From Niallia sp. Man26 (lineage in GTDB: Bacteria; Bacillota; Bacilli; Bacillales; Cytobacillaceae), in the NCBI RefSeq assembly GCF_022049065.2, contig NZ_CP095746.1, forward strand, positions 168,151 to 232,150: a stretch of 64,000 bases of DNA, given 5' to 3'. A program made the position numbers and the translations under genes. The notes beneath the pieces were generated by a model, which was not told the origin of the DNA, made no database searches, and saw only the letters and a list, made by a program, of their open reading frames with translations. Numbering within the stretch: position 1 is the stretch's first letter; each line of letters starts with the position of its first letter. Shown one piece after another: positions 1 through 64,000 of this stretch.

Positions 1-1556
1 GAAAATCAATCAGCAGTTTAATGGATATTCGACCAGACTTTGCCAATCTTCAAGTTGGATTAGATGTCAAAAAAGTATCACCCGAAGATGTTGAAATTGG
101 CGATATTATTGTAATTAAACCTGGAGAAAAGGTTCCATTAGATGGTGTTATATTAGAAGGAACTTCGAGCGTTGACACATCTGCATTAACAGGGGAATCA
201 GTGCCACGTGATGTAACTGTGGGAAGTGATATATTAAGTGGTTTTATTAACAAAAATGGTCTTCTGACGGTAGAAGTAAAAAAAGAATTTGGAGAATCAA
301 CTGTTTCTAAAATTTTAGAATTAGTACAAAATGCTAGCAATAGAAAAGCTAAAACGGAGAACTTTATCACTAAATTCGCTCGTTACTATACACCAGTTGT
401 TGTAATTATTGCATTACTGTTAGCTATTGTTCCACCCTTACTTTTTAGTGGAGCTACCTTCTCAGACTGGGTATATAGAGCCCTTATCTTTTTAGTTATT
501 TCCTGTCCTTGTGCTTTAGTTGTTTCTATTCCTTTAGGCTTTTTCGGTGGAATTGGAGCAGCCTCTAAAAAAGGAATATTAGTAAAAGGTAGTAACTATT
601 TGGAAGCACTTAATGATGTTAAGTATGTCGTATTTGATAAAACAGGAACCCTTACAAAAGGTGTATTTGAAGTAGACTCGGTTTATCCTGTTAATGGATA
701 CTCAGAGGAAGAAATAATTAAGTTTGCTGCTTACGCTGAAACACACTCCAATCATCCAATTGCTGACTCAATTAGAAAGGCCTTTGGAGATAAGATAAAG
801 GAAGAATTAATTCAAGACTATAATGAAATAGCTGGTCATGGTATTTCTGTAGTAGTGGACGGAAAAGAAATACTAGCTGGAAACGATAAACTTATGCAAA
901 AAGAAAAGGTTGATTTTTACAGGAATAACGAAATTGGTACGATTGTTTATGTTGCATACGATAAACAATTCGTAGGTTCCATTGCAATTTCAGACCAAAT
1001 AAAAGCGGACTCCTATAGCGCGATACAAACACTAAAAAGAATAGGCATCAAGAAGACCGTTATGTTAACAGGGGATTCTAAAGTGGTTGGGAAAAGGGTA
1101 GGAGAACTGCTTGAAATAGATGAGGTTCATGCAGAGTTACTTCCTCAAAATAAAGTAGAAGAAATAGAGAAATTAGATGCTTCTAAGAATGCTAAAGACA
1201 AAATTTTGTTTGTTGGAGACGGTATTAATGATACTCCAGTATTAGCTAGAGCAGATGTAGGAATGGCTATGGGGGGGTTAGGTTCAGATGCAGCAATTGA
1301 AGCGGCTGATATTGTTATTATGACAGATGAACCTTCTAAAATAGCCACGGCAATCTCACTTGCTAAGCGGACTAGACGTATTGTATGGCAAAACATTATT
1401 TTCGCATTAGGAGTAAAGGCAATCTTTCTATTGTTAGGGGCTTTTGGTATTGCAACAATGTGGGAAGCCGTATTTTCTGATGTAGGAGTTACACTTATCG
1501 CAGTATTGAATGCTATGAGAATACTAAAAGTAACAAATGACGATCCTTTTTCTTAA
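1..1556 (+). CDS. cadA: CadA-like heavy-metal P1B-type ATPase, 5' end outside window
   Basis: An ATP-driven inner-membrane exporter of Cd/Zn/Co-type cations. The reading frame is open from the first bases and enters the conserved run before MDIRPDFANL, so the ATG at 21 is internal and the N-terminal metal-binding domain and first membrane helices lie upstream. Visible in order: TGES actuator loop, CPC in the metal-binding helix, DKTGT phosphorylation site, HP motif in NHPIADS, and GDGIND hinge. The CPCALVVSIPLGFFGGIG stretch differs from the second ATPase here (CPCALVISTPVAIVSAIG) and resembles chromosomal CadA/YvgW-type pumps from memory. It ends with two C-terminal helices and a strong terminator. 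Metal specificity cannot be settled without the missing end. Confidence 0.9.
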   Translation, partial: KSISSLMDIRPDFANLQVGLDVKKVSPEDVEIGDIIVIKPGEKVPLDGVILEGTSSVDTSALTGESVPRDVTVGSDILSGFINKNGLLTVEVKKEFGESTVSKILELVQNASNRKAKTENFITKFARYYTPVVVIIALLLAIVPPLLFSGATFSDWVYRALIFLVISCPCALVVSIPLGFFGGIGAASKKGILVKGSNYLEALNDVKYVVFDKTGTLTKGVFEVDSVYPVNGYSEEEIIKFAAYAETHSNHPIADSIRKAFGDKIKEELIQDYNEIAGHGISVVVDGKEILAGNDKLMQKEKVDFYRNNEIGTIVYVAYDKQFVGSIAISDQIKADSYSAIQTLKRIGIKKTVMLTGDSKVVGKRVGELLEIDEVHAELLPQNKVEEIEKLDASKNAKDKILFVGDGINDTPVLARADVGMAMGGLGSDAAIEAADIVIMTDEPSKIATAISLAKRTRRIVWQNIIFALGVKAIFLLLGAFGIATMWEAVFSDVGVTLIAVLNAMRILKVTNDDPFS

Positions 1557-1571
1557 TCCTAATAATTAGCT

Positions 1572-1622
1572 AAAACAGCATCATTATTTAGTAACTAAGC
1601 TGATAATGATGCTGTTTTTTGC
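1572..1622 (+). terminator. Intrinsic terminator of the first cadA
   Basis: A 16-bp perfect stem (1572-1587 with 1603-1618) is followed directly by T residues, 15 nt after the stop codon. Confidence 0.9.
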
Positions 1623-1688
1623 AATTTACTTTTATGGATATATACTGATGTTGAATTTCACCTGTAAAATTAATTAGGAGAAGTCGAT

Positions 1689-2570
1689 ATGCAAAATATT
1701 GTTATTGTACTTGTGGGCTTAGTATTAATTACCTTAATAATCATTTTTATTTCAAAAAGTATTAGAACTATGATTCCTTCTTTAATTGCCTTTTATTTCT
1801 TAATCTTAATAAGCTTGTTTACTTATAATAGCAAGCAAGTGGAGTCTTTTTTACAAAAGGAAGTTGACATTACAAGCAGTGAAAAGAAGGAGGGAATAGA
1901 GAAAAAACCAGCACAGGAAATAAACAAAGAATGGAATGAAAAGGATGAAAATAGAGGAAAAGTCAAAAAAAACATAATTCTTGATGCACCTATAATTAAA
2001 CAATTTCCTGAACTACCAAGAGGATGTGAAGTAACTAGTTTAGCAATGTTTTTCCAATATTACGATATTAAGGTTAATAAAATGGACTTAGCTAAAAAAG
2101 TAAAAAAGGATAAAACTCCATTAACTAAGAGAAATGGAAAGATATTCTGGGGAAATCCAAATGATGGATTTATAGGTGATATGTATTCTTTTAATAATCC
2201 TGGGTATGGTGTATATCATAAACCTATTCTGGATTTAGCTGAAGAATATCTTCCAGGGAAAATAGTAAATTTGACCGGAAGTAATTTAGAGGACTTAAAA
2301 AGATATCTCTCTAATAATAGACCTATCTGGATTATAACAAATGCAAGCTATGATTATTTGCCGTCATCTTCATTTGAAAAATGGAATACTCCATCAGGCG
2401 AAATTAATATCACTTATAGATTACACTCTGTTTTAATAACAGGTTATGATGAAGCTAATATCTATTTCAATGATCCAATTGATGGTAAGAAAAATAAACA
2501 GGTACCTATACAACCATTTATAAAGGCTTGGGAACAAATGGGGAGTCAGGCAATTTCATTAAACTTATAA
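1689..2570 (+). CDS. Membrane-anchored C39-like (papain-fold) cysteine peptidase family protein
   Basis: A 293-residue protein. Two hydrophobic segments (about 5-22 and 29-45) precede a lysine/glutamate-rich linker (about 55-95) and a C39_2-type domain. The domain holds the catalytic-type cysteine in PRGCEVTS (Cys113), a histidine in RLHSVLITGYD (His246) and the following NDP. This matches the YvpB-like C39 family, usually outward-facing peptidases of Bacillota with unknown substrates. AGGAG lies 8 nt before the ATG. A weak 7-bp palindrome (2591-2597/2606-2612) follows the stop. It stands alone between cadA and copC, so no operon partner hints at a substrate. Family assignment is fairly safe; function is not. 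Confidence 0.75.
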   Translation: MQNIVIVLVGLVLITLIIIFISKSIRTMIPSLIAFYFLILISLFTYNSKQVESFLQKEVDITSSEKKEGIEKKPAQEINKEWNEKDENRGKVKKNIILDAPIIKQFPELPRGCEVTSLAMFFQYYDIKVNKMDLAKKVKKDKTPLTKRNGKIFWGNPNDGFIGDMYSFNNPGYGVYHKPILDLAEEYLPGKIVNLTGSNLEDLKRYLSNNRPIWIITNASYDYLPSSSFEKWNTPSGEINITYRLHSVLITGYDEANIYFNDPIDGKKNKQVPIQPFIKAWEQMGSQAISLNL

Positions 2571-2706
2571 TTGAAACATATACCTCAACAAGTATTAGTA
2601 TAAATTAATACTTATTCACTAAATTGTCACAATTATAATAATTAGAATCATGTTATCATTATAACGATGTTGTTAATATAATGACTAGAGAAAAAGAGGG
2701 GAAAAA

Positions 2707-3336
2707 ATGAAAAAGGGTTTGTATATATTTTTTATTAGTTTCTTTTTTGTATGGACAAATAATGCATTTGCTCATACTGGGTTGGAAAGTTCATCACCTG
2801 GGAATGAGGAGATAGTAAAGGAAGAATTGCAAAAAATCACACTAACATTTGAAACTAAAATTGAACAGGGAAGTACATTTACACTAATAAATTCGGAAAA
2901 CAAAGTGATACAAGTGCAAAATATTGAAAAAACGGATAACCAACTTATCGGGGAGTTTACTTCTCCATTAGAAAATGATAATTATGATATCCAATGGCAA
3001 ATTATTGGAGTAGATGGTCATATTATTGAGGGAGAGTTTACTTTTACAGTTGATGCTCCTGTGGGAGAAGAAGAGGATCAGTTGAAAGCCGAAACAGATG
3101 AGAAAGCAACAACACAACAAGATGCTAAAGAAGAAGAAACAACTAAAGATGACACGAAAAAGGATACAGAGGAAATAGATCATTCAACTATGTCTCCAGA
3201 GGAACATGCTGCATATGAGAAAGCAAATTCCGATCCTTCTACTGTATTAATTCCTGCAATTTTAATATTAGTAGGGATAATAGTAATTATTATAGTTGCA
3301 GCATATATAGTAACAAGGAAAAATAAATCGGTATAA
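2707..3336 (+). CDS. copC: CopC-domain copper-binding protein, membrane-tethered
   Basis: A 209-residue exported protein. A signal peptide ends at NAFA, so cleavage would expose His23 as the new N-terminus, the His brace used by CopC for Cu(II). Asp103 and His105 in VDGHIIEGEF supply the other expected ligands. A beta-sandwich CopC domain (about 23-115) is followed by an acidic, charged linker with an HSTMSPEEH stretch and a C-terminal helix (about 184-203). The stop overlaps the copD start (TAATG), so the pair is translationally coupled. GAGGGG precedes the ATG. Likely role: extracytoplasmic copper capture and hand-over to CopD. Confidence 0.85.
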   Translation: MKKGLYIFFISFFFVWTNNAFAHTGLESSSPGNEEIVKEELQKITLTFETKIEQGSTFTLINSENKVIQVQNIEKTDNQLIGEFTSPLENDNYDIQWQIIGVDGHIIEGEFTFTVDAPVGEEEDQLKAETDEKATTQQDAKEEETTKDDTKKDTEEIDHSTMSPEEHAAYEKANSDPSTVLIPAILILVGIIVIIIVAAYIVTRKNKSV

Positions 3337-4424
3337 TGTTTATCATAATCACAGTTACTCAAGCTTTATTATATATTTGCTACTCAATTATTATGGGAAG
3401 CTTTCTTTTGAATCTTGTCCCTAATAACTATAAGCCATTAATATATTTGCCTAGAAAAATATTACTAATCTCTCTTGGGGGAATAGTAATATTTTCATTT
3501 ATTCCGGTATTACCACTTATCTTGCATCTTAATTCACTACTTGGATTTACTGACGCGGTAAATTCAGTTCTGCTTACATTTCAAATCGGAAAGTCTTGGT
3601 TATTCACTTTTGTTGTTTCTCTAACATTTGTTCCGTTTCTAGTTTTTTTTAACAACCGGAAAACAATACAAAACATTGTTGGTATTTTATTTACCTTAAT
3701 CTTAATTAGCGCAGTAGGTTGGTCAAGTCATGCGAGTTCATTGAATCCTGTTAAGGGATTTTTGAGTGATAGTACACATCTGACTGCTGTAAGTGTTTGG
3801 GTTGGTATCCTATTTATAATTAGTTGGTTTTCCAAAGATGAGTCAAATTGGTTGCCGTTTTTAAAATGGTTTACACCAGTAGCTATTTCTTGCTTAGTTA
3901 TTACAGCAATTAGCGGTATTGTTCTAATGACATTTGATATCGACTTTAATAATTACTATAATTCCTGGATGATTCCATATGGTCAATCATTACTAATAAA
4001 GCATATTTTAATTATCCCTTTACTGGTGTATGCATTTATTAATGGTTTTTTTATTAAAAGAAGACTTAATAAAGAAGAAAACTTTAATCCTAAACCATGG
4101 GCTAGGATTGAAAGTATAATAATTTTATTTGTTTTTACAGCTACATCAGCATTAAGTCAACAATCTCCACCGAAAGAAACAGCCATAACAGAAGAGTCTG
4201 TATCACCAATCTTTAAAGTCTTCCATCAAGGGGAAGTTGAGTTAGGAGTAAACTTACAAGTAGGTATTAGCTTAATAAGTATTCTATTTTTATTGTTAAC
4301 CCTTGTATTTTTAATACTAACAGTTGTATTTTACTTTAAGAAAAAAAGTTCGTATTTGTCACTCGTTTTGGGAATTCTCTCTTTAGTAAGTATTTATTTA
4401 TCGTTAATGTATATTGTTTCATAA
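3336..4424 (+). CDS. copD: CopD-family copper transport membrane protein
   Basis: A 362-residue polytopic protein with about nine hydrophobic helices. It carries the CopD-type core with WSSHA (about residue 130) and HLTAVSVWVGI, where the histidines are candidate copper ligands. Members of this family move copper across the membrane with CopC; direction (uptake or resistance) varies between organisms. It overlaps copC by one base and shares its promoter. In Bacillus the two domains are often fused (YcnJ); here they are separate. Ends at a strong terminator. Confidence 0.8.
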   Translation: MFIIITVTQALLYICYSIIMGSFLLNLVPNNYKPLIYLPRKILLISLGGIVIFSFIPVLPLILHLNSLLGFTDAVNSVLLTFQIGKSWLFTFVVSLTFVPFLVFFNNRKTIQNIVGILFTLILISAVGWSSHASSLNPVKGFLSDSTHLTAVSVWVGILFIISWFSKDESNWLPFLKWFTPVAISCLVITAISGIVLMTFDIDFNNYYNSWMIPYGQSLLIKHILIIPLLVYAFINGFFIKRRLNKEENFNPKPWARIESIIILFVFTATSALSQQSPPKETAITEESVSPIFKVFHQGEVELGVNLQVGISLISILFLLLTLVFLILTVVFYFKKKSSYLSLVLGILSLVSIYLSLMYIVS

Positions 4425-4435
4425 AATAAAGTGTG

Positions 4436-4467
4436 GTCTGGAGATAGAGACATCTCCAGACTTTTTT
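4436..4467 (+). terminator. Intrinsic terminator of copCD
   Basis: A 9-bp stem GTCTGGAGA/TCTCCAGAC (4436-4444, 4453-4461) is followed by six T residues. Confidence 0.88.
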
Positions 4468-4521
4468 AATTGGCTAGTTTTATTTAAGAATTTATTTCTC
4501 ACATTAAAAAACAGTAATTTA

Positions 4522-4584
4522 TTGACACACATATTAGTAAAAGTTAATATGATGGCATTAGACATATTAGAAACAACTAATACG
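4522..4584 (+). promoter_or_regulatory. Sigma-A promoter with two palindromic ArsR-family operators
   Basis: TTGACA (4522-4527), 17-nt spacer, TAATAT (4545-4550). The -10 sits in the right half of palindrome CATATTA-N8-TAATATG (4530-4551). A second, imperfect copy CATATTAG-N6-CTAATACG (4563-4584) lies over the start region. Both repeat the same half-site, consistent with autoregulation by the adjacent CmtR-like repressor. Confidence 0.8.
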
Positions 4585-4595
4585 AGGGGGTAATT

Positions 4596-4916
4596 ATGCA
4601 AAATAGCACTTTGGATATGAAGGTCAAACTAATTCATGGTTTTTCGAATAAAACTCGAATTCAGATTCTAGAATGTCTGAAAAATGAGGAGAAAACTGTA
4701 TCACAAATTGTCGAGCAGATAAAAGGAAATCAATCGAATATTTCTCAACATTTAGCCTGTTTAAAGGGTTGTGGCATTATCGTTGGAAGAAATGAAGGCA
4801 AATATTGCTTTTATAGTCTGAGAAACCAATATATTCGTGATTTATTAGATATGTTTGATGTAGTTCTAAATGATGTTCAGAATGACGTTATTTGTTGTGA
4901 AAATCATATGGAGTGA
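4596..4916 (+). CDS. cmtR: ArsR/SmtB-family metal sensor of CmtR type (Cd/Pb responsive)
   Basis: A 106-residue winged-helix repressor. Its cysteines match CmtR of Mycobacterium: Cys55 and Cys59 in the recognition-helix motif HLACLKGCG, and Cys100/Cys101 near the C-terminus, where CmtR uses Cys57, Cys61 and Cys102 for Cd(II)/Pb(II). The N-terminal CxC of CadC/ArsR is absent. GAGGGGG precedes the ATG. It is followed 11 bp later by the CC-rich CadA, so metal binding should release both genes from the twin palindromes upstream. Ligand assignment rests on motif spacing. Confidence 0.82.
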   Translation: MQNSTLDMKVKLIHGFSNKTRIQILECLKNEEKTVSQIVEQIKGNQSNISQHLACLKGCGIIVGRNEGKYCFYSLRNQYIRDLLDMFDVVLNDVQNDVICCENHME

Positions 4917-4927
4917 GGTGAATAATA

Positions 4928-7693
4928 GTGCCTGAAAAATGCTGTAGTTCAAACAATGAAAATAAAGATAATAAACTAGTTACCACAACAAATTGTTGTT
5001 CTAACGAAACGAAAATTACAGAAGAAAGTTCTGAAGTGATTTTAGTTGAAAGCAACTGTTGCAGTAATTCCAAAGAGACAGACGAAAGTACATGTTGCAG
5101 TTCAAGTTCCTCGAAAGAAGAAATGAAAGAAATAAGCTCAAGTTGCTGTTCGACCAATAAAAAGCAACCATCGAATACATCTGAGCTATTTAATGTGATA
5201 CCGGTGGCAAGTAGCTGCTGTAACAGTACTAAAGAGCCGGAGAAGGACTCATGTTGCAGTAAGGAGTCAGCTGAAAAAGTAAGTGATTGCTGTGCTTCTC
5301 AAGTTAGTAAGTCTGAAGAAAAGGCTAGCTCTTGTTGTAGTACTACAATTGAAGTCGAAGAAAATATAATGGAAACTAATGCTGGAGAAAGGCAAGATTT
5401 CCTTATTACTGGGATGGATTGCCCTGCTTGTGCCAAGACCATTGAAAAAGGATTAGGATCATTACCAGGTATCGAGACAGTAAAAGTAAACTATAGTACG
5501 GCAAAAATGCAAGTACACGCAGCTAATTCTTCTTCATTCATTTCTATTGAAAAGGAAATAAAGAAACTTGGATATTCGGCTGAAGTGCTGCAACAAAACA
5601 AAAATTTACGAACTTATGATATCGTGGGAATGGACTGTGGCAGCTGTGCAAAAAGTATTGAAAACCACTTTCAAAAAAACCCTTCCGTTAAAGAAGTAAG
5701 TGTTAATTTCTCTACAGGAAAAATGAAAATAGAACATACCAATAGTGTAGACGAAATAATCTCAGAAGTAGGTAAAATTGGGTACAGTGCTAGTTTGAAA
5801 TTAAATAAGAAATCATCGGTGGAACAACCGAAAAGTAAAAAAGAAAACTGGATTATTATTTCTTCAGGTCTTCTTATAGTCATAGGTTTTTTACTATCTT
5901 ATATATCTGTTCCGATGATTGTATCCACTATTTTATATGCTGGTGCTATCGTAATTAGTGGGTATAAACCAGTGAAAAGTGCCTTTTATGCCATTAAGAG
6001 CCGATCCCTTGATATGAACGTGCTAATGTCTGCGGCCGCAATTGGAGCTGCTTTAATTGGAGAATGGTTGGAAGGTGCCACAGTAGTATGGTTGTTCGCC
6101 ATCGGAAATTACCTGCAAACAAAGTCCATTGAAAGAACTAGAAATTCTATTCGAAGTTTAATGGATTTATCTCCATCGGAGGCTTGGGTTAAGATTGGAA
6201 ATGACTTAATCAAAAAGCCAGTTGAGGAGATTTCAGTTGGTACTACTATCGTGGTAAAACCTGGTGACCGAATTGCTTTGGATGGCGATGTTGTTCAAGG
6301 TGAATCCAGTGTAAACCAAGCACCTATAACAGGAGAATCTATACCAGTAGATAAAGCTATAGGTGATTCTGTATACGCTGGTACAATAAATGAACATGGT
6401 TTATTAGAAATAAAAGTAACGAAGTTGGTAGAAGATACTACTATCTCTAAAATCATTCATTTAGTAGAAGAAGCACAAGAACAAAAAGCACCAACAGAAG
6501 CATTTGTGGACAAATTTGCAAGTATCTACACACCTATCGTATTTATAGCTGCTTTGGCAGTTATTGTTATTCCTCCATTGATAGGATTGGGAACATGGGG
6601 AGAATGGTTCTATAAAGGGCTTGAGTTATTAGTGGTTGCTTGTCCATGTGCGCTAGTTATCTCCACTCCTGTTGCGATTGTGTCTGCTATCGGCAATGCT
6701 GCTAGAAATGGTGTCCTAATAAAAGGTGGAACTTTCTTAGAAGCTGCTGGGGCCATCAATGCAATTGCTTTTGATAAAACGGGTACGCTGACAGAAGGGA
6801 AACCAAAAGTATCAGACATTAAAACCTTTAATGGTTCTGAAGAAGAATTGCTATCCATAGCTCTTACTTTGGAAGAATATTCTACTCATCCTATTGCTAA
6901 AGCAATTGTAGATCATGTAAGAGAACTAGGGAAGCCAGCTAAAGATGGAGCAGAATACAAAAACATTGTAGGAAAAGGTGTGCAAGCTACCATCACTGGA
7001 GAAATATACTATGCAGGAAACCTGAAACTGTTTAAAGAAATGAGTATCCCATTAGGTACGGTTGAAGCGTATGTAAATGAAGTGCAAAATAATGGGAAGA
7101 CAGTAGTTATCATAGGGACAAAAACCGATATTCTGGGAGTTATTTCGGTTGCTGATACTATACGTGAAAACTCTGCCGTTGCGCTAAAATCACTATTATC
7201 TAATGGTATCAAGCAAACGGTTATGTTAACAGGAGATAATGAAGGAACAGCTAAATTGATTGCTTCTAAGGCGAATGTAAATCGATATTTTGCTAATTTA
7301 CTTCCAGAAGATAAAGTCGATGCGGTAAAGAAATTGCAAGAAGAAGGATACAAAGTAGCAATGGTTGGTGACGGAATAAATGATGCGCCAGCATTGGCAA
7401 CGGCTGATTTAGGAATCGCAATGGGTGGGGCTGGTACAGATACTGCCATGGAAACAGCAGATATTGTGTTAATGGCAGATAATTTAGAGAAACTGCCACA
7501 TACCATTAAATTAAGTAAAAAAGCTTTAAGCATTATAAAGCAAAACATTTGGTTCTCTATCCTCATAAAAGTTATTGCTTTAGTATTGATTTTCCCAGGG
7601 TGGTTAACACTTTGGATGGCAGTATTAAGTGATACAGGAGCAGCTTTAATCGTTATTTTAAATGCATTACGGTTATTGCGAATAAAAGGTTAA
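4928..7693 (+). CDS. cadA: Cd/Zn/Pb-exporting P1B-type ATPase with nine-CC N-terminal extension
   Basis: A 921-residue pump starting at GTG (GAGGTG upstream). Residues 1-150 are low-complexity, Ser/Glu/Lys-rich and carry nine vicinal cysteine pairs (5-6, 23-24, 44-45, 56-57, 73-74, 97-98, 109-110, 121-122, 136-137). Two HMA domains follow: GMDCPAC (Cys165/168) and GMDCGSC (Cys237/240). The core has about eight helices, TGES, CPCALVIS, DKTGT, HPIAKA and GDGINDAP. CPC plus HMA repeats and a CmtR-type repressor favour Cd/Zn/Pb over copper. Usual CadA is about 700-800 residues, so the extension accounts for the excess. A strong terminator follows. Confidence 0.9.
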   Translation: MPEKCCSSNNENKDNKLVTTTNCCSNETKITEESSEVILVESNCCSNSKETDESTCCSSSSSKEEMKEISSSCCSTNKKQPSNTSELFNVIPVASSCCNSTKEPEKDSCCSKESAEKVSDCCASQVSKSEEKASSCCSTTIEVEENIMETNAGERQDFLITGMDCPACAKTIEKGLGSLPGIETVKVNYSTAKMQVHAANSSSFISIEKEIKKLGYSAEVLQQNKNLRTYDIVGMDCGSCAKSIENHFQKNPSVKEVSVNFSTGKMKIEHTNSVDEIISEVGKIGYSASLKLNKKSSVEQPKSKKENWIIISSGLLIVIGFLLSYISVPMIVSTILYAGAIVISGYKPVKSAFYAIKSRSLDMNVLMSAAAIGAALIGEWLEGATVVWLFAIGNYLQTKSIERTRNSIRSLMDLSPSEAWVKIGNDLIKKPVEEISVGTTIVVKPGDRIALDGDVVQGESSVNQAPITGESIPVDKAIGDSVYAGTINEHGLLEIKVTKLVEDTTISKIIHLVEEAQEQKAPTEAFVDKFASIYTPIVFIAALAVIVIPPLIGLGTWGEWFYKGLELLVVACPCALVISTPVAIVSAIGNAARNGVLIKGGTFLEAAGAINAIAFDKTGTLTEGKPKVSDIKTFNGSEEELLSIALTLEEYSTHPIAKAIVDHVRELGKPAKDGAEYKNIVGKGVQATITGEIYYAGNLKLFKEMSIPLGTVEAYVNEVQNNGKTVVIIGTKTDILGVISVADTIRENSAVALKSLLSNGIKQTVMLTGDNEGTAKLIASKANVNRYFANLLPEDKVDAVKKLQEEGYKVAMVGDGINDAPALATADLGIAMGGAGTDTAMETADIVLMADNLEKLPHTIKLSKKALSIIKQNIWFSILIKVIALVLIFPGWLTLWMAVLSDTGAALIVILNALRLLRIKG

Positions 7694-7694
7694 A

Positions 7695-7733
7695 AAAACC
7701 GAGATGTCTAACTAATGACATCTCGGTTTTTAT
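7695..7733 (+). terminator. Intrinsic terminator of the cmtR-cadA operon
   Basis: A 14-bp perfect stem AAAACCGAGATGTC (7695-7708) with its complement (7717-7730), then T-rich sequence. Confidence 0.92.
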
Positions 7734-7832
7734 ATTATTCTGACGGTATAATTTGGTTATCTATATGGGTGACTTTCACAGATTTTCAGATTAGCAAGTG
7801 CTCTTTGAAGGTTATATATTTAAATGACTAAC

Positions 7833-7946
7833 GTGGCAGCATTCCTATATTAACTGAAAATGAGATTTGAAAGAAAAAAGACCTCTTGATAAGATAAATG
7901 TGTCCTGAGCCCGCCAGCTAAAAGGGACAAAAAATCTACTCGGAGG
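7833..7946 (+). repeat. Solo left end of an IS110-family element
   Basis: This stretch is nearly identical to 39633-39744, the left end of the truncated IS110-family element, including GGCAGCATTCCT, TGAAAGAAAAAAGACCTC and GATAAGATAAATGTGTCC. The match ends at CTCGGAGG, the likely ribosome site of the transposase. No transposase follows, so this is a deletion remnant or a solo end. Confidence 0.8.
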
Positions 7947-8013
7947 CTCATCATTCAAATAAATTTGTGAATAATTACACTTCTTTAGTTTAAGAATTAT
8001 AGGGCGTAGAGAA

Positions 8014-8043
8014 CAAAAAAACAAGGGACTAGTAAGTCCCTTG
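8014..8043 (-). terminator. Intrinsic terminator of the 8051-8749 gene
   Basis: CAAGGGACT (8022-8030) pairs with AGTCCCTTG (8035-8043). On the minus strand the stem is followed by seven T residues. Confidence 0.85.
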
Positions 8044-8050
8044 CATATTA

Positions 8051-8749
8051 TTAATCATTATATGAATAATGTACAGTGAAAGTTGGATCTAATCTATATT
8101 CAAAAGAAACAACATTTTTATTTGTAGCAGGAATAGAAGTAATGTATTCTTGCAGTTCAGCATTATGTTCATCAATACCCTTAGTCAAGTTAGCATCAAC
8201 TACAGCTCCAGTAGGAAGCACTACTACTAGTTCGACTCTACCTCCACTTGGATCTAACTGTAATCCTGAAAACGGAAGCTGTGTTACAAATTCATAGTGG
8301 TTTGGTTGACCAGGAATTTCATAGATATTATGTTCATAATTAACTTCGTAGACAAAATGACCTTCTTTGGATTGTCCAGGTAATTTTGTGAGCTCAGTTC
8401 GATTCATGATAGAAACAAGAATGTTTTTATTTGCATCGTCTAATACTTCTCGAAGATTTCCAGCAATTGCTTGTTCTTGTATATCTTCAGTGCTTTCAAG
8501 GATATCTGCCTTAAGTGGAATCATTGGCAGCTGGAATACTTCACCTTTTGATTCTGCATCTTTACGAAGAAATTCTAAAACATGTGGTGGAACAGTAGAT
8601 CCAGAAGGAATATACCAGAATTGACCTTCGGAAATTGGTTCAACTGTTTCAAGAAGAGTTTGAACCTTAACCCGGTCTGATTTACCTCCATTATAACGGG
8701 ATAATCTTTGAATTGTTGCTGTCATTTCTTGCAAGTAAATAATATTCAT
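8051..8749 (-). CDS. Conserved hypothetical protein, unrecognised
   Basis: I do not recognise this 232-residue, soluble-looking protein. The longest frame starts at 8794, but GGAGG at 8758-8762 lies 8 nt before the ATG at 8749 (MNIIYLQEM), which I take as the start. There is no signal peptide, membrane segment or clear catalytic motif. Composition is mixed, with proline-containing stretches (YIPSGSTVPPHVLEFL) and a beta-rich C-terminal half (RVELVVVLPTGAVVDANL). It has its own terminator and is transcribed alone, away from the ImmA-PIN pair. Codon use looks normal, so it is probably an intact gene. Confidence 0.7.
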   Translation of the reverse strand: MNIIYLQEMTATIQRLSRYNGGKSDRVKVQTLLETVEPISEGQFWYIPSGSTVPPHVLEFLRKDAESKGEVFQLPMIPLKADILESTEDIQEQAIAGNLREVLDDANKNILVSIMNRTELTKLPGQSKEGHFVYEVNYEHNIYEIPGQPNHYEFVTQLPFSGLQLDPSGGRVELVVVLPTGAVVDANLTKGIDEHNAELQEYITSIPATNKNVVSFEYRLDPTFTVHYSYND

Positions 8750-8884
8750 TATTTTTGCCTCCAATAGTTTTGTTAGATGGAGGTATTCCCGCATTAAGAC
8801 CTATTTGATTAATTCTCCTTCCTTACCGAATCAAAAGATAAGTCTATATTCCTTATATATTCATTTCTAATAAGACAAATTACA

Positions 8885-9044
8885 TTGCCTTTCTAGAAAT
8901 TTTCTTATATAATGTATTGGATTGAAATTAATATGGAACGTAGACAAACCTATTATCTGATATTGCAGTATCAGTTTTGATTGGTTTTATTGGTCTATGC
9001 GAAAAAACAACTATCTACAATTATTAATATAGTTGTTTTTTTTT
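8885..9044 (+). ncRNA. Candidate small RNA between orphan promoter and terminator
   Basis: TTGCCT (8885-8890), 17-nt spacer, TATAAT (8908-8913) forms a good promoter. About 90 nt downstream lies a strong hairpin terminator (9002-9044). The expected transcript (about 8920-9044) contains a small palindrome CTGATA-N6-TATCAG (8957-8974) but no open frame over about 13 codons with a plausible start. An sRNA or a decayed type I toxin locus would both fit. No expression evidence. Confidence 0.3.
9002..9044 (+). terminator. Strong hairpin terminator upstream of immA
   Basis: AAAAAACAACTAT (9002-9014) pairs with ATAGTTGTTTTTT (9029-9041) with flanking T/A tracts, so it could act in both directions. 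No protein gene on the plus strand ends just before it. Confidence 0.8.
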
Positions 9045-9151
9045 ATATGGTCAAGCAAAAAAGAAACTTTTCTTTACACTCAATGTATAATATAATCTGT
9101 TTAGGGTAAATTATTTTTAACATTCAAGTTAAATTAAGAGGAGGTGTGTAG

Positions 9152-10309
9152 ATGGAAAACATTGCAAAGGTGATTGGACAAAACATAGAAAGATTAAAGC
9201 AATCTAAAGGATTAACTAATGAGGACATCGGTAACATTATTGGGGTGACTAGAGTTACGATTGCTAAATATTTATCTGGGGATCAGGTAATCGATAGTGC
9301 AAGACTATTCAGATTAGCTACTAAGTTTAACTTACCATTTAAATGGTTTTTAGAATCTGATGAGGATTCATCCATGTCCTTTATGTTTAGAGCAGATAAT
9401 CCTCAAGAAAACTTTGAAGATGATTTAGCCCTTTCTCTTAACAATTTTCTAAATGAATACATCCGAATCTTAGAGTTGGCTGGAGAAAATAATGTAGCTT
9501 TTTTACCTCAAGCATATAAGTTACATTTAAAAGAAAATAAACTTACTGATGATGATCTTGAAATTATAAGAGAAATAGCTGAAAAACAAAGAATGGCATT
9601 TGGAGTAGAAGAAATTCTTGATTACGATATTTACTCAATTTTAGAAAAAAATAATATAAATGTTTTAGCTTTACAGTTAGATAACGAAAAAATATTTGGA
9701 TTATCTGCCTATTCAGAAGATAAGGGTGCCTTTATTATAATAAATGATAGCCCTAATATTCCTGAGGAAAGAAAGATATTTAGTGTCATACATGAACTTG
9801 GGCATCTGATATTTCATCGAGAGGATTATGATAGAGAACCAGGAGAGTTAACTTATAGTAAAACGCGTAATAATATTAATGAAAAAATTGTTGATAAATT
9901 TGCGGGTTATTTCTTGATTCCTAGACATAAATTAAGAGGTTATAAAAGACTGTTTAGAGGTTTTATATCTAACTTTAATAGTGTTTTTGAAGTGAAAAAG
10001 GAATTCGGTGTAAGTGCAAAATCATTATTAATGGCATTAAAAGAGGAAGGTTATATAGAGCAAAAAACATTTGGTGCCCTATTTAACAAACTCAAAAATT
10101 CAGGATTTGACCATAAAGAGCCTCAACCAATAGAACCAATAGAAAAAAATAAGAAGTTAAAATCCATTCTTCGTAGATTGTACTTGGAGGATAAGGTGAC
10201 TACAAATAAGGTTGCCGAGTTGTTATCATTAAATGACAAGGAGGCACGCCTGCTCGTTAAAGCATGGGCTGAAGAAGAGGACTATGGAGATCAATACACA
10301 GAAGATTAA
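9152..10309 (+). CDS. XRE-ImmA/IrrE family protein (HTH plus zinc metallopeptidase)
   Basis: A 385-residue protein. The N-terminus (about 5-60) is an XRE-type helix-turn-helix. A central ImmA/IrrE metallopeptidase domain carries HELGH (His214, Glu215, His218) with a downstream FAGYFLIP motif typical of the family. The C-terminal 60 residues (DKVTTNKVAELLSLNDKEA) look like a second HTH. GAGGAGG precedes the ATG. The stop lies inside the start of the next gene, a PIN-domain protein. In COG2856 families such proteins act as antitoxin-repressors or as proteases that cleave repressors. The overlap supports the antitoxin-repressor reading, which remains inference. Confidence 0.82.
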   Translation: MENIAKVIGQNIERLKQSKGLTNEDIGNIIGVTRVTIAKYLSGDQVIDSARLFRLATKFNLPFKWFLESDEDSSMSFMFRADNPQENFEDDLALSLNNFLNEYIRILELAGENNVAFLPQAYKLHLKENKLTDDDLEIIREIAEKQRMAFGVEEILDYDIYSILEKNNINVLALQLDNEKIFGLSAYSEDKGAFIIINDSPNIPEERKIFSVIHELGHLIFHREDYDREPGELTYSKTRNNINEKIVDKFAGYFLIPRHKLRGYKRLFRGFISNFNSVFEVKKEFGVSAKSLLMALKEEGYIEQKTFGALFNKLKNSGFDHKEPQPIEPIEKNKKLKSILRRLYLEDKVTTNKVAELLSLNDKEARLLVKAWAEEEDYGDQYTED

Positions 10310-10823
10310 AAATCTTATGGGAAAAGTAGGAGTGCTGGATAATAACATTCTGAATGATTTTACAGAGCTTCAATGTATATCCTTAATTAATCAAGTATTT
10401 GTAAAAGTCTATATACCACAAAGTATTTTAGAACGTGAGGCTATTCTCGAAACTATTCAATCGAATATTGAATGGTTAGAATATCAACCAACTGCCATAG
10501 AAAAGGTTGAATCGTACGAGTTTTTGAGTAAAATTTTAAAGGACAAGCCTGCTCTTTCTGACTATGATGCAGAATGTATCGCAATTGCAAGGGAAAAGAT
10601 GATCTACTGCACATCAAATGAAAAAAGAGTTATAAGTATCTGTAACGAATATAATGTTGAATGTACAGGAACCATTGGAATATTATGTTGTGCATTTGAA
10701 CATGGTATCATTAGTAAAGGTAAGTTTGAAGGTTTAATAAAAAAGTTATTTTCCCCTGAGTGTTCTTCTTACTTGGGCAAAAAAGTCAAAAAAGCTGTTT
10801 TTTCTTACTATAATATTGAATAG
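10284..10823 (+). CDS. PIN-domain ribonuclease-like protein, probable toxin partner
   Basis: About 179 residues if the ATG at 10284 is used; GAAGAGG lies just upstream and the frame overlaps the end of the ImmA gene by 26 nt. An alternative ATG is at 10317, right before the domain. PIN features: first acidic residue in VLDNNILNDF, acidic cluster in SDYDAECIAIA, and CTSNEKRVISI followed by GTIGILCCAFEHGII. PIN proteins are usually Mg-dependent RNases. Paired with an HTH-metallopeptidase gene, a toxin-antitoxin role is the simplest reading. A terminator closes the pair. Confidence 0.72.
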   Translation: MEINTQKIKNLMGKVGVLDNNILNDFTELQCISLINQVFVKVYIPQSILEREAILETIQSNIEWLEYQPTAIEKVESYEFLSKILKDKPALSDYDAECIAIAREKMIYCTSNEKRVISICNEYNVECTGTIGILCCAFEHGIISKGKFEGLIKKLFSPECSSYLGKKVKKAVFSYYNIE

Positions 10824-10833
10824 TACTATACAC

Positions 10834-10879
10834 TAAGGCACCCTAAGTTGAGTCAAAGTATGATACTTAAGGTGCTTTT
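10834..10879 (+). terminator. Terminator of the ImmA-PIN pair
   Basis: AAGGCACCCTAAGT (10834-10847) pairs with ACTTAAGGTGCTTTT (10864-10878) with one mismatch, followed by T-rich sequence. Confidence 0.75.
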
Positions 10880-10890
10880 ATATTTCTACT

Positions 10891-11058
10891 ATGGATTATG
10901 TAGAGATGTTAAATATTTTTAGTAGCTTTGGATATATAGATTTTATTTTTTTAGTATTTGTTTCATTTGCATTTTTATCACAAATAATCTTTTTAGGGAA
11001 TCGAAGATTAGAACTAGTACAAGAGTTATTTTCGCAATGTATAGAAGAAAAGAAATGA
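10891..11058 (+). CDS. Possible 55-residue single-pass membrane peptide
   Basis: The ATG opens a 55-codon frame encoding MDYVEMLNIFSSFGYIDFIF, a strongly hydrophobic centre, then a charged tail ending CIEEKK. The shape is typical of small membrane proteins. It lacks a convincing ribosome site and starts just past the PIN terminator, so it may be a remnant. An imperfect hairpin with a T-tract (about 11079-11113) follows it. Confidence 0.35.
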   Translation: MDYVEMLNIFSSFGYIDFIFLVFVSFAFLSQIIFLGNRRLELVQELFSQCIEEKK

Positions 11059-11544
11059 AAGTTTATAAAAAAAGTAGAAGCATTTAATATTATAGAAGAT
11101 GTTTCTTTTTTTGTATGAGTCGTAACTTAAAAGAATTGACACCAAAACAACGGACTGTCAATTTAGGAGTTATTTTTCATTTAGTTTAGGCGTTAAATTG
11201 CACTGAAAAATCTTTTATATTGCTATATGTTGTTAAACGATCGCCCCTGTTTCTTTAAGTGCATTTTTTCACAAACTCAGCCTTTTTGAGTTAATTATTA
11301 CAGGAATAATGCCATGTTTATGACACAAGCGTTTCTTCTATAAGGAATTCTACTCTCTTAGTGCAAGAGAAAATGCGATACCTCCTAAAATATCGCACAT
11401 TCATTTCATAATAGTGTTACCTCTTAATTCCTGTAATTAAATAGTAAATACCAAATAGATAAAGTATGCCACTTATAAATAATAGTATGATTCTAATTTC
11501 TTTAATAGCTGTTCCATACACATCTACATTATTTCCATATCTAA
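11059..11544. other. Intergenic, no gene seen; contains a dispersed 39-nt repeat
   Basis: Apart from the weak hairpin near 11079-11113 and the repeat at 11243-11281, I see no coding or structured feature. The sequence looks like decayed coding material. Confidence 0.5.
11243..11281. repeat. Dispersed 39-nt repeat, copy 1
   Basis: GTTTCTTTAAGTGCATTTTT and its flanks match 56954-56992 at 34 of 39 positions. Both copies lie between genes. Origin unknown; possibly the shared edge of a lost mobile element. Confidence 0.6.
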
Positions 11545-12105
11545 CTTCTATATCAATAAATGGATTATTTAAACATCCTATTTGGGAGCGTTATAACCAC
11601 TTAAAAGCTTACAAAAGTGATAGCTGTCCTATTTCACGTAAAAATATAGAAGAATTCGACCGAAAATTATTTCATGTAATTGATGACTATTACAGTAAGG
11701 ATATCAGAGAAATTGCAATTAGCTGCCCTGGTGCTGTTGATACAAAAAAAGGAATTATATATAACGGTGGATCCTTTCCTTTTCAGCACAATGTGAATCT
11801 AAAGAAAAAGTTAGCTGATCATTACAATATTGACGTAGCAATAGAAAATGATGGAAGATGCGCAGCCTTAGCGGAGCTATGGCTAGGTAGCATTAAAGGT
11901 AAACAGGACGCTGTTGTACTTGTATTGGGGAGTGGCGTAGGTGGTGGGATTATTCTGAACGGCAAGATACGTCACGGGGGTAATTTACTCTCTGGAGAAT
12001 TAAGTTTTGTCATGTCTGGTATGAGTAAGGAGACAAACGAAGCCACTTTTGTAGGTTTTGAAGGATCTGCAGTAGAATTTCTAGTTGAAATATACCTTTT
12101 CCCCA
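11545..12105 (+). pseudogene. ROK-family sugar kinase, N-terminal two thirds (broken)
   Basis: The frame encodes a recognisable ROK kinase core: ISCPGAVDTKKGIIYNGG, then IENDGRCAALAELWLGS (catalytic-type Asp in ENDG), then VLVLGSGVGGGIILNGKI, the nucleotide-binding glycine-rich loop. The true N-terminus (DxGGT motif) is missing, replaced by unrelated sequence before about 11545. The frame derails near 12100, before the C-terminal zinc-binding and helical part. That missing part is found immediately downstream on the opposite strand. No ribosome site fits a start, so this is a relic. Confidence 0.8.
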
Positions 12106-12123
12106 ACCAAAATATAATCTTTA

Positions 12124-12330
12124 ATTATATGCTGTAACCCGACCTTCTAATCTATCATTCTCTGTTAACAAATGATATAAAGCACCATATAAATTAGCGT
12201 TATTTTGATAATGACAGCATACGATATTTGGCTTTGCTATATGCATTGTATTTGCTTTCTTCAATTCTTCAACCGCCCATTTTATCCGTTCAATTAGTAT
12301 TGGTTGAGCACTTATACCCATATCTATTTT
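12124..12330 (-). pseudogene. ROK-family kinase C-terminus, inverted relative to its N-terminal part
   Basis: Read on the minus strand, this encodes GISAQPILIERIKWAVEE, then KPNIVCCHYQNNANLYGA and LYHLL, the usual C-terminal end of ROK kinases such as BglK. It abuts the N-terminal ROK part (11545-12105), which lies on the plus strand. The natural reading is one kinase gene whose 3' part was inverted. It is not expressible as a kinase. Confidence 0.75.
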
Positions 12331-12506
12331 TAAAGATACTAATTGAGAAACAAAAGATAATGGATATGGCTAAACTATTTTTATCGGTACAAGAGATTAA
12401 GGAAAATCTATTTTTCCAGAAAGTGCAAAAATATTTGCTAATCAATCGGAATTCTGATAAGTAAGTAAGTTTTCAAATTAGAACTATACTTCTAGATGAT
12501 AAAGCT

Positions 12507-12538
12507 AAAGTCCTGATATTTTCTCAGGGCTTTTTTTA
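12507..12538 (+). terminator. Intrinsic terminator
   Basis: AGTCCTGA (12509-12516) pairs with TCAGGGCT (12524-12531), one G-T pair, followed by a seven-T run. No intact gene remains upstream; it probably belonged to the ROK locus. Confidence 0.75.
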
Positions 12539-12927
12539 TTTCATAAAGTATAGTCCTCCATGCATAAATAAACAAATAAAAAGGATAAACCCAAAAACTA
12601 TTGTTTATCCTTTGCTAGGTCATCTTCATAAAAAATACCAAATGCTACAGGAATTAAATATATATGATTATTTGGTGATTATTGTTTAAGGGAACTTACC
12701 TGGGCAGTTATTTTTACTATTTCAGAACTTTGAACAAGTTAGTAATGCCATTCATCCTTATTTATGATATTAACTTCATCTACGCAATTAAACCAAAAAT
12801 AGATAGAAGAGTTCTTAATTACACCAGTCCAATTTCTCTTCTCTTTTAGTCGAAGGGTTAAATACTGCTAAATCATATTAAATAAAAATTAAGGATAGCT
12901 TTTTGTATTAATGTGTAAATTTAAGTT
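12539..12927. other. Intergenic, no intact gene
   Basis: Only a short minus-strand open stretch (about 12776-12860, reading TGVIKNSSIYFWFNC) suggests a coding relic. I do not recognise it. Confidence 0.4.
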
Positions 12928-13266
12928 TTATTTTTCACTTATTTTAATAGTTATTTTTAGTCCAAGTTCTTCCCATTTATACTCCAGTATATGATGAGCT
13001 TCATCTTTACTTAGTTTGTCAAATTCATGAGCAAAACCAATTATAGAGTATAGTTGAGGGTAACGAGCTAATCGCTTTTCAATTCCTGGCATTCCAATTA
13101 ATATCATTGCTACGTTGTTTTGATCGTAAATATCCCTAAGTTGTTCTAAACTTTGCAGTTTTAATCGTTCAATTTCATCAACGATGATTAAATCGATATG
13201 CTTATAGGAATCTGAATAATATTCTTCTTCGCCCGTAGTATGTAGTTTATACATCGCCTTTACCAT
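12928..13266 (-). pseudogene. AAA ATPase fragment of TniB/TnsC-like transposition type
   Basis: 112 residues holding Walker B LIIVDEIERL, a sensor-1-like region MILIGMPGIEKRL and QLYSIIGFAHEFDKLS. This is the middle of the AAA ATPase that accompanies Mu/Tn7-like DDE transposases. The Walker A half and the C-terminal helical domain are both absent, and no transposase is next to it. It ends 50 bp from the arsB relic, so it may mark the edge of a lost transposon. Probably non-functional. Confidence 0.65.
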
Positions 13267-13316
13267 ATTTATTCTAAATCCTAAAGTATTATTCTAAATC
13301 TTGTACCTTTCACTTC

Positions 13317-13645
13317 ACCATTAATGGCGGAGCAATATTAGCGCTTCTTGTTGGTGTAGTTGATTTTAATGATCTCGTTGACGTAACAGGGATTGTACGG
13401 AATGCAACAATGGCATTTGTTGCATTCATTATTATTTCATTAATCTTAGATGAAATTGGATTTTTTGAATGGGCAGCTTTACATATGGCAGAAGCTAGAT
13501 GCTGGTGGTAACAGCTTGAAGATGTTTGTTTACGTTGCTATTCTAGGGGGCTATTGTTGCAGCGTTTTTCGCAAATGATGGGGCATAATTTAACACCAAT
13601 TGTTTTAGCGATGGTTAGAGCATTAAAGTTAGACAAGAAAATGAT
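13317..13645 (+). pseudogene. arsB fragment, degenerate
   Basis: This matches 44692-45020 of the intact arsB ([43 protein letters not shown]) at nucleotide level, with several small insertions and deletions that break the frame after HMAE. The match stops after the codons for ALKLDKKM. It is fused directly to a CoA-disulfide reductase fragment, so everything that lies between these genes in the intact operon (rest of arsB, arsD, arsA, hesB) is deleted. Confidence 0.85.
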
Positions 13646-14325
13646 TTACGGGTGGCTCTTTAGAACATAGAGGTATTTTAGACACAGGTATACTACGTGT
13701 ATTTGATTTAGCTGTTAGTCAAACAGGTATGAATGAGCTAGAAGCGTTAGAAGAAGGCTATGATATTGAAATACTTCATAATATTAAACCAGCTAGTTCA
13801 GAGTATTTGGGAGAAATTAATAGTTATTAAGGAAAAAATTGTAAGGGTTTTAGGTGTACAAATAGTAGTTGAAGAAGGAGTGGATAAAAGAATTGATGTC
13901 TTTTGTAACAGCTCTTACGTTTAAGGAAAAAGCAGAAGACTTATTCCATCTTGATCTTGCCTACTCACCACCATTCAGCACAACTAAAGATCCAGCTATG
14001 TATACTGGGATGGCTTTGCAAAAAGCTATTGATAAGAAAAATAAGCTAATTACACCCAAGAGGGAGAAGCCATTCAAGTTATTGATACACGTCCACCAAA
14101 ACAATATAATGTATCAAAAGTGGCGACTGCAATAAATATACCACTAGGCGAATTGCGTGGGAAATGTAAAGAACTTGATCCCAATTTTCCAACAGTAAAC
14201 TTACTGTAATGGTGGAGTGACTGGGAATACTGCACAAAAATGTTATACGTAACTTAGGGTTTAACTATATCTATAATCTTTCTGGTGGTAATAAGAATTA
14301 CGAAAATTATAAGAAGAATAAATAA
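13646..14325 (+). pseudogene. CoA-disulfide reductase-rhodanese fragment, degenerate
   Basis: This matches about 49362-50073 of the intact gene: LEHRGILDTGILRVFDLAV, then DVFVTALTFKEKAEDLFHL, then the rhodanese part ending SGGNKNYENYKKNK. Several frameshifts are visible (near 13810, 14060 and 14200). It holds only the last 40 percent of the protein. Together with the arsB fragment it is the scar of a second, older ars operon of the same type as the one at 44-50 kb. Confidence 0.85.
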
Positions 14326-14455
14326 TTAAACAATCAAAAAGATTCTAGGTTTACCTTAACGGGTTCTCTAGATGGGGAGTTTTGTTAAAATAACATTAAG
14401 TTTCCCCTAGATTTCAGTATAAGTTTTAGCAATTGAAATAGACATCAAAACAACG

Positions 14456-14485
14456 AAAAAGAGCATCGAATTCGATGCTCTTTTA
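14456..14485 (-). terminator. Bidirectional terminator of the crcB pair
   Basis: A perfect palindrome AAGAGCATCGA/TCGATGCTCTT centred on GAATTC (14459-14482), with A-run and T-run on either side, lies 10 nt past the second crcB stop. Confidence 0.85.
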
Positions 14486-14494
14486 ACATTAATT

Positions 14495-14863
14495 TCACAA
14501 AATGAAGTTACCGACTAAATATCCTAAGTAAGCTAGGATAATACCTGCACCATAGGTGATGATTGTGTAGAGGGTAAATATCTTTTTATATAAACTTAAA
14601 TGTAATTGTATCATTTCTAATTTGAGTGTGGAAAAGGTTGTAAAAGCTCCCATAAAACCAGTTCCAAGCAGAAGAGCTATCATCGTATCTGCTTTAGCAC
14701 TAGTAATAATCCCTAGTAGAAAGGCTCCCAATAGATTTACTGTAAGAGTTCCCAGGGGGAGTTTTAATGTTGATTTACCGTTTAGTTTCTTGCTGATTGA
14801 ATATCGAGAAATCGCTCCGAAAAAACCGCCAATACCAACTAATAAAATATGTGCTACTGTCAA
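14495..14863 (-). CDS. crcB2: FluC/CrcB fluoride channel, second subunit
   Basis: A 122-residue four-helix membrane protein of the Fluc family. The [15 protein letters not shown] start, a [14 protein letters not shown] stretch with the conserved Asn, and [12 protein letters not shown] (the conserved phenylalanine box lining the fluoride pores) are all present. Its ATG overlaps the stop of the upstream crcB (ATGA), so the two are translationally coupled. Two-gene crcB pairs in Bacillota form heterodimeric channels that let fluoride leave the cell. Controlled by the fluoride riboswitch upstream. Confidence 0.92.
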
Positions 14864-15234
14864 GATTTTTGCACTTCCTGGCTTACTTTAAAACCTAAGC
14901 GGCTCATCGCTAATCCACCAATAATACTTACGAATACATAAGATAAGCCCAAAACAATATTTCCAGCCCGAAACAAATTGACAGTTTCGACGCTAAGAGT
15001 TGAAAAGGTTGTAAAGGACCCAACAAATCCTGTTCCTAACGTCGTTGCAATGATAGGAGAAATCGAGAGCCTTTTAAATAAATTAGTTGTTAACCAAGCC
15101 AAAAGAAAACTCCCAATCAAATTAATCATTAATGTCGCATATGGGAATGTGCTATTTGTAAATAATGAAACTCCAATCATATACCTTAAAATAGCTCCTA
15201 GTGTCCCTGCAATTCCTACCCAAAAGTAAATCAT
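14860..15234 (-). CDS. crcB1: FluC/CrcB fluoride channel, first subunit
   Basis: A 124-residue paralogue of the following gene with the same four-helix plan. Motifs: [26 protein letters not shown] (conserved Asn) and [25 protein letters not shown] lies 10 nt before the ATG. The leader carries a fluoride aptamer and a terminator, so expression should rise only when fluoride accumulates. Physically coupled to crcB2 by a 4-bp overlap. Confidence 0.93.
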
Positions 15235-15255
15235 TCTGCTGCCTCCCTATTTCTT

Positions 15256-15301
15256 AAAAATAAAAAGACTCCTGCCAGTAATAATGTTACCAGCAGGAGT
15301 C
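15256..15301 (-). terminator. Riboswitch-controlled terminator before crcB1
   Basis: On the minus strand GACTCCTGC (from 15301) pairs with GCAGGAGTC (to 15267), followed by TTTTTATTTTT. The first arm is shared with the 3' edge of the fluoride aptamer, the expected expression platform. Confidence 0.9.
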
Positions 15302-15340
15302 ATTAGCCATTCGGCGGTTAAAGGCGAACTCCATCGCCTA
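15292..15340 (-). ncRNA. Fluoride riboswitch (crcB motif)
   Basis: Read on the minus strand the leader contains GGCGATGGAGTTCGCC, then TAACCGCC, then ATGGCTAATGACTCCTGC, which fits the fluoride aptamer consensus closely (GGNGATGGNGTTCGCC; pseudoknot CCGCC; GGCTGATGRCTCC). Fluoride binding should prevent formation of the overlapping terminator and allow transcription of crcB1-crcB2. Confidence 0.95.
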
Positions 15341-15399
15341 TTTAAATTCCATTAATATTATATATTTTATTTCAACACAGGGAAAGTAATTCGATCTTG

Positions 15400-16500
15400 T
15401 TATCTCAAATATAGAATATCTTTTATTTTGAAAATCTTATCCGTGATACCTAAACGTTGAGTCGGAGTCATTCGTTTTTTATCGCCAGTTTGGTAAGGAA
15501 AACAAAAATTGTAATAGCTTCTTAGATGGTCAAAGCCCTTTGAGCATATTAAGGATTAAATTTAGAATAAATATAGCTCTTTCCATCGCCTCTTGCAGTA
15601 GTCAAAGGTCTCTCCAAAACAGACAGCCTTCTTCTAATTTACTAAATAGCTATGGGTGAGCAAAACAATCTCCTTCTGAAAAGAATGGCCCTTATGTTTA
15701 AAAATATCTGTTAAGTATTCGTAAGCGATGGTTTATAAAGAACGACTTTCTATTCTATTGGCTAATCCCCAATTAATTAAATCCTGCGCATTTCTTTGAA
15801 TTCAGTAAAAGCTTGTTTTTTCTGGATTTTCCTCGGACTGTTAAACACAAGAAAGAGTAAGCATCAAATCCCTTAAATTCATTTGAAAACACTATATATA
15901 TTATATTGCGAACAACAAGGGTGTATCAATATCTGTTACAAATCGCCACTCATTCAACATCTCTTTAATCAACCAAAAGTGTGCCATAGAAGTATATGTG
16001 GAATTTGTATACAAACCATCAATATAGCGTTCTCTCCCGTTAAATCGTTAAAGGTCATTTTGATACTCACTCATTGATTGTGTATCATTTTCAGTAAGTT
16101 CCTGTGGGTAATAAATGAATCTCAGTCTTGCATTTTTTCTGACAAAATCGTGAAGGTGTTCTTCTTTAAATATTTTGGTATCAGTTATGATTTAGTTAAA
16201 ATTAGCATCCCAAGCATAAGCAACTTCAGACCTAATTAGGATCATCCCTCTATTCGGATAGATTGGGTCACAATTACATTCTATAGTTTTGTGCCCTGAT
16301 TGACCGACAATTTTGTATCGTGGTTTTCCTTTAGCGGTTGCGAATCGAGCTTGCGAAACTCTAAACCATATACAAAAGGGATTAATGCAAAAAATATTTT
16401 GATTTGTATGATTTATTCCGTTTAGACGAAAGTTCACTGGAAGAAATTTTTGCGTTTTCCAGTCTATATTCTTTACAAGTCTCCTAATACCAATTAAAAA
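15400..16500 (-). pseudogene. Degenerate transposase-like coding remnant
   Basis: Minus-strand frames line up into one decayed protein. From 16500 downward I read GIRRLVKNIDWKTQKFLPVN, QARFATAKGKPRYKIVGQSG, CDPIYPNRGMILIRSEVAYA, an in-frame stop at 16192, ITDTKIFKEEHLHDFV, then IDGLYTNSTYTSMAHFWLI. The far end (15430-15550) reads KKRMTPTQRLGITDKIF, a closing motif I associate with DDE-type transposases. Several stops and frame changes are present. Family is uncertain; the last motif is the main reason for calling it a transposase. Confidence 0.45.
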
Positions 16501-16969
16501 GGACCATTCTCCCCTTTAAGGGAACCGATTAGGTTTACCTAGGTTTTTTTAAAAAAATTGTCAGCATTTCGGTGATAAATGAACTGTCTAACCAACAAAC
16601 ATGGAATCGTTTTTAATGGTAAATGAAGAGCATCCTTCTTTTTCACAAAAGGGTTGATTAGTTTAAGTGAAAAACTACACAAAATCCTGCTTGAATAATA
16701 TATAAGGCACCTTAGTATTACACCAAGATGCCTTTCACTATAGTTGAGATTGTTTTATTTAGAAAGTTTGTGTTAATCCTAACTAAACTCCCTCAGATTG
16801 ATACGGATATCTCTCGAATGCTCACTTATTCGCAGGATTTCATAACCCTTTTATTCAGATAATATACGATGTTAATGAGTTCAGATTATTTTTGGCTTCG
16901 TGGAGGCATGGATAAATAAAGGAGGTAGTTAACACTCCATATTTTACCATATAATGTACATCTCCACGC

Positions 16970-17110
16970 CGCCCCTGGAGGCTTTCCCTCCCATGTCTCA
17001 ACGGGTCAATTGCCCTCTCATTCCTTCGTTATGCCTATCCAAGGGGTGGAGGCCAGTTATGCTAACCTGATGGGTCATAATGCCCTTTAGTTTAAGAAAC
17101 CTGGTACTCC
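16970..17110 (-). ncRNA. Candidate IS110-family bridge RNA region
   Basis: Downstream of the transposase, on its coding strand, lies ACGAAGGAATG (17029-17019), then GTTGAGACATGGGAGGG (17002-16986). The same two blocks with almost the same spacing occur after the transposase of the other element (40597-40639). Conservation outside any reading frame, at the position where IS1111-group elements encode their guide RNA, supports a bridge RNA. Not proven. Confidence 0.5.
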
Positions 17111-17183
17111 GTACATATTTGAAATCCTACGAATAAGACAACACTCGATGATTATATGTTCTCTTCGAGAACACTATTATTAA

Positions 17184-18458
17184 TTAAGCAACCAAATCTA
17201 AATGTGGTTGAACCTTCTTGGCACAATATGCTTCGTTATTACGTGCTATTCCTACAAATACCCTTGCCAATTTACCGACTAATTTCATAATGGATTTCAT
17301 CTTTTTCATCTTCTTCTCTCTAACGTTTTTTAAATGGATAGCTTTAAATTCAGTGTTATTCATTACTAAACTCATGGTGGCTAAATACAGGAAACGTCTT
17401 AGCCTAGATCTTCCACGTTTAGAAATAACGATTTGTCCTTTCCATTTCCCTGAGCTAGCTTCTGCGAGATGTAGGCCTGCATGCCTTAGTAGGGAATTCC
17501 CATGTGAAAAACCACTTAAATCCCCAGCCTCTCCAAGGATTCCTGCCAAGGAAATTTCACTAATTCCCTTAATCATTAGTAATTTTTTAGCGAAAGGAAT
17601 GTTAGATAATTCGTTCTTGATTTCCACTTCAACTCTTTCGAGTTGTTGTACCGTAAGGTCATACTCCTCAAGCAACTGTTCCAAATGAAATTTATAGGCT
17701 TCTAACGCTTGTCTTGTTCCAACGGATTTATTGGCTACATGAAGCAGTAAATTAGCTTTCTTTAAGCCAGGCTGACGCTTCATAAGTGATCTCCATCCAG
17801 TCATAATTTCTTCCGTTGACTTAGAACACAGTTCTGTTGGGGAAGGAAAAAGTCTTAGTGTAGCTATTGCCCCTTTAGCAGTAATATCCTTGAATACTTG
17901 TCTTAATTCAGGAAAAACAATGTCCACCCATCTGTTTAATTGATTAATAGCACTCACAAGTCGTTTAACCACCACATCACGGTTCGATATGAGAACCCTT
18001 AGTTTCTCAAATGACTCAGAATTATTTCTTACAAAGGAGTAGTATCCGTTCTTTACCATATCAGCTATTACCAAAGCATCTTTTTTATCACTCTTTGATT
18101 GGGTATTATCTCGATTCTCTTTATTTCGTTTGACCAGAATGGGATTAACTGTTACTACTTCTATGTCTTGGTTCAATAACCACTTTGAAAGATTGATCCA
18201 GTAATGTCCCGTTGGTTCCATCCCCACTATAGAGTACTCAAGTTTATGTATTCTTTTAAGCTCAAAAATCCAGTTTAATAGCTTTATAAATCCCTCTTCA
18301 TTGTTCTCGAATGCCAGAGGGTTTCCTACAATAATTCCACGGAAATTAACTGCCCTAGCAACGTGCAGCTGTTGAGCGATATCTACACCAATGATTAAAT
18401 GTTTAACAGAAATTCTTTCAATTAGTTGATTTTGTTTGTCTTGCATTTTAAAATTCAT
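17184..18458 (-). CDS. IS110-family DEDD transposase/recombinase
   Basis: 424 residues from the ATG at 18458, which has AGGAGG 10 nt upstream; the longer frame from 18506 lacks a ribosome site. The N-terminal RuvC-like DEDD domain shows GVDIAQQLH (first Asp, residue 26), VGMEPTGHYW (Glu) and KSDKKDALVIADM (Asp pair). The C-terminal Transposase_20 domain shows LMIKGISEISLAGILGEAGD and SSGKWKGQ with the conserved serine. These enzymes use both the DEDD site and the serine, guided by a bridge RNA. The gene is full length and looks active. Confidence 0.92.
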   Translation of the reverse strand: MNFKMQDKQNQLIERISVKHLIIGVDIAQQLHVARAVNFRGIIVGNPLAFENNEEGFIKLLNWIFELKRIHKLEYSIVGMEPTGHYWINLSKWLLNQDIEVVTVNPILVKRNKENRDNTQSKSDKKDALVIADMVKNGYYSFVRNNSESFEKLRVLISNRDVVVKRLVSAINQLNRWVDIVFPELRQVFKDITAKGAIATLRLFPSPTELCSKSTEEIMTGWRSLMKRQPGLKKANLLLHVANKSVGTRQALEAYKFHLEQLLEEYDLTVQQLERVEVEIKNELSNIPFAKKLLMIKGISEISLAGILGEAGDLSGFSHGNSLLRHAGLHLAEASSGKWKGQIVISKRGRSRLRRFLYLATMSLVMNNTEFKAIHLKNVREKKMKKMKSIMKLVGKLARVFVGIARNNEAYCAKKVQPHLDLVA

Positions 18459-18573
18459 AGTAGGGTTCCTCCTAAGGTTGAGTTTTAGAGTGGTTTCTAT
18501 ACTCATATCTTACTGAGGAGCCCTTTTTTTTTCAAAGTTGAAAAATAACGCTCTACAGGAATGCTAATCTAGA

Positions 18574-18867
18574 TTAAATATTATAGAACCAATAGTTAGG
18601 ATCAGTAGCATTTAAATTATTGTAATTTAGTGGTTGCTCCGTTATATCGACTAATATATATCTATCATCAATCTTTAAATATGTTTGAATATATTTATCC
18701 AAGATACTTAAATCATCTTCTGTTTTAATAAGGTATACATTCTTGTTAAAGATGTTTAATACGTCATATAAATCATCCATAATGGCTTCAATGCTTGCTT
18801 TAGTAACCGCATTTTCTGTCTCGTAAGAAAAGAGATAAATTTTATTTGCCAAGAAAATGACCACCAT
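18574..18867 (-). CDS. Hypothetical protein downstream of the antiporter
   Basis: A 97-residue soluble-looking protein I do not recognise (starts MVVIFLANKIYLFSYE; ends DPNYWFYNI). It begins 11 bp after the antiporter stop and is probably co-transcribed with it. There is no good ribosome site before the ATG, though translation could continue from the preceding gene. No cysteine or known motif. The IS110-family element lies right after its end. Confidence 0.5.
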   Translation of the reverse strand: MVVIFLANKIYLFSYETENAVTKASIEAIMDDLYDVLNIFNKNVYLIKTEDDLSILDKYIQTYLKIDDRYILVDITEQPLNYNNLNATDPNYWFYNI

Positions 18868-18878
18868 AAATTATAAAG

Positions 18879-20042
18879 TTAAACAGTTTTTTCTTCTCTA
18901 TTTACAGTTTCTCCTTGTATTAAATATTTCAATAATGGAGGAGCAAACAAAGTTGTTGCAATTATAACGACTACTATTGCAGTGAAGTATTCAGGTAACA
19001 AAAGGGATTCTTGCAAACCAGTAGCCGCAATGATTAGTGCTACTTCTCCTCGAGAAACCATCCCAGCTCCGATAATAAGAGAAGAACGATTTTTAAATCC
19101 AGTTAACTTTGCTCCAATAGCCCCACCTACAAGTTTTGTAAGGATAGCAACAATTACTAGGGCTACAATGAATCCAATTTGGCTTTCTATACCACTAAAT
19201 GAAACATTTAAACCGATACTTACAAAGAAGACGGGGACAAATACAGCATATGCTATAGGCTCCACCTTACTCTCGACGGTGTGCTTATAGTTTGTTTGAG
19301 AAATAGCTATGCCAGCTGCGAATGCTCCAATAATTCCTGCCATTCCAAGAATATCCGCAAAATATGCAAAGGCGAAACAAATGACAAGGGCAATGGATAC
19401 CACAGGTTCTGTAACTTTTAATTTAGAGAGTATTTTTAACATTTTGGGAACTAGGAAAGCTCCTGCAAGTAATACACCAATAAAAAAGATGACTTTTTTA
19501 CCTATTAGAAGTCCAATCGATACTTCAACTCCAGTTCCAAGAAAACTAGTCATGACAGCTAAGAGCACGACAACCAGAACGTCGTCTACAACTGCAGCAC
19601 CTAATATTGTGCTCCCCTCAGGGGAATTGAGTTTATTCATATCCTTTAACACTTGGACAGTAATACTTACAGATGTTGCACATAGTAGTATTCCGATAAA
19701 CAGGGAGTATGTTGTATTTAATCTAAAGAGTTCTCCAATACCAAATCCTCCGATAAAAGGAAGGATGATGCCAATTATAGCAACCGCAAAAGCAGCTTTC
19801 CAATTTTTCTTAAGTTGGTCTAGATCTGTCTCCAAACCGGCTAAGAACATGAGCAATAAAACTCCAATTTCAGAGAAATAAAGAATAAAATCATTATTTT
19901 CTACCCACCCAAGGGCTGCAGGACCTAATATAATCCCGATTATTAGTTTTCCCAGTACAGATGGTTGTCCTAATCTGACGGAAAGATCACCTGCAATTTT
20001 TGTAGCAATTAATATTAATAACAGATATAAAATGAATTCCAT
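18879..20042 (-). CDS. CPA2-family cation/proton antiporter (NapA/KefB type)
   Basis: A 387-residue membrane protein with about 12 hydrophobic helices. AKIAGDLSVRLGQPSVLGKL is the CPA2 entry motif and GAAVVDDVLVVV holds the paired aspartates of the ion-binding site (electrogenic NapA-like type). The protein stops after the transporter domain, with no TrkA-N/KefB cytosolic domain. AGGAGG precedes the ATG. Likely Na+/H+ or K+/H+ exchange; the substrate cannot be told from sequence. The 97-residue unknown gene follows. Confidence 0.85.
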   Translation of the reverse strand: MEFILYLLLILIATKIAGDLSVRLGQPSVLGKLIIGIILGPAALGWVENNDFILYFSEIGVLLLMFLAGLETDLDQLKKNWKAAFAVAIIGIILPFIGGFGIGELFRLNTTYSLFIGILLCATSVSITVQVLKDMNKLNSPEGSTILGAAVVDDVLVVVLLAVMTSFLGTGVEVSIGLLIGKKVIFFIGVLLAGAFLVPKMLKILSKLKVTEPVVSIALVICFAFAYFADILGMAGIIGAFAAGIAISQTNYKHTVESKVEPIAYAVFVPVFFVSIGLNVSFSGIESQIGFIVALVIVAILTKLVGGAIGAKLTGFKNRSSLIIGAGMVSRGEVALIIAATGLQESLLLPEYFTAIVVVIIATTLFAPPLLKYLIQGETVNREEKTV

Positions 20043-20320
20043 TCTTAACCTCCTTTTTATATTGATTTACAGTTTAATACCCTTAAAACAGCCTGTCAAT
20101 ATGCTGTTTTAACAGCGATTAACACTGTTTTATTGACTGAAAAAAACGATTAATATAGCTACTCGTATTTGATGATAATCCCTTCTGAAGCTATTTATAT
20201 GCCTATAAAGAGGGGGGGCGAATGAATTATCGTTGGGGAAAATTAGAAAAAATTTAGTTATAATAACTTTTTTAGTTTTAGAAGAAGGTGGTTTAGCTCC
20301 ACTTTATAAGAGGGAAGAAT
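20043..20320. other. Upstream region of the antiporter with two related hairpins
   Basis: AAACAGC-N10-GCTGTTT and AACAGC-N8-CTGTT repeat the same half-site between about 20084 and 20132. They could be regulatory for the minus-strand antiporter. No gene seen. Confidence 0.4.
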
Positions 20321-20458
20321 ATGCGATTCACTGTATATGATACTGCAGTTATATTTAGTCAATTCATCTCATTGTATTTTACATTCTGGATGTCACCATA
20401 TGGTCTCATTATCTATATATCATCTTTTTTTATTCCTCAGAAAAAAAGATTACATTAA
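20321..20458 (+). CDS. Possible 45-residue membrane peptide
   Basis: The ATG follows GAGGGAA by 6 nt and opens MRFTVYDTAVIFSQFISLYF, continuing through FWMSPYGLIIYISSFF to a lysine-rich tail. Two hydrophobic segments suggest membrane insertion. I do not recognise it. It lies just before the leader of the dead sulP copy. Confidence 0.4.
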   Translation: MRFTVYDTAVIFSQFISLYFTFWMSPYGLIIYISSFFIPQKKRLH

Positions 20459-20498
20459 AATCAATATAAAAAAGCACCAAAAAGGTTTCGTTTTAGTG

Positions 20499-20582
20499 CT
20501 TTGGTGTTAGATTGTTTTCGAGATATTGATAATAGCTTTTTATCTAATTTATATAAAAAATTTGAATTGGAGGTTTAAATTA
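20499..20582 (+). repeat. Duplicated sulP leader, copy at the dead gene
   Basis: From GGTGTTAGATTG through GATATTGATAATAGC to GGAGGTTTAAATTAGTG, this is nearly identical to the leader of the intact sulP (58944-59023, other strand). Each is preceded by a different hairpin. Both genes therefore came from one duplication that included the promoter. Confidence 0.85.
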
Positions 20583-21969
20583 GTGAAAAAGATTAAAAAA
20601 GAATGGTTTTCAAATGTAAAAGGAGATATTTTAGCAGGTATTGTTGTTGCTTTAGCTTTAATTCCGGAAGCAATTGCATTTTCTATTATTGCTGGAGTAG
20701 ATCCTATGGTAGGGCTATACGCTTCATTCTGTATAGCTGTCATTATTGCCTTTGTTGGAGGAAGACCAGGGATGATTTCAACCAATGGCTCTATTGATGG
20801 TTCCATTAGTAAAAAACATGGTTTAAATTATTTGCTGGCAGCTACCATCCTAACAGGTATTATACAAGTTTTATTTGGAGTATTTAAAATAGCAAAATTA
20901 ATGAAGTTTATTCCAAGAGCTGTAATGATTGGATTTGTAAACTCTTTAGCAATTTTAATATTATTAGCTCAGGTGCCTCACTTTATTGGTATTTCATCAA
21001 TGACCTATATTTTGTTGGTATAACTTTAGTAATTGTGTATGTATTACCTAGATTTATAAAATCTATTCCTGCACCGTTAATAGCTATTGTAGTTCTTAAA
21101 TCAGTTGCTATCTATTCTAATTTTGATTTGAGGACAGTCGGAGATTTAGGGGACAATTACACAATCCCTACCAGCGTTTTTAATTCCTAATGTTCCATTT
21201 AATTTTGAAACGTTACAAATAATATTTCCTTACTTCATTGCGTTGGCAATTGAAGGTTTATTAGAACCATTGTTGATGTTATGACAGATACAGAAAGCAA
21301 TAAGAACCGAGAAGCAAGAGGGCAAGGGATTGCAAATGTTGTTACTGGTTTCTTTGGTGGTATGGCTGGTTGCGCAATGATTGCTCAATCTGTTATAAAC
21401 GTTAATTCAGGTGGAAAAGGACGACTATCCACATTAATAGCTAGTTTATTTTTCATGTTTTTAATTATTGTTCTTGGTGGTGTAGTTGTTCAAATTCCTA
21501 TGGTTGTACTAGTGGGGATTATGATAATGGTCTCGATTGGAACTTTTGATTGGAATTCTTATTCATACTTAAAGAACGCACCTAAAACCGATGCAATTGT
21601 TATGTTAGTTACTGTTGCCATTGTTGTAGCGACACATGACCTTTCCATTGGAGTTATAGCCGGTGTAATTCTAAGTGCTATATTCTTTGTGGAAAAAATT
21701 TCAAAAATAAAGTTAACGAAACAAGAAACAATGGAAAATATTACTTTCTTTGTGGAAGGATTTTTAGATGGATTTGATGTTAGTGTTAAACATAAGAATA
21801 TAATAATTGACTTCTCAAATGCACATATATGGGATGATTCAGCTGTTGGAGCTATCGATAAAGTTGTAATTAAATACCGGTAAAATAAGAATTTAAATGC
21901 TGCAAGTAAAAAATCGTGGACAAACTGGCTGTTTTTAATAACCCTAATGGTAAACTATTAGCCCATTAA
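20583..21969 (+). pseudogene. SulP-family anion transporter, broken copy
   Basis: Over 90 percent like the intact SulP on the other strand by eye. The GTG start and GGAGG are intact, but an internal deletion changes [15 protein letters not shown] to [11 protein letters not shown], frames are lost near 21022, 21150 and 21265, and the STAS domain lacks part of the region around FVEG and its last residues. Without a single frame it cannot make a transporter. It ends with remnants of the same C-terminus, GKLLAH. Confidence 0.92.
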
Positions 21970-22014
21970 TATTATAATACGAGAAGTAGTATTTATCACA
22001 AAAGGAGGATACTT

Positions 22015-22143
22015 TTGAAAATAGTAAAATTAATTACACTGGTTTTATTGATCACAGTACTAAGTATTTATATCGTTTACTTGTTTGTTAGTGCTTATAA
22101 ATATGAATTACATGATAAGAAATTTGAAGAATATACAGAGTAA
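22015..22143 (+). CDS. Possible 42-residue single-pass membrane peptide
   Basis: AAAGGAGG lies 6 nt before a TTG start that opens MKIVKLITLVLLITVLSIYI followed by a tail HDKKFEEYTE. The strong ribosome site and the helix-plus-charged-tail plan argue for a real small protein. I do not recognise it. It lies 45 bp past the dead sulP. Confidence 0.5.
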   Translation: MKIVKLITLVLLITVLSIYIVYLFVSAYKYELHDKKFEEYTE

Positions 22144-22833
22144 ATATGTTGCTGTTAGGAACAGAGTTAGGTTAATTGCTTATATGGAAGATAATTTATG
22201 ATAAAGCGCTTCAAAGACTTTTTCGATAAAAACGTTTCAACAGGAGATGTAAATGAGTGTACATATATCCCACCTTTACTTGTTTTTAACATACCTATTC
22301 AATAAAGAATACGGAATACCTTTAAAATAAATCTTAATCTTATTCTAAGATGAAAAAGTTAATTTTGTGTAATGAAAAATGAATTCTTTGTGCACTACTT
22401 AAAGTGTGTAGCAAATGCGGTACTTAGTATTAATGCAAGCGCTGTTCCCTTGGCCATAAGAAAGAATATAAGAGTAATCTGTATTTATTTAAAAGGTTTT
22501 ATAGGAAGAATTTAGCCCATCGTATGTCTGAGAAAATAACAATGAGAAATTGAGCTATGGGCAATTCAATTCCAAATGGGAGAAGAGATATTGGATTGAT
22601 TATGGTACAAGTCTCATCAACTTTGATATATTGGTCGAAGATGGGCTAGTATCTTAATGAAAAAATTGATGGATGGAATGAACGTTGAAGGCAGATAATA
22701 GTAGTAACTTGTTTAGAATTTATGTAATAGATTAACCTGTAAATTCAAATATCCAAGTTAAATTTTTAAAGTAGTTAATTTAATAAACAGTACACCTGGA
22801 AAAAGCAGTGATTATCAAAAAGAAAAGAAGGTA
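22144..22833. other. Gene-free stretch, probably decayed coding DNA
   Basis: No frame of note, no strong hairpin. Around 22540-22690 short open pieces suggest an old coding relic that I cannot identify. Confidence 0.45.
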
Positions 22834-23247
22834 GTGTTAAGTGTGTTTGATTATACAGTTCATACAAATAAAAGCGTAAATCATGCTATTAATAGGTTAG
22901 AGGCAAGCTTAAAAGAAGAAAAATTCGGTGTTTTGTGGATGTTTGATATTAAGGAAAAGCTTCAAGAGAAAGGGTTAGAATTTCAAAAAGAGTTTAAAGT
23001 TCTAGAAGTATGCAACCCAGATGAAGCACATAGGGTGCTGAACGAAAATGGAATGGCTGGATACTTTTTACCTTGTAAAATTGTTGTTTATGAAGATAAT
23101 GGACAAACTAAAATAGGAATGCCTAGGCCAACAGCAATGATAAGCCTTCTAAATGATAATGACATGGAGTTATTTGCTAAAGATATAGAAGAACGCTTAA
23201 TTAGATGTATTGATAAAAGTATCATGATAAATGGACTTACTTCTTAA
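22834..23247 (+). CDS. DUF302-domain protein
   Basis: A 137-residue cytosolic protein with the DUF302 fold: VNHAINRLEASLKEEKFGVL at the start, VLEVCNPDEAHRVL in the middle and GYFLPCKIVVYED near the end. The start is GTG at 22834, or GTG at 22843, with AGAAGG just upstream. DUF302 proteins often sit beside sulfur, thiosulfate or metal genes. Here it precedes the CstR regulon but has its own terminator. Two cysteines (in VCNPDEAH and PCKIV) could be redox or sulfur-handling, which is speculation. Confidence 0.8.
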   Translation: MLSVFDYTVHTNKSVNHAINRLEASLKEEKFGVLWMFDIKEKLQEKGLEFQKEFKVLEVCNPDEAHRVLNENGMAGYFLPCKIVVYEDNGQTKIGMPRPTAMISLLNDNDMELFAKDIEERLIRCIDKSIMINGLTS

Positions 23248-23264
23248 CGCCCTATATCCTTTTT

Positions 23265-23291
23265 ACCGCTAAACTAATAGCGGTCTTTTTT
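23265..23291 (+). terminator. Terminator of the DUF302 gene
   Basis: ACCGCTA (23265-23271) pairs with TAGCGGT (23278-23284), followed by CTTTTTT. Confidence 0.8.
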
Positions 23292-23304
23292 ATAAAATTT
23301 ATTA

Positions 23305-23333
23305 TTGACAATATACCTAATGGGGTATATTAT
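23305..23333 (+). promoter_or_regulatory. Promoter of cstR with CstR operator 1
   Basis: TTGACA (23305-23310), 17-nt spacer, TATTAT (23328-23333). The spacer is filled by a 20-nt palindrome, ATATACC-N6-GGTATAT (23311-23330), whose 16-nt core ATACCTAATGGGGTAT recurs four more times downstream. A repressor there would block RNA polymerase directly. Confidence 0.85.
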
Positions 23334-23467
23334 AAAACTTGTCAGTGAAAATATTTCAACTACTGATACTTTATAAATGAAAATCCTGATATAAAATGAA
23401 AAATTAAAACACTAATTATAAGTGGCATCATTACATGATTATTTACTATAAAAAGAGGTGAACAAAA

Positions 23468-23728
23468 ATGGATTATAATGAACAAATAAAAAATAGAGTA
23501 AAACGTATAGAAGGGCAGTTAAGAGGAATTTTGAAAATGATGGAAGAGAATAAAGATTGCAAGGAAGTAATTACACAATTATCTGCATCAAGAACTGGAA
23601 TTGACCGAACAATAGGATTGATTGTTAGTTCAAATTTAATTGAATGTGTTCGGGAAGCTGATAAAAATGGTGAGAATACAGAGGAATTAGTAAAAGAAGC
23701 TGTAAACCTACTTGTAAAAAGCAGATAA
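23468..23728 (+). CDS. cstR: CstR-type persulfide-sensing repressor (CsoR/RcnR family)
   Basis: 86 residues, all-helical CsoR fold. Cys31 (KDCKEVITQLSA) and Cys60 (NLIECVREA) match the two reactive cysteines of Staphylococcus CstR, which form a di- to tetrasulfide link when sulfane sulfur accumulates. The histidine that CsoR uses to bind Cu(I) is absent, so this is the sulfur-sensing branch. GAGGTG precedes the ATG. Its own promoter and the four following operators imply control of the whole 23.3-28.6 kb cluster. Confidence 0.9.
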   Translation: MDYNEQIKNRVKRIEGQLRGILKMMEENKDCKEVITQLSASRTGIDRTIGLIVSSNLIECVREADKNGENTEELVKEAVNLLVKSR

Positions 23729-23735
23729 GAAAGAG

Positions 23736-23782
23736 TTGACACCTTCTCTTTTTTTAATTATTATTATACCCATAGGGGTAAT
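23736..23782 (+). promoter_or_regulatory. Promoter of tusA1 with CstR operator 2
   Basis: TTGACA (23736-23741), 17-nt spacer, TATTAT (23759-23764), then the operator ATACCCATAGGGGTAA (23766-23781) just past the -10, a start-site roadblock position. Confidence 0.8.
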
Positions 23783-23805
23783 GGTATTAGGAAGGATGAT
23801 TACTA

Positions 23806-24033
23806 GTGAAAATCGACAAATTGTTAGATGCAAAAGGATTAGCATGTCCGATGCCAATTGTAAAAACAAAGAAGGCAATGACTGAACTTGAAACTGGTCA
23901 AATATTAGAAATTCATACAACAGATAAAGGGGCAATAAATGATCTTTCAGCCTGGTCTAAAACAGTAGGTCACGAATTATTGAGTCAAAAAGAAGAAAAT
24001 GGTGTATTGAAGTTTTGGATTAAAAAGGGATAA
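23806..24033 (+). CDS. tusA: TusA-family sulfur carrier 1
   Basis: 75 residues from a GTG start with AGGAAGGA upstream. The TusA hallmark is GLACPMPIVKTKKAM, in which the cysteine of CPxP carries the persulfide. Ends FWIKKG. Almost the same protein is encoded again at 27544, and a third copy is fused to rhodanese at 25357. Expected role: relay sulfane sulfur between rhodaneses, DsrE-like proteins and the dioxygenase. Confidence 0.92.
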   Translation: MKIDKLLDAKGLACPMPIVKTKKAMTELETGQILEIHTTDKGAINDLSAWSKTVGHELLSQKEENGVLKFWIKKG

Positions 24034-24045
24034 TTTTTTGCCATT

Positions 24046-24070
24046 TATAATACCCATGCGGGTATGGGTT
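24046..24070 (+). promoter_or_regulatory. CstR operator 3
   Basis: ATACCCATGCGGGTAT (24050-24065) is a perfect 16-nt palindrome overlapping a TATAAT (24046-24051), 29 nt before the DsrE-like gene. Confidence 0.8.
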
Positions 24071-24093
24071 AAATTAATACTGGAGGTAACAAT

Positions 24094-24573
24094 ATGACTG
24101 AAAAGAAAAAAACAACCATTGTACTATTTAGTGGTGATTATGATAAAGCAATGGCTGCTTACATTATAGCTAATGGTGCTGCAGCTTATGATCATGAAGT
24201 AACTATTTTTCACACTTTTTGGGGTTTAAATGCTTTACGTAAGGACGAAGATATTGCAGTAAAAAAAGGGTTTATGGAAAGAATGTTTGGCAAGATGATG
24301 CCTAGAGGTGCTGATAAAATGGGGTTATCCAAAATGAACTTTGCTGGAATGGGTCCTAAGCTGATTAAGGATATTATGAAAAAGCATAACGCTATGCCTT
24401 TACCACAATTAATTGAAATGGCTCAAGAACAAGATGTAAAACTTGTAGCTTGTACCATGACAATGGATTTATTAGGACTAAAACAAGAAGAGTTATTAGG
24501 TAACATAGAATATGCAGGTGTTGCTGCTTATTTAGCGGATGCTGAGGATGGAAATGTTAATCTATTTATCTAA
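24094..24573 (+). CDS. DsrE/DsrF/DrsH-like sulfur-transfer protein (DsrE2 type)
   Basis: 159 residues. The fold signature is IVLFSGDYDKAMAAYIIANG at the start and KLVACTMTMDLLGL late, where the cysteine in ACTMTMD is the conserved sulfur carrier of DsrE2A/DsrE3-like proteins. The middle, rich in Met/Lys/Gly (FMERMFGKMMPRGADKMGL), is a characteristic family insertion. GGAGG precedes the ATG. With TusA it likely forms a persulfide-exchange pair. A second, shorter DsrE-like protein is at 25951. Confidence 0.88.
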   Translation: MTEKKKTTIVLFSGDYDKAMAAYIIANGAAAYDHEVTIFHTFWGLNALRKDEDIAVKKGFMERMFGKMMPRGADKMGLSKMNFAGMGPKLIKDIMKKHNAMPLPQLIEMAQEQDVKLVACTMTMDLLGLKQEELLGNIEYAGVAAYLADAEDGNVNLFI

Positions 24574-24616
24574 CTAGATAAAAGTAAAAGTTCTCTTGAT
24601 TAAAGGAGGTTTTAAT

Positions 24617-24979
24617 ATGACATATTTAAATTATCTTGTCCTTGCATTGGTACTATTTTTCATAATGAGAAGGTTTTTACCAATAAAGGGAATTAACAAT
24701 ATTACCACTAATCAATTAAAAAAAGAAATAAATAATAAGAACAAACAATTTGTGGATGTTCGAACAAATGGAGAGTTTAAAGGAAACCATATTAAAGGTT
24801 TTAAAAATATACCACTCCATCAACTAGCTCAACTAGCAGAAAAAGACCTTTCAAAGGAAAAAGAAGTTATCGTAATTTGTCAAAGTGGAATGAGAAGTCA
24901 ACGAGCAAGTAAAGTCTTAAAAAGGTTAGGTTTTAAAAACGTAACTAACGTCAAAGGCGGCATGGGTGCTTGGTTTTAA
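24617..24979 (+). CDS. Membrane-anchored rhodanese
   Basis: 120 residues from ATG 24617 (AAAGGAGG 7 nt upstream; the frame opens earlier at 24596 without support). One N-terminal helix (about 3-20) anchors a single rhodanese domain with the active-site loop CQSGMR. The six-residue CxxxxR loop is the sulfurtransferase form, not the phosphatase form. Follows the DsrE2-like gene by 43 bp. Confidence 0.88.
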   Translation: MTYLNYLVLALVLFFIMRRFLPIKGINNITTNQLKKEINNKNKQFVDVRTNGEFKGNHIKGFKNIPLHQLAQLAEKDLSKEKEVIVICQSGMRSQRASKVLKRLGFKNVTNVKGGMGAWF

Positions 24980-25006
24980 AATAAACAGAAGGAGAAGAAC
25001 TAACTA

Positions 25007-25303
25007 ATGAAACAAATGACTGTAAAAGAAGTAGAGGCTCTAATAAACGAAGGAAAGAAATTAAATATTATTGATGTGCGAGAGGTGGATGAAGTTGCCA
25101 CTGGGAAAATACCAAGTGCTATAAATATCCCATTAGGTTTAGTTGAGTTTCGCATGCATGAATTAGATAAGACTATTGATTATATCATCGTTTGCCGTTC
25201 TGGTGCAAGAAGTGGTCGTGCCACACAATTCCTTGAAGATTATGGATTTAATGTGATTAATATGACTGGTGGAATGCTTGCTTGGGAAGGAAAAGTAGAA
25301 TAA
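25007..25303 (+). CDS. Single-domain rhodanese sulfurtransferase
   Basis: 98 residues, cytosolic. IIDVREVDEVATGKIPSAIN is the usual rhodanese entry and CRSGARSGRA holds the active cysteine loop. AGGAGAAG precedes the ATG. Located 27 bp after the membrane-anchored rhodanese, so the two form one unit under operator 3. Confidence 0.9.
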   Translation: MKQMTVKEVEALINEGKKLNIIDVREVDEVATGKIPSAINIPLGLVEFRMHELDKTIDYIIVCRSGARSGRATQFLEDYGFNVINMTGGMLAWEGKVE

Positions 25304-25321
25304 ATTTTTTTAAAACTAATA

Positions 25322-25337
25322 ATACCCTAACAGGTAT
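25322..25337 (+). promoter_or_regulatory. CstR operator 4
   Basis: ATACCCTAACAGGTAT, ATACC-N6-GGTAT form, lies 20 nt before the TusA-rhodanese fusion. Confidence 0.78.
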
Positions 25338-25356
25338 AAGTGATGGAGGCTGAAAA

Positions 25357-25932
25357 ATGGAGAACTTAAAAGCAAATACAATTTTAGATGCAAAAGGTTT
25401 AGCATGTCCGATGCCAATTGTTAAAACAAAAAAAGAAATGAAAAACTTAGAGGCAGGGCAAGTATTGGAAGTTCAAGCGACGGATAAAGGCTCTAAAGCA
25501 GACATGAAAGCGTGGGCTGAAAGCACTGGACATCAATATCTAGGAACAATAGAAGAAGGGGAAGTGCTGAAGCATTATTTGCGTAAATCTTCTAATGAAG
25601 AATCGAATGAAAAAAAACACCCAAATATTATTAGCAATGAAGAACTAGAAAAGAAAATAGATGTGGATAAGAACATTGTAGTTATTGATGTTAGAGAAAA
25701 TGCAGAATTTGCTTTTAACCATATTCCTAACGCTATCTCTATCCCATTGGGAGAATTGGAAAACAAAATGAATGTTTTAAACAAAAATGATGAAATTTAT
25801 ATAGTTTGTCGAACAGGAAATCGTAGCGATCTTGCTGCGCAAAAGTTAACTGAAAATGGATTTAATAATGTAATTAATGTTGAACAAGGTATGAGTCAAT
25901 GGAGTGGGAAAACAAGTAGTATAAATGATTAA
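25357..25932 (+). CDS. TusA-rhodanese fusion protein
   Basis: 191 residues. Residues 1-80 are TusA (GLACPMPIVKTKKEM) and 95-188 a rhodanese domain (VIDVRENAEFAFNHIPNAIS; active loop CRTGNR). GGAGG precedes the ATG. The fusion links carrier and sulfurtransferase covalently and supports the idea that the separate TusA and rhodanese proteins here also work together. It resembles the CstA arrangement of Staphylococcus, which also joins rhodanese and TusA domains but has an extra domain. Confidence 0.92.
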   Translation: MENLKANTILDAKGLACPMPIVKTKKEMKNLEAGQVLEVQATDKGSKADMKAWAESTGHQYLGTIEEGEVLKHYLRKSSNEESNEKKHPNIISNEELEKKIDVDKNIVVIDVRENAEFAFNHIPNAISIPLGELENKMNVLNKNDEIYIVCRTGNRSDLAAQKLTENGFNNVINVEQGMSQWSGKTSSIND

Positions 25933-25950
25933 AAAATGGGGGAATTAACG

Positions 25951-26346
25951 ATGAACAAAAAAGTAGCAATTATTGCAAGTAATGGTGGATTATTTGATGC
26001 TTATAAGGTTTTTAACATTGCAACTGCGGCAGCAGCAACTGATCAAGAAGTATCTGTTTTCTTTACTTTTGAAGGGTTGAATTTGATTCATAAGGAAGCA
26101 TATAAGCACTTAATCATGCCTGAAGGTAAAGAACAGCTTGCTGAAGGATTTATTAAAGCGAATGTACCTTCCATTCCAGAATTAGTGTCTATGGCAAAAG
26201 AAATGGGAGTTAATTTTATAGGCTGTCAAATGACAATGGATGTTATGGGATTAGAAAAAGAAAATTTTGTCGATGGAATGGAAGTAGGCGGAGCAGTAAC
26301 ATTTTTGGAATTTGCAAAGGATGCAGATGTAACTTTAACTTTTTAA
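25951..26346 (+). CDS. DsrE-like sulfur-transfer protein, short form
   Basis: 131 residues from ATG 25951, preceded by GGGGGA; the frame opens at 25936. Starts KVAIIASNGGLFDAYKVFNI and contains NFIGCQMTMDVMGLEKE, in which Cys in GCQMTMD matches the active cysteine of the larger paralogue at 24094. It lacks the Met-rich insertion. Probably another sulfane-sulfur acceptor. Ends 26 bp before operator 5. Confidence 0.85.
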   Translation: MNKKVAIIASNGGLFDAYKVFNIATAAAATDQEVSVFFTFEGLNLIHKEAYKHLIMPEGKEQLAEGFIKANVPSIPELVSMAKEMGVNFIGCQMTMDVMGLEKENFVDGMEVGGAVTFLEFAKDADVTLTF

Positions 26347-26372
26347 AATTATATATTTTTTTAAATAAATTA

Positions 26373-26388
26373 ATACCATAGGGGGTAT
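26373..26388 (+). promoter_or_regulatory. CstR operator 5, overlapping the ribosome site of the dioxygenase
   Basis: ATACCATAGGGGGTAT. Its GGGGGT half is also the best ribosome-binding site for the GTG start at 26393. Confidence 0.75.
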
Positions 26389-26392
26389 AAAG

Positions 26393-27520
26393 GTGGCTGT
26401 TTCTGTAATGACTTCAAAAGATGTGACGAAAAAAGTTTTTAATAAAGAAGAGTTGTTTATTCTTGATGTTCGTAATGAGAGTGATTTTAACGATTGGAAG
26501 ATTGAAGGGGAAAACTTTGAATATTTAAATGTTCCTTATTTTGAATTACTTGATGGTGTGGATGAAATTATAGGTGAAATCTCCACTAAGAAAGAAGTAC
26601 TAGTTGTTTGTGCAAAGGAAGGTTCATCTGTAATGGTAGCAGAAATGCTTTCTGATGTTGGATTAAATGTTTCCTATTTAAAGGGTGGAATGAAAAAGTG
26701 GAGTGAACATTTAGAACCGGTTAAAATAGGTGACTTGAATGATGGTGGCGAAATTTATCAATTTGTTCGAGTTGGTAAAGGCTGTCTATCTTACATGATG
26801 TTATCGGAAGGAGAAGCAGCAGTAATCGATTCAACGCGTATGACGGATATCTATCTTGATTTTGCAGTAAACAAAAATGTAAAAATTACACACGTATTTG
26901 ATACGCACCTTCATGCTGACCATATTTCCGGAGGACGTACAATTGCAGAGAAAACTGGTGCTGACTATTGGTTACCACCTAAGGATGCAACGGAAGTGAC
27001 TTTTGCTTACCAACCATTAGAAAACGGAAATGATGTAACCATTGGTAATACAACTATTAATATTACGGCTTTGTATTCACCTGGACATACGATTGGTTCT
27101 ACTTCATTTATTGTGGATAATAAATACTTGCTGTCAGGTGATATTTTGTTCATTGATTCTATCGGAAGACCCGATTTGGCAGGTATGGCGGAAGACTGGG
27201 TCAGTGATTTAAGAGAGACTTTATATAAACGCTACAAAGAATTGTCAGAAGAACTAATTGTTCTACCAGCACACTTTATGATTATAGACGAGTTAAATGA
27301 GGATGGTAGTGTTGCAGAAAAACTTGGGAAATTGTTTACAAAAAATCATGGACTGAATATCGATGATGAAAATAAGTTTAGAAATTTAGTAACAGAAAAC
27401 TTGCCGCCACAACCAAATGCATATCAAGAAATTCGTGAAACAAATATGGGGAAAATTAACCCGGAATTAGATAAACAACGAGAGATGGAAATTGGACCTA
27501 ACCGTTGTGCCGTTCGTTAA
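26393..27520 (+). CDS. cstB: Rhodanese-persulfide dioxygenase (CstB/ETHE1-like)
   Basis: 375 residues from GTG 26393. An N-terminal rhodanese-like domain (about 1-110; active loop CAKEGS) is followed by a metallo-beta-lactamase-fold dioxygenase with [18 protein letters not shown] and a second-shell LSGDILF. These are the Fe(II)-binding motifs of ETHE1/PDO enzymes, which oxidise glutathione-, CoA- or other low-molecular-weight persulfides to sulfite. Staphylococcus CstB has the same activities, but here the rhodanese precedes the dioxygenase. The sulfite could leave by the TauE-type exporter downstream. Confidence 0.88.
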
Positions 27521-27543
27521 TTATAAAATAGGAGGAATAACAA

Positions 27544-27771
27544 ATGGATTCAAATAAAGTATTAGATGCTAAAGGCTTAGCGTGCCCAATGCCGATTGTA
27601 AAGACAAAAAAAGCAATGGGAGATATTGACACAGGTGAAGTATTAGAAGTCCATACAACGGATAAAGGAGCGCTAAACGATTTAACAGCCTGGGCTAAAT
27701 CGGGAGGACATGATTTATTAAAGCATGAAAACGAAAATGGAGTGTTAAAATTCTGGATTAAAAAGGGTTGA
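27544..27771 (+). CDS. tusA: TusA-family sulfur carrier 2
   Basis: 75 residues, close to the protein at 23806 (same GLACPMPIVKTKKAM and NGVLKFWIKKG). GGAGG precedes the ATG, 23 bp after the dioxygenase. Two near-identical carriers at either end of the cluster suggest a recent duplication or different expression under different operators. Confidence 0.92.
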   Translation: MDSNKVLDAKGLACPMPIVKTKKAMGDIDTGEVLEVHTTDKGALNDLTAWAKSGGHDLLKHENENGVLKFWIKKG

Positions 27772-27775
27772 AAAT

Positions 27776-27803
27776 AAAGGGGACCAATAAGGTTCCCTTT
27801 TTC
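27776..27803 (+). terminator. Terminator or attenuator between tusA2 and tauE
   Basis: AGGGGACC pairs with GGTTCCCT, one G-T pair, followed by TTTTTC. It ends 18 nt before the exporter start, so it may only reduce read-through. Confidence 0.65.
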
Positions 27804-27820
27804 TAAAGAGGTGTAACAAA

Positions 27821-28597
27821 ATGGATATAACTTTTATAGCTACAATTTTTGTTATTGGATTTGTTGGTTCTTTTATTTCTGGGATGTTAGGAATTGGTGG
27901 TGCTATCATCAACTATCCCATGTTACTATATATACCAGTAATGTTAGGCGTAGGACATTTTACAGCACATGAAGTTTCAGGGATTACAGCCATTCAAGTG
28001 TTTTTTGCGACACTCGGAGGTGTTTTAGCCTATCGTAAGGATGGATTTCTAAATAAAAAATTGATTATTTACATGGGAGTAAGCATTTTAACTGGAAGCT
28101 TTATAGGGGGGCTCAGTTCTACTCATATGCCGGAGAATGGAATAAATATTGTTTATGGAATCTTAGCTCTTATTGCCGTTATTATGATGTTTATTCCTAA
28201 AAAAGGGGTTGATGATGTTCATTTTAATCAAGTAAGGTTTAACAAATGGCTTGCATCTTTGTTTGCGTTCATAGTGGGTATAGGTGCGGGTATTGTAGGT
28301 GCAGGAGGAGCATTCCTGTTAGTTCCTATTATGCTAGTAGTCCTAAAAATACCAACAAGAATGACGATTGCATCCTCCTTGGCCATTACATTGATTTCAT
28401 CCATTGGAGCTGTTACTGGAAAAATCGCAACAGGAAATATACCTATACTACCTGCTTTTATTATGGTTGTGGCGAGCTTAATTGCTTCGCCTATAGGTGC
28501 CAACATGGGTAAAAAATTGAATACAAAAGTGTTACAAGGGGCAATGGGTCTATTAATTTTAGCAACAGCAGTGAAGACTTGGTTCTCTATCTTATAA
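27821..28597 (+). CDS. tauE: TauE/SafE-family sulfite (sulfur anion) exporter
   Basis: 258 residues, about eight helices in two repeats: [20 protein letters not shown] near the start and [18 protein letters not shown] in the middle, the paired G-rich motifs of the family. GAGGTG precedes the ATG. In cst operons of Firmicutes a TauE protein removes sulfite or thiosulfate made by the dioxygenase, and this position at the end of the cluster fits. Confidence 0.88.
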
Positions 28598-28659
28598 ACT
28601 TAATATTGCATAATATTAATGGATTCCATAAATATAATGATACCTGGAAATAGTATTTC

Positions 28660-28686
28660 AAAACTGCAGAAACCTGCAGTTTTTTC
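28660..28686 (+). terminator. Terminator of the CstR regulon
   Basis: AAACTGCAG (28661-28669) pairs with CTGCAGTTT (28674-28682), then TTTTCT. Confidence 0.85.
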
Positions 28687-28883
28687 TATTCAATAGAGGG
28701 TACGAAGAGAAGTTAAGTTTTTAGATAGAACTTTATAAATGTACACCATACATGTGGTTTTTTAGAATTATATTTTAAAATGAAATCTTAGCTGGATTAT
28801 CAACTACACAAATACCCATTCTTAAATAGACAACCTACCCTTAACGGTATCATGCATAAAATAAAAAAAATGGAGGTAAGTAT

Positions 28884-29018
28884 ATGTATCCTTCTGTAAC
28901 AACTGGCCTAAATGGAGTAGTCTATCAAGGATATTCTCATGCACATCACGGTCCTTGGTGGCAACCTTTACATTGCTCTGGTCCTTCCTGTCACGTTCAT
29001 TTTGGTCAAAAAATGTAA
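28884..29018 (+). CDS. His/Cys-rich 44-residue micropeptide, possible metal binder
   Basis: GGAGG lies 7 nt before ATG 28884. The peptide begins MYPSVTTGLNGVVYQGYSHA and continues with HHGPWWQPLHC, SGPSCHVHF and GQKM. It has six histidines (20, 22, 23, 31, 38, 40) and two cysteines (32, 37) within 21 residues, but no membrane helix. It has its own strong ribosome site and a hairpin downstream. I do not recognise it. Ligand density suggests Zn, Cu, Ni or heme binding; that is inference. Alternative: chance frame, made less likely by the ribosome site. Confidence 0.55.
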   Translation: MYPSVTTGLNGVVYQGYSHAHHGPWWQPLHCSGPSCHVHFGQKM

Positions 29019-29097
29019 AACATATCACATCAACCCCCAGTTCAAACGTATTCTTTTCTGAAAGAAATAATAAAGAGTATCTAACAACAAACCAAAA

Positions 29098-29128
29098 GTT
29101 CCAATTCAACAAAAGGATGAATTGGAAC
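29098..29128 (+). terminator. Hairpin downstream of the micropeptide
   Basis: GTTCCAATTCA (29098-29108) pairs perfectly with TGAATTGGAAC (29118-29128). A T-run follows after ten bases. Confidence 0.7.
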
Positions 29129-29256
29129 GAACTCCGATTTTTTTTATTTTTTATTGGGTTAAAAATAAAATAAAAGGATATGTGATATAGGGGAATAAAT
29201 GGATTATTTCTAAACCTGTAAAAATTCTCAGTTAAACTTTTCAAGATCCTAGCACT

Positions 29257-29661
29257 TTAAAACTTTATCAATAAGAAATAAATTATAACCATAATTATTA
29301 AAATAATCATAAAAGTGGAAACCATATTTACTTTAATATTTGAAGGATTGAACCTTTCCTCATAAATTTGAAGTTTATTTTTAGAATAATTTTTTGTTGC
29401 TAATAGAATGACTGCAATTCCAAGAATACATGCGAAAATACCTAAAATAACACTGAACATATCTATAATTAGATTTCTTCTAACACCAATTGTAAAATGC
29501 AAACTTGTTGTTAAAAAACCTATTCCAACAATTGAAACTACTGTTCTTATCCATGCCAAATATGTTCTTTCATTCGCTAAATGCTGTTGAGCATACTTTA
29601 GTTGATTATGTTTATTTATAAAGGGGTCTTGATCTTGCCTACCTTTTCGTTTGTTATTCAT
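29257..29661 (-). CDS. DUF202 (YidH-like) membrane protein
   Basis: 134 residues with LKYAQQHLANERTYLAWIRT, the signature of DUF202, followed by three hydrophobic helices. DUF202 proteins are small inner-membrane proteins of unknown role. Its start is 5 bp after the lgt stop, so the two genes are coupled in one operon. Confidence 0.85.
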   Translation of the reverse strand: MNNKRKGRQDQDPFINKHNQLKYAQQHLANERTYLAWIRTVVSIVGIGFLTTSLHFTIGVRRNLIIDMFSVILGIFACILGIAVILLATKNYSKNKLQIYEERFNPSNIKVNMVSTFMIILIIMVIIYFLLIKF

Positions 29662-29665
29662 ATAA

Positions 29666-30463
29666 TCAACCTGAAGTTTGAATTTTTCTTCTTCGGTATA
29701 AAAATAAGATTATACTAATTCCAATTAATATTAAAGAAACCACTTGGGCAATGCGCAGGTTCGATGTCAACATTAAACTATCTGTTCGTAAACCTTCAAC
29801 GTAAAATCTTCCAATTGAATACCACACAAGATAACTTAAAAATAACTCGCCATTCTTCAAATTCAACTTTCTAAGTACATAGAACAAAATAACAAATCCT
29901 AAAAGGTCCCAAGAAGATTCATATAGAAAGGTAGGTACATAATAATTTCCATCAATAAACATTTGATTAATAATAAAATTTGGAAGATAAATACTTTCTA
30001 AAAAGGCCCTTGTAGTTTCCCCACCGTGCGCCTCTTGATTCATAAAATTTCCCCATCGACCAATTGCTTGTCCAAGAATTAAACTTGGCGCAACAATATC
30101 AGTAAGTTTCCAAAAAGAAAGTTTTTTCGTTCTTGTGAATATGATTGCAGTTAAAACAGCACCAATTAACGCTCCATGTATGGCAATTCCACCTTGCCAT
30201 ATAGCAATAATTTGCGAAGGATTTTGAGAATAATAATCCCATTCAAATGCAATATAATAAATTCGCGCACAAATGATTGCAACTGGGGCGGCGATCATAA
30301 TGAAATCAGTTATAATTTCTTTATCCCATCCTAAACGATTTGCTTCTCGTGTTGCTATCCATAAACCTAGAATAATACCACAGGCAATTATAATACCGTA
30401 CCAATGAACGGAAATCGGTCCAAGTTCAAATGCAATTGGGTTTAATGTTTGTACATCGTTCAT
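29666..30463 (-). CDS. lgt: Prolipoprotein diacylglyceryl transferase
   Basis: 265 residues from ATG 30463, which has GGAGG 10 nt upstream; the longer frame from 30478 lacks support. Seven helices. The Lgt signature [14 protein letters not shown] carries the essential Arg and Asn, and [16 protein letters not shown] is the usual first helix region. Transfers diacylglycerol to the lipobox cysteine of prolipoproteins. Bacilli already have a chromosomal lgt, so a second copy linked to DUF202 in an accessory region is a transferred paralogue. Confidence 0.93.
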
Positions 30464-30893
30464 ACTTAACACCTCCAAAAGTTATACTTTCCTTATCAAT
30501 AATAACATAATTATTACCTATAAAAAAATGAACTTTCCCGTTCCTCAATAAATAAAGACACGTTCACTTTAAAAAATACTAGACACACAATTTCTGTAAA
30601 GAATAGACTCACATTTAGTAAAAGTTATTCCTTGTAAATCTAGAAGAAAAGTATCTAGGAGCTTCGCTTTCCCCATACACATTATTAATTTCTAAGACTC
30701 AGCAATAAAAAATCCAATTACCATTTTACAATCGATAGTCCTAGTGCATATCGACCGTATTTCCTACTTCTTGCTTAATCTATACTATAAAAGCGATTGA
30801 ACACTTGTTTTTTAGTAACATGATTCAATATATAACTACAAATCTCTAAATATTAAAGAAGTACTCTTTGGTCACTTAAAAATCCCACAAAAG
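30464..30893. other. Intergenic, no gene seen
   Basis: AT-rich and without a frame, hairpin or repeat of note. Confidence 0.5.
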
Positions 30894-31043
30894 GTCAATA
30901 GGGAGTATCCATTAGTTGTAAATGATCTATTTGGTGGGGAGATATTAAAAACTAAAGTATTAGGATGTTGGCATTATTATAACCGCATAAATGGGTTTTG
31001 TTATGGCATTACATCGACTCAGTATAAAGCACCCTGCCATTAG
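30894..31043 (+). pseudogene. YunG-like protein fragment
   Basis: The frame reads EYPLVVNDLFGGEILKTKVL then GCWHYYNRINGFCYGITS, matching the central part of the YunG family (usually VVNDLFGGEIL followed by HYYNRI and YDFT). N- and C-terminal parts are missing. A relic. Confidence 0.65.
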
Positions 31044-31349
31044 TTAGTTATGCTGACTAGAAGAGAAGAAGTGTTATTCAATAAATAACTACCTAAAGAA
31101 TGGAGTTCAAAAATTATTAAAAATTAGTAATTTATATTCTCTTCTCTTCAAACAAAAAAACTACCCAACTTAATATCAGGTAGCCAAATGAAATGAACAA
31201 ATATACAATATATTCAATTTTGTGAATATGTGCTAGTTACTGTACAAACTTATATTTTTGAAAAATACGGGGTACGGAAGCGATTCGTAGGTTGAGGGGT
31301 CATTATGGAAATAACGGAGAATCAGATAAAACCTATTGCCAAGTATTCA

Positions 31350-32800
31350 GGATACTATTTATCCTCTGTTTAAAATTAATCTGACGGAGAAAGACTTGGA
31401 AGAAGTGTACACCCCAACAGTAAGTGTAATCAAATGGGCAGAGGTTAAGTCTAAAGGAACCTTATAGCAATTAGCATTACTCGTTTTAATCAAAACTGTA
31501 CAGAAGCTTGGATTTTTTATCCAGATGATCAATGTTCCGGAAGCGATTGCTATGCATATTGCGAAAAAGGCACGCTTGCTTTGCCAGCCGTAGAAGAGTG
31601 GAAGACGTATATTGAAACGAGAACGGCCACGCCATTTTCTCTTTGTTCGAGATTATCTTCAGATTCGCCCGTTTGATCATCTGGCCCAACAAATGTCGGT
31701 TCATACAATGACCAATTTAACATTTAGCAAAGATGATCCGACCGACTTAATCAATGCTGCAATTGAGGAATTAATCTGTCAACGATACGAATTATCTGTC
31801 TATAATACTTAAAAAAATACAGCTAATGACGTTAGAAATAAATACTATCGTGCCATCTATCATCAGATAGACCATGCACTAAATGATGAATTAGACAGCG
31901 AAGTAGAACGATACATTATAAATGCCTTTTTTCTATGGATATAATTTAGGACCAACTCAAAAGGCCCGATTCATAGGAAGTTTAGATAGAAAACAAATAG
32001 CATGGATTAATCAGTGTCATGTAACAATTAAACTTAGACAAAGCCATTCAATATATTATCAATGCCTATAACCAATTCAATCTTCCAAAAATCGGGGGTG
32101 ATGGAAGGAGAGCTTCAGCCGACAGTTGGCGGATTCAAATGGGATTTATATGAGCAAACCTTCTATCCGAAACCATATTCTTTATGGAGGATATTGTGGT
32201 ATTGGCTATTATGACGTTTCCGATACCTATAGCTTTGTTCAGCAATTTTATTTCCTTGTGGAGTATGGGAAGGAATCCATATTTTAGACATTTTGATGAA
32301 TGATAAAGCCGATATTCAACCCGAAATTCTCCTTCCGATACTCAGGGACATAGTACAACAGTCTTTGGGCTTTCTTCTTTACTAGGTATTCAGCTGTTGC
32401 CTAGGATTCGAAATTGGAAAGATTTAAAATTATTCCGTCCTTGTAAAGAAGAGATCTATGAGCATATTGATGAACTTTTTTAAGGAGAAATCGATTTGGA
32501 TCTCATTGAGACTCATTATCCAGATATGATTAGAGTAGCTATGTCAATCCAGTCAGGTAAAATTACTCCATCTACCATTCTCAAGTAAACTAGGGACATA
32601 CAGTAAAAAGAACAAGCTGTATCAGGCGTTTCATGAGCTTGGAAGAGTGATACGAACCATGTTTTTATTAAAATATATGGCTGACGATGAACTGAGAGGA
32701 ACTATTCAAGCTGCTACCTATAAAAGTGAAGCCTTTAATGGGTTTAGCAAGTGGATCTTCTTTGGTGGTGAAGGGATTAATGCTGAAAATGGGCGCTAGA
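31350..32800 (+). pseudogene. Tn3-family transposase TnpA, heavily decayed
   Basis: Pieces in three plus-strand frames follow TnpA order: INLTEKDLEEVYTPTVSVIK, PEAIAMHIAKKARL, RHFLFVRDYLQIRPFD, later FFYGYNLGPTQKARFIGSLD, RKQIAWINQCHV, GRRASADSWRIQMG, then LGRVIRTMFLLKYMADDELR and KSEAFNGFSKWIFFGGEGIN. The last is a highly conserved C-terminal block. Many stops and frameshifts, so inactive. No 38-bp inverted repeats or matching resolvase are recognisable near it. Confidence 0.88.
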
Positions 32801-32939
32801 CTACATGATTTTTTAAGGGCAATACTCGAAAATACAGGCTTATCAATACATGACCTAGTTTTGCCCTTTATTAAAAGGGAAGAATAGATTTGTATTAAAA
32901 AATCTATTCCATAATTCATTAATTGTCAAAAAAAAGAAT

Positions 32940-32972
32940 GCTTGGGGTTTATATAGACCCCTAAGCGTTTTA
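32940..32972 (+). terminator. Hairpin after the Tn3 relic
   Basis: GCTTGGGGT pairs with ACCCCTAAGC, with one unpaired base, then GTTTT. Confidence 0.5.
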
Positions 32973-33191
32973 ACTTATAAAGATGCTTTTTTTAAGGCTA
33001 GGTTAAAGTTTTTGGTTGATTTCGTATAAAACAACAACTTTCGTCCCGTTTGTTCCAAAAGAATAGATTTCTACATTAATACGAATGCTGCCATATTAGT
33101 TACAATAAAAAAAAATGAGTTGCTAATCGCAACTCGGAATCTTCTTACGTCAGTTAAAGAAGGTATTATTTACCCACGGTAATAAAAAATT

Positions 33192-33386
33192 TTAGACCTG
33201 TAGGCTTTTATATGGTTCATCATACTCTTTAAAAATCAACCGAATTCGAGTCATATCATCAGGCAAAGGAGGTGATACAATATAGTCAAGTGACATATGT
33301 CCGCCAGAACCTAACCCTCCTTCATATCTGCATTCATATTCATTCTCTTTGTCCTCAACTGTATAAAACAAACAAGGAAACCTTCA
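33192..33386 (-). pseudogene. C-terminal fragment of an unrecognised protein
   Basis: A minus-strand open stretch without a start: YTVEDKENEYECRYEGGLGS, then GGHMSLDYIVSPPLPDDMTR, ending DEPYKSLQV. The regular composition and proline pattern look like a real protein tail. I do not recognise the family. Confidence 0.4.
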
Positions 33387-33409
33387 CGTATGCGAAGGTA
33401 AGCGGTTAA

Positions 33410-33904
33410 TCAATCAGTTTTTCTTAGTTGCTTAGAAGCCACTACTCTAATAAGTATCATAGTAAATCGAACAAATAAAAAGGTTGCTGCAATGGAAAAG
33501 AAACTATGTAAGGAAGTCCAAGATTTTTTATATTTAATTAAATTTGTTTTCCTTTCAATCCAATGTTCAGCAACGGCAGATGGAAAACTAAATAAAAAGC
33601 ATTTAATAAATATGTCTAATATATTTGAATTTTTAGTTGCTTGGTTGAAATAAATGCAGGTCACAGGAAAAAGAAGATAACTAAATAAAACACTAATATC
33701 AAAAGTTTTTAATGTTTTTACTGGGTATTTTAAATATCCCTTTTTCACTAAAAGATTATCTAAAATGGAGGCGATATAACTTTTTAATAAGAAAATAATT
33801 AGCCAATCTTTTAATGGCGGTTTTCGAAGTATGTTAAGAAAAGCCACTATAGATATAATAAAAAATGTTCGTAATAGGATTTTTTCCTGCTTCCTTTTCT
33901 TCAT
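33410..33904 (-). CDS. CBO0543-family membrane protein
   Basis: 164 residues, AGGAGG 6 nt before the ATG, four or five hydrophobic segments. The stretch WLIIFLLKSYIASILDNLLV and the conserved EHWIERKTNLIKYKK near the end fit the CBO0543 family of spore-formers, function unknown. It stands alone, in the orientation of ktrB. Confidence 0.7.
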   Translation of the reverse strand: MKKRKQEKILLRTFFIISIVAFLNILRKPPLKDWLIIFLLKSYIASILDNLLVKKGYLKYPVKTLKTFDISVLFSYLLFPVTCIYFNQATKNSNILDIFIKCFLFSFPSAVAEHWIERKTNLIKYKKSWTSLHSFFSIAATFLFVRFTMILIRVVASKQLRKTD

Positions 33905-34436
33905 CCTTAATCCTCCTATATTTTTTATTAATTTAACCTAAATAGGAGAAGTTATTATGAGTTTATTTATGATTAACTAAATCAGTAATTTGTTGGTACC
34001 TTAACACTATTTAGATTCTACTTTCCAAGAGCGTAGAAAAAAATAGGCTGGAGGCAAACAATTGAAAAACCTAGTAATATAATATGCAGCATGTCCTTTT
34101 GTTGACATATCAAAAAAGATATTTACTTGAATGAAAAAAACAGGTTTATATTTAAATGAGAGTTATAAAACTTTTAAACAGCAACTTTTTCGGTTAAAAG
34201 GGGGCTTTTCTTTGAAATCCATATTTCCACCTATAATATTCAGTGTGTGAATACCTCCTTAGATTTCTATACATTAGTCTATATATAATGGGATTCTATA
34301 CACTGTAAGAGATAGGACTAAATGATTTTCGCCTTATTTATGTAGCAAGGCCGTTTAATTTCATTGTAATCTTTCACAAAATATAAATAATCCTCCTTAG
34401 TAGGAAGATTATTATAAGAGTATGTAGTATGGAATT
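33905..34436. other. Intergenic, no gene; ktrB terminator at its right edge
   Basis: AATAATCCTCC (34387-34396) pairs with GGAAGATTATT (34403-34413), about 25 nt past the ktrB stop; it probably ends that transcript. The rest shows only short A/T-rich hairpins. Confidence 0.5.
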
Positions 34437-35801
34437 TTAACCAATCATAATTTTTTCTTCTGCGTATTTATAAGGTAATTTATTATGTTTTTTGGCTAAT
34501 GCAAAGGCTATTGTCAATGGCCCAACTCGTCCAATGAACATTAGAAGGGAAATAACAATTTTGCCAACGGGACTTAAATCAGGGGTTATTCCTAATGACA
34601 TGCCTACAGTTGCAAAAGCGGAAATTACTTCAAATAGGATTACATTTAATGGTGCATCTTCTGTAATGGTTAAAATAAACAAAATAAATGAAACGATACC
34701 TATAGAATATACTGTTATAGCGAAAGCCCTATATACTAAATCTTTGGGAATACGTCTTTCCATTATGTTTATATCATCATTTCCCCGAATTAAGTTCCAG
34801 ACGGCAAGAAGAATGATAATAAATGTTGTCACTTTAATTCCTCCAGCAGTTCCACCTGAACCTCCACCAATAAACATTAAAATCATCGTAATAAACTGAG
34901 TGCTCAGTGTTAATTCAGGCATATTTAAACTGTTAAACCCAGCAGTTCTTGGGACTACTGCATGAAAATAAGCTCCTAAAAATTTATCTTTTAGAGATAG
35001 GGGACCCAATGTTCCAGGATTATTAAATTCTAATACAAATATAAGAATTGTAGGAAGAATGATAAGAAAGGCTGTGATCCATAAGACTAATTTTGAATGT
35101 AAGGAAAGCTTTCCTGAAAACCTTCTTTTCCAAATATCTAATATAACCGTGTAGCCCAGACCTCCAATGAGTAATAAAGAAGTTAGAATAAAAACTACAG
35201 TAAAGTCACCGGCATAGCCAGTGATACTACGATAATCTCCCATAATATCAAATCCTGCGTTATTAAAGGCCGAAATAGAGTGAAATATACCATAATAGAT
35301 AGAAGTTGGGAAACCAAAATCAGCAGACCAACGAATTGCTAAGAACAAAGCACCAATTGCCTCGAATAGTAAGGTAAAAAGGAGGATGAATTTTACTAGT
35401 CGTACCATACCTTCCAGTGAAAGCTGATTTAAAGATTCTTGAATGATCAATCTTCCTTTTAATCCAATATTCTTACCAAGGAATATAGCGATGACAACTC
35501 CAATGGTCATGAATCCCAATCCACCAGTTTGGATTAAAAATAAAAGAACACATTGACCAAATACTGTAAAAGTCGTACCAGTATCAACTACAACTAATCC
35601 AGTAACACAAACGGCAGAAGTTGCTTCAAATATAGCATCAATAAAAGAAAGTTCATATCCATCATTTGTTGATATAGGCAACATGAGGAGAAATGCACCC
35701 ACAAAGATAAGAGAAAGGAATCCAATGGATAATACTTGTGCAGGATTAAACTTCAAGAAACTCCCAATAATATTTATACCTTCCGGTTTAGTTATTTTCA
35801 C
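34437..35801 (-). CDS. ktrB: Ktr/Trk-family potassium transporter membrane subunit
   Basis: 454 residues from a GTG start with GGAGG 7 nt upstream. Four pore-loop repeats of the TrkH/KtrB superfamily are visible: FEATSAVCVTGLVVVDTGT, HSISAFNNAGFDIMGDY, FHAVVPRTAGFNSLNM, and VISAFATVGMSLGITPDL with selectivity glycines. Na+-coupled K+ uptake, normally with a KtrA/C RCK partner. No RCK gene lies nearby, so it would rely on a chromosomal one, as KtrD does. Divergent from the dead kimA, another K+ transporter. Confidence 0.9.
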   Translation of the reverse strand: MKITKPEGINIIGSFLKFNPAQVLSIGFLSLIFVGAFLLMLPISTNDGYELSFIDAIFEATSAVCVTGLVVVDTGTTFTVFGQCVLLFLIQTGGLGFMTIGVVIAIFLGKNIGLKGRLIIQESLNQLSLEGMVRLVKFILLFTLLFEAIGALFLAIRWSADFGFPTSIYYGIFHSISAFNNAGFDIMGDYRSITGYAGDFTVVFILTSLLLIGGLGYTVILDIWKRRFSGKLSLHSKLVLWITAFLIILPTILIFVLEFNNPGTLGPLSLKDKFLGAYFHAVVPRTAGFNSLNMPELTLSTQFITMILMFIGGGSGGTAGGIKVTTFIIILLAVWNLIRGNDDINIMERRIPKDLVYRAFAITVYSIGIVSFILFILTITEDAPLNVILFEVISAFATVGMSLGITPDLSPVGKIVISLLMFIGRVGPLTIAFALAKKHNKLPYKYAEEKIMIG

Positions 35802-35995
35802 AATTATCCTCCAATTATTAATTATCAGTATTCAAGTGAATTTTACACTTATTTTTTATTTACAACAAATAGATTTTTAATGATTTAACTAGATCTTGGA
35901 ATCTTATTCTTTACTTTATGGATGTTAATATATCACAAAAAAATAATTGACTATATTATTTTTTTGCTTCTAAGTTTTAAATGAGTAGAACTGAA

Positions 35996-36033
35996 CTGTA
36001 AATAGTCTTTTTTCTAAAAACGACTATTTACAG
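35996..36033. promoter_or_regulatory. 12-bp perfect inverted repeat between ktrB and kimA
   Basis: CTGTAAATAGTC (35996-36007) pairs with GACTATTTACAG (36022-36033), loop of 14. No T-run follows on the plus strand, so it is not a simple plus-strand terminator. Operator or RNA hairpin in the kimA leader are both possible. Confidence 0.55.
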
Positions 36034-36137
36034 TATCTTTATGCAGTAGTATGATAAACAAGTTTCCTTGCAACAATACGTGTTGTTTTATTAGTTAAGG
36101 GGACTATAATAACTGAATAATAATTTAGAGGTGTAAA

Positions 36138-37789
36138 ATGATTTCGCTAAAGAGATTATTAATTGGAAGACCATTAAAATCGAATGCATTAGGAGAGCAA
36201 AGAATCAACAAGAAAAAGGCATTGGCCATACTCTCATCCGATGCTTTATCTTCCGTGGCTTATGGACCGGAACAGATATTATTAGTATTAGTAACGTTAG
36301 GTACGGCAGCCTATTGGTATTCTTTGCCCATTGCTTTGGGCGTACTAGTTTTACTAACTGCTTTAATATTATCTTACCGTCAGATCATTTTTGCTTATCC
36401 ACATGGTGGAGGCGCATACGTTGTATCAAAAAATAATCTAGGAACTAATGTCGGATTGGTTGCTGGTAGTTCTTTGTTAGTTGATTATATTTTAACTGTT
36501 GCTGTAAGTGTCTCTGCTGGAACAGATGCTATTACATCAGCTTTACTAAGTATCAGAGCAATTACATTCACCAATTGGTACTCCCATTCAAGGGGTAACT
36601 TTATTCTTGCTCCTTAGAGCATTTGCTTCTAGTAGCTCGGCATTAAACAGGTGTCGAGGCCATTTCAAATGCAATACCTAATTTTAAAGAACCGGCACCT
36701 AATAATGCTGCTAAAACGCTAATAGCGATGGGTGTGTTACTAGCCATTTTATTTACTGGAATTGTTTCTCTAGCCTATTTTTAAGGAGTTTCTCCACGTG
36801 AAGATGTAACAGTGGTCTCCCAAATTGCAGAAGAAATATTCGGTAGAAACGGAATGTATTATTTTGTTCAAGGTACAACGGCACTTATTCTTATTTTAGC
36901 AGCTAATACAGGGTATACGGCATTCCCGTTATTAGCAGTAAACTTAGCAAAAGATAAGTTTATTCCTAGAATGTTTACCATTAGAGGAGATCGTCTAGGT
37001 TATTCAAATGGTATTTTGTTTTTAGCTTTCTTTTCCATTATCCTGATTATTGTATTTGAAGGAAAAACAGAGTCACTCATTCCTTTATATGCGGTAGGAG
37101 TATTCATTCCGTTTACTTTATCCCAAACAGGGATGGTCCTTAAATGGTTGCGAGAAAAACCAGAAGGGTAGAAAGGGAAACTTATTATTAATGCATTGGG
37201 TGCTATTATTTGCTTCATAGTGACCATGATGTTCTTCCTTACAAAGTTCCCACAAGTATGGCCTGTATTGGTATTCGTTCCGGTTATTGTGTATGTGTTT
37301 TATAAGATAAAAAAACATTATGATTCTGTAGGAGAACAATTGCGAATTACTGACTTAGCTGAAGTGAAAGATATATCAGGCAATGTTATAGTTGTACCAG
37401 TTGCAGGTATTACTCGTGTTGTGAACAATTCTCTTGCCTATGCAAAATCGTTAAATCCTGATAAATTAATTGCTGTTTATGTGGCGTTTAGCCGTGAGGA
37501 TGAGAAGAGATTTGAAGAGAAGTGGAATCAATGGCAACCGGATGTCCGTCTTGTTACCTTACATTCCCAATATCGAAGTATTATCCAGCCTTTAACTAAA
37601 TTTATTGATACGGTGGAATATAAAGCAGGAGAGTCAGATTATCGAGTAACAGTAGTTATACCACAGTTTGTACTACGAAAAGGATGGCATAATATTTTGC
37701 ATAACCAGTCTAGCTTGTTAATTAGGACCTTCCTTCTATATAAAAGAAATGTTATTGTTTCAACGGTACCTTACCATTTTAAAGAATAA
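36138..37789 (+). pseudogene. kimA: KimA-type high-affinity potassium transporter, broken
   Basis: The three frames together follow Bacillus KimA (YdaO) closely: GEQRINKKKALAILSSDALS, FAYPHGGGAYVVSKNNLGTN, then MFTIRGDRLGYSNGILFLAF and the cytosolic C-terminus ending STVPYHFKE. Lesions: loss of about 60 codons with a frame change near 36580-36660, a stop at 36783 and a stop at 37169. KimA is a K+/H+ symporter controlled by c-di-AMP. No ydaO-type riboswitch is evident upstream, only the inverted repeat. Inactive. Confidence 0.9.
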
Positions 37790-37797
37790 TCTATAAG

Positions 37798-37830
37798 AAA
37801 AAAGATACCTAAAAAGGGTATCTTTTTTTT
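37798..37830 (+). terminator. Terminator of kimA
   Basis: AAAAGATACC pairs with GGTATCTTTT, loop AAAAAG-like, followed by eight T residues. Confidence 0.88.
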
Positions 37831-37888
37831 AGGATAATAAATCCAATTATTCACAAACTAGTAGAAATACAACCTGAGGAGCAAAGGT

Positions 37889-38892
37889 ATGAAATGGTTA
37901 AATTATTTATTCCTTATATTTTTAATTATTCTCTTGGCTGGATGTTGGGATAGGACAAGTTTAATATTGCCGCTGCCACTCGCCCTATCTATTCTCATAT
38001 GAGATTGTTGGCCATAAGCGAAGAAGTTACGAAAAAGGGAATGTTGGGGTTTTTGGATTTTGTAGATCGAAACAGAGAAATAAGAGATGATTTTAGTATC
38101 GTTATTGTAAAAGGGAACAGTGCCGGTGATATTTTACAAGTAAATAATATGTATAAAAAAAGTGCTTCTCTGAAGCTATTTACCCAATTAACGACGATGC
38201 AAAAAGATTGGGGTGGAGCACCAGATATTAAATTAAATGATTATGTTCGGATATATAATTCTCAGGGCCAAACTCCCGTACTTGCAGCGGTTAAATTAGC
38301 TGGTGATCCGAAAAAAGGGGGAAATGTAGAAAATATGAAAAGTGAACAACCTGAGAGTCAAGTAATTGTTGACTCCTTGGCTGTTTTAAAAGCGGGGAAA
38401 CTTGTTGGCTATGCCTCCTTGTATGAAATAAGGGATATGCTTTTTGTACAAAATAAAATTAAGAGTACAGTAATAACATCAATTTTTGGAAAAGGAAAGT
38501 TTGGTTATCGTATTACTGCTTCTAAAACAGAAGTTTCTGCGAAAGATTTAAATGGAGTACCTAACTTTCATATTAAAATAGAAACGGAAGGTACTTTAGA
38601 AGGTACTGATATTTATCACAATTTTAAAGACATTTTTGCGTTTGAGGGATTAGAAGATTCAATTAACAAAAAGATGGAAAAAGAAATAAAAGAATTTATT
38701 AATAAAACAAAAGAGGAATTTAATGCGGATATTTTTGGGTTAGGTGAGTTGCTTAGAGACCAGGATTATAAGCATTTTAAACAATATAAAGACAATTGGG
38801 ATGATGGGTATGCTAAAGCACAAATACATATTAATTTTAATTCAGAAATCAAAAGAAGTGGATTAAGAAAAGATCCGGCAATTATGAAATGA
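37889..38892 (+). pseudogene. gerC: Ger(x)C spore-germination lipoprotein, N-terminal deletion
   Basis: ATG 37889 opens a lipoprotein signal peptide with lipobox LAGCWDR, the usual GerAC start. The frame then runs into a stop near 37985. The rest, from HMRLLAISEEVTKKGM to the end, is a normal GerC C-terminal domain (FLDFVDRNREIRDDF; KIETEGTLEGTD; KEFNADIFGLGELLR-like). A block of about 100 codons and the frame between them are missing. No GerA or GerB genes are adjacent. This is a relic; it marks the host as a spore-former. Confidence 0.88.
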
Positions 38893-39259
38893 GAGGGGAG
38901 ATTTCCTTTTTTTTATAACCATCAGAGAAGCGAAAGTATATAAGTCTTCACAAAAACAATCCAGTAGTTGGACAATTCCCGTATCAATTATGGACAAAAG
39001 AAAATCTTATAATAGGTGAATTATCGCAAGCTCTTTTTAATCATAAATTTCTCTTAAGGTGTACATGACATGAACCAGTAACCTATTTTATATATTCCCA
39101 TTATTAAATCATTAAAAAGTTTGAACCTTATTTATTTGGGGGATAAATTTTAAATATTTGCAACAAAATACATAAAATTCTTAGAAGCTCAGAGCTATTT
39201 TTGGCATTTATTTAGTATTAAATTGGAAGAAACAAGCTATACAGAAAGGAATGGGAAAA
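38893..39259. other. Intergenic, no gene seen
   Basis: AT-rich; no frame above 30 codons with a ribosome site, no clear hairpin. Confidence 0.5.
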
Positions 39260-39469
39260 ATGAGAAATAAAAAAGCATCCATAGGTCAATTTGTTCATTT
39301 TAAAAGGGCTAGCTATGATGTTTTAGGTTATGTAACAATTTTTTTGGAGAATAGTGTAATTGTAAAAATAGACAGTGATATTGCTGAAAAATTACATTAT
39401 GAGACTAATTTAACATTGGTGAATAATAACAAATACAAGATTATAGACAAGAACGGAACAGTTGCTTAA
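39260..39469 (+). CDS. DUF2187 (YkvS-like) small protein
   Basis: 69 residues from ATG 39260; the ATG at 39251 lies too close to the AAGGA ribosome site. ASIGQFVHFKRASYDVLGYV and NSVIVKIDSD fit the DUF2187 family of short beta-barrel proteins in Bacillus. Function unknown. Its own terminator follows. Confidence 0.75.
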   Translation: MRNKKASIGQFVHFKRASYDVLGYVTIFLENSVIVKIDSDIAEKLHYETNLTLVNNNKYKIIDKNGTVA

Positions 39470-39497
39470 TTTATTTCTAATACATATTTTTTTATTC

Positions 39498-39523
39498 AAA
39501 GGTTGCAATTAGCAGCCTTTTTT
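39498..39523 (+). terminator. Terminator of the DUF2187 gene
   Basis: AAAGGTTGC pairs with GCAGCCTTT with a short mismatch, then TTTT. Confidence 0.75.
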
Positions 39524-39580
39524 ATGTTATTGGAATGACAGTATTCTTGTAATAAATGAAGAAAAATAGGTTTTGGTAGA

Positions 39581-39653
39581 AACATGGCAGCATTCCTATA
39601 ATAAGTATAGAGATCCATCTTGTGTCACAAACATGGCAGCATTCCTGTAATAA
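39581..39653 (+). repeat. Tandem 23-nt repeat at the IS110-family left end
   Basis: ACATGGCAGCATTCCTATAA occurs at 39582-39601 and, with one change, at 39631-39650, a 49-nt period. A third copy is at 7833 in the solo left end. Such repeats near the end could be the recombination site duplicated on insertion into an earlier copy. Confidence 0.65.
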
Positions 39654-39749
39654 CTGAAAATGCGATTTGAAAGAAAAAAGACCTCTTGATAAGATAAATG
39701 TGTCCTGAGCCAGCCAGCTAAAAAGGACAAAATATCTACTCGGAGGTCT

Positions 39750-40454
39750 CAGCTTCAAGCATTACCAGAAGAACTGGTGAGATATACAGAAGAGGAATTA
39801 CTAGAATACCTAAGGCAAGCAGTGAAACGTAGTATAGGGATTAAGAAGATTCAAGCTTTAAAAGAAGCCGCCAATCGCTCGATTGGCATCCGTCAGGGTG
39901 CCATGATGGCTAAAATGGAATTAAGAACGTTAATCCAAAAGTATGAACTCATTCAAGCCAAGTTCGAAGAGCTTGACCAAACTCTGGATACACTACTTCA
40001 AGATATTCCAGGCGTTGATCAAATGTTAGAAATAACGGGAATTGGACGCGATACAGTGGCGGGTTTTTTCGCTGAAGTAGGTGATTTGAGTGAATACAAT
40101 CATCCTCGTCAAATAACCAAACTGGCAGGGCTTAGCTTAAAAGAAAATACATCAGGAAAGCATAAAGGGAGAACCAGGATTACGAAACGTGGTCGAAAGA
40201 AATTAAGGGCACTACTGTTTCGGGCATCTATGATTCTAGTAGCCAAGAATAAAGCCTTTAAAGCCCTGCATCAATATTACACAACGAGACCTGATAATCC
40301 GTTGAAAAAGATGCAGTCTTTAATTGCTTTGTGTAATAAGCTCATCCGTATACTCTTCTCTATTGGTAAGAAACAGTTTGTGTTTAAAGAGGAGAAGATG
40401 TTGAAGGACATCCCCCATATGCATGCATTTATCCAAGAACCAATAGCAGCTTAA
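39750..40454 (+). pseudogene. IS110-family transposase, C-terminal half only
   Basis: About 235 codons: LQALPEELVRYTEEELLEYL to HAFIQEPIAA. The Transposase_20 domain is intact (EITGIGRDTVAGFFAEVGDL; LKENTSGKHKGRTRITKRGR with the conserved serine). The RuvC-like DEDD half is missing: the left end runs through the ribosome site CGGAGG and then joins straight into the middle of the protein. A GTG at 39777 could start translation, but no recombinase activity is expected. Confidence 0.88.
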
Positions 40455-40499
40455 TCACTAAAAAACTAACTATTAACAAATAGATTTGAACAGATGAAC

Positions 40500-40680
40500 A
40501 GACAAAATCAGCATGGGATTAGTCGGCAACGGAACTAACGTAAGGACAAGATCCTGTAGGGCAGCATGACCAACATCCACCTTATGGAAAGGTTGAACGA
40601 AGGAATGTAGGAGCGTAGACTCTGTGAGACTTGGGAGGGTAGACCCCCGTAAGATATGTGGACATCCATTGGTGCGTACA
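40500..40680 (+). ncRNA. Candidate bridge RNA region of the truncated element
   Basis: GC-richer than its surroundings. ACGAAGGAATG (40597-40607) and GTGAGACTTGGGAGGG (40624-40639) match the right end of the other IS110-family element in sequence, spacing and position after the transposase. Confidence 0.5.
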
Positions 40681-40886
40681 TACCTATTTATCCAACTTTT
40701 TGAAATGAACCGAAGGTTGGCTAGTTTCTTGCGCTCAGTTTCTTCGTAAACAGCTTGATTGTGCTCTTTTCTCTCTAACCAAATCTGTAAAGTTAAACAA
40801 GTTAGATAGCAATATGGAGAAAAGCTGCGTATTTAAGAGATAATTGTTTGTTTATTGAGGGAGTTTAGTTTAATAAGAAAAAACAT

Positions 40887-40915
40887 TTGACATTATCAAT
40901 TAATGACGTTAACAT
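40887..40915 (+). promoter_or_regulatory. marR1 promoter with candidate operator
   Basis: TTGACA (40887-40892), 17-nt spacer, TAACAT (40910-40915). TCAATTAATGA (40896-40906) lies in the spacer and recurs at 41428-41438, before arsN. Confidence 0.65.
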
Positions 40916-40935
40916 TTAATTTGAGGCGATGATAT

Positions 40936-41394
40936 ATGAAAACACAGGATAAAATTCAAATACGTGAATTGTTACAACAGTTGGTAAGGGACTTTGGACT
41001 TCTTCAAAAAGATGGTTCTGACTGTTGTGGAATTACAGTATCACAAAGTCACATTGTCTATGAGTTAAGTAAAAGTCCGAATATATCTCAACAGACATTG
41101 GCAGAAAAATTAATGATGGATACAGGACTTTTAAGTCGTCAAGTGAATAAATTGGTTGAGCTTCACTTCATCTCAAGAGTTCCAGATCCTAATGATAGAA
41201 GATATGTCCTTCTGTCACTAACAGATGAAGGGGAATCGAAGGCAGATGAAATTTCCAATCAAATGGTGGAGTATCTCGGTAATATTTTCGAACATATACA
41301 GGAAGATAAGCATCAACAGGTTTTGGAAAGTCTAAGTTTGCTATTGGTTGCAATGAATAAAAATAATGGATTAGGTAGTTGTGCCACCAAATAA
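40936..41394 (+). CDS. MarR-family regulator with vicinal cysteines
   Basis: 152 residues, GAGGCG 9 nt before the ATG. Winged-helix core: ISQQTLAEKLMMDTGLLSRQ and the wing DPNDRRYVLLSLTDEG. Unusual are Cys30-Cys31 (GSDCCGITVSQ) before the DNA-binding domain and a cysteine four residues from the C-terminus (GSCATK). The paralogue at 50240 has the same layout, and both precede arsenic-linked enzymes. I infer a thiol-based arsenical sensor; no characterised member is known to me. Confidence 0.85.
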   Translation: MKTQDKIQIRELLQQLVRDFGLLQKDGSDCCGITVSQSHIVYELSKSPNISQQTLAEKLMMDTGLLSRQVNKLVELHFISRVPDPNDRRYVLLSLTDEGESKADEISNQMVEYLGNIFEHIQEDKHQQVLESLSLLLVAMNKNNGLGSCATK

Positions 41395-41427
41395 GGTGGC
41401 TTTCATTAAATATTATATTTGATAAAG

Positions 41428-41438
41428 TCAATTAATGA
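41428..41438 (+). promoter_or_regulatory. Second copy of the marR1 operator candidate, before arsN
   Basis: TCAATTAATGA, identical to 40896-40906, lies 26 nt before the arsN start. Confidence 0.5.
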
Positions 41439-41464
41439 ACAAGTCAATTGAGGAGGTAGAAGAA

Positions 41465-41992
41465 GTGATTAGGAAAGTGGAGGAAAGGGACTTATTAGAA
41501 ATATTAGAGATTTATAATCAAGGCATTGAAGATGGATTAGCCACATTCGAAGAAGATTTAAAAGATGAAAATTATATAAACAATTGGTTTAGTCTTCATA
41601 GTGGAAGACATTGCGCTTTTGTTGCAACAAATGAACGAGGAGAAATTATGGGTTGGGCTTCCATAAACCCATATAATACTAGGGCTGCTTATTATGGCGT
41701 AGGAGAACTATCCATATATATACATAGGGGATTTAGGGGACAAGGAATAGGACAGCAACTATTACATGTCTTAGAAGAAGAAGCAAAATCACAGGATTTC
41801 TACAAACTTGTGCTCTCTACATTTCCTATAAATACTTTAGGCCAAGGTTTATACCGAAAGCTAAACTATAGGGAGGTTGGATTATTTAAAAATCAAGGAA
41901 GATTAAGAGGCAAATTTGTAGATGTAATGATAATGGAAAAGCTGCTTTTTGATCAAAATTACTATTTGTTGAATACAAAGGAGAGTAATTAA
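41465..41992 (+). CDS. arsN: ArsN-like GNAT acetyltransferase (PAT-type)
   Basis: 175 residues from GTG 41465, preceded by GAGGAGG; the ATG at 41435 has no ribosome site. Phosphinothricin-acetyltransferase type: VRKVEERDLLEILEIYNQGI, GWASINPYNTRAAYYGVGEL, and acetyl-CoA loop RGFRGQGIGQQLLH. ArsN1 proteins in ars operons acetylate the alpha-amino group of arsinothricin, an organoarsenical antibiotic. Context (MarR, CC-flavoprotein, ArsR, ArsB) supports this over antibiotic or amino-acid acetylation. Next gene starts 1 bp after its stop. Confidence 0.8.
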   Translation: MIRKVEERDLLEILEIYNQGIEDGLATFEEDLKDENYINNWFSLHSGRHCAFVATNERGEIMGWASINPYNTRAAYYGVGELSIYIHRGFRGQGIGQQLLHVLEEEAKSQDFYKLVLSTFPINTLGQGLYRKLNYREVGLFKNQGRLRGKFVDVMIMEKLLFDQNYYLLNTKESN

Positions 41993-41993
41993 T

Positions 41994-43364
41994 ATGTCTG
42001 AATTTAATATCTTATCATCTTGCTGTCAGCCATCTGATGAATCTCAAGTAAAAACGACTATCGATAAAGAACTACCTATTGCTATTGTTGGGGCAGGTCC
42101 CGTTGGTTTAGCTGCTGCAGCTCATTTGATTCAATATAAGCAAAAAGTTATTCTACTAGAAGCTGGAACCGAAGTGGGAGCAAACATTCTAACATGGAAA
42201 CATATAAGGTTATTCTCACAGTGGAAATATAACATTGATAAAGCAGCATCTTCTTTATTAGAGAAATATAAATGGGAAAAGCCGAATTTAGAAGAAATAC
42301 CTACCGGTAAAGAACTAGTAGAAAATTATTTAATCCCTTTATCAAAGATTCCAGAAATACAAGAAGTAATAGCCTTAAATACAAAAGTCATTTCTATAGC
42401 AAAAAAAAATATCGATAAATTGAAGACTGCTAACCGAGAGAATGTTCCATTTGTTATTTATACAGAGCATGAAGGCACTATCCAAGCTATTGAAGCAAGA
42501 GCTGTTATTGATGCTACTGGTACCTGGGGAAATCCTAACCCAGCAAACTCTAGTGGAGTTTGGTTAGAATCAGAAAAACACCTCAAGGAAAACATCGCTT
42601 ATGGTTTACCTGATATCTTGGGAGAAAGTATAAGCCGTTACAAAAATAAGAAAGTAGCAGTTATAGGAAGTGGGCACTCTGCCATTAATGCTTTGTTAGA
42701 ATTAGGGATATTAAAGGAAAAGAACCCTTCAACAGAAATTTTATGGGTTATTCGAAAAGAGCATGTAGAAGATGCATATGGTGGAGAAGAGAAGGATGCA
42801 TTGAAAGCAAGAGGATTATTAGGGAGCAAAATCCATGAAATGGTCGATAAAGGGATAATACAAGTGTACACTTCCTTTAAAATAGAGCAACTAAAAAAGA
42901 ATAATACCTCAACCATAACCATTATTGGCGAAATAAAAGGTGTAAAATCAGAGATTGAGCTAATTGATGAAGTAATAGTCAATACAGGGAATCGACCTAA
43001 CTATTCTTTCTTGAGCGAATTACGTACAAAAGTAGATTTTGCAACGGAAAGTGTGGAGGAACTATCTCCTTTAATTGATCCTAATCTACACAGTTGTGGA
43101 ACAGTTCGACCGCATGGAGAAAAGGTACTGAGACAACCGGAGAAGAACCTATATGTAGTTGGTTCTAAAAGCTATGGGAGGGCGCCAACCTTTTTAATGG
43201 CTACTGGATATGAACAGGTACGTTCGATTGCTGCATATATTGCAGGGGATATTGAAGCAGCAGAAAAAGTAGAGCTAGATTTACCTGAAACTGGGGTTTG
43301 CAGTGTGAATTTCTCAAATATTAAAAGTGATAGTAGTTGTGAAACGGATTCTTGTTGCTCATAA
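41994..43364 (+). CDS. FAD/NAD(P)-dependent oxidoreductase with CC motifs at both ends
   Basis: 456 residues. The FAD Rossmann motif is IVGAGPVGLAAAAHLI (about 30-45) and a second NAD(P) motif is VAVIGSGHSAINALLEL (about 220). Family: flavin-containing monooxygenase-like oxidoreductases. Cys10-Cys11 lie in a free N-terminal tail and Cys449, Cys454-Cys455 at the extreme C-terminus (SSCETDSCCS), outside the folded enzyme. Vicinal pairs are classic As(III) ligands, also found in ArsD. Coupled to arsN. Possibly oxidises trivalent arsenicals; activity not known. Confidence 0.8.
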   Translation: MSEFNILSSCCQPSDESQVKTTIDKELPIAIVGAGPVGLAAAAHLIQYKQKVILLEAGTEVGANILTWKHIRLFSQWKYNIDKAASSLLEKYKWEKPNLEEIPTGKELVENYLIPLSKIPEIQEVIALNTKVISIAKKNIDKLKTANRENVPFVIYTEHEGTIQAIEARAVIDATGTWGNPNPANSSGVWLESEKHLKENIAYGLPDILGESISRYKNKKVAVIGSGHSAINALLELGILKEKNPSTEILWVIRKEHVEDAYGGEEKDALKARGLLGSKIHEMVDKGIIQVYTSFKIEQLKKNNTSTITIIGEIKGVKSEIELIDEVIVNTGNRPNYSFLSELRTKVDFATESVEELSPLIDPNLHSCGTVRPHGEKVLRQPEKNLYVVGSKSYGRAPTFLMATGYEQVRSIAAYIAGDIEAAEKVELDLPETGVCSVNFSNIKSDSSCETDSCCS

Positions 43365-43385
43365 AATTAATAATGAGGGAGTATT

Positions 43386-43595
43386 ATGGTTATAAATAAT
43401 GGAGGTAATCTAAGTAAAGAGTACTTTAAAGCCTACTTGACACTTATAATGACCAGTATGGGAGGGTCAGTTGAAATGGCAAGAGAGAAGACCTTTACGA
43501 GGTTATTTAAGAATCAAGCAAAAACGCTTGGAAACATATCTTATAACAATTTCATCCAAGCTTATAATGAATTAGAGAAAGAATTAGCTAATTAA
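43386..43595 (+). CDS. Small conserved-looking protein, unrecognised
   Basis: 69 residues, GAGGGAG before the ATG, 22 bp after the flavoprotein gene, so probably the last gene of that operon. Mostly helical and charged: LSKEYFKAYLTLIMTSMGGS and NNFIQAYNELEKELAN. No cysteines or membrane segment. I do not recognise it. Confidence 0.6.
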   Translation: MVINNGGNLSKEYFKAYLTLIMTSMGGSVEMAREKTFTRLFKNQAKTLGNISYNNFIQAYNELEKELAN

Positions 43596-43605
43596 TTAGC
43601 ATTGA

Positions 43606-43646
43606 TGCAAGGAAATAGGTGTTAAGGTAACTCCTATTTTCTTGCA
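43606..43646 (+). terminator. Long hairpin ending the arsN operon
   Basis: TGCAAGGAAATAGGTGTTA (43606-43624) pairs with TAACTCCTATTTTCTTGCA (43628-43646) with three mismatches and a 3-nt loop. No T-run follows, so it may be an inefficient terminator or a read-through regulator. Confidence 0.6.
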
Positions 43647-43701
43647 TACTATGGTACTCAACTATATGATAAAGTTAATTCAACGGAAATGGATGATTAA
43701 T

Positions 43702-44040
43702 ATGTCTTCAGAACAATTAGAAATTACAGCGAATATTTTAAAACTTTTAGGTGATAAGACAAGATTATCCATAATGGGAATGCTTATGATAAACGATTGC
43801 TGTGTATGTGAGTTTGTCGATGTTTTTCAAATGTCTCAACCAGCTATAAGTCAACATCTAAGAAAATTAAAGGATTCCGGTTTGGTTAAAGAACAAAGAA
43901 AAGGGCAATGGGTTATCTATTCTCTAGATCAACAAAATCAATACTTCTTTATGATAAAAGATATCTTAAAGTACGTACCGAGCCAAAAAGAAAAATTTAT
44001 TTGGCTTGAAGAAAATGGATTGCGAATTTCATGTGATTAA
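43702..44040 (+). CDS. arsR: ArsR-family arsenite-responsive repressor 1
   Basis: 112 residues from ATG 43702, with GGAAATGGATG upstream. The As(III) site is Cys33-Cys34-x-Cys36 in NDCCVCEFVD, the position of the CVC motif of classical ArsR. Recognition helix: MSQPAISQHLRKLKDSGLV. C-terminus ends ISCD. Its terminator overlaps the promoter of arsR2. Confidence 0.88.
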   Translation: MSSEQLEITANILKLLGDKTRLSIMGMLMINDCCVCEFVDVFQMSQPAISQHLRKLKDSGLVKEQRKGQWVIYSLDQQNQYFFMIKDILKYVPSQKEKFIWLEENGLRISCD

Positions 44041-44052
44041 ATAAGTTAAGGG

Positions 44053-44118
44053 GTTAATGTTTAATGTGATTGACATTAACTTTTTTATAAATTAATATAT
44101 AAGCATATAATTATATGC
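44053..44118 (+). promoter_or_regulatory. arsR1 terminator merged with the arsR2 promoter and a palindrome
   Basis: GTTAATGT (44053-44060) pairs with ACATTAAC (44073-44080), followed by TTTTTT, a terminator. The right arm holds TTGACA (44070-44075), which with TAATAT (44093-44098, 17-nt spacer) makes a promoter. A perfect 16-nt palindrome GCATATAATTATATGC (44103-44118) lies at the expected start site. Confidence 0.75.
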
Positions 44119-44160
44119 GCAAAGTACTTGTTTACTACATGAGTCAATAAAGGCTATTTT

Positions 44161-44188
44161 TTGACTTTATATAAGTAAATAATAATAT
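44161..44188 (+). promoter_or_regulatory. Second promoter of the arsR2-arsBDA operon
   Basis: TTGACT (44161-44166), 16-nt spacer, TAATAT (44183-44188), within an AT-rich inverted repeat AATAATA-N16-TATTATT (about 44178-44207), 45 nt before arsR2. Confidence 0.6.
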
Positions 44189-44232
44189 GTTTATATAAAT
44201 TATTATTAGTCTGTTAAGGGAGGTGGATAAAA

Positions 44233-44592
44233 ATGATAAAAGAAGATAAATCTTTAAAGGTAATAGATGTAAAGGATACAGCCAATATTTTAAAACTCTT
44301 AGGAGACAAAACAAGATTATCCATGGTAAGTATGTTGGCTGAACAAGAATGCTGTGTCTGCGAATTTGTTGAAATTTTTCAGATGTCACAGCCATCTATT
44401 AGCCAGCACCTACGGAAAATGAGAGACCTTGGAATTGTTAAGGAACAAAGAAAAGGACAATGGGTGGTTTATTCTTTAAATACAACGAGTGAATACTACC
44501 TATTAGTAAGAGAATTATTAAAACATGTTCCTAGCCAACGAGAGAAGTTTGATTGGTTAGAGGAAAAAGGTTTAAGAATTACATGTTATTAA
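44233..44592 (+). CDS. arsR: ArsR-family arsenite-responsive repressor 2
   Basis: 119 residues; GGGAGG precedes the ATG. Paralogue of arsR1 with the same site (Cys40-Cys41-x-Cys43 in QECCVCEFVE) and the same SQPSISQHLRKMRDLGIV helix. Followed 15 bp later by arsB, so it is the local repressor of the efflux operon. Two near-identical repressors in tandem suggest a duplication, with arsR1 possibly controlling the hairpin region upstream. Confidence 0.9.
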   Translation: MIKEDKSLKVIDVKDTANILKLLGDKTRLSMVSMLAEQECCVCEFVEIFQMSQPSISQHLRKMRDLGIVKEQRKGQWVVYSLNTTSEYYLLVRELLKHVPSQREKFDWLEEKGLRITCY

Positions 44593-44607
44593 TGGAGGTT
44601 AACAGCT

Positions 44608-45906
44608 TTGCTACAAACAATACTAGCAATAATTATCTTTTTATTAACTTTAACTTTAGTTATTTGGCAGCCGAAAAACCTATCAATCGGTTGGTCCGCA
44701 TGCGGCGGTGCAATCTTAGCACTTCTTGTAGGCGTAGTTGATTTCAATGATGTAGTCGATGTAACAGGAATTGTTTGGAATGCTACATTGGCTTTCGTAG
44801 CAATCATAATCATTTCATTAATCTTAGATGAAATTGGTTTCTTTGAATGGGCAGCTCTACATATGGCAAGGGTTGCTGGTGGTAACGGTCTAAAGATGTT
44901 TGTTTATGTTTCTATATTAGGAGCAATTGTTGCTGCGTTATTTGCAAACGATGGGGCAGCCCTAATTTTAACGCCAATCGTTCTAGCGATGGTTAGAGCG
45001 TTGAAGTTAGAAGAGAAGATGGTTTTTCCCTTTATCATAGCAAGTGGTTTTATTGCTGATACTACATCTTTACCTTTAGTTGTGAGTAATTTGGTAAACA
45101 TTGTTTCTGCTGATTTCTTTGATATCGGATTTGTAGAATATGCTTCCCGAATGATCGTACCGAATTTATTCTCTTTAGTGGCAAGTATCCTCGTGTTGTA
45201 TTTATATTTCCGTAAGAGGATTCCAAAGGTTTATGATTTAAATCAATTAAAAGTACCACAAGATGCAATCAAAGACCTGAAAATGTTTCGTTTATCTTGG
45301 GTGATATTGGCTGTATTACTTACTGGCTATTTCGTAAGCGAATTTCTTTCTATTCCAGTCTCAATCATCGCTGGTGTAATCGCAATTATTTTCCTAGTTT
45401 TTGCAAGAAGAAGCTCTGCTGTATCTATTAAGAAAGTAATTAAAGGTGCTCCATGGGCAATTGTATTCTTCTCCATTGGAATGTATGTGGTTATTTATGG
45501 ACTACGTAATGTTGGTTTGACAGACTTACTTTCAAATGTTATTCAAGCAACTGCAGACCAGGGGTTATTCGTTGCAACTATTGGAATGGGATTCATTGCG
45601 GCTATTATATCGTCCATTATGAATAATATGCCAACCGTACTTATTGATGCCTTAGCAATTGCAGATACAAATACTACTGGAATAATCAGAGAAGGGTTGA
45701 TTTATGCCAATGTAATTGGTTCTGATTTAGGTCCTAAGATAACACCAATTGGTTCATTAGCTACTTTATTATGGCTTCATGTTCTGTCTCAGAAGGGTGT
45801 AAAAATATCATGGGGTACTTATTTCAAAACAGGTATCGTCCTAACTATTCCAACCCTATTAATTACTCTAATAGGTTTATATCTGTGGCTTTCCATCCTT
45901 TCATAA
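44608..45906 (+). CDS. arsB: ArsB arsenite efflux carrier
   Basis: 432 residues from a TTG start with GGAGG 10 nt upstream. Twelve-helix ion-transporter-superfamily protein: [39 protein letters not shown] and [14 protein letters not shown] are ArsB motifs, distinct from Acr3. Exports arsenite/antimonite by proton motive force, or by ATP when joined to ArsA, encoded downstream. A decayed copy of its 5' third is at 13.3 kb. Confidence 0.95.
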
Positions 45907-45929
45907 TAAGAAATAAAGGGGAGTTAATA

Positions 45930-46298
45930 ATGACAAAAGTACAAATATTTGATCCGGCAATGTGCTGTTCAACAGGCGTATGTGGGCCATCAGTTGATCC
46001 TGAACTAACAAGAATTGCATCAGCAATATTTCAGTTAGGTAAAAAGGGTTTCTCTATCGAAAGGTTTAATCTTGCTAACGACCCAGGGGCTTTTGTTGAG
46101 AATAACAAAGTAAATAAGTTGTTGCATGAAAAAGGAACAGATTGTTTACCGGTAGTTATATTAAATGGAGAAATAGTAAAGGAAGCCAGCTATCCTACTA
46201 CTGAGGAATTAGCAAAATGGTATTCATTAGAAGAAACAGAATTAGTGGAAAAGAAACCTTTAACTCCATTACAGTTCATCCAAATAGATAACAAATAA
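45930..46298 (+). CDS. arsD: ArsD arsenic metallochaperone
   Basis: 122 residues from ATG 45930 (GGGGAG upstream); the longer frame overlaps arsB. Cys12-Cys13 and Cys18 in DPAMCCSTGVCGPSVDPEL form the As(III) site used to deliver arsenite to ArsA. A later cysteine in GTDCLPVV may be structural. The Cys pairs at the C-terminus of Escherichia ArsD are absent, as in many Bacillus forms. Start of arsA is 16 bp downstream. Confidence 0.93.
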   Translation: MTKVQIFDPAMCCSTGVCGPSVDPELTRIASAIFQLGKKGFSIERFNLANDPGAFVENNKVNKLLHEKGTDCLPVVILNGEIVKEASYPTTEELAKWYSLEETELVEKKPLTPLQFIQIDNK

Positions 46299-46314
46299 GG
46301 AGGAAAACTGGCAC

Positions 46315-48099
46315 ATGGAAAAATTTAATCCACTTGCTCTCGAAGGTACCCCATTTTTATTTTTCACTGGAAAAGGTGGGGTAGGAAAAACTTCTACTGC
46401 ATCTGCAACTGCGATAGCGTTAGCTGATGGGAATAAAAAAGTCCTTCTTGTAAGCACTGATCCGGCTTCCAATCTTCAAGACGTATTCGAAATGGAGTTA
46501 TCCAATGAACCTACTGAAGTTAAAGGAGTGAAAGGTCTATCAATTTGTAACATAGATCCAGAACAGGCTGCAGTAAGTTATAAAAATAATGTTATTGGTC
46601 CTTATCGTGATAAGTTACCAGAAATAGTTATAGCCCAAATGGAAGAACAATTATCGGGTGCTTGCACAGTAGAAATAGCAGCCTTTGATGAATTTACGAA
46701 CTTATTATCCAACCCACAAATTGTATCAAACTTTGACCATATTATTTTTGATACGGCGCCAACTGGTCATACCTTAAGGCTTTTGCAATTACCGACAGCT
46801 TGGACTGGATATTTAGATGAATCAACTCATGGTGCTTCGTGTCTTGGTCCACTTTCTGGATTGGATAGAAAAAAAGAAGTTTATGAAACCACAGTTCAAG
46901 TTTTATCTGACCCAGATCAAACCAAATTAATTCTTGTTTCTAGGCCAGAAAAGTTCTCGCTAAATGAGGCAGAGCGAGCTTCGAAAGAGTTAAAAGTAAT
47001 AGGTATTAAAAATCAAGTGATTATTATAAATGGTATATTAAAAAGCTTTACAAAAGGTGATAGAATTTCTGAAGTTTTTCACCAACGCCAATCCCAGTCA
47101 TTAAAGAATATGCCAATAGGATTGAATGGACTTTCCCAGTATTTCTTACCTTTTGTTCCATATTCATTAACAGGTATATCTAATTTCAGAAGATTATTTA
47201 TTGATACAGAAGATATTAACAAAAATGAATCTACATCAATAAAGGGATTGAATTATAGTCCTATCGAGGAAATGGTTGAAGACCTTCATGAAAATAATAA
47301 TAGAGTTATTTTTACCATGGGGAAAGGTGGAGTTGGTAAGACCACACTTGCTTCTATTATTTCAGTTGGATTAGCTGACAAAGGGAAGAGAGTTCATTTA
47401 ACTACTACAGACCCTGCAGCTCATATTGGAAACATGTTTATGTTTGACGGAAACTTGCACGATAATTTAACAATTAGCCGTATTGATCCAGAGGTGGAAG
47501 TAGATAAGTATAGAAAAGAAGTTCTAGAAAAAGCCAAAAATGATATGGACCAAGATAGCCTTTCTTACCTTGAAGAAGACTTAAATTCACCATGTACGGA
47601 AGAAATAGCAGTATTTCGTGCCTTCGCTGAGGTAGTTAGCCGTTCTAATGAAGAAGTGGTTATTATTGATACAGCTCCGACAGGTCATACTCTGTTGTTA
47701 TTAGATGCTGCTGAATCTTATCATAAAGAGATTAAAAAAGCGAATGGTGATGTACCATTAAGTGTCCAACAGCTATTACCAAGGTTACGTAACCGGAATG
47801 AAACAAGTGTGATTATTACTACACTAGCAGAGGCGACGCCAGTCTTAGAAGCTCAGAGGTTACAAGAAGATCTATTAAGAGCAGATATTAAAACAAGTTG
47901 GTGGGTAATTAATCAGAGTTTATATGCAACTGAGACAACAGATCCCATCTTAGAACAAAAAGCACAAGCCGAAAAAATTTGGATGAAAAAGATAAAAGAA
48001 CTCAATGATAAAGTTGCTATTATTCCATGGGAACCAGAAGAAATTATTGGCTACAAGCAAATACAGAAACATTACTTTTCTGATGATGGAGGAAGATAA
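46315..48099 (+). CDS. arsA: ArsA arsenite-stimulated ATPase
   Basis: 594 residues in two homologous halves. P-loops GKGGVGKTS (19-27) and GKGGVGKTT (about 335-343); signature DTAPTGHT in both halves. The three metalloid-binding cysteines fall at about 116 (GACTVEIA), 176 (ASCLGPL) and 427 (SPCTEEIA), matching Cys113/172/422 of the Escherichia protein. Energises ArsB. The stop is 2 bp before the HesB-like gene. Confidence 0.96.
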   Translation: MEKFNPLALEGTPFLFFTGKGGVGKTSTASATAIALADGNKKVLLVSTDPASNLQDVFEMELSNEPTEVKGVKGLSICNIDPEQAAVSYKNNVIGPYRDKLPEIVIAQMEEQLSGACTVEIAAFDEFTNLLSNPQIVSNFDHIIFDTAPTGHTLRLLQLPTAWTGYLDESTHGASCLGPLSGLDRKKEVYETTVQVLSDPDQTKLILVSRPEKFSLNEAERASKELKVIGIKNQVIIINGILKSFTKGDRISEVFHQRQSQSLKNMPIGLNGLSQYFLPFVPYSLTGISNFRRLFIDTEDINKNESTSIKGLNYSPIEEMVEDLHENNNRVIFTMGKGGVGKTTLASIISVGLADKGKRVHLTTTDPAAHIGNMFMFDGNLHDNLTISRIDPEVEVDKYRKEVLEKAKNDMDQDSLSYLEEDLNSPCTEEIAVFRAFAEVVSRSNEEVVIIDTAPTGHTLLLLDAAESYHKEIKKANGDVPLSVQQLLPRLRNRNETSVIITTLAEATPVLEAQRLQEDLLRADIKTSWWVINQSLYATETTDPILEQKAQAEKIWMKKIKELNDKVAIIPWEPEEIIGYKQIQKHYFSDDGGR

Positions 48100-48101
48100 T
48101 A

Positions 48102-48374
48102 ATGAAAATTACGGAAGTTGCAGAAAATAAACTGTTAGAGATGATAAAAGAAAATGGAGCTCAAGGCATTCGGTTTTATTTTGCTGGTCAAGGATGCTGT
48201 GGACCACAATTAGGTGTTTCTTTAGACTCTCCAGAAACGACAGATAAAGTCTTAATGATTAATAAGATACAAGTTGCAATGGATGAGCGAGTTCAAGATA
48301 TGACAGATAATGTTGTCCTTGATTTTTCAGAAGGTGGATTAGTTCTTTCTGGGCTACCAGAACAAAATTGCTAA
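48102..48374 (+). CDS. HesB/IscA-like small protein of the ars operon
   Basis: 90 residues, GGAGG 8 nt before the ATG. ITEVAENKLLEMIKENGAQG then FYFAGQGCCGPQLGVSL is the HesB/IscA fold, but the usual separate CxxxC...CxC ligands are replaced by a vicinal Cys32-Cys33, plus Cys90 at the very end. It could still bind Fe-S or Fe, or bind As(III) through the pair. Its fixed place between arsA and CoADR suggests a role in arsenic or thiol stress. Confidence 0.75.
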   Translation: MKITEVAENKLLEMIKENGAQGIRFYFAGQGCCGPQLGVSLDSPETTDKVLMINKIQVAMDERVQDMTDNVVLDFSEGGLVLSGLPEQNC

Positions 48375-48429
48375 TTATATAGAAGTAATAATATGGTAAT
48401 TCTAATTTGTATTTTGGAGGATATAATTC

Positions 48430-50073
48430 ATGAAAGTTATTATTATAGGATCAGTAGCAGCAGGTACATCAGTAGCAGCGAAAGCAAGAAGAAACGATGA
48501 AAAAGCGGAAATCACACTCTATAATGCAGATTATGACATTTCATATTCTATATGCGGTATTCCTTATTTCCTAGGTGGAGAAGTAGAGGAACTGGAAACA
48601 TTAACACCAAGAAGTGCAGCTTGGTTTAAGAAACGCTACAACGTAGATATTTTTACCCGTCATGAAGTAACTACGATTGATGCTGAGCAGAAAAAAGTTC
48701 AAGTTAAAAACTTAGATACAAATGAAATAAAAGAAGACACTTATGATGTATTGGTATTTGCAACAGGGGCTTCACCAATTACTCCTGACATTGCAGGAGT
48801 TGATAAAGAGAATGTTTTCCAAGTACGTACGATACAAAATACAGCAGCAATTGATCAATATATGAAGGCGAACCAACCAAAGAAAGCAACCATTATTGGA
48901 GCTGGCTATATAGGTTTAGAAATGGCTGAGCAGCTTACTCATAGAGGATTAGATGTAACAATCGTACAACGTAGTAATCACGTAATGGCACATATGGATA
49001 AAGATATCGTTTCACGTGTTGAAGATCATATAGTGAAAAAGGGAGTCAACCTAATTTTAAGTGATGAAGTAACTTCTATAAATGAGAAGAACGTACAAAC
49101 AAAGTCAGGGAAAACTATTGAAACGGATATTGTCATATTAGCTACAGGTGTTCGCCCAAATACAATATTAGCTAAGGAAATAGGGGTTACTATTGGTGAT
49201 ACTGGAGCTATAGCAGTTAACAACAAAATGCAAACTAACCTTCCTAATGTGTATGCTGTTGGTGATGTGGCAGAAAGTTATTCTGTTATCACTGGGAAAC
49301 CTATCTATCGTCCATTAGGAAGTACTGCTAACAAAATGGGAAGAATAGCTGGTGATGTAATTACTGGAGGTTCCTTGGAACACCGTGGTATTTTAGGAAC
49401 TGGTATATTACGTGTATTCGATTTAGCAGTCGGGCAAACTGGTATGAATGAAGTAGAAGCATTAGAAGAAGGCTACGATATTGAAATACTTCATAATATA
49501 AAACCAGCTAGAGCAGAGTATCTTGGAGGAAAAGAGCTAGTTATTAAAGCAATTGCAGATAGAGAAACTGGCAGAATTTTAGGTGTACAAATAGTAGGTG
49601 AAGAAGGTGTAGATAAACGAATTGATGTCTTTGTAACAGCAATGACGTTTAAAGCAAAAGCAGAAGATTTATTCCACCTAGATCTTGCCTATGCACCTCC
49701 ATTTAGCACAACAAAAGATCCAGTTATGTATACTGGAATGGCCTTGCAAAATGCTATTGAAAAGAAAAATAAGCTAATTACACCGAAAGAACTAACAGAA
49801 AGAATTGAAAAAGGAGAAACGATCCAGGTAATTGATACACGTGCAACAAAACAATATAATGTATCAAAAGTGGAAAGTGCCGTTAATATTCCTTTAGGCG
49901 AATTACGCGAGAAATCTAAAGAATTCGACCCTAATTTACCTACAGTAACTTACTGTAATAGTGGGGTAACTGGAAATGCTGCACAAAATGTACTACGTAA
50001 CTTAGGGTTCAATGATATTTATAATCTTTCTGGTGGAAATAAAAATTACCAAAATTATATTAAAAATAAATGA
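48430..50073 (+). CDS. CoA-disulfide reductase fused to rhodanese (CoADR-RHD)
   Basis: 547 residues. Pyridine-nucleotide disulfide oxidoreductase: FAD motif GSVAAGTSVAAKARR, single redox cysteine Cys42 in SYSICGIPYFLGG, NADH motif IIGAGYIGLEMAEQL. C-terminal rhodanese domain (about 455-547) with active loop CNSGVTG (Cys509). Such enzymes reduce CoA disulfide and CoA persulfide/polysulfide, releasing sulfide. GGAGG precedes the ATG. End of the arsR2-arsBDA operon; a decayed copy is at 13.65-14.3 kb. Confidence 0.92.
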   Translation: MKVIIIGSVAAGTSVAAKARRNDEKAEITLYNADYDISYSICGIPYFLGGEVEELETLTPRSAAWFKKRYNVDIFTRHEVTTIDAEQKKVQVKNLDTNEIKEDTYDVLVFATGASPITPDIAGVDKENVFQVRTIQNTAAIDQYMKANQPKKATIIGAGYIGLEMAEQLTHRGLDVTIVQRSNHVMAHMDKDIVSRVEDHIVKKGVNLILSDEVTSINEKNVQTKSGKTIETDIVILATGVRPNTILAKEIGVTIGDTGAIAVNNKMQTNLPNVYAVGDVAESYSVITGKPIYRPLGSTANKMGRIAGDVITGGSLEHRGILGTGILRVFDLAVGQTGMNEVEALEEGYDIEILHNIKPARAEYLGGKELVIKAIADRETGRILGVQIVGEEGVDKRIDVFVTAMTFKAKAEDLFHLDLAYAPPFSTTKDPVMYTGMALQNAIEKKNKLITPKELTERIEKGETIQVIDTRATKQYNVSKVESAVNIPLGELREKSKEFDPNLPTVTYCNSGVTGNAAQNVLRNLGFNDIYNLSGGNKNYQNYIKNK

Positions 50074-50080
50074 TGATATC

Positions 50081-50116
50081 AAAGACCTTTAGAAAAATCT
50101 AAAGGTCTTTATTTAT
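50081..50116 (+). terminator. Terminator of the ars efflux operon
   Basis: AAAGACCTTTAGA (50081-50093) pairs perfectly with TCTAAAGGTCTTT (50098-50110), then ATTTAT. Confidence 0.9.
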
Positions 50117-50191
50117 ATTGTGTTTTTAATAAGATGGGGAAGTTACATGGATACCCAACAAATAAATAAAAGGTAAATAACAATATATTAG

Positions 50192-50204
50192 TTGCAAATT
50201 ACAA
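50192..50204 (+). promoter_or_regulatory. Candidate marR2 operator
   Basis: TTGCAAATTACAA, pseudo-palindromic, identical to 50707-50719 before arsO. A TATATAATA -10-like sequence lies just downstream. Confidence 0.6.
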
Positions 50205-50239
50205 ATTATTTTATATAATAATTTATAGAGGTGGATAAT

Positions 50240-50689
50240 TTGGAAAATATTAGAGAACTATTTCAGATATTAACAAGACGGTTTGGAATGTTAAATAAAA
50301 ATTGTTGCACTGCTGGAGGAATTGAAATCTCACTTATTCAAAGTCAAATACTTTATGAGATTGATATTCAACATAATCCTTCTATTCAGCAAATTGCAGA
50401 TACTCTTGGAACAGACATTACGACATTTAGCCGCCAAATACAATCTTTAGTAAAAATGAATCTAGTTAAAAAAACACCTGATTCTGAAGACAGAAGGATA
50501 AGTATCCTTTCTCTAACCACAGAAGGGAAGTTTATTGCAACTACTATTAATCATCAAATAAGTTCCTATTTAGATGAGGTTTTTTCACATATGAATGAGT
50601 TTGAAAGGGAAACTGTTATCCGTTCACTTATATTGCTTAATGAGTCTATGGCCAAATCAAGTATGTGCTGCAGGGATATCATGGAATAA
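50240..50689 (+). CDS. MarR-family regulator 2 with vicinal cysteines
   Basis: 149 residues from TTG 50240 with GAGGTGG 7 nt upstream (a GTG at 50231 would lie inside that site). The same plan as the MarR at 40936: Cys22-Cys23 (NKNCCTAGG) before the winged helix, wing DSEDRRISILSLT, and Cys143-Cys144 at the C-terminus (SSMCCRDIME). Likely represses itself and arsO through the shared TTGCAAATTACAA element. Confidence 0.85.
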   Translation: MENIRELFQILTRRFGMLNKNCCTAGGIEISLIQSQILYEIDIQHNPSIQQIADTLGTDITTFSRQIQSLVKMNLVKKTPDSEDRRISILSLTTEGKFIATTINHQISSYLDEVFSHMNEFERETVIRSLILLNESMAKSSMCCRDIME

Positions 50690-50706
50690 TTCCACTGGAT
50701 ATATAT

Positions 50707-50719
50707 TTGCAAATTACAA
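50707..50719 (+). promoter_or_regulatory. Candidate MarR2 operator before arsO
   Basis: TTGCAAATTACAA, identical to 50192-50204, 19 nt before the arsO ATG. Confidence 0.6.
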
Positions 50720-50737
50720 GTAATAAGAGGAGGCACT

Positions 50738-51796
50738 ATGGGTAAAATTTATGATGCCATTGTAGTTGGTGGGGGGCAGGCTGGATTAGCTGCTGGATAT
50801 TATTTAAAAAAGAATAAACTTCAATATTTAATTTTAGATTCAAGTAACCAAGCTAGGGGATCATGGCCAGATTATTATGACAGTCTCAAATTATTTTCAC
50901 CTGCTTCTTTCGCATCACTGCCAGGATTGAAGTTTCCAAAACACGCAAATGAATATCCATCTAGATTTGAAGTAATAAAATACTTAGAAGACTATATTCA
51001 GTTTTTTCAATTTCCTATAGAAGGAAATCAGCAGGTTGTATCTGTTGAGAAAGAAGATGAGATTTTTACACTAATTACGGAAAAAGGTAATAGGTTTCAA
51101 TCTAAAACAATTATTAATGCTACAGGTTCTTTCCGAAACCCATATATACCAGATATAAAGGGAATAGAGTTATTTAAAGGGCGTATATTTCACTCTTCTG
51201 AATACCGTAATCCAACCAGTTTTATTAATAAAAGAAATATCGTCGTAGGAAGCGGCAATTCTGCTGTTCAAATTGCAATTGAACTTTCCGAAATTAGTAT
51301 CACATCTTTAGCTGTAAGAAATAAAGTTAAACTACTAAAACAAAAAGTTTTAGGGTTGGATCTTCACTATTGGATTAGAATTACAGGGTTTGATAATTTT
51401 CCATTTTGGAGATTTAGAAAAAGTGTTCCACAATCAAATTCAGTTATCGATTTGGGGAATTATAAGGAAAAAATTAAAGAAGGAAATCCAGATCAAAAGC
51501 GAATGTTTACTTCTTTTTATAGTGATGGAGTAGTTTGGGCAGATGGAAGTAAAGAGCCCGTGGACACAGTTATATTTGCAACCGGATATAAAAGTTATTT
51601 GCCTCATTTAGCTGATATTGGTGCAACTGATATAAATGGGAAACCAATTCATCAAGCTGGTGTCAGTACATCAGTGAAGGGATTATATTATGTGGGACTA
51701 GATGGGCAACGAACATTTGCTTCTGCAACTATAAGAGGAGTGGGACCTGATTCGAAGTTTGTAGTTCAAAAGCTATTACGCTTTTTAAAAAATTGA
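50738..51796 (+). CDS. arsO: ArsO-like flavin-containing monooxygenase
   Basis: 352 residues, GGAGG before the ATG. FAD motif VVGGGQAGLAAGYYLKK, FMO-like middle EYRNPTSFINKRNIVVGSGN with NADPH motif GSGNSAVQIA, and C-terminal VIFATGYKSYLPHL. This composition fits the ArsO group found in ars operons, thought to act on organic or trivalent arsenicals. It lacks the CC tails of the flavoprotein at 41994. Regulated by the cysteine-bearing MarR upstream, by inference. Confidence 0.82.
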   Translation: MGKIYDAIVVGGGQAGLAAGYYLKKNKLQYLILDSSNQARGSWPDYYDSLKLFSPASFASLPGLKFPKHANEYPSRFEVIKYLEDYIQFFQFPIEGNQQVVSVEKEDEIFTLITEKGNRFQSKTIINATGSFRNPYIPDIKGIELFKGRIFHSSEYRNPTSFINKRNIVVGSGNSAVQIAIELSEISITSLAVRNKVKLLKQKVLGLDLHYWIRITGFDNFPFWRFRKSVPQSNSVIDLGNYKEKIKEGNPDQKRMFTSFYSDGVVWADGSKEPVDTVIFATGYKSYLPHLADIGATDINGKPIHQAGVSTSVKGLYYVGLDGQRTFASATIRGVGPDSKFVVQKLLRFLKN

Positions 51797-51807
51797 ATCG
51801 ATTTGTT

Positions 51808-51834
51808 ATAGCAGCAAAAAGCTGCTGTTTTTTT
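51808..51834 (+). terminator. Terminator of marR2-arsO
   Basis: AGCAGC-AAAAA-GCTGCT followed by GTTTTTTT. Confidence 0.85.
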
Positions 51835-52140
51835 GAAAGAATTGATAGTTGCTTTAATTTAATGAAGTGAGTGTTTAATTGTAATTCCTTATATTGCAAA
51901 GCAAAAAAGTTTTCTATTAAGGATGAAGAAGTATAAATGAATATATTGTGAATTTATTCACTTAAACTAACGGGGCGTTTGTTCCATAAGAGAGCTTTCT
52001 AAATGGTAAATATTTTGTCTCAATTGACAATACCTTTTAATAAGGCTTCAAGGGAATTAGCTTTATAATTGCGAATTAAAAAAGTTTGTGGAATACTAAT
52101 AGTGTCCTATTCGAAGGACTGATTCCTAGGAGGTACATAT
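51835..52140. other. HU upstream region
   Basis: TTGACA at 52024-52029 and TATAAT at 52064-52069 are present but too far apart to be one promoter. No gene seen. Confidence 0.4.
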
Positions 52141-52416
52141 ATGAACAAAACAGAACTTGTTAATGCAGTAGCTAAAAGCTCCGAACTATCGAAAAAAGAC
52201 TCAACTAGAGTTGTTGACTCCGTAATGGAAACAATCACAACGGCATTGAAAAATGGTGGAAAAGTAGAAATCTTAGGATTTGGTGCTTTCTCTGTTAGCG
52301 AACGTTCCGCTAGAAAGGGTCGTAACCCACAAACTGGTGAAGAAATAGAAATTGCAGCAAGTAAAGCACCTACTTTTAAAGCCGGAAAAAACTTGAAAGA
52401 TGCTGTTAAATCATAA
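52141..52416 (+). CDS. hup: HU-type histone-like DNA-binding protein
   Basis: 91 residues, AGGAGG before the ATG. Complete [42 protein letters not shown] (arm tip with RNPQT), [15 protein letters not shown]. Packages and bends DNA. An accessory copy besides the chromosomal hbs is typical of large plasmids and conjugative elements. Confidence 0.96.
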
Positions 52417-52425
52417 GAGCTATGT

Positions 52426-52458
52426 ATGGCAGAGGTTTTAAACTCTGCCTATTTTTTT
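52426..52458 (+). terminator. Terminator of hup
   Basis: GGCAGAG (52428-52434) pairs with CTCTGCC (52443-52449), then ATTTTTTT. Confidence 0.85.
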
Positions 52459-52623
52459 ATATGTTGTTAGATTTTTTAAAACCAAGTGTTGGGTTGCGGC
52501 GGGTTCCAAGCACTAATTACTATGAATTCAAAAAGGGAATAAAATACTAAAAAAAGATTATTTGACGTTTAACAGACAAGAGAAGAACGGATTAGCAATG
52601 AATATATAAAAAATCAAGTCTGC

Positions 52624-52746
52624 GTTAAATAACTATTTAACGAACATTTACAATAGACAGTAGAATGTGTGTTTGGTATAATGGTAATATAGACCAAAAG
52701 GAAAAACCGAGGATGCTATCCTCGGTTTCCCAAAACGTTCGTTTTA
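52624..52746. promoter_or_regulatory. Cluster of inverted repeats upstream of the DUF3800 gene
   Basis: Three elements: GTTAAATA-A-CTATTTAAC-like palindrome (52624-52641), hairpin AAACCGAGGAT/ATCCTCGGTTT (52704-52729) and AAAACGTTCGTTTT (52732-52745). ACGAAC or its complement occurs at both edges and again near 53696 (GTTCGTT). A TATAAT-like box (TATAATGG) lies near 52677. Could be operator or recombination sites; no T-run follows the hairpin. Confidence 0.4.
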
Positions 52747-52867
52747 ACACTGGTTTATCAAATTTCATTAGGCGAAGCCTGTGATAAGCTCAATGCTGTT
52801 AATTAAAATTTAACATAAACAAATATTTTATGCAAGCTTTTAAAATGATACGGAGGAATTTTAACAA

Positions 52868-53683
52868 ATGGAACATAATGTAACTGTATTCTTTGATGAA
52901 AGTGGAAAAATAGATAAACATGTCTCCCTAATGTGTGGACTTTCCTTACCTACTGACTTTTATACTACAGGAAAAATAAATGCATTAAATGAAAAATTAA
53001 AGACTGATCCTAATTATAAATTACATTTTACTGATTTAGGTTCCAATGATTATAAAAATCACGAAGAAGCAGTTAGTGTTATATCAAATTACTATCGTTC
53101 CGTTAGAATTAATATAGTTTCTTTTATAAAAATACAACACATAAATGAAGAAAAAAGACGTTATAAAAATATTGTAGATAAAATGATTTATAGTAAGATT
53201 CCAGAACGTGTTCTTTATGGTTTATTAAGAGATTATGGTAGTTTTTCTGACATTAAAGCAAGACTATATATTGAGGATAGTGGCCTTTATAGAGATTTTC
53301 AATTAGATAAAAATATAAAGGAACAATTAAATACACATTCAATTTACCGCAATTCTCATTTCTGGGTGGAAAAAGCAAAGTTAAAAGCGAAAAATGAAGA
53401 AATTGGTATTGAAATTGTAGATACAATACTTGGAATGGTCCGAAATATTATTGAAAATAGACCAGTTACTTTTAAAGATGGTTTTCCAAAGGATAAGAAC
53501 TTATGGAGAAAAAAGAAGTTCATCATGAATATGATAAACAAATACCCTAATTTCTATCAGTTATTAGTAAATATTAAATACTTTGAGTTGACTGGCCATA
53601 GTTCATTGGAGCAAAAAAATATAGCTACATATCTAGATCTATTTACTTCTAAATTTGAATTAGAGTTAGCCGCCCAAAAATAA
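52868..53683 (+). CDS. DUF3800-domain protein
   Basis: 271 residues, GGAGG 9 nt before the ATG. VTVFFDESGKIDKHVSLMCG at the start and YIEDSGLYRDF in the middle give the acidic residues of the predicted RNase H-like DUF3800 fold, seen in many mobile elements and near defence genes. Substrate unknown. Followed 74 bp later by the recombinase. Confidence 0.8.
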   Translation: MEHNVTVFFDESGKIDKHVSLMCGLSLPTDFYTTGKINALNEKLKTDPNYKLHFTDLGSNDYKNHEEAVSVISNYYRSVRINIVSFIKIQHINEEKRRYKNIVDKMIYSKIPERVLYGLLRDYGSFSDIKARLYIEDSGLYRDFQLDKNIKEQLNTHSIYRNSHFWVEKAKLKAKNEEIGIEIVDTILGMVRNIIENRPVTFKDGFPKDKNLWRKKKFIMNMINKYPNFYQLLVNIKYFELTGHSSLEQKNIATYLDLFTSKFELELAAQK

Positions 53684-53757
53684 AAAAGAACAAGTGTTCG
53701 TTAAAATTATATTTAGTGCAGACTTAATTAAATTAGAAATAAGGAGGTTGATTAGTC

Positions 53758-54915
53758 TTGCCCATTGAATCCAGGCAAAGAATTATACATGATGAACGTT
53801 TAGAAACCATGCTCCCTCAAATGCCGGATTATGTACAAGAGTATATGCGGTCTAAACGAAGAGCAAAATATTCTCCCTCTTCTCTATTAGGATATGTACA
53901 TGAATATTTAAAGTTTTTTAACTGGCTCCTTTCAGAGGGTGTGGCTGATTATAAAGATATAAAATCGATTCCCTATTCTGTTTTAGAGACACTTTCAAAA
54001 GAAACTGTTGAACTATATAGAGAGCACATAGAAAACGAAGATATTAGAACAGAAAAGGAAAAAACCAAGTCTCCCCCTGCCCCAGTTCGTCGCAGGAGCA
54101 AAGATGCAGTAGATCGCAATATAAACGCATTAAAATCCCTCTTCAGCTACTTAACCACAGAGACGGAAAATGAAGATGGAGAATGTTATTTTTATCGAAA
54201 TGTCTTTAGTAAAATTAAGCAACGTAAAGAACAAGAAACTGCCAGTCGTCGAGCTGCTAAGATAAGTTCAAAGGTGATTAAATCGAATGAAATTAGTGAC
54301 TTTATTCAATACTTGAAATTTGATTATGAAAAAGTCCTAGAAGCTACGAGTGCTAAGATGTACAAAGCTTACTTAAAGCAAAAAGAAAGAGATGTAGCAA
54401 TGATCTCCCTTCTCTTAGGAAGCGGAATACGGGTATCAGAGCTTGCTAGTTTAACTCTACAAGATATTAATTTTCATACAAGAGAAATAGATATCATCCG
54501 TAAAGGTAATAAGGAAGATACGGTGCTTGTTCTACAAGCTGCACTTGAGGAGTTAAAAGCCTATCTGAGAGTCCGACAAGAAAGGTTTAACACAAAGGAA
54601 TCAGATATTTATGTATTTGTGAGTAAATACAAAGGCATGGTGCAACCTCTCTCCGTTAGGTCTATACAGACCCTAGTTAGTAAATATACGAAGGAATTTT
54701 ATGACCAGAATGAATTTAGTACCGGTAAAGGTTTAAGTCCTCATAAGATGAGGCATTCCTTTGCGAATGATTGGATTCTTCAAGGTGGAGATATTATTAC
54801 ACTTAGAGACCAATTGGGACACAGCAGCATTGAAACAACTTCAAAGTATACAAACCTCTCAAGGGATGAAGGTAAAAAGATTATTGAGAAGATGGAAGAA
54901 AATCGAAATAAATAA
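53758..54915 (+). CDS. Tyrosine recombinase, XerS-like
   Basis: 385 residues from a TTG start with AAGGAGG. N-terminal SAM-like core-binding domain (about 20-160), catalytic domain with Arg225 (GSGIRVSEL), Lys249, His329/Arg332 (SPHKMRHSFA), His355 (LGHSS) and Tyr364 (TSKYTNLS). A full set, so likely active. Resembles XerS of Bacillota, slightly longer. Could resolve dimers of the replicon or integrate an element; no matching site was recognised. Confidence 0.88.
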   Translation: MPIESRQRIIHDERLETMLPQMPDYVQEYMRSKRRAKYSPSSLLGYVHEYLKFFNWLLSEGVADYKDIKSIPYSVLETLSKETVELYREHIENEDIRTEKEKTKSPPAPVRRRSKDAVDRNINALKSLFSYLTTETENEDGECYFYRNVFSKIKQRKEQETASRRAAKISSKVIKSNEISDFIQYLKFDYEKVLEATSAKMYKAYLKQKERDVAMISLLLGSGIRVSELASLTLQDINFHTREIDIIRKGNKEDTVLVLQAALEELKAYLRVRQERFNTKESDIYVFVSKYKGMVQPLSVRSIQTLVSKYTKEFYDQNEFSTGKGLSPHKMRHSFANDWILQGGDIITLRDQLGHSSIETTSKYTNLSRDEGKKIIEKMEENRNK

Positions 54916-54973
54916 CCTCTTCTCTCTTTCCAAGTATATTTTTAAACAGTAATTTAAAGATCGGAGAAATATA

Positions 54974-55279
54974 ATGAGCCAAATATCATTCGATGAATTG
55001 TTCCAGGAAGAAAAAAAGCAGGAAAACACAATAAGCGATATTCCCTCTCCCCTACAAAATGATATTTTAGAGTTAATTCGTAAAGGGGAAACAAGTGCTT
55101 TATCCATATGTGAGCATCTTATTAAACTAGGAAAATACTCTAATGAACGATTTTCTACAAACAAACCGAAAGCCTATGGAAAGGTTTGCTTAGTCTTAGA
55201 CAAAATGACCAGAAACGGTCTATTGGTTTTTGTTGAAGACATTGATAAAAAGGATAGAATCTACAAACTGAATAGTTAA
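54974..55279 (+). CDS. Hypothetical protein, possible winged helix
   Basis: 101 residues, starts ATG 54974 after GGAG. LQNDILELIRKGETSALSIC then KVCLVLDKMTRNGLLVFVED resembles the helix-turn-helix-wing of small regulators. Immediately downstream of the recombinase. No family recognised. Confidence 0.55.
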   Translation: MSQISFDELFQEEKKQENTISDIPSPLQNDILELIRKGETSALSICEHLIKLGKYSNERFSTNKPKAYGKVCLVLDKMTRNGLLVFVEDIDKKDRIYKLNS

Positions 55280-55301
55280 CATAGGAGGTAGTTTTGTTTT
55301 T

Positions 55302-55843
55302 ATGTCAAATATATTCAAATTTATAGAGGTTACTATGAACGATGGAGAGAAAGGATTTCTTTTGAAAAACTCTTCGGATTTAAATTTAGTCAATCGTAAT
55401 GAAGCATTAGGGTATATAGAAAAGTTAACGGCAGCCTATAACAACCCTTCTGTTGATCAGTTTATTGAGTCTCAAAATAAAAGGATTAATACTGAATTGG
55501 ATATCGAGTTTACAATGGATCTACGTTTTTAGACTGGGTTTATAACGATGAAAAGAATCAATATATTATTAATCACCCATCATTTAAAATGAAGAAATTC
55601 AGGAAAAATCTTAAACAAAATTGGTCCTTTCACTGTGCTTCATGTAATAAAAAGGTTTCAAGTAGTACTGACGATGGTTACTATTTAGTCCGAGCAGCTT
55701 CACAAGATAGCATAACCGAAAAGGCCTGTTCTTCTGCATGCTGCTCCGTTATTTGGAGAGATCAAGTACGTGATTGGATTAATGAAAAAGGATACCAGGA
55801 TCATGTAAAGATAAAAAGTGATCCTCTGGAAGCGGAGGAATAA
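55302..55843 (+). pseudogene. Cysteine-containing hypothetical protein split by a frameshift
   Basis: The first frame (55302-55532; MSNIFKFIEVTMNDGEKGFL...TMDLRF) runs into TAG. Moving back one base at the five-T run (55526-55530) gives LDWVYNDEKNQYIINHPSFK and then a Cys-rich end: FHCASCNKKVSS and ACSSACCSVIW, which looks like a zinc ribbon. The second frame has no start of its own near its beginning. A single-base deletion is the simplest reading. AGGAGG precedes the ATG. Confidence 0.55.
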
Positions 55844-55850
55844 GTAAGGG

Positions 55851-56078
55851 ATTTAAAATTGATCCGAATTATGTAAACATAACTCCAGAACTGGCAGAAC
55901 ACTTTCGTCACGTCAATTTGGGAAAGTTATTACAAGTATAGCAATTGTAAAAGATTTAAGGCTTGTTTATGGTAATAACAACTTCTTAGAAGAAATGGAT
56001 GAAATGGAAGAGGTATTGGTGACTGACGATTATCATACATATATTCTAAAAATTGAGGAAGTAGGACCCGTTCATTAA
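55851..56078 (+). pseudogene. Frameshifted remnant of an unrecognised small protein
   Basis: One frame reads GFKIDPNYVNITPELAEHFR then HVNLGK. A second, joined at 55921-55927 (GGGAAAG), continues VITSIAIVKDLRLVYGNNNF to KIEEVGPVH with a stop at 56078. Together they look like one ~75-residue protein. No start codon or family is evident. Confidence 0.4.
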
Positions 56079-56097
56079 TAGAAAAGAGGATTTTTTT

Positions 56098-56766
56098 ATG
56101 CCAGTAAAACCGTTTAGTGTACAACGTTTTATACTTTATATAGCTTGTATTGGCTTCGGCGCAGTAGCTTTGTATGGTAATTCGATATACAATCCGACTT
56201 ATAACAACAGCTTATTGATAGTTTTAGTCAGTTTTTATTTTTTCTTTTCCGCTGCAAACTCATTTACCACTCTAATAGGGATTAATAAAAAAGTGAATAC
56301 TTTAGAAGAAAACATAAGAGATAATGAAATTAGAGAATTAATAAAAGAAGATGTACATAAGATGGTTCAAGACGTTAAACCGAAGCTTAGCAACACAGTA
56401 TCAAATCAAGAAACAGAGGTAGAAAAATTTCATAAAGAATATATAAATGCTGAGTCATCTTGGAAAGAAAAATCTTTACGAGATCGTAGTCCATTTGAAA
56501 ACTACCATAGTACTTTATATCAATTAAGAAAGAATAAAAAATATATTACCTTTATTAATATTTTCTTTAACCTGGTTTTAGGTTTTTCATTAATAAACTC
56601 ATTAAATTCATTTATATATTTTATAGTAGTTGCGCTCTTCTCCATCTTTTATCTGCCGATATTGCTAAGAAGAAAAAGGTTACGAAAGGTTGAAACGACT
56701 TTATATCAAGAGATTACTCCGATCGAGTTAAAAGAATTTGATGACATGATAAACAAAGGATATTAA
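56098..56766 (+). CDS. Membrane protein with internal coiled segment, unrecognised
   Basis: 222 residues. Two hydrophobic helices (about 10-30 and 39-60), a long charged helical stretch (about 65-145; KKVNTLEENIRDNEIRELIK), then two more helices (about 155-190). GAGGA precedes the ATG. I do not recognise it. It has its own terminator. Confidence 0.6.
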   Translation: MPVKPFSVQRFILYIACIGFGAVALYGNSIYNPTYNNSLLIVLVSFYFFFSAANSFTTLIGINKKVNTLEENIRDNEIRELIKEDVHKMVQDVKPKLSNTVSNQETEVEKFHKEYINAESSWKEKSLRDRSPFENYHSTLYQLRKNKKYITFINIFFNLVLGFSLINSLNSFIYFIVVALFSIFYLPILLRRKRLRKVETTLYQEITPIELKEFDDMINKGY

Positions 56767-56768
56767 TG

Positions 56769-56797
56769 AAAAGTCCAACTAAATAGTTGGGCTTTTC
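56769..56797 (+). terminator. Terminator of the 56098 gene
   Basis: AAAAGTCCAACT pairs with AGTTGGGCTTTT (one G-T pair), loop AAAT, then CTTG. Confidence 0.85.
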
Positions 56798-56884
56798 TTG
56801 ATATTCTCTTAACCAAGTGGGCTCATTATTGTTATATGAGTATTTAATAATTAAAGGCTATGTTAAAGGTAAAGGTTGATTAAA

Positions 56885-56947
56885 ATACAAAAGTAAAATG
56901 AGCTGGAGTATATATCTCCATGCTCATTTTACTTTTGTATCTTTTTT
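56885..56947. terminator. Very long near-perfect hairpin with T-run
   Basis: A 19-nt arm (56885-56903, ending AATGAGC) pairs perfectly with 56922-56940. The inner TGGAG/CTCCA extends the stem to 24 bp with one bulged base. CTTTTTT follows on the plus strand. No gene ends just before it. Confidence 0.75.
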
Positions 56948-56953
56948 GCTAAA

Positions 56954-56992
56954 GCCCCCGTTTCTTTAAGTACATTTCTTCACAAACTTCGC
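56954..56992. repeat. Dispersed 39-nt repeat, copy 2
   Basis: GTTTCTTTAAGTACATTTCT and flanks match 11243-11281 at 34 of 39 positions. Lies 47 bp past the uspA stop. Confidence 0.6.
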
Positions 56993-57038
56993 TAATTATA
57001 AAAAAACGACTGCAAATATGGTCGGAACTTTTAATAAC

Positions 57039-57458
57039 TTATTTTACAATTAACACTGGACATACTACCCTTTTTACAACCTTATGGCTTACACTTCCCA
57101 ACACCATTTCTTGAAGTGAGTTTAATCCTCTACTGCCAATTATCACGATGTCATAACTTCCTTTATTAGCATACTCCACAATGGTTGGGCCTGGTTCTCC
57201 ATGTAATAATTGTATCGAGAATTTTATTTTGTTAGACTCTAAAATTTCTTCAATAGGTATTAATCTTTTTTTTCTTGCTACCTCTAATTCCTCACCATTG
57301 TGAGCATGAAGGACTTCTGTTCTAGCTTTTGAAAAATCAACTACATAAACAATCTTTACCGTGCTTTCCTTACTAATAGATGCTATCTTAACTGCCTCTT
57401 TTGCTGCTCTTCTAGAATGTTCTGATCCATCAACTGCTAATAAAATATTGTTATACAT
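57039..57458 (-). CDS. uspA: UspA-family universal stress protein
   Basis: 139 residues. NILLAVDGSEHSRRAAKEAV at the start and GSRGLNSLQEMVLGSVSHKV near the end give the ATP-binding Usp motif (G2xG9GS-type). GAGGTG precedes the ATG. Located 24 bp after sulP; Usp proteins often partner anion or cation transporters. Likely co-regulator of SulP, by context only. Confidence 0.9.
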   Translation of the reverse strand: MYNNILLAVDGSEHSRRAAKEAVKIASISKESTVKIVYVVDFSKARTEVLHAHNGEELEVARKKRLIPIEEILESNKIKFSIQLLHGEPGPTIVEYANKGSYDIVIIGSRGLNSLQEMVLGSVSHKVVKRVVCPVLIVK

Positions 57459-57482
57459 GTTCAGTCACCTCGTATTATAATA

Positions 57483-58943
57483 TTAATGGGCTGATAGTTT
57501 TCCATTAGGGTTATTAAAAACAGCTAGTTTATCTAAGATTTTTTTACTCGCCGCATTTAAATTCTTAATAGAGACATTATTATTATTTTCACGGTATTTA
57601 ATTACAACTTTATCGATAGCTCCAACTGCTGAATCGTCCCATATATGTGCATTTGAAAAGTTAATTATTATATTCTTATGTTGAACACTAACATCAAATC
57701 CATCTAAAAATCCTTCCACAGATGCAAAGAATAGTTGTCCTTCCACAAAAAAAGTAATATTTTGCATTGTTTCTTGTTTCGTTAACTTTATTTTTGAAAT
57801 TTTTGCCACAAAGAATATAGCACTTAGAATTACACCGGCTATAACTCCAATGGAAAGGTCATGTGTCGCTACAACAATGACAACAGTAACTAACATAACA
57901 ATTGCATCGGTTCTAGGTGCGTTCTTTAAGTATGAAAAAGAATTCCAATCAAAAGTTCCAATCGAGACCATTATCATAATCCCCACTAGTACAGCCATAG
58001 GAATTAGAACAACTACACCACCAAGAACAATAATTAAAAACATTAAAAATAAACCAGCTATTAATGTGGATAGTCGCCCTCTTCCACCTGACTTAACGTT
58101 TATAACAGATTGACCAATCATAGCGCAACCAGCCATACCACCAAAGAAACCAGTAACAACATTTGCAATTCCTTGCCCTCTTGCTTCTCGGTTCTTATTG
58201 CTTTCTGTATCTGTCATATCATCTACAATGGAAGATGTTAACAAGGATTCTAATAAACCTACAATTGCCAAGGCAATGGAGTAAGGAAATATTATTTGTA
58301 ACGTTTCAAAATTAAATGGAACATTAGGAATTAAAAACGCTGGTAGAGATTGTGTTATAGCCCCTAAATCCCCGACAGTCCTTAAATCAAAATTAGAATA
58401 GATAGCAACTGATGTAAGAACTACAATAGCTATTAACGGTGCAGGAATAGATTTTATAAATCTAGGTAAAACATACACAATTACTAAAGTAATACCTACA
58501 AAGATATAGGTCATTGATGAAATACCAATAAAGTGAGGCACCTGAGCTAAGAATATTAAAATTGCTAAGGAATTTACAAATCCTATCATTACAGCTCTTG
58601 GAATGAACTTCATTAATTTTGCAATTTTAAATACTCCAAACAAAACTTGAATAATACCTGTTAGGATGGTAGCTGCCAACAGATAATTTAAACCATGTTC
58701 TTTTACTAATGGAACCATCAATAGGGCCATTGCACCTGTAGCTGCTGAAATCATCCCTGGTCTTCCTCCAACAAAGGCAATAATGACAGCTATACAGAAT
58801 GAAGCATATAGACCTACCATAGGGTCTACTCCAGCAATAATAGAAAATGCAATTGCTTCTGGAATTAAAGCTAAGGCAACAACAATTCCCGCTAAAATAT
58901 CTCCTTTTACATTTGAAAACCATTCTTTTTTAATCTTTTCCAC
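57483..58943 (-). CDS. SulP-family anion transporter with STAS domain
   Basis: 486 residues from GTG 58943 (GGAGG 11 nt upstream; an in-frame TTG at 58964 lies before that site). [20 protein letters not shown] and [14 protein letters not shown] are SulP hallmarks; about ten to twelve helices follow and a STAS domain at the end ([20 protein letters not shown]). Probable sulfate, bicarbonate or other oxyanion uptake. Intact counterpart of the broken copy at 20.6 kb, which shares its leader but lies on the other strand and lacks uspA. Confidence 0.92.
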
Positions 58944-59023
58944 TAATTTAAACCTCCAATTCAATTTTTTTTATATAAATTAGATAAAAAGCTATTATCA
59001 ATATCTCGAAAACAGTCTAACAC
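58944..59023 (-). repeat. Duplicated sulP leader, copy at the intact gene
   Basis: Matches 20499-20582 nearly base for base (GTTTTCGAGATATTGATAAT and TTATCTAATTTATATAAAA) up to the ribosome site. The identity stops at a different hairpin in each copy. Confidence 0.85.
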
Positions 59024-59024
59024 C

Positions 59025-59060
59025 AAAAAGACCAAAAAGGAACCATTTTGGTCTTTTTTT
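59025..59060. terminator. Hairpin between sulP and the resolvase relic
   Basis: AAAAAGACCAAAA (59025-59037) pairs with TTTTGGTCTTTTT (59046-59058). A-run and T-run on either side make it potentially bidirectional. Confidence 0.8.
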
Positions 59061-59116
59061 AAAAGAGAATATATGTTAGTTTTAATGTAATCGTTTTTTT
59101 CGGGAGGAAAAAAATC

Positions 59117-59659
59117 ATGTTATATGGATATATGAGACCTTACGAAGATGATAAAGAATGCAGAATACAGAGAGAAGAGTTGGCTAATTTCGACTGCGAA
59201 ATTATATATTACGAATAACACTCGCTTCCCACAAATAAAGTAGAACGCAATAAAATGCTTCAAAAAATAAAGAAAAATGATAAAGTTATCACAACTAAGT
59301 TCTTTTCTATTGCAGATTCAACAAAAGATCTGGCTAACTTATTATTACAGATACAAAGAAAAGAAGCTTATATTCTATTTACCCAAGAGAATATCGATAC
59401 AAGTAAAGATACTGGAAAATATCTAGAGAATTTTCTGAAAAGTGTAGTCTTTCTTCAAAGTGATATAATCAGTGAACATACTAAAAAGGGAATAATGGAA
59501 GCCAAAGCAAAAGGGACATTAACAGGTAGACCAAGAAAACCATCGTATATGGTAGAACGTGCTATAAACATGTACCATAGCAATAACTTTACAATTTCAG
59601 AAATAACTAAAGAAACTGGCATAAGTAAGTCCAGTTTATATAGATATTTAATGGAATAA
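59117..59659 (+). pseudogene. Resolvase-like serine recombinase relic with in-frame stop
   Basis: ATG 59117, with GGGAGG upstream, opens MLYGYMRPYEDDKECRIQRE, then a TAA at 59216, then an unbroken frame to 59659: VITTKFFSIADSTKDLANLL, ISEHTKKGIMEAKAKGTLTG and the C-terminal helix-turn-helix ISEITKETGISKSSLYRYLM. The usual catalytic serine (YxRVS) is replaced by YMRP, as in YneB-like resolvase homologues, so even the parent may not have been a recombinase. Confidence 0.82.
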
Positions 59660-59879
59660 AATAGAGATCGATAGTTGTTTTTATCAACTTTCGATCTCTA
59701 AATACATGAGAATTTATATATTTTCTAAAGGTCTTTCATTTATATAAATTTTATTTTTAATATCTTATTTTTTTCCACCGGAAAGAAATAAAAAGATACC
59801 ATTATTGATACGTAAAGTGTCATATTAAAGTTAAAACTACATTTTATTATAGTTTGTTAATAAATGTACTTAATACAGA
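59660..59879. other. Intergenic next to the group II intron
   Basis: A hairpin (GAGATCGATAGTTG with CAACTTTCGATCTC, about 59665-59698) follows the resolvase relic and probably terminates it. No gene. Confidence 0.5.
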
Positions 59880-62580
59880 TAGGTAAGAGTTTGAAGTTAT
59901 CGCTCCCTTTTCCCCCTGTTCACACCGTACGTGAAACTTTCGAATCATACGGCGTTCCAACTAATCCAATCTATTCTTTCTATGTAATAAGCAGACGAGT
60001 GCTGTTTTCCAAAGTTAGATTATTTCATTTTGACATCTTAATCGTAGTTTATTTACTTTTTCTTTTTGCTTACTTGTAAGCTTTAGAGATTGTAAAAGAG
60101 CTTCTATTTTCGCTTTATCTTTTAGGTGTATCAATTGATGAATTGTTTTATGAATAACAACTAAGTTTGAATAACTATCATCCTTTGAAAGATGATAGGG
60201 GTTTATGTGATGACAATGCCATTCATGAATACCTAACCCTTCACCTAAAATTGCACATTTACCATATTGGGCAATAAACTTACTGATTCGATTGTCGTTA
60301 TATTCAATGGATCTACTTGAAATGTAATTTCTCATGATGTAAGAAAGCATATTTTTATCAATAGCCTTTAGGCTATTGTGAATTTTCTCTCTACCTTCGG
60401 CAGTAAAGTTACATATCACTTGCGAGAATCCAAGTGTCTTTTTCCACCGTTGTGCATGGATGGGGACAAACACCATTTTTTGTATCTTATACAGTTTTGT
60501 CTTATACCCCTTGTATCTTTTCTGTAAGGTTTTAGTCATCTCATGGAAACTTGCCTCGGTTCTAATGTTCCTTAACTGATTATATAACGTTCTGCGCAGA
60601 TGAGCGTTTAACTCATTTAGATTGATAGAAATGTTTGTAGCGACTGAGTAATAATTTTGGATACCCATGACGACAGTATTAAAGTTCCAAACTGTCTGAA
60701 TGCAAGGCTTTCTCTTAATTACTTTTATAGCTTCCTTTATCTTTAGAAAGGCATTTACTTTAGCCTTTTTAGACATATTAGACCTTGCTACATAGCCAAA
60801 CCTAGTTTTCCCTTTCCTTACCGCTTTAAATGTAAAGCCTAGAAACTCGGAAGAGTTTTTCTTTAGATTAATAACCTTCGATTTTTCCTCACTTGTTTCC
60901 AACTGAAGTCTTTTTCTCAAGAAATCCTTCAATGCGTAATTCATTTTTATTGCCTGTGACCTAGTTCTGCACATTACCTTAAAATCATCCGCATACCGGA
61001 TGATAAAACACTCTTTTAAAGCTGTTTTCTTCAGTGGCTGATATTTACTACCATTAGTGGCGTAGGTATATCTGCTTTTAAACGTTTCCCATTGGTCACT
61101 AACCCACCAATCTAATTCGTTTAACACAATGTTGGATAGTAAAGGTGACAGAATCCCCCCCTGCGGGGTACCTTTTGTAGGAACACCTTCTCCATCAATT
61201 TCTGCTTTAAGTAGCCTAGATATTATAGAAAGAAGTGATTTATCTCTTATGCCTATTGACCACATTTGTTTTAAAAGCTTACTATGATTAACATTATCAA
61301 AGAAGCCTTTAATATCTACATCAACACAATGATGTAGCCCAGACTGGTTAATTAGGAACTCAAGTCTGGCTTTGGCATGATGAGTGCTGCGATTTGGTCT
61401 GAACCCATAACTGTGTTTATGGAATTTTGCTTCGCAAATTGGCTCTAAGATTTGTAAAATGCACTGCTGAAAGATTCTATCCCAAATCGTTGGAATTCCC
61501 AAAGGTCTAGTTTTCCCATTTCCTTTTGGTATGTAAACTCTTCTTACCGTTTGCGGTTCGTACCATTTAAACATGGATTGGACTGTTGCTATTACATCTT
61601 CTACTGCTAAATGCTGAATGTCATTAATCGATAACTTGTCAGTTCCAGCAGTTTTGCTACCTGTATTTCTCTTAATGTTTCGATAGGCAAGTCGTATATT
61701 ATCTGGAGAACTCATTAATTCTGTTAAGTCATAGAAGTGATGACCACCGACACTTTGAGCGTATAGTGTGTCAAAACAATCTTGCATACTATAATATTCA
61801 CTGTGTCTCAGTTTCTTCCGTTTCAATAAGTCGGTACTCCTTTCGGAGTTAAACCTCTTTTAGTCTCACGAGAACCTTATTAATCGATAAAGAACTGCCT
61901 TACTTGGTTGAATAAATCTTTATTAGTCTAGTGGCTATCCCTCCGTGTGAATTAGACACTTCATAGGTACTGTGCCACCACTTTCACTGATATGAAGATA
62001 AGTTATACAGTAACTAGTTTCATTATTGTTTTCCTTATCAACGTTTCAATAGAAGTAAGTCCTCCACGTTATCAGCTTACAACGTTGAATTATATCTATT
62101 ATAGAATGAACTTAGGTGCTTCCTGTAAGCCTGTTAGCGTTCATACGCCTGTAACGTATCATGGATTTTCATATTAGCGAGTCTTACTCACCCACAGCTA
62201 ACCTCACAATTTGGTGATATACACATTTCTATGTATAGCAGGTATAGACCCGTACATTCAGAAGTTTGTCAGCTTAACCATTTATTTTAGGTTTATTCGC
62301 ATTCTCACCATATTCATTCAACTCAAGCACCATGAATTACACCACTCCATCGAGTAGGCTTTCGTCAGCCGAACTGATACGGTAATTTCTCACGCCTTTT
62401 CACCGAGCTTATAACACTATCATTCTTACTAAATCAAGTGCTATTCGACTAAGAGAGAACCCTTCCGAGCGTTACCTCATCATTTGATTCTTCGATATAA
62501 CCCTTCAGTTCCGAAAGGAACTGCCTAACCTTTACCGGAGTAATGTAACCATCCTCCATTTAACTAGGAACATTTCGCAC
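59880..62580 (-). mobile_element. Group II intron with maturase, apparently complete
   Basis: On the minus strand the intron begins GTGCG at 62580 and runs to about 59880. Domains I-III occupy 61830-62580, the maturase domain IV. Domain V is visible near 59915-59955: CGCCGTATGATTCGAAAGTT then TCACGTACGGTGT. Domain VI follows (GGGGGAAAAGGGAGCGATAA with a bulge-A candidate). 3' end uncertain by about 10 nt. It lies about 28 nt past a terminator hairpin (62608-62640). Confidence 0.85.
60015..61826 (-). CDS. ltrA: Group II intron reverse transcriptase/maturase (LtrA-like)
   Basis: 603 residues from TTG 61826 with AAAGGAG upstream. Reverse transcriptase palm with IRYADDFKVM, GTPQGGILSPLLSNIVL, and RPLGIPTIWDRIFQQCI. 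Maturase X domain (about 370-470) and an HNH endonuclease end with CHHINPYHLSKDD. Length and HNH suggest a mobile, splicing-competent intron. Intact, unlike the fragment next to it. Confidence 0.94.
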   Translation of the reverse strand: MKRKKLRHSEYYSMQDCFDTLYAQSVGGHHFYDLTELMSSPDNIRLAYRNIKRNTGSKTAGTDKLSINDIQHLAVEDVIATVQSMFKWYEPQTVRRVYIPKGNGKTRPLGIPTIWDRIFQQCILQILEPICEAKFHKHSYGFRPNRSTHHAKARLEFLINQSGLHHCVDVDIKGFFDNVNHSKLLKQMWSIGIRDKSLLSIISRLLKAEIDGEGVPTKGTPQGGILSPLLSNIVLNELDWWVSDQWETFKSRYTYATNGSKYQPLKKTALKECFIIRYADDFKVMCRTRSQAIKMNYALKDFLRKRLQLETSEEKSKVINLKKNSSEFLGFTFKAVRKGKTRFGYVARSNMSKKAKVNAFLKIKEAIKVIKRKPCIQTVWNFNTVVMGIQNYYSVATNISINLNELNAHLRRTLYNQLRNIRTEASFHEMTKTLQKRYKGYKTKLYKIQKMVFVPIHAQRWKKTLGFSQVICNFTAEGREKIHNSLKAIDKNMLSYIMRNYISSRSIEYNDNRISKFIAQYGKCAILGEGLGIHEWHCHHINPYHLSKDDSYSNLVVIHKTIHQLIHLKDKAKIEALLQSLKLTSKQKEKVNKLRLRCQNEII

Positions 62581-62607
62581 CACTATCCTGCCCTGTTTGT
62601 GACATGG

Positions 62608-62640
62608 CAAAAGGCTTCTCCTCTATTAAAGGAAAGCCCT
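62608..62640 (-). terminator. Terminator upstream of the intron insertion point
   Basis: GGCTTTCCT-N7-AGGAGAAGCC followed by TTTT on the minus strand. It ends the transcript of the two small genes at 62736-63056, and the intron lies just beyond. Confidence 0.7.
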
Positions 62641-62735
62641 GCTTGAACCTATATGCTAATGGCGGCTGTTTAGAAAAAAACTTGTTAACTGGTAAATTTA
62701 AAAATGATTAACCACAACAATAATTTACGAATTTC

Positions 62736-62915
62736 TTAATAACTTTCTACACTTTTTACTTTTTTCTTATGCTTCGAATTCTTTATAGCGGTTCTAATGT
62801 TTCGTATCATCCCCATATTTTCCCCTGTATATACCCATATTAAAGTGTAGATAATTTGTTGAATCCCTATAACTAAAAAGGCACCTAGTATCAGTCCTAA
62901 CATTAATGATGACAT
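62736..62915 (-). CDS. Small membrane protein (59 residues)
   Basis: GGAGGA lies 8 nt before ATG 62915. MSSLMLGLILGAFLVIGIQQ then IIYTLIWVYTGENMGMIRNI gives one or two hydrophobic helices followed by a basic tail (KNSKHKKKVKSVESY). Probably real. I do not recognise it. It lies downstream of the 36-codon gene on the same strand. Confidence 0.6.
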   Translation of the reverse strand: MSSLMLGLILGAFLVIGIQQIIYTLIWVYTGENMGMIRNIRTAIKNSKHKKKVKSVESY

Positions 62916-62945
62916 ATAAAAATTCCTCCTTAAATCCGAATTCTT

Positions 62946-63056
62946 TCAATTGTAGATTTCTTTAATGGAACGAAGTCTTTCCTTTTTGTTTGATGGAAAA
63001 CCGACAATTATTATTACTATACCTAATCCCATTAATACTAAGGAATTTGCAAGCAT
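62946..63056 (-). CDS. Very small membrane peptide (36 residues)
   Basis: AAAGGGGG lies 5 nt before ATG 63056. MLANSLVLMGLGIVIIIVGF, then PSNKKERLRSIKEIYN: one helix and a basic tail. Thirty bp before the 59-residue gene, so the two form a small operon. Unrecognised. Confidence 0.5.
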   Translation of the reverse strand: MLANSLVLMGLGIVIIIVGFPSNKKERLRSIKEIYN

Positions 63057-63129
63057 TTTGTCCCCCTTTAAGAGAAATAAATGATTATAGAATAATACGT
63101 TTAAATGAAATTTTGGTTTCATCTTCTTT

Positions 63130-63815
63130 CAATAGTCGAGTAGAAGAGAGCCTTTCTACCTTACGGTAAATTGTACTCTCCCCCCTCACAGAACCGTGCT
63201 TGCGCAATTAACGCACACGGCTCCTCCTAATTATCTTTTACAGAATATAGCTAATCTCTTTTCTTAATTCATAAATGTTTACTTTAATTATTGGAGTTGG
63301 AAGTGGAAACTTCTTTAGAAAGAGTCTAAATTTATCCCAGGTAAAGGATTTCCTCTGACTTCTTCTATTTAGCCATTTATATAGTAGTTCTTCAATCTTC
63401 TCTTTAAAACCGTTCACAGTTTGCGTATTGTCTGTAATGCAGTAATAGTTGTAATAACCTATAAGTGACCTTTTAAATCTATCCATAATTAAATGAATAG
63501 ATTTATTCCTATTTGTCTTCAACCATTCTTTAGTCTCTCTGAGTTTACCTTGGACTTTCTTCCTGCTCGACTTCCGTTTTACACGAAATTTCCCTTGTTT
63601 ACTTTTGCTGCAATAATGGGTAAATCCAAGAAAATCAAAGGTTGCTGGTTTGCTATTTCCTATTCTTTTTGCGTTATGTTCCGCAAACCTCCCGAAGGGA
63701 ATGACCTTCGTTTTATCCTCAGCTATCTCCAAATTAAATTTCTTTAATCTCGACTTTAAAGACTCATAAAATTGTTGAGCTTCTCTTTTGTGTTGAAAAC
63801 AACATACGAGGCAAG
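63130..63815 (-). mobile_element. Second group II intron, 3' part; interrupted by a third
   Basis: The maturase C-terminus (63238-63814) is followed on the minus strand by domain V (GAGCCGTGTGCGTTAATTGC with CGCAAGCACGGTTCTG, about 63196-63231) and domain VI ending near TCTACTCGAC (about 63134). The 5' part of the intron is not in the window: at 63815 the sequence changes to the 3' end of another intron. Confidence 0.8.
63238..63814 (-). pseudogene. Group II intron maturase, C-terminal part, split at the RT active-site region
   Basis: The open frame from about 63814 reads LVCCFQHKREAQQFYESLKS, then NLEIAEDKTKVIPFGRFAEH, FDFLGFTHYCSKSKQG and the maturase X domain to the stop at 63238. In related enzymes LVCCFQ follows directly after YADD. 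Here that motif and all upstream sequence are absent; the third intron ends instead. ATG 63732 is internal. Not functional unless the third intron splices out. Confidence 0.82.
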
Positions 63816-64000
63816 TAGACCACTGGAACCTCCCCAGTAGTCCCTCTCAGAACCGGACGTGAACCTCTCAGCTCATCCGGCTCCCATTATTCAGCCGTAG
63901 GCTTAATACCTAATTCCCAATGTTTAAAGAACTTTGGGTTCTGATTTGCAATTCTACCTAAGAAATATTCAGCTCTTTTCTTGTGACGAGCCAACCTTTT
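63816..64000 (-). mobile_element. Third group II intron, 3' end only
   Basis: On the minus strand: maturase end (64000-63887), domain V GAGCCGGATGAGCTGAGAGG then TTCACGTCCGGTTCTG (about 63843-63885), domain VI (GGGACTACTGG with CCAGTGGTCT) and a 3' end at TCTAC near 63815. The rest continues beyond the window. Confidence 0.8.
63887..64000 (-). CDS. Group II intron maturase, extreme C-terminus (cut by the window)
   Basis: The minus strand reads KRLARHKKRAEYFLGRIANQ, then NPKFFKHWELGIKPTAE and a stop at 63887. This is the usual end of group II maturases with the RIANQNPKFFKHW motif. The stop falls 2 nt before domain V, as expected. The rest is outside the window. Confidence 0.85.
   Translation of the reverse strand, partial: KRLARHKKRAEYFLGRIANQNPKFFKHWELGIKPTAE

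Follow-up and report, generated by a model that had tools for sequence, protein, structure and literature searches.

The DNA analyzed is a 64,000-nt stretch of contig NZ_CP095746.1 of Niallia sp. Man26 (positions 168,151 to 232,150 of the forward strand), hereafter referred to as the window. It contains a cassette in which a gene for a CmtR-like repressor and a gene for a heavy-metal ATPase form a two-gene operon between two hairpins (Table 1). Similarity to N. taxi L040, as found with blastn, is confined to positions 4410-7729 of the window. The pump gene is an uninterrupted frame of 921 codons and begins with GTG.

Table 1. Features of the pump cassette (positions within the window).
Feature	Position	Strand	Remarks
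Terminator-like hairpin	4435..4462	+	follows copC-copD-like genes; left edge of cassette
Promoter-like TTGACA-17-TAATAT with two palindromes	4522..4584	+	proposed repressor operators
ArsR-family CmtR-like repressor	4596..4916	+	106 aa; PF01022, 54.9 bits; Cys55/Cys59/Cys101
Ribosome-binding stretch	4910..4923	+	GGAGTGAGGTGAAT, ahead of the GTG start
P1B-2 heavy-metal ATPase	4928..7693	+	921 aa; TIGR01512, PF00122, PF00702, PF00403
N-terminal nine-dyad tail	4928..5377	+	residues 1-150; predicted disordered
CC dyad 1	4940..4945	+	residues 5-6
CC dyad 2	4994..4999	+	residues 23-24
CC dyad 3	5057..5062	+	residues 44-45
CC dyad 4	5093..5098	+	residues 56-57
CC dyad 5	5144..5149	+	residues 73-74
CC dyad 6	5216..5221	+	residues 97-98
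CC dyad 7	5252..5257	+	residues 109-110
CC dyad 8	5288..5293	+	residues 121-122
CC dyad 9	5333..5338	+	residues 136-137
HMA domain 1	5393..5587	+	about residues 156-220; GMDCPAC
HMA domain 2	5612..5785	+	residues 229-286; GMDCGSC
CPC metal site, membrane part	6641..6649	+	residues 572-574; invariant in alignments A1 and A3
Terminator hairpin	7694..7731	+	right edge of cassette

The pump was assigned to the P1B-2 type (Zn/Cd/Pb) on the basis of its subfamily score (TIGR01512, 534.2 bits; cut-off 313.5) and its motifs. The membrane CPC, DKTGT and an SDTG near the C-terminus, the last of which we take to be a P1B-2 mark, are invariant columns in both alignments, A1 with 10 rows and A3 with 38. 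Scores for the two ZntA equivalog models, NF033775 (588.5 vs cut-off 1240) and NF008262 (660.8 vs 1005), fall below threshold. In the AlphaFold model the last helix spans residues 893-916 of the protein, which ends at 921.

The repressor exceeds the cut-off of NF033788 (73 bits vs 55) and scores 51.2 bits against the CmtR equivalog model NF047906, whose cut-off is 150. CmtR binds its metal through three Cys, i.e. a C-x3-C in the recognition helix and a C-terminal Cys. Among the best 80 of 307 loci, a CmtR-like regulator is present at 66, and Cys55, Cys59 and Cys101 occur in 67 of 67 aligned rows including that of the window, the first two having belonged to the pattern by which rows were selected and Cys101 not. 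A three-Cys metal site is therefore likely in this protein. Upstream, one palindrome (4530-4551, CATATTAG-N6-TTAATATG) overlaps the promoter-like sequence, and a second (4563-4584) reads CATATTAG-N6-CTAATACG. Promoter-like matches in the region number 13, and shuffled sequences give a mean of 12.0; the evidence for the promoter and operator is therefore conservation, since the same arrangement recurs in most relatives. Together, the three-Cys repressor and the conserved double palindrome point to an operon directed at Cd(II)/Pb(II). A wider operator regulon was also considered and rejected: a search of the host genome gave no other site at up to one mismatch, and 19 two-mismatch sites among the matches listed.

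The first 150 residues of the pump contain nine Cys-Cys dyads, at exactly the positions listed in an earlier note on this DNA, followed by the two HMA domains which that note had also announced. The dyads are spaced 18, 21, 12, 17, 24, 12, 12 and 15 residues apart (start to start), so the reported range of 11-24 holds at its upper end, while its lower value should be 12. Every tail Cys (18/18) sits in a dyad. Shuffling the tail 100,000 times never produced nine dyads (average 1.85, maximum 7). No Pfam match was found within the tail, and a search with the tail alone gave 66 candidate proteins, none at E up to 0.1, so a stand-alone family was rejected; being fused to a pump, the tail also differs from metallothioneins, which are small separate Cys-rich proteins. 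AlphaFold models the tail with neither helix nor strand, at a pLDDT of 23-30 per block of ten residues compared with 57-78 in the HMA region. The tail is thus predicted to be intrinsically disordered, a weak call because confidence is low throughout the model (mean pLDDT 57.3 with 38 input sequences, improved from 47.4 with 10).

The earlier note had named translation from a downstream start, which would leave the tail out of the protein, as part of the case against its reading. The data contradict this. Substitutions in the tail follow the pattern of coding sequence (dN/dS 0.38 vs N. taxi and 0.27 vs N. circulans), and the tail is therefore very probably translated. In 51 of the 79 loci with a parsed frame (from the best 80 of 307, and including L039, which matches the window letter for letter over 13.7 kb), a start codon lies exactly four residues ahead of the first dyad, and 50 of these 51 starts have a purine-rich stretch upstream.

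Compared with Niallia circulans, all 18 tail Cys are retained but only 62 of the 124 other tail residues (Fisher p 1.5e-5), and the Cys codons have undergone 5 silent changes; selection thus maintains the dyads. Across 148 non-redundant tails, a set from which proteins and loci without any dyad were excluded by construction, 1302 of 1384 Cys lie in dyads, whereas 222.6 are expected by shuffling. Tail length follows dyad number, at roughly 16 aa per dyad (r 0.91), in 114 of 120 proteins, the six dropped having no dyad. All six begin at MDC within HMA1 and may represent start-site calls.

Uniqueness of the tail was rejected: a tail search restricted to proteins of pump length gave only three close relatives, and an alignment search combined with a genome scan gave more. 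The best 80 of 307 confirmed loci represent a Bacillales clade with similar tails, which hold 1-9 dyads in the 79 loci that could be parsed, the window standing at the upper end; one or two dyads are found in 20 of the 79, so nine are not required for such a pump. Locus L089, which has no single open frame, was left out of the dyad, start-codon and parsimony counts, and the zero counts of L116 and L118 stem from internal-Met starts, their longer frames holding 3 and 1 dyads. With these longer-frame counts and duplicate genomes removed, parsimony required 43 changes in dyad number over 79 rows, vs 51.1 in shuffles (minimum 44). Dyad number is thus inherited but labile, changing among close relatives. 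A single strain of Oceanobacillus bengalensis carries three copies with 7, 6 and 3 dyads (L045, L047 and L072). The suggestion that the tail grew by duplication applies to one relative, L062, in which a 54-bp in-frame dyad unit is tandemly repeated (3.2 copies), but not to the tail of the window, where Tandem Repeats Finder detected no tandem repeats and the DNA contains just short two-copy matches. C-x-D-x-CC motifs occur in several Paenibacillus and in both enterobacterial relatives.

The probable, though far from certain, role of the tail is that of a disordered cytosolic dithiol antenna, a buffer for soft metal from which the HMA domains are loaded. Its string of dithiols would catch a divalent metal of the soft kind (Cd(II), Pb(II) or both, possibly also Zn(II)) and pass it to both HMA domains and then to the CPC site of the efflux pump. 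More metal could in this way be captured and buffered locally until the slow pump catches up. The CmtR-like repressor, through its likely three-Cys site, would switch the operon on. The dyad would be the unit of selection, with drifting linkers, and slippage could add or remove dyads and so make the capacity tunable. The metal-sponge or hand-over role for a soft metal put forward earlier is therefore still the best reading, because the Cys are under selection, the repressor is of the CmtR-like Cys type and an unstructured tail precedes the HMA domains.

It is very unlikely that the tail is functionless low-complexity sequence grown by slippage. Fast-diverging linkers, differing dyad numbers in close relatives, a tail dN/dS about five times that of the core and the tandem unit of L062 would fit such an origin, but retention of the Cys far above that of other tail residues already disfavours it, as do their pairing across the clade and a tail dN/dS below 1. 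Vicinal Cys can also oxidise, and DsbA-like genes are found in 24 of 85 loci and DsbB-like genes in 21 of 85 (query locus included), so the dyads might be a redox buffer or switch that makes and breaks disulfides in connection with nearby Dsb genes. We consider this highly improbable: the tail precedes cytosolic HMA domains whereas Dsb proteins act outside the membrane, L039 has no DsbA or DsbB match, and the operon is regulated by an ArsR protein of the metal type. It is established that As(III) binds to vicinal thiols; the window has an ars cluster some 36-42 kb from the pump, and a gene annotated for arsenic resistance was matched in 6 of 85 loci, the one it comes from included. A trap for As(III)/Sb(III) is nevertheless extremely improbable, and As(III), one of the targets proposed earlier, is unlikely because the core, with its CPC, is of the divalent-metal P1B-2 type and because ArsB and ArsA are encoded elsewhere in the window (44.6-48.1 kb), next to two ArsR-family genes; the CmtR-like regulator argues in the same direction.

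Alternatively, instead of supplying metal the tail could sense it and inhibit or release the pump, as a form of autoregulation or stability control. Yeast is reported to tolerate more Zn/Cd when the tail of AtHMA4 is deleted step by step. Pca1, a yeast P1B Cd pump, resembles ours in having a Cys-rich cytosolic N-terminus, but this is described as a proteasomal degradation signal that Cd masks, which differs from a role in metal supply (PMC10654040, PMC6255694). However, the di-Cys motifs are required for full HMA4 function in plants, yeast and plants giving conflicting answers according to the same source (PMC6255694). Moreover, copy numbers from 1 to 9 would suit a capacity better than a switch, and the repressor of the operon already provides transcriptional control. 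We therefore regard the sensor as unlikely.

The assertion that no described ATPase has so many CC pairs does not stand: AtHMA4 has 13 dyads in its C-terminal extension, AhHMA4 has 11 and AtHMA2 has 6, and the HMA4 tail is reported to bind some 11 Zn at a KD of less than 10 nM, or about 4 when all 13 dyads are replaced (PMC6255694). Like these plant proteins, the pump described here combines a P1B-2 core with a many-dyad extension, presumably cytosolic as judged from the HMA domains. Unlike theirs, it lies ahead of HMA1, at the opposite end, in a bacterial protein, and is 150 aa long, whereas the extension of AtHMA4 has about 470 aa and includes a run of 11 His; the plant and bacterial tails are probably of independent origin. 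E. coli ZntA (CCCDGAC plus GXXCXXC) similarly has a Cys-Cys motif near its HMA domain, and its Pb binding is reported to be lost without CCCDGAC (PMC10800456), but ZntA has one motif and not a series.

The closest tested relative found is orf4776-4777 of plasmid p25 from Rossellomorea marisflavi 151-25, a clade member that shares the CmtR-like regulator and double operator but has three dyads instead of nine; the word "N-terminal" is absent from the main text of the paper describing it (PMC6975044). Cd is reported there to induce the two genes 23.6- and 26.1-fold, yet neither E. coli nor B. subtilis became more resistant to Cd when given these genes under their own promoter. The true cargo of the clade may therefore be other than Cd, perhaps lead. 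A further candidate member is the Cd-induced pair orf4087-4088 of R. vietnamensis 151-6, with 871 and 121 residues and, from the published coordinates, a gap of 12 bp (PMC6975044). Two other CadA-type pumps of the Man26 genome contain His-rich stretches (19 and 20 His) and no CC, counted over the whole protein, and their regulators end in a His pattern; the first 377 residues of the pump studied here include 3 His. A broader proposal, rather unlikely as a whole, would make the clade a lead-directed or soft-metal-selective pump, whose variable-copy N-terminal dithiol array, independent of the plant arrays, would act as filter and capacity dial, with gratuitous induction by Cd, which would not be the main cargo, and an adaptive, slippage-tuned dyad number.

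Why P1B pumps bear extra metal-binding tails is a standing question. The clade offers a natural bacterial series of 1 to 9 dyads on similar pumps, within a compact two-gene operon of Bacillales, and the effect of dithiol dose on capture, selectivity and pump rate is therefore directly testable.

A candidate ArsD-like frame, read from MCCSTGVCG, was noted within positions 45771-46298 of the window. ArsD is a vicinal-Cys chaperone that hands arsenic to a pump; it is comparable to the tail in that vicinal Cys pairs pass a metalloid to a pump, and differs in being a separate small protein that serves another pump.

The frame at 4928-7693 encodes a P1B-2 ATPase of 921 residues, in which a 150-residue tail precedes two heavy-metal-associated domains (HMA1 and HMA2) and the P1B core (PF00122, PF00702). 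The nine vicinal cysteine pairs (dyads) that an earlier note had placed at residues 5, 23, 44, 56, 73, 97, 109, 121 and 136 are all present. They account for all 18 tail cysteines, in a background rich in Ser, Glu, Lys, Asn and Thr, and none of 100,000 shuffled tails reached nine dyads. The pump scores above the TIGR01512 cut-off (534.2 vs. 313.5 bits) and below those of both ZntA equivalog models. The tail lies outside the matches to the best-scoring solved structures by sequence, i.e. zinc ATPase 4umv (query 229-918) and cadmium ATPase 7qbz (query 336-920). It was predicted to be unstructured (pLDDT 23-30 per block; HMA region 57-78), the better structure model of the pump being weak overall (mean pLDDT 57.3).

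The GTG start of the pump gene is preceded by GGAGTGAGGTGAAT. A frame was parsed in 79 loci; in 51 of them, a start codon (36 ATG, 8 TTG, 7 GTG) stands exactly four residues ahead of the first dyad, with a purine-rich stretch upstream in 50 of the 51. The dN/dS of the tail is 0.38 vs. Niallia taxi and 0.27 vs. N. circulans (L012, which agrees in its N-terminal sequence with protein P0003 of that species), compared with 0.08 and 0.05 for the core. This start pattern and these ratios indicate that the tail is coding and under selection, more loosely than the core, and argue against its loss from the protein through a downstream start. Between the window and N. circulans all 18 tail cysteines are retained, vs. 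62 of 124 other aligned tail residues (Fisher p 1.5e-5); the DNA at these codons did change, since they carry five silent differences. The fetched loci and proteins include 192 tails with dyads, of which a non-redundant set of 148 was drawn; in this set, 1302 of 1384 cysteines are paired (222.6 expected from shuffling). The dyads have the context S/D/T-S-CC-S-S and a median spacing of 17 (quartiles 15 and 19), and each additional dyad goes along with about 16 more tail residues (r 0.91; 114 of 120 proteins).

Matches above 1,200 bits were found in ten of 193 same-family genomes, the next best scoring 749. Raw open frames of these ten loci (L009-L018) contain 3-9 dyads; when counting begins at the likely start, the number is seven for L013 and three for L018, the latter without HMA1. 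Twenty weaker matches that were fetched (L019-L038) have no dyad ahead of the DKTGT motif, with frames as parsed. A one-genome-per-species scan confirmed at least 307 relatives, in Niallia, Peribacillus, Oceanobacillus, Gracilibacillus, Rossellomorea, Ureibacillus, Sporosarcina, Salinicoccus, Paenibacillus and other genera. Among 79 of the best 80 of these, 18 loci have four dyads, 16 two, 15 five, 11 three, six six, five seven, four one and two nine, while both zero-dyad loci are start artefacts. Tails with more than five CC pairs, the search criterion proposed earlier, occur in 13 of these 79 loci and in 49 of the best 120 of 3,840 proteins (E up to 1e-100). Two of those 120 have nine dyads: P0001, which has the same tail as N. 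taxi L040, and P0003. In a quick FastTree analysis, the best loci of the genome scan (Bacillales pumps with dyad tails; the clade) formed one group vs. five other CadA-type rows, with support of 100. Relatives on plasmids of Staphylococcus, Leclercia and Erwinia possess CC or C-x-D-x-CC tails and CmtR-like regulators, the tail lying partly upstream of the annotated start in the latter two genera. The Leclercia and Erwinia plasmids (L127, L128) share the regulator type of the clade and carry operator-like palindromes, which suggests transfer of the cassette between phyla. One clade protein, P0055, is labelled Vibrio vulnificus by its source, probably through contamination or mislabelling, because the other organisms named in the same listing are Bacillales or Bacillota.

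Growth of the tail by duplication, as proposed in the earlier note, is visible in L062 (Bacillus sp. OV166), where a 54-bp unit encoding one dyad is present in 3.2 copies (89% matching); P0105 and L042 resemble this array at the protein level. The window's own tail contains no such tandem array, and any duplication there is therefore old. With duplicate genomes excluded, the same dyad number is shared by 2 of 3 pairs at core identity of at least 95%, 3 of 8 at 90-95%, 9 of 41 at 85-90% and 35 of 189 at 80-85%. Two strains of Fredinandcohnia onubensis have five (L059) vs. two dyads (L075).

The operon is flanked by terminator-like hairpins (see the table). Promoter-like matches are no commoner than in shuffles (13 vs. 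12.0), so the case for a promoter and operator rests on conservation. A loose form of the palindrome was found in 64 of 80 loci (whole locus searched), and in 43 it occurs twice at a distance of 28-35 bp. Of the remaining 16 loci, nine carry a CadC-like (ELCVCD) regulator and lack a CmtR-like one. The window's palindromes are the sole sites in its genome with at most one mismatch. Because blastn homology between N. taxi L040 and the region is confined to 4410-7729 (96.6%), setting aside two weaker matches from another ATPase gene, the cassette seems to move as one piece.

Features of the operon, its relatives' neighbourhoods and the arsenic cluster
Feature	Position	Strand	Remark
Terminator-like hairpins	4435-4462 and 7694-7731		flank operon
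Promoter-like TTGACA-17-TAATAT			between the hairpins, with palindromes, repressor and pump
Palindromes	4530-4551 and 4563-4584		CATATTAG-N6-YTAATA
Repressor gene	4596-4916		followed by pump gene
Divergent DsbA-like genes	~5.1-5.6 kb in the loci listed	minus	L045, L047, L050, L054, L056, L059, L061, L068, L070, L072, L082, L086, L098
ArsB	44608-45906		arsenic cluster
ArsD-like frame with MCCSTGVCG	inside 45771-46298		by reading of motif
ArsA	46315-48099		arsenic cluster
Small CC-bearing protein	48102-48374		arsenic cluster
Disulfide reductase with rhodanese domain	48430-50073		arsenic cluster

Regulators in the best 80 loci are CmtR-like in 66 cases, exclusively CadC-like in nine and neither by the patterns used in five. 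Cys55, Cys59 and Cys101 are Cys in all 67 rows including the window, Cys55 and Cys59 having been part of the row-selection pattern; the CmtR model threshold is not reached (51.2 vs. 150 bits). Mycobacterial CmtR uses a Cys3 site of this kind for Cd and Pb. The window's genome encodes two other CadA-type pumps with His-rich stretches (19 and 20 His and zero CC in the whole protein), located beside regulators that end in a His pattern, and a third pump-like frame with five His and one Cys within its first 113 residues. Within this set, the CC pump represents the Cys type.

By analogy, Pb is a serious candidate for the cargo, because E. coli ZntA lacking CCCDGAC loses Pb binding (available text of PMC10800456, citing earlier work). 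Plasmid p25 of Rossellomorea marisflavi 151-25 (NZ_CP047096.1) encodes a clade member with three dyads and a double operator. The pump gene spans 26251-28752, exactly as published for orf4776, and the regulator gene 28766-29092 (orf4777, printed as 28766-29110). According to the available part of Yu et al. (PMC6975044), Cd induced orf4776-4777 23.6- and 26.1-fold; native-promoter clones of this pair gave neither E. coli nor B. subtilis a higher Cd resistance, which a different pump operon, 4802-4803, did provide. The result speaks against plain Cd export, unless the pump requires something missing in these hosts.

We lean towards a disordered tail that would load HMA1 and HMA2, serving as their antenna and as a buffer; the main rival is autoinhibition by the tail. 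The earlier note knew of no ATPase with so many CC pairs, yet 13 di-Cys motifs are described in AtHMA4 and 11 in AhHMA4 (available text of PMC6255694). Those lie in a C-terminal extension, whereas the nine dyads of the window pump are N-terminal; the same text sets the plant pumps against bacterial ZntA and CadA, which lack such an extension. It reports about 11 Zn bound by the tail of AtHMA4 (KD <10 nM), or about 4 once all dyads are replaced, and only partial complementation in planta by AtHMA4 with all dyads replaced. No description of a bacterial N-terminal dyad array was found in the open-access literature searched, which covers few subscription journals; this is not proof of absence.

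Among 85 loci, tblastn with the genes of L130, itself one of them, detected neighbours resembling DsbA (24), DsbB (21), CopC (15) and CopD (15). Thirteen of the DsbA matches are divergent, lie no more than about 0.9 kb upstream of the region where the pump starts, and perhaps share operators with the regulator-pump operon. The available part of PMC6975044 reports B. vietnamensis genes for "disulfide bond formation protein B" and "protein-disulfide isomerase" as Cd-induced ~9- to 13-fold. CopC-like and CopD-like genes (2707-4424; below NCBIfam cut-offs) lie directly 5′ of the window's operon, and matches near 14 more of the 85 loci, besides L039 (identical to window positions 1-13690), make them a recurring neighbour.

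Window positions 1-13690 are 100% identical, over 13,690 bases, to contig NZ_BQYJ01000007.1 of Niallia sp. NCCP-28, and the 2 kb at 24000-26000 are 100% identical on a different contig of G173 (by coordinates the NCCP-28 genome), which may reflect the same species or recent exchange. The arsenic cluster (43642-50073) includes two ArsR-family genes. The window, which forms the final 64 kb of a 232,150-base contig, also encodes an IS110-type transposase (17184-18506) and a PF00078 reverse transcriptase (60015-61826).
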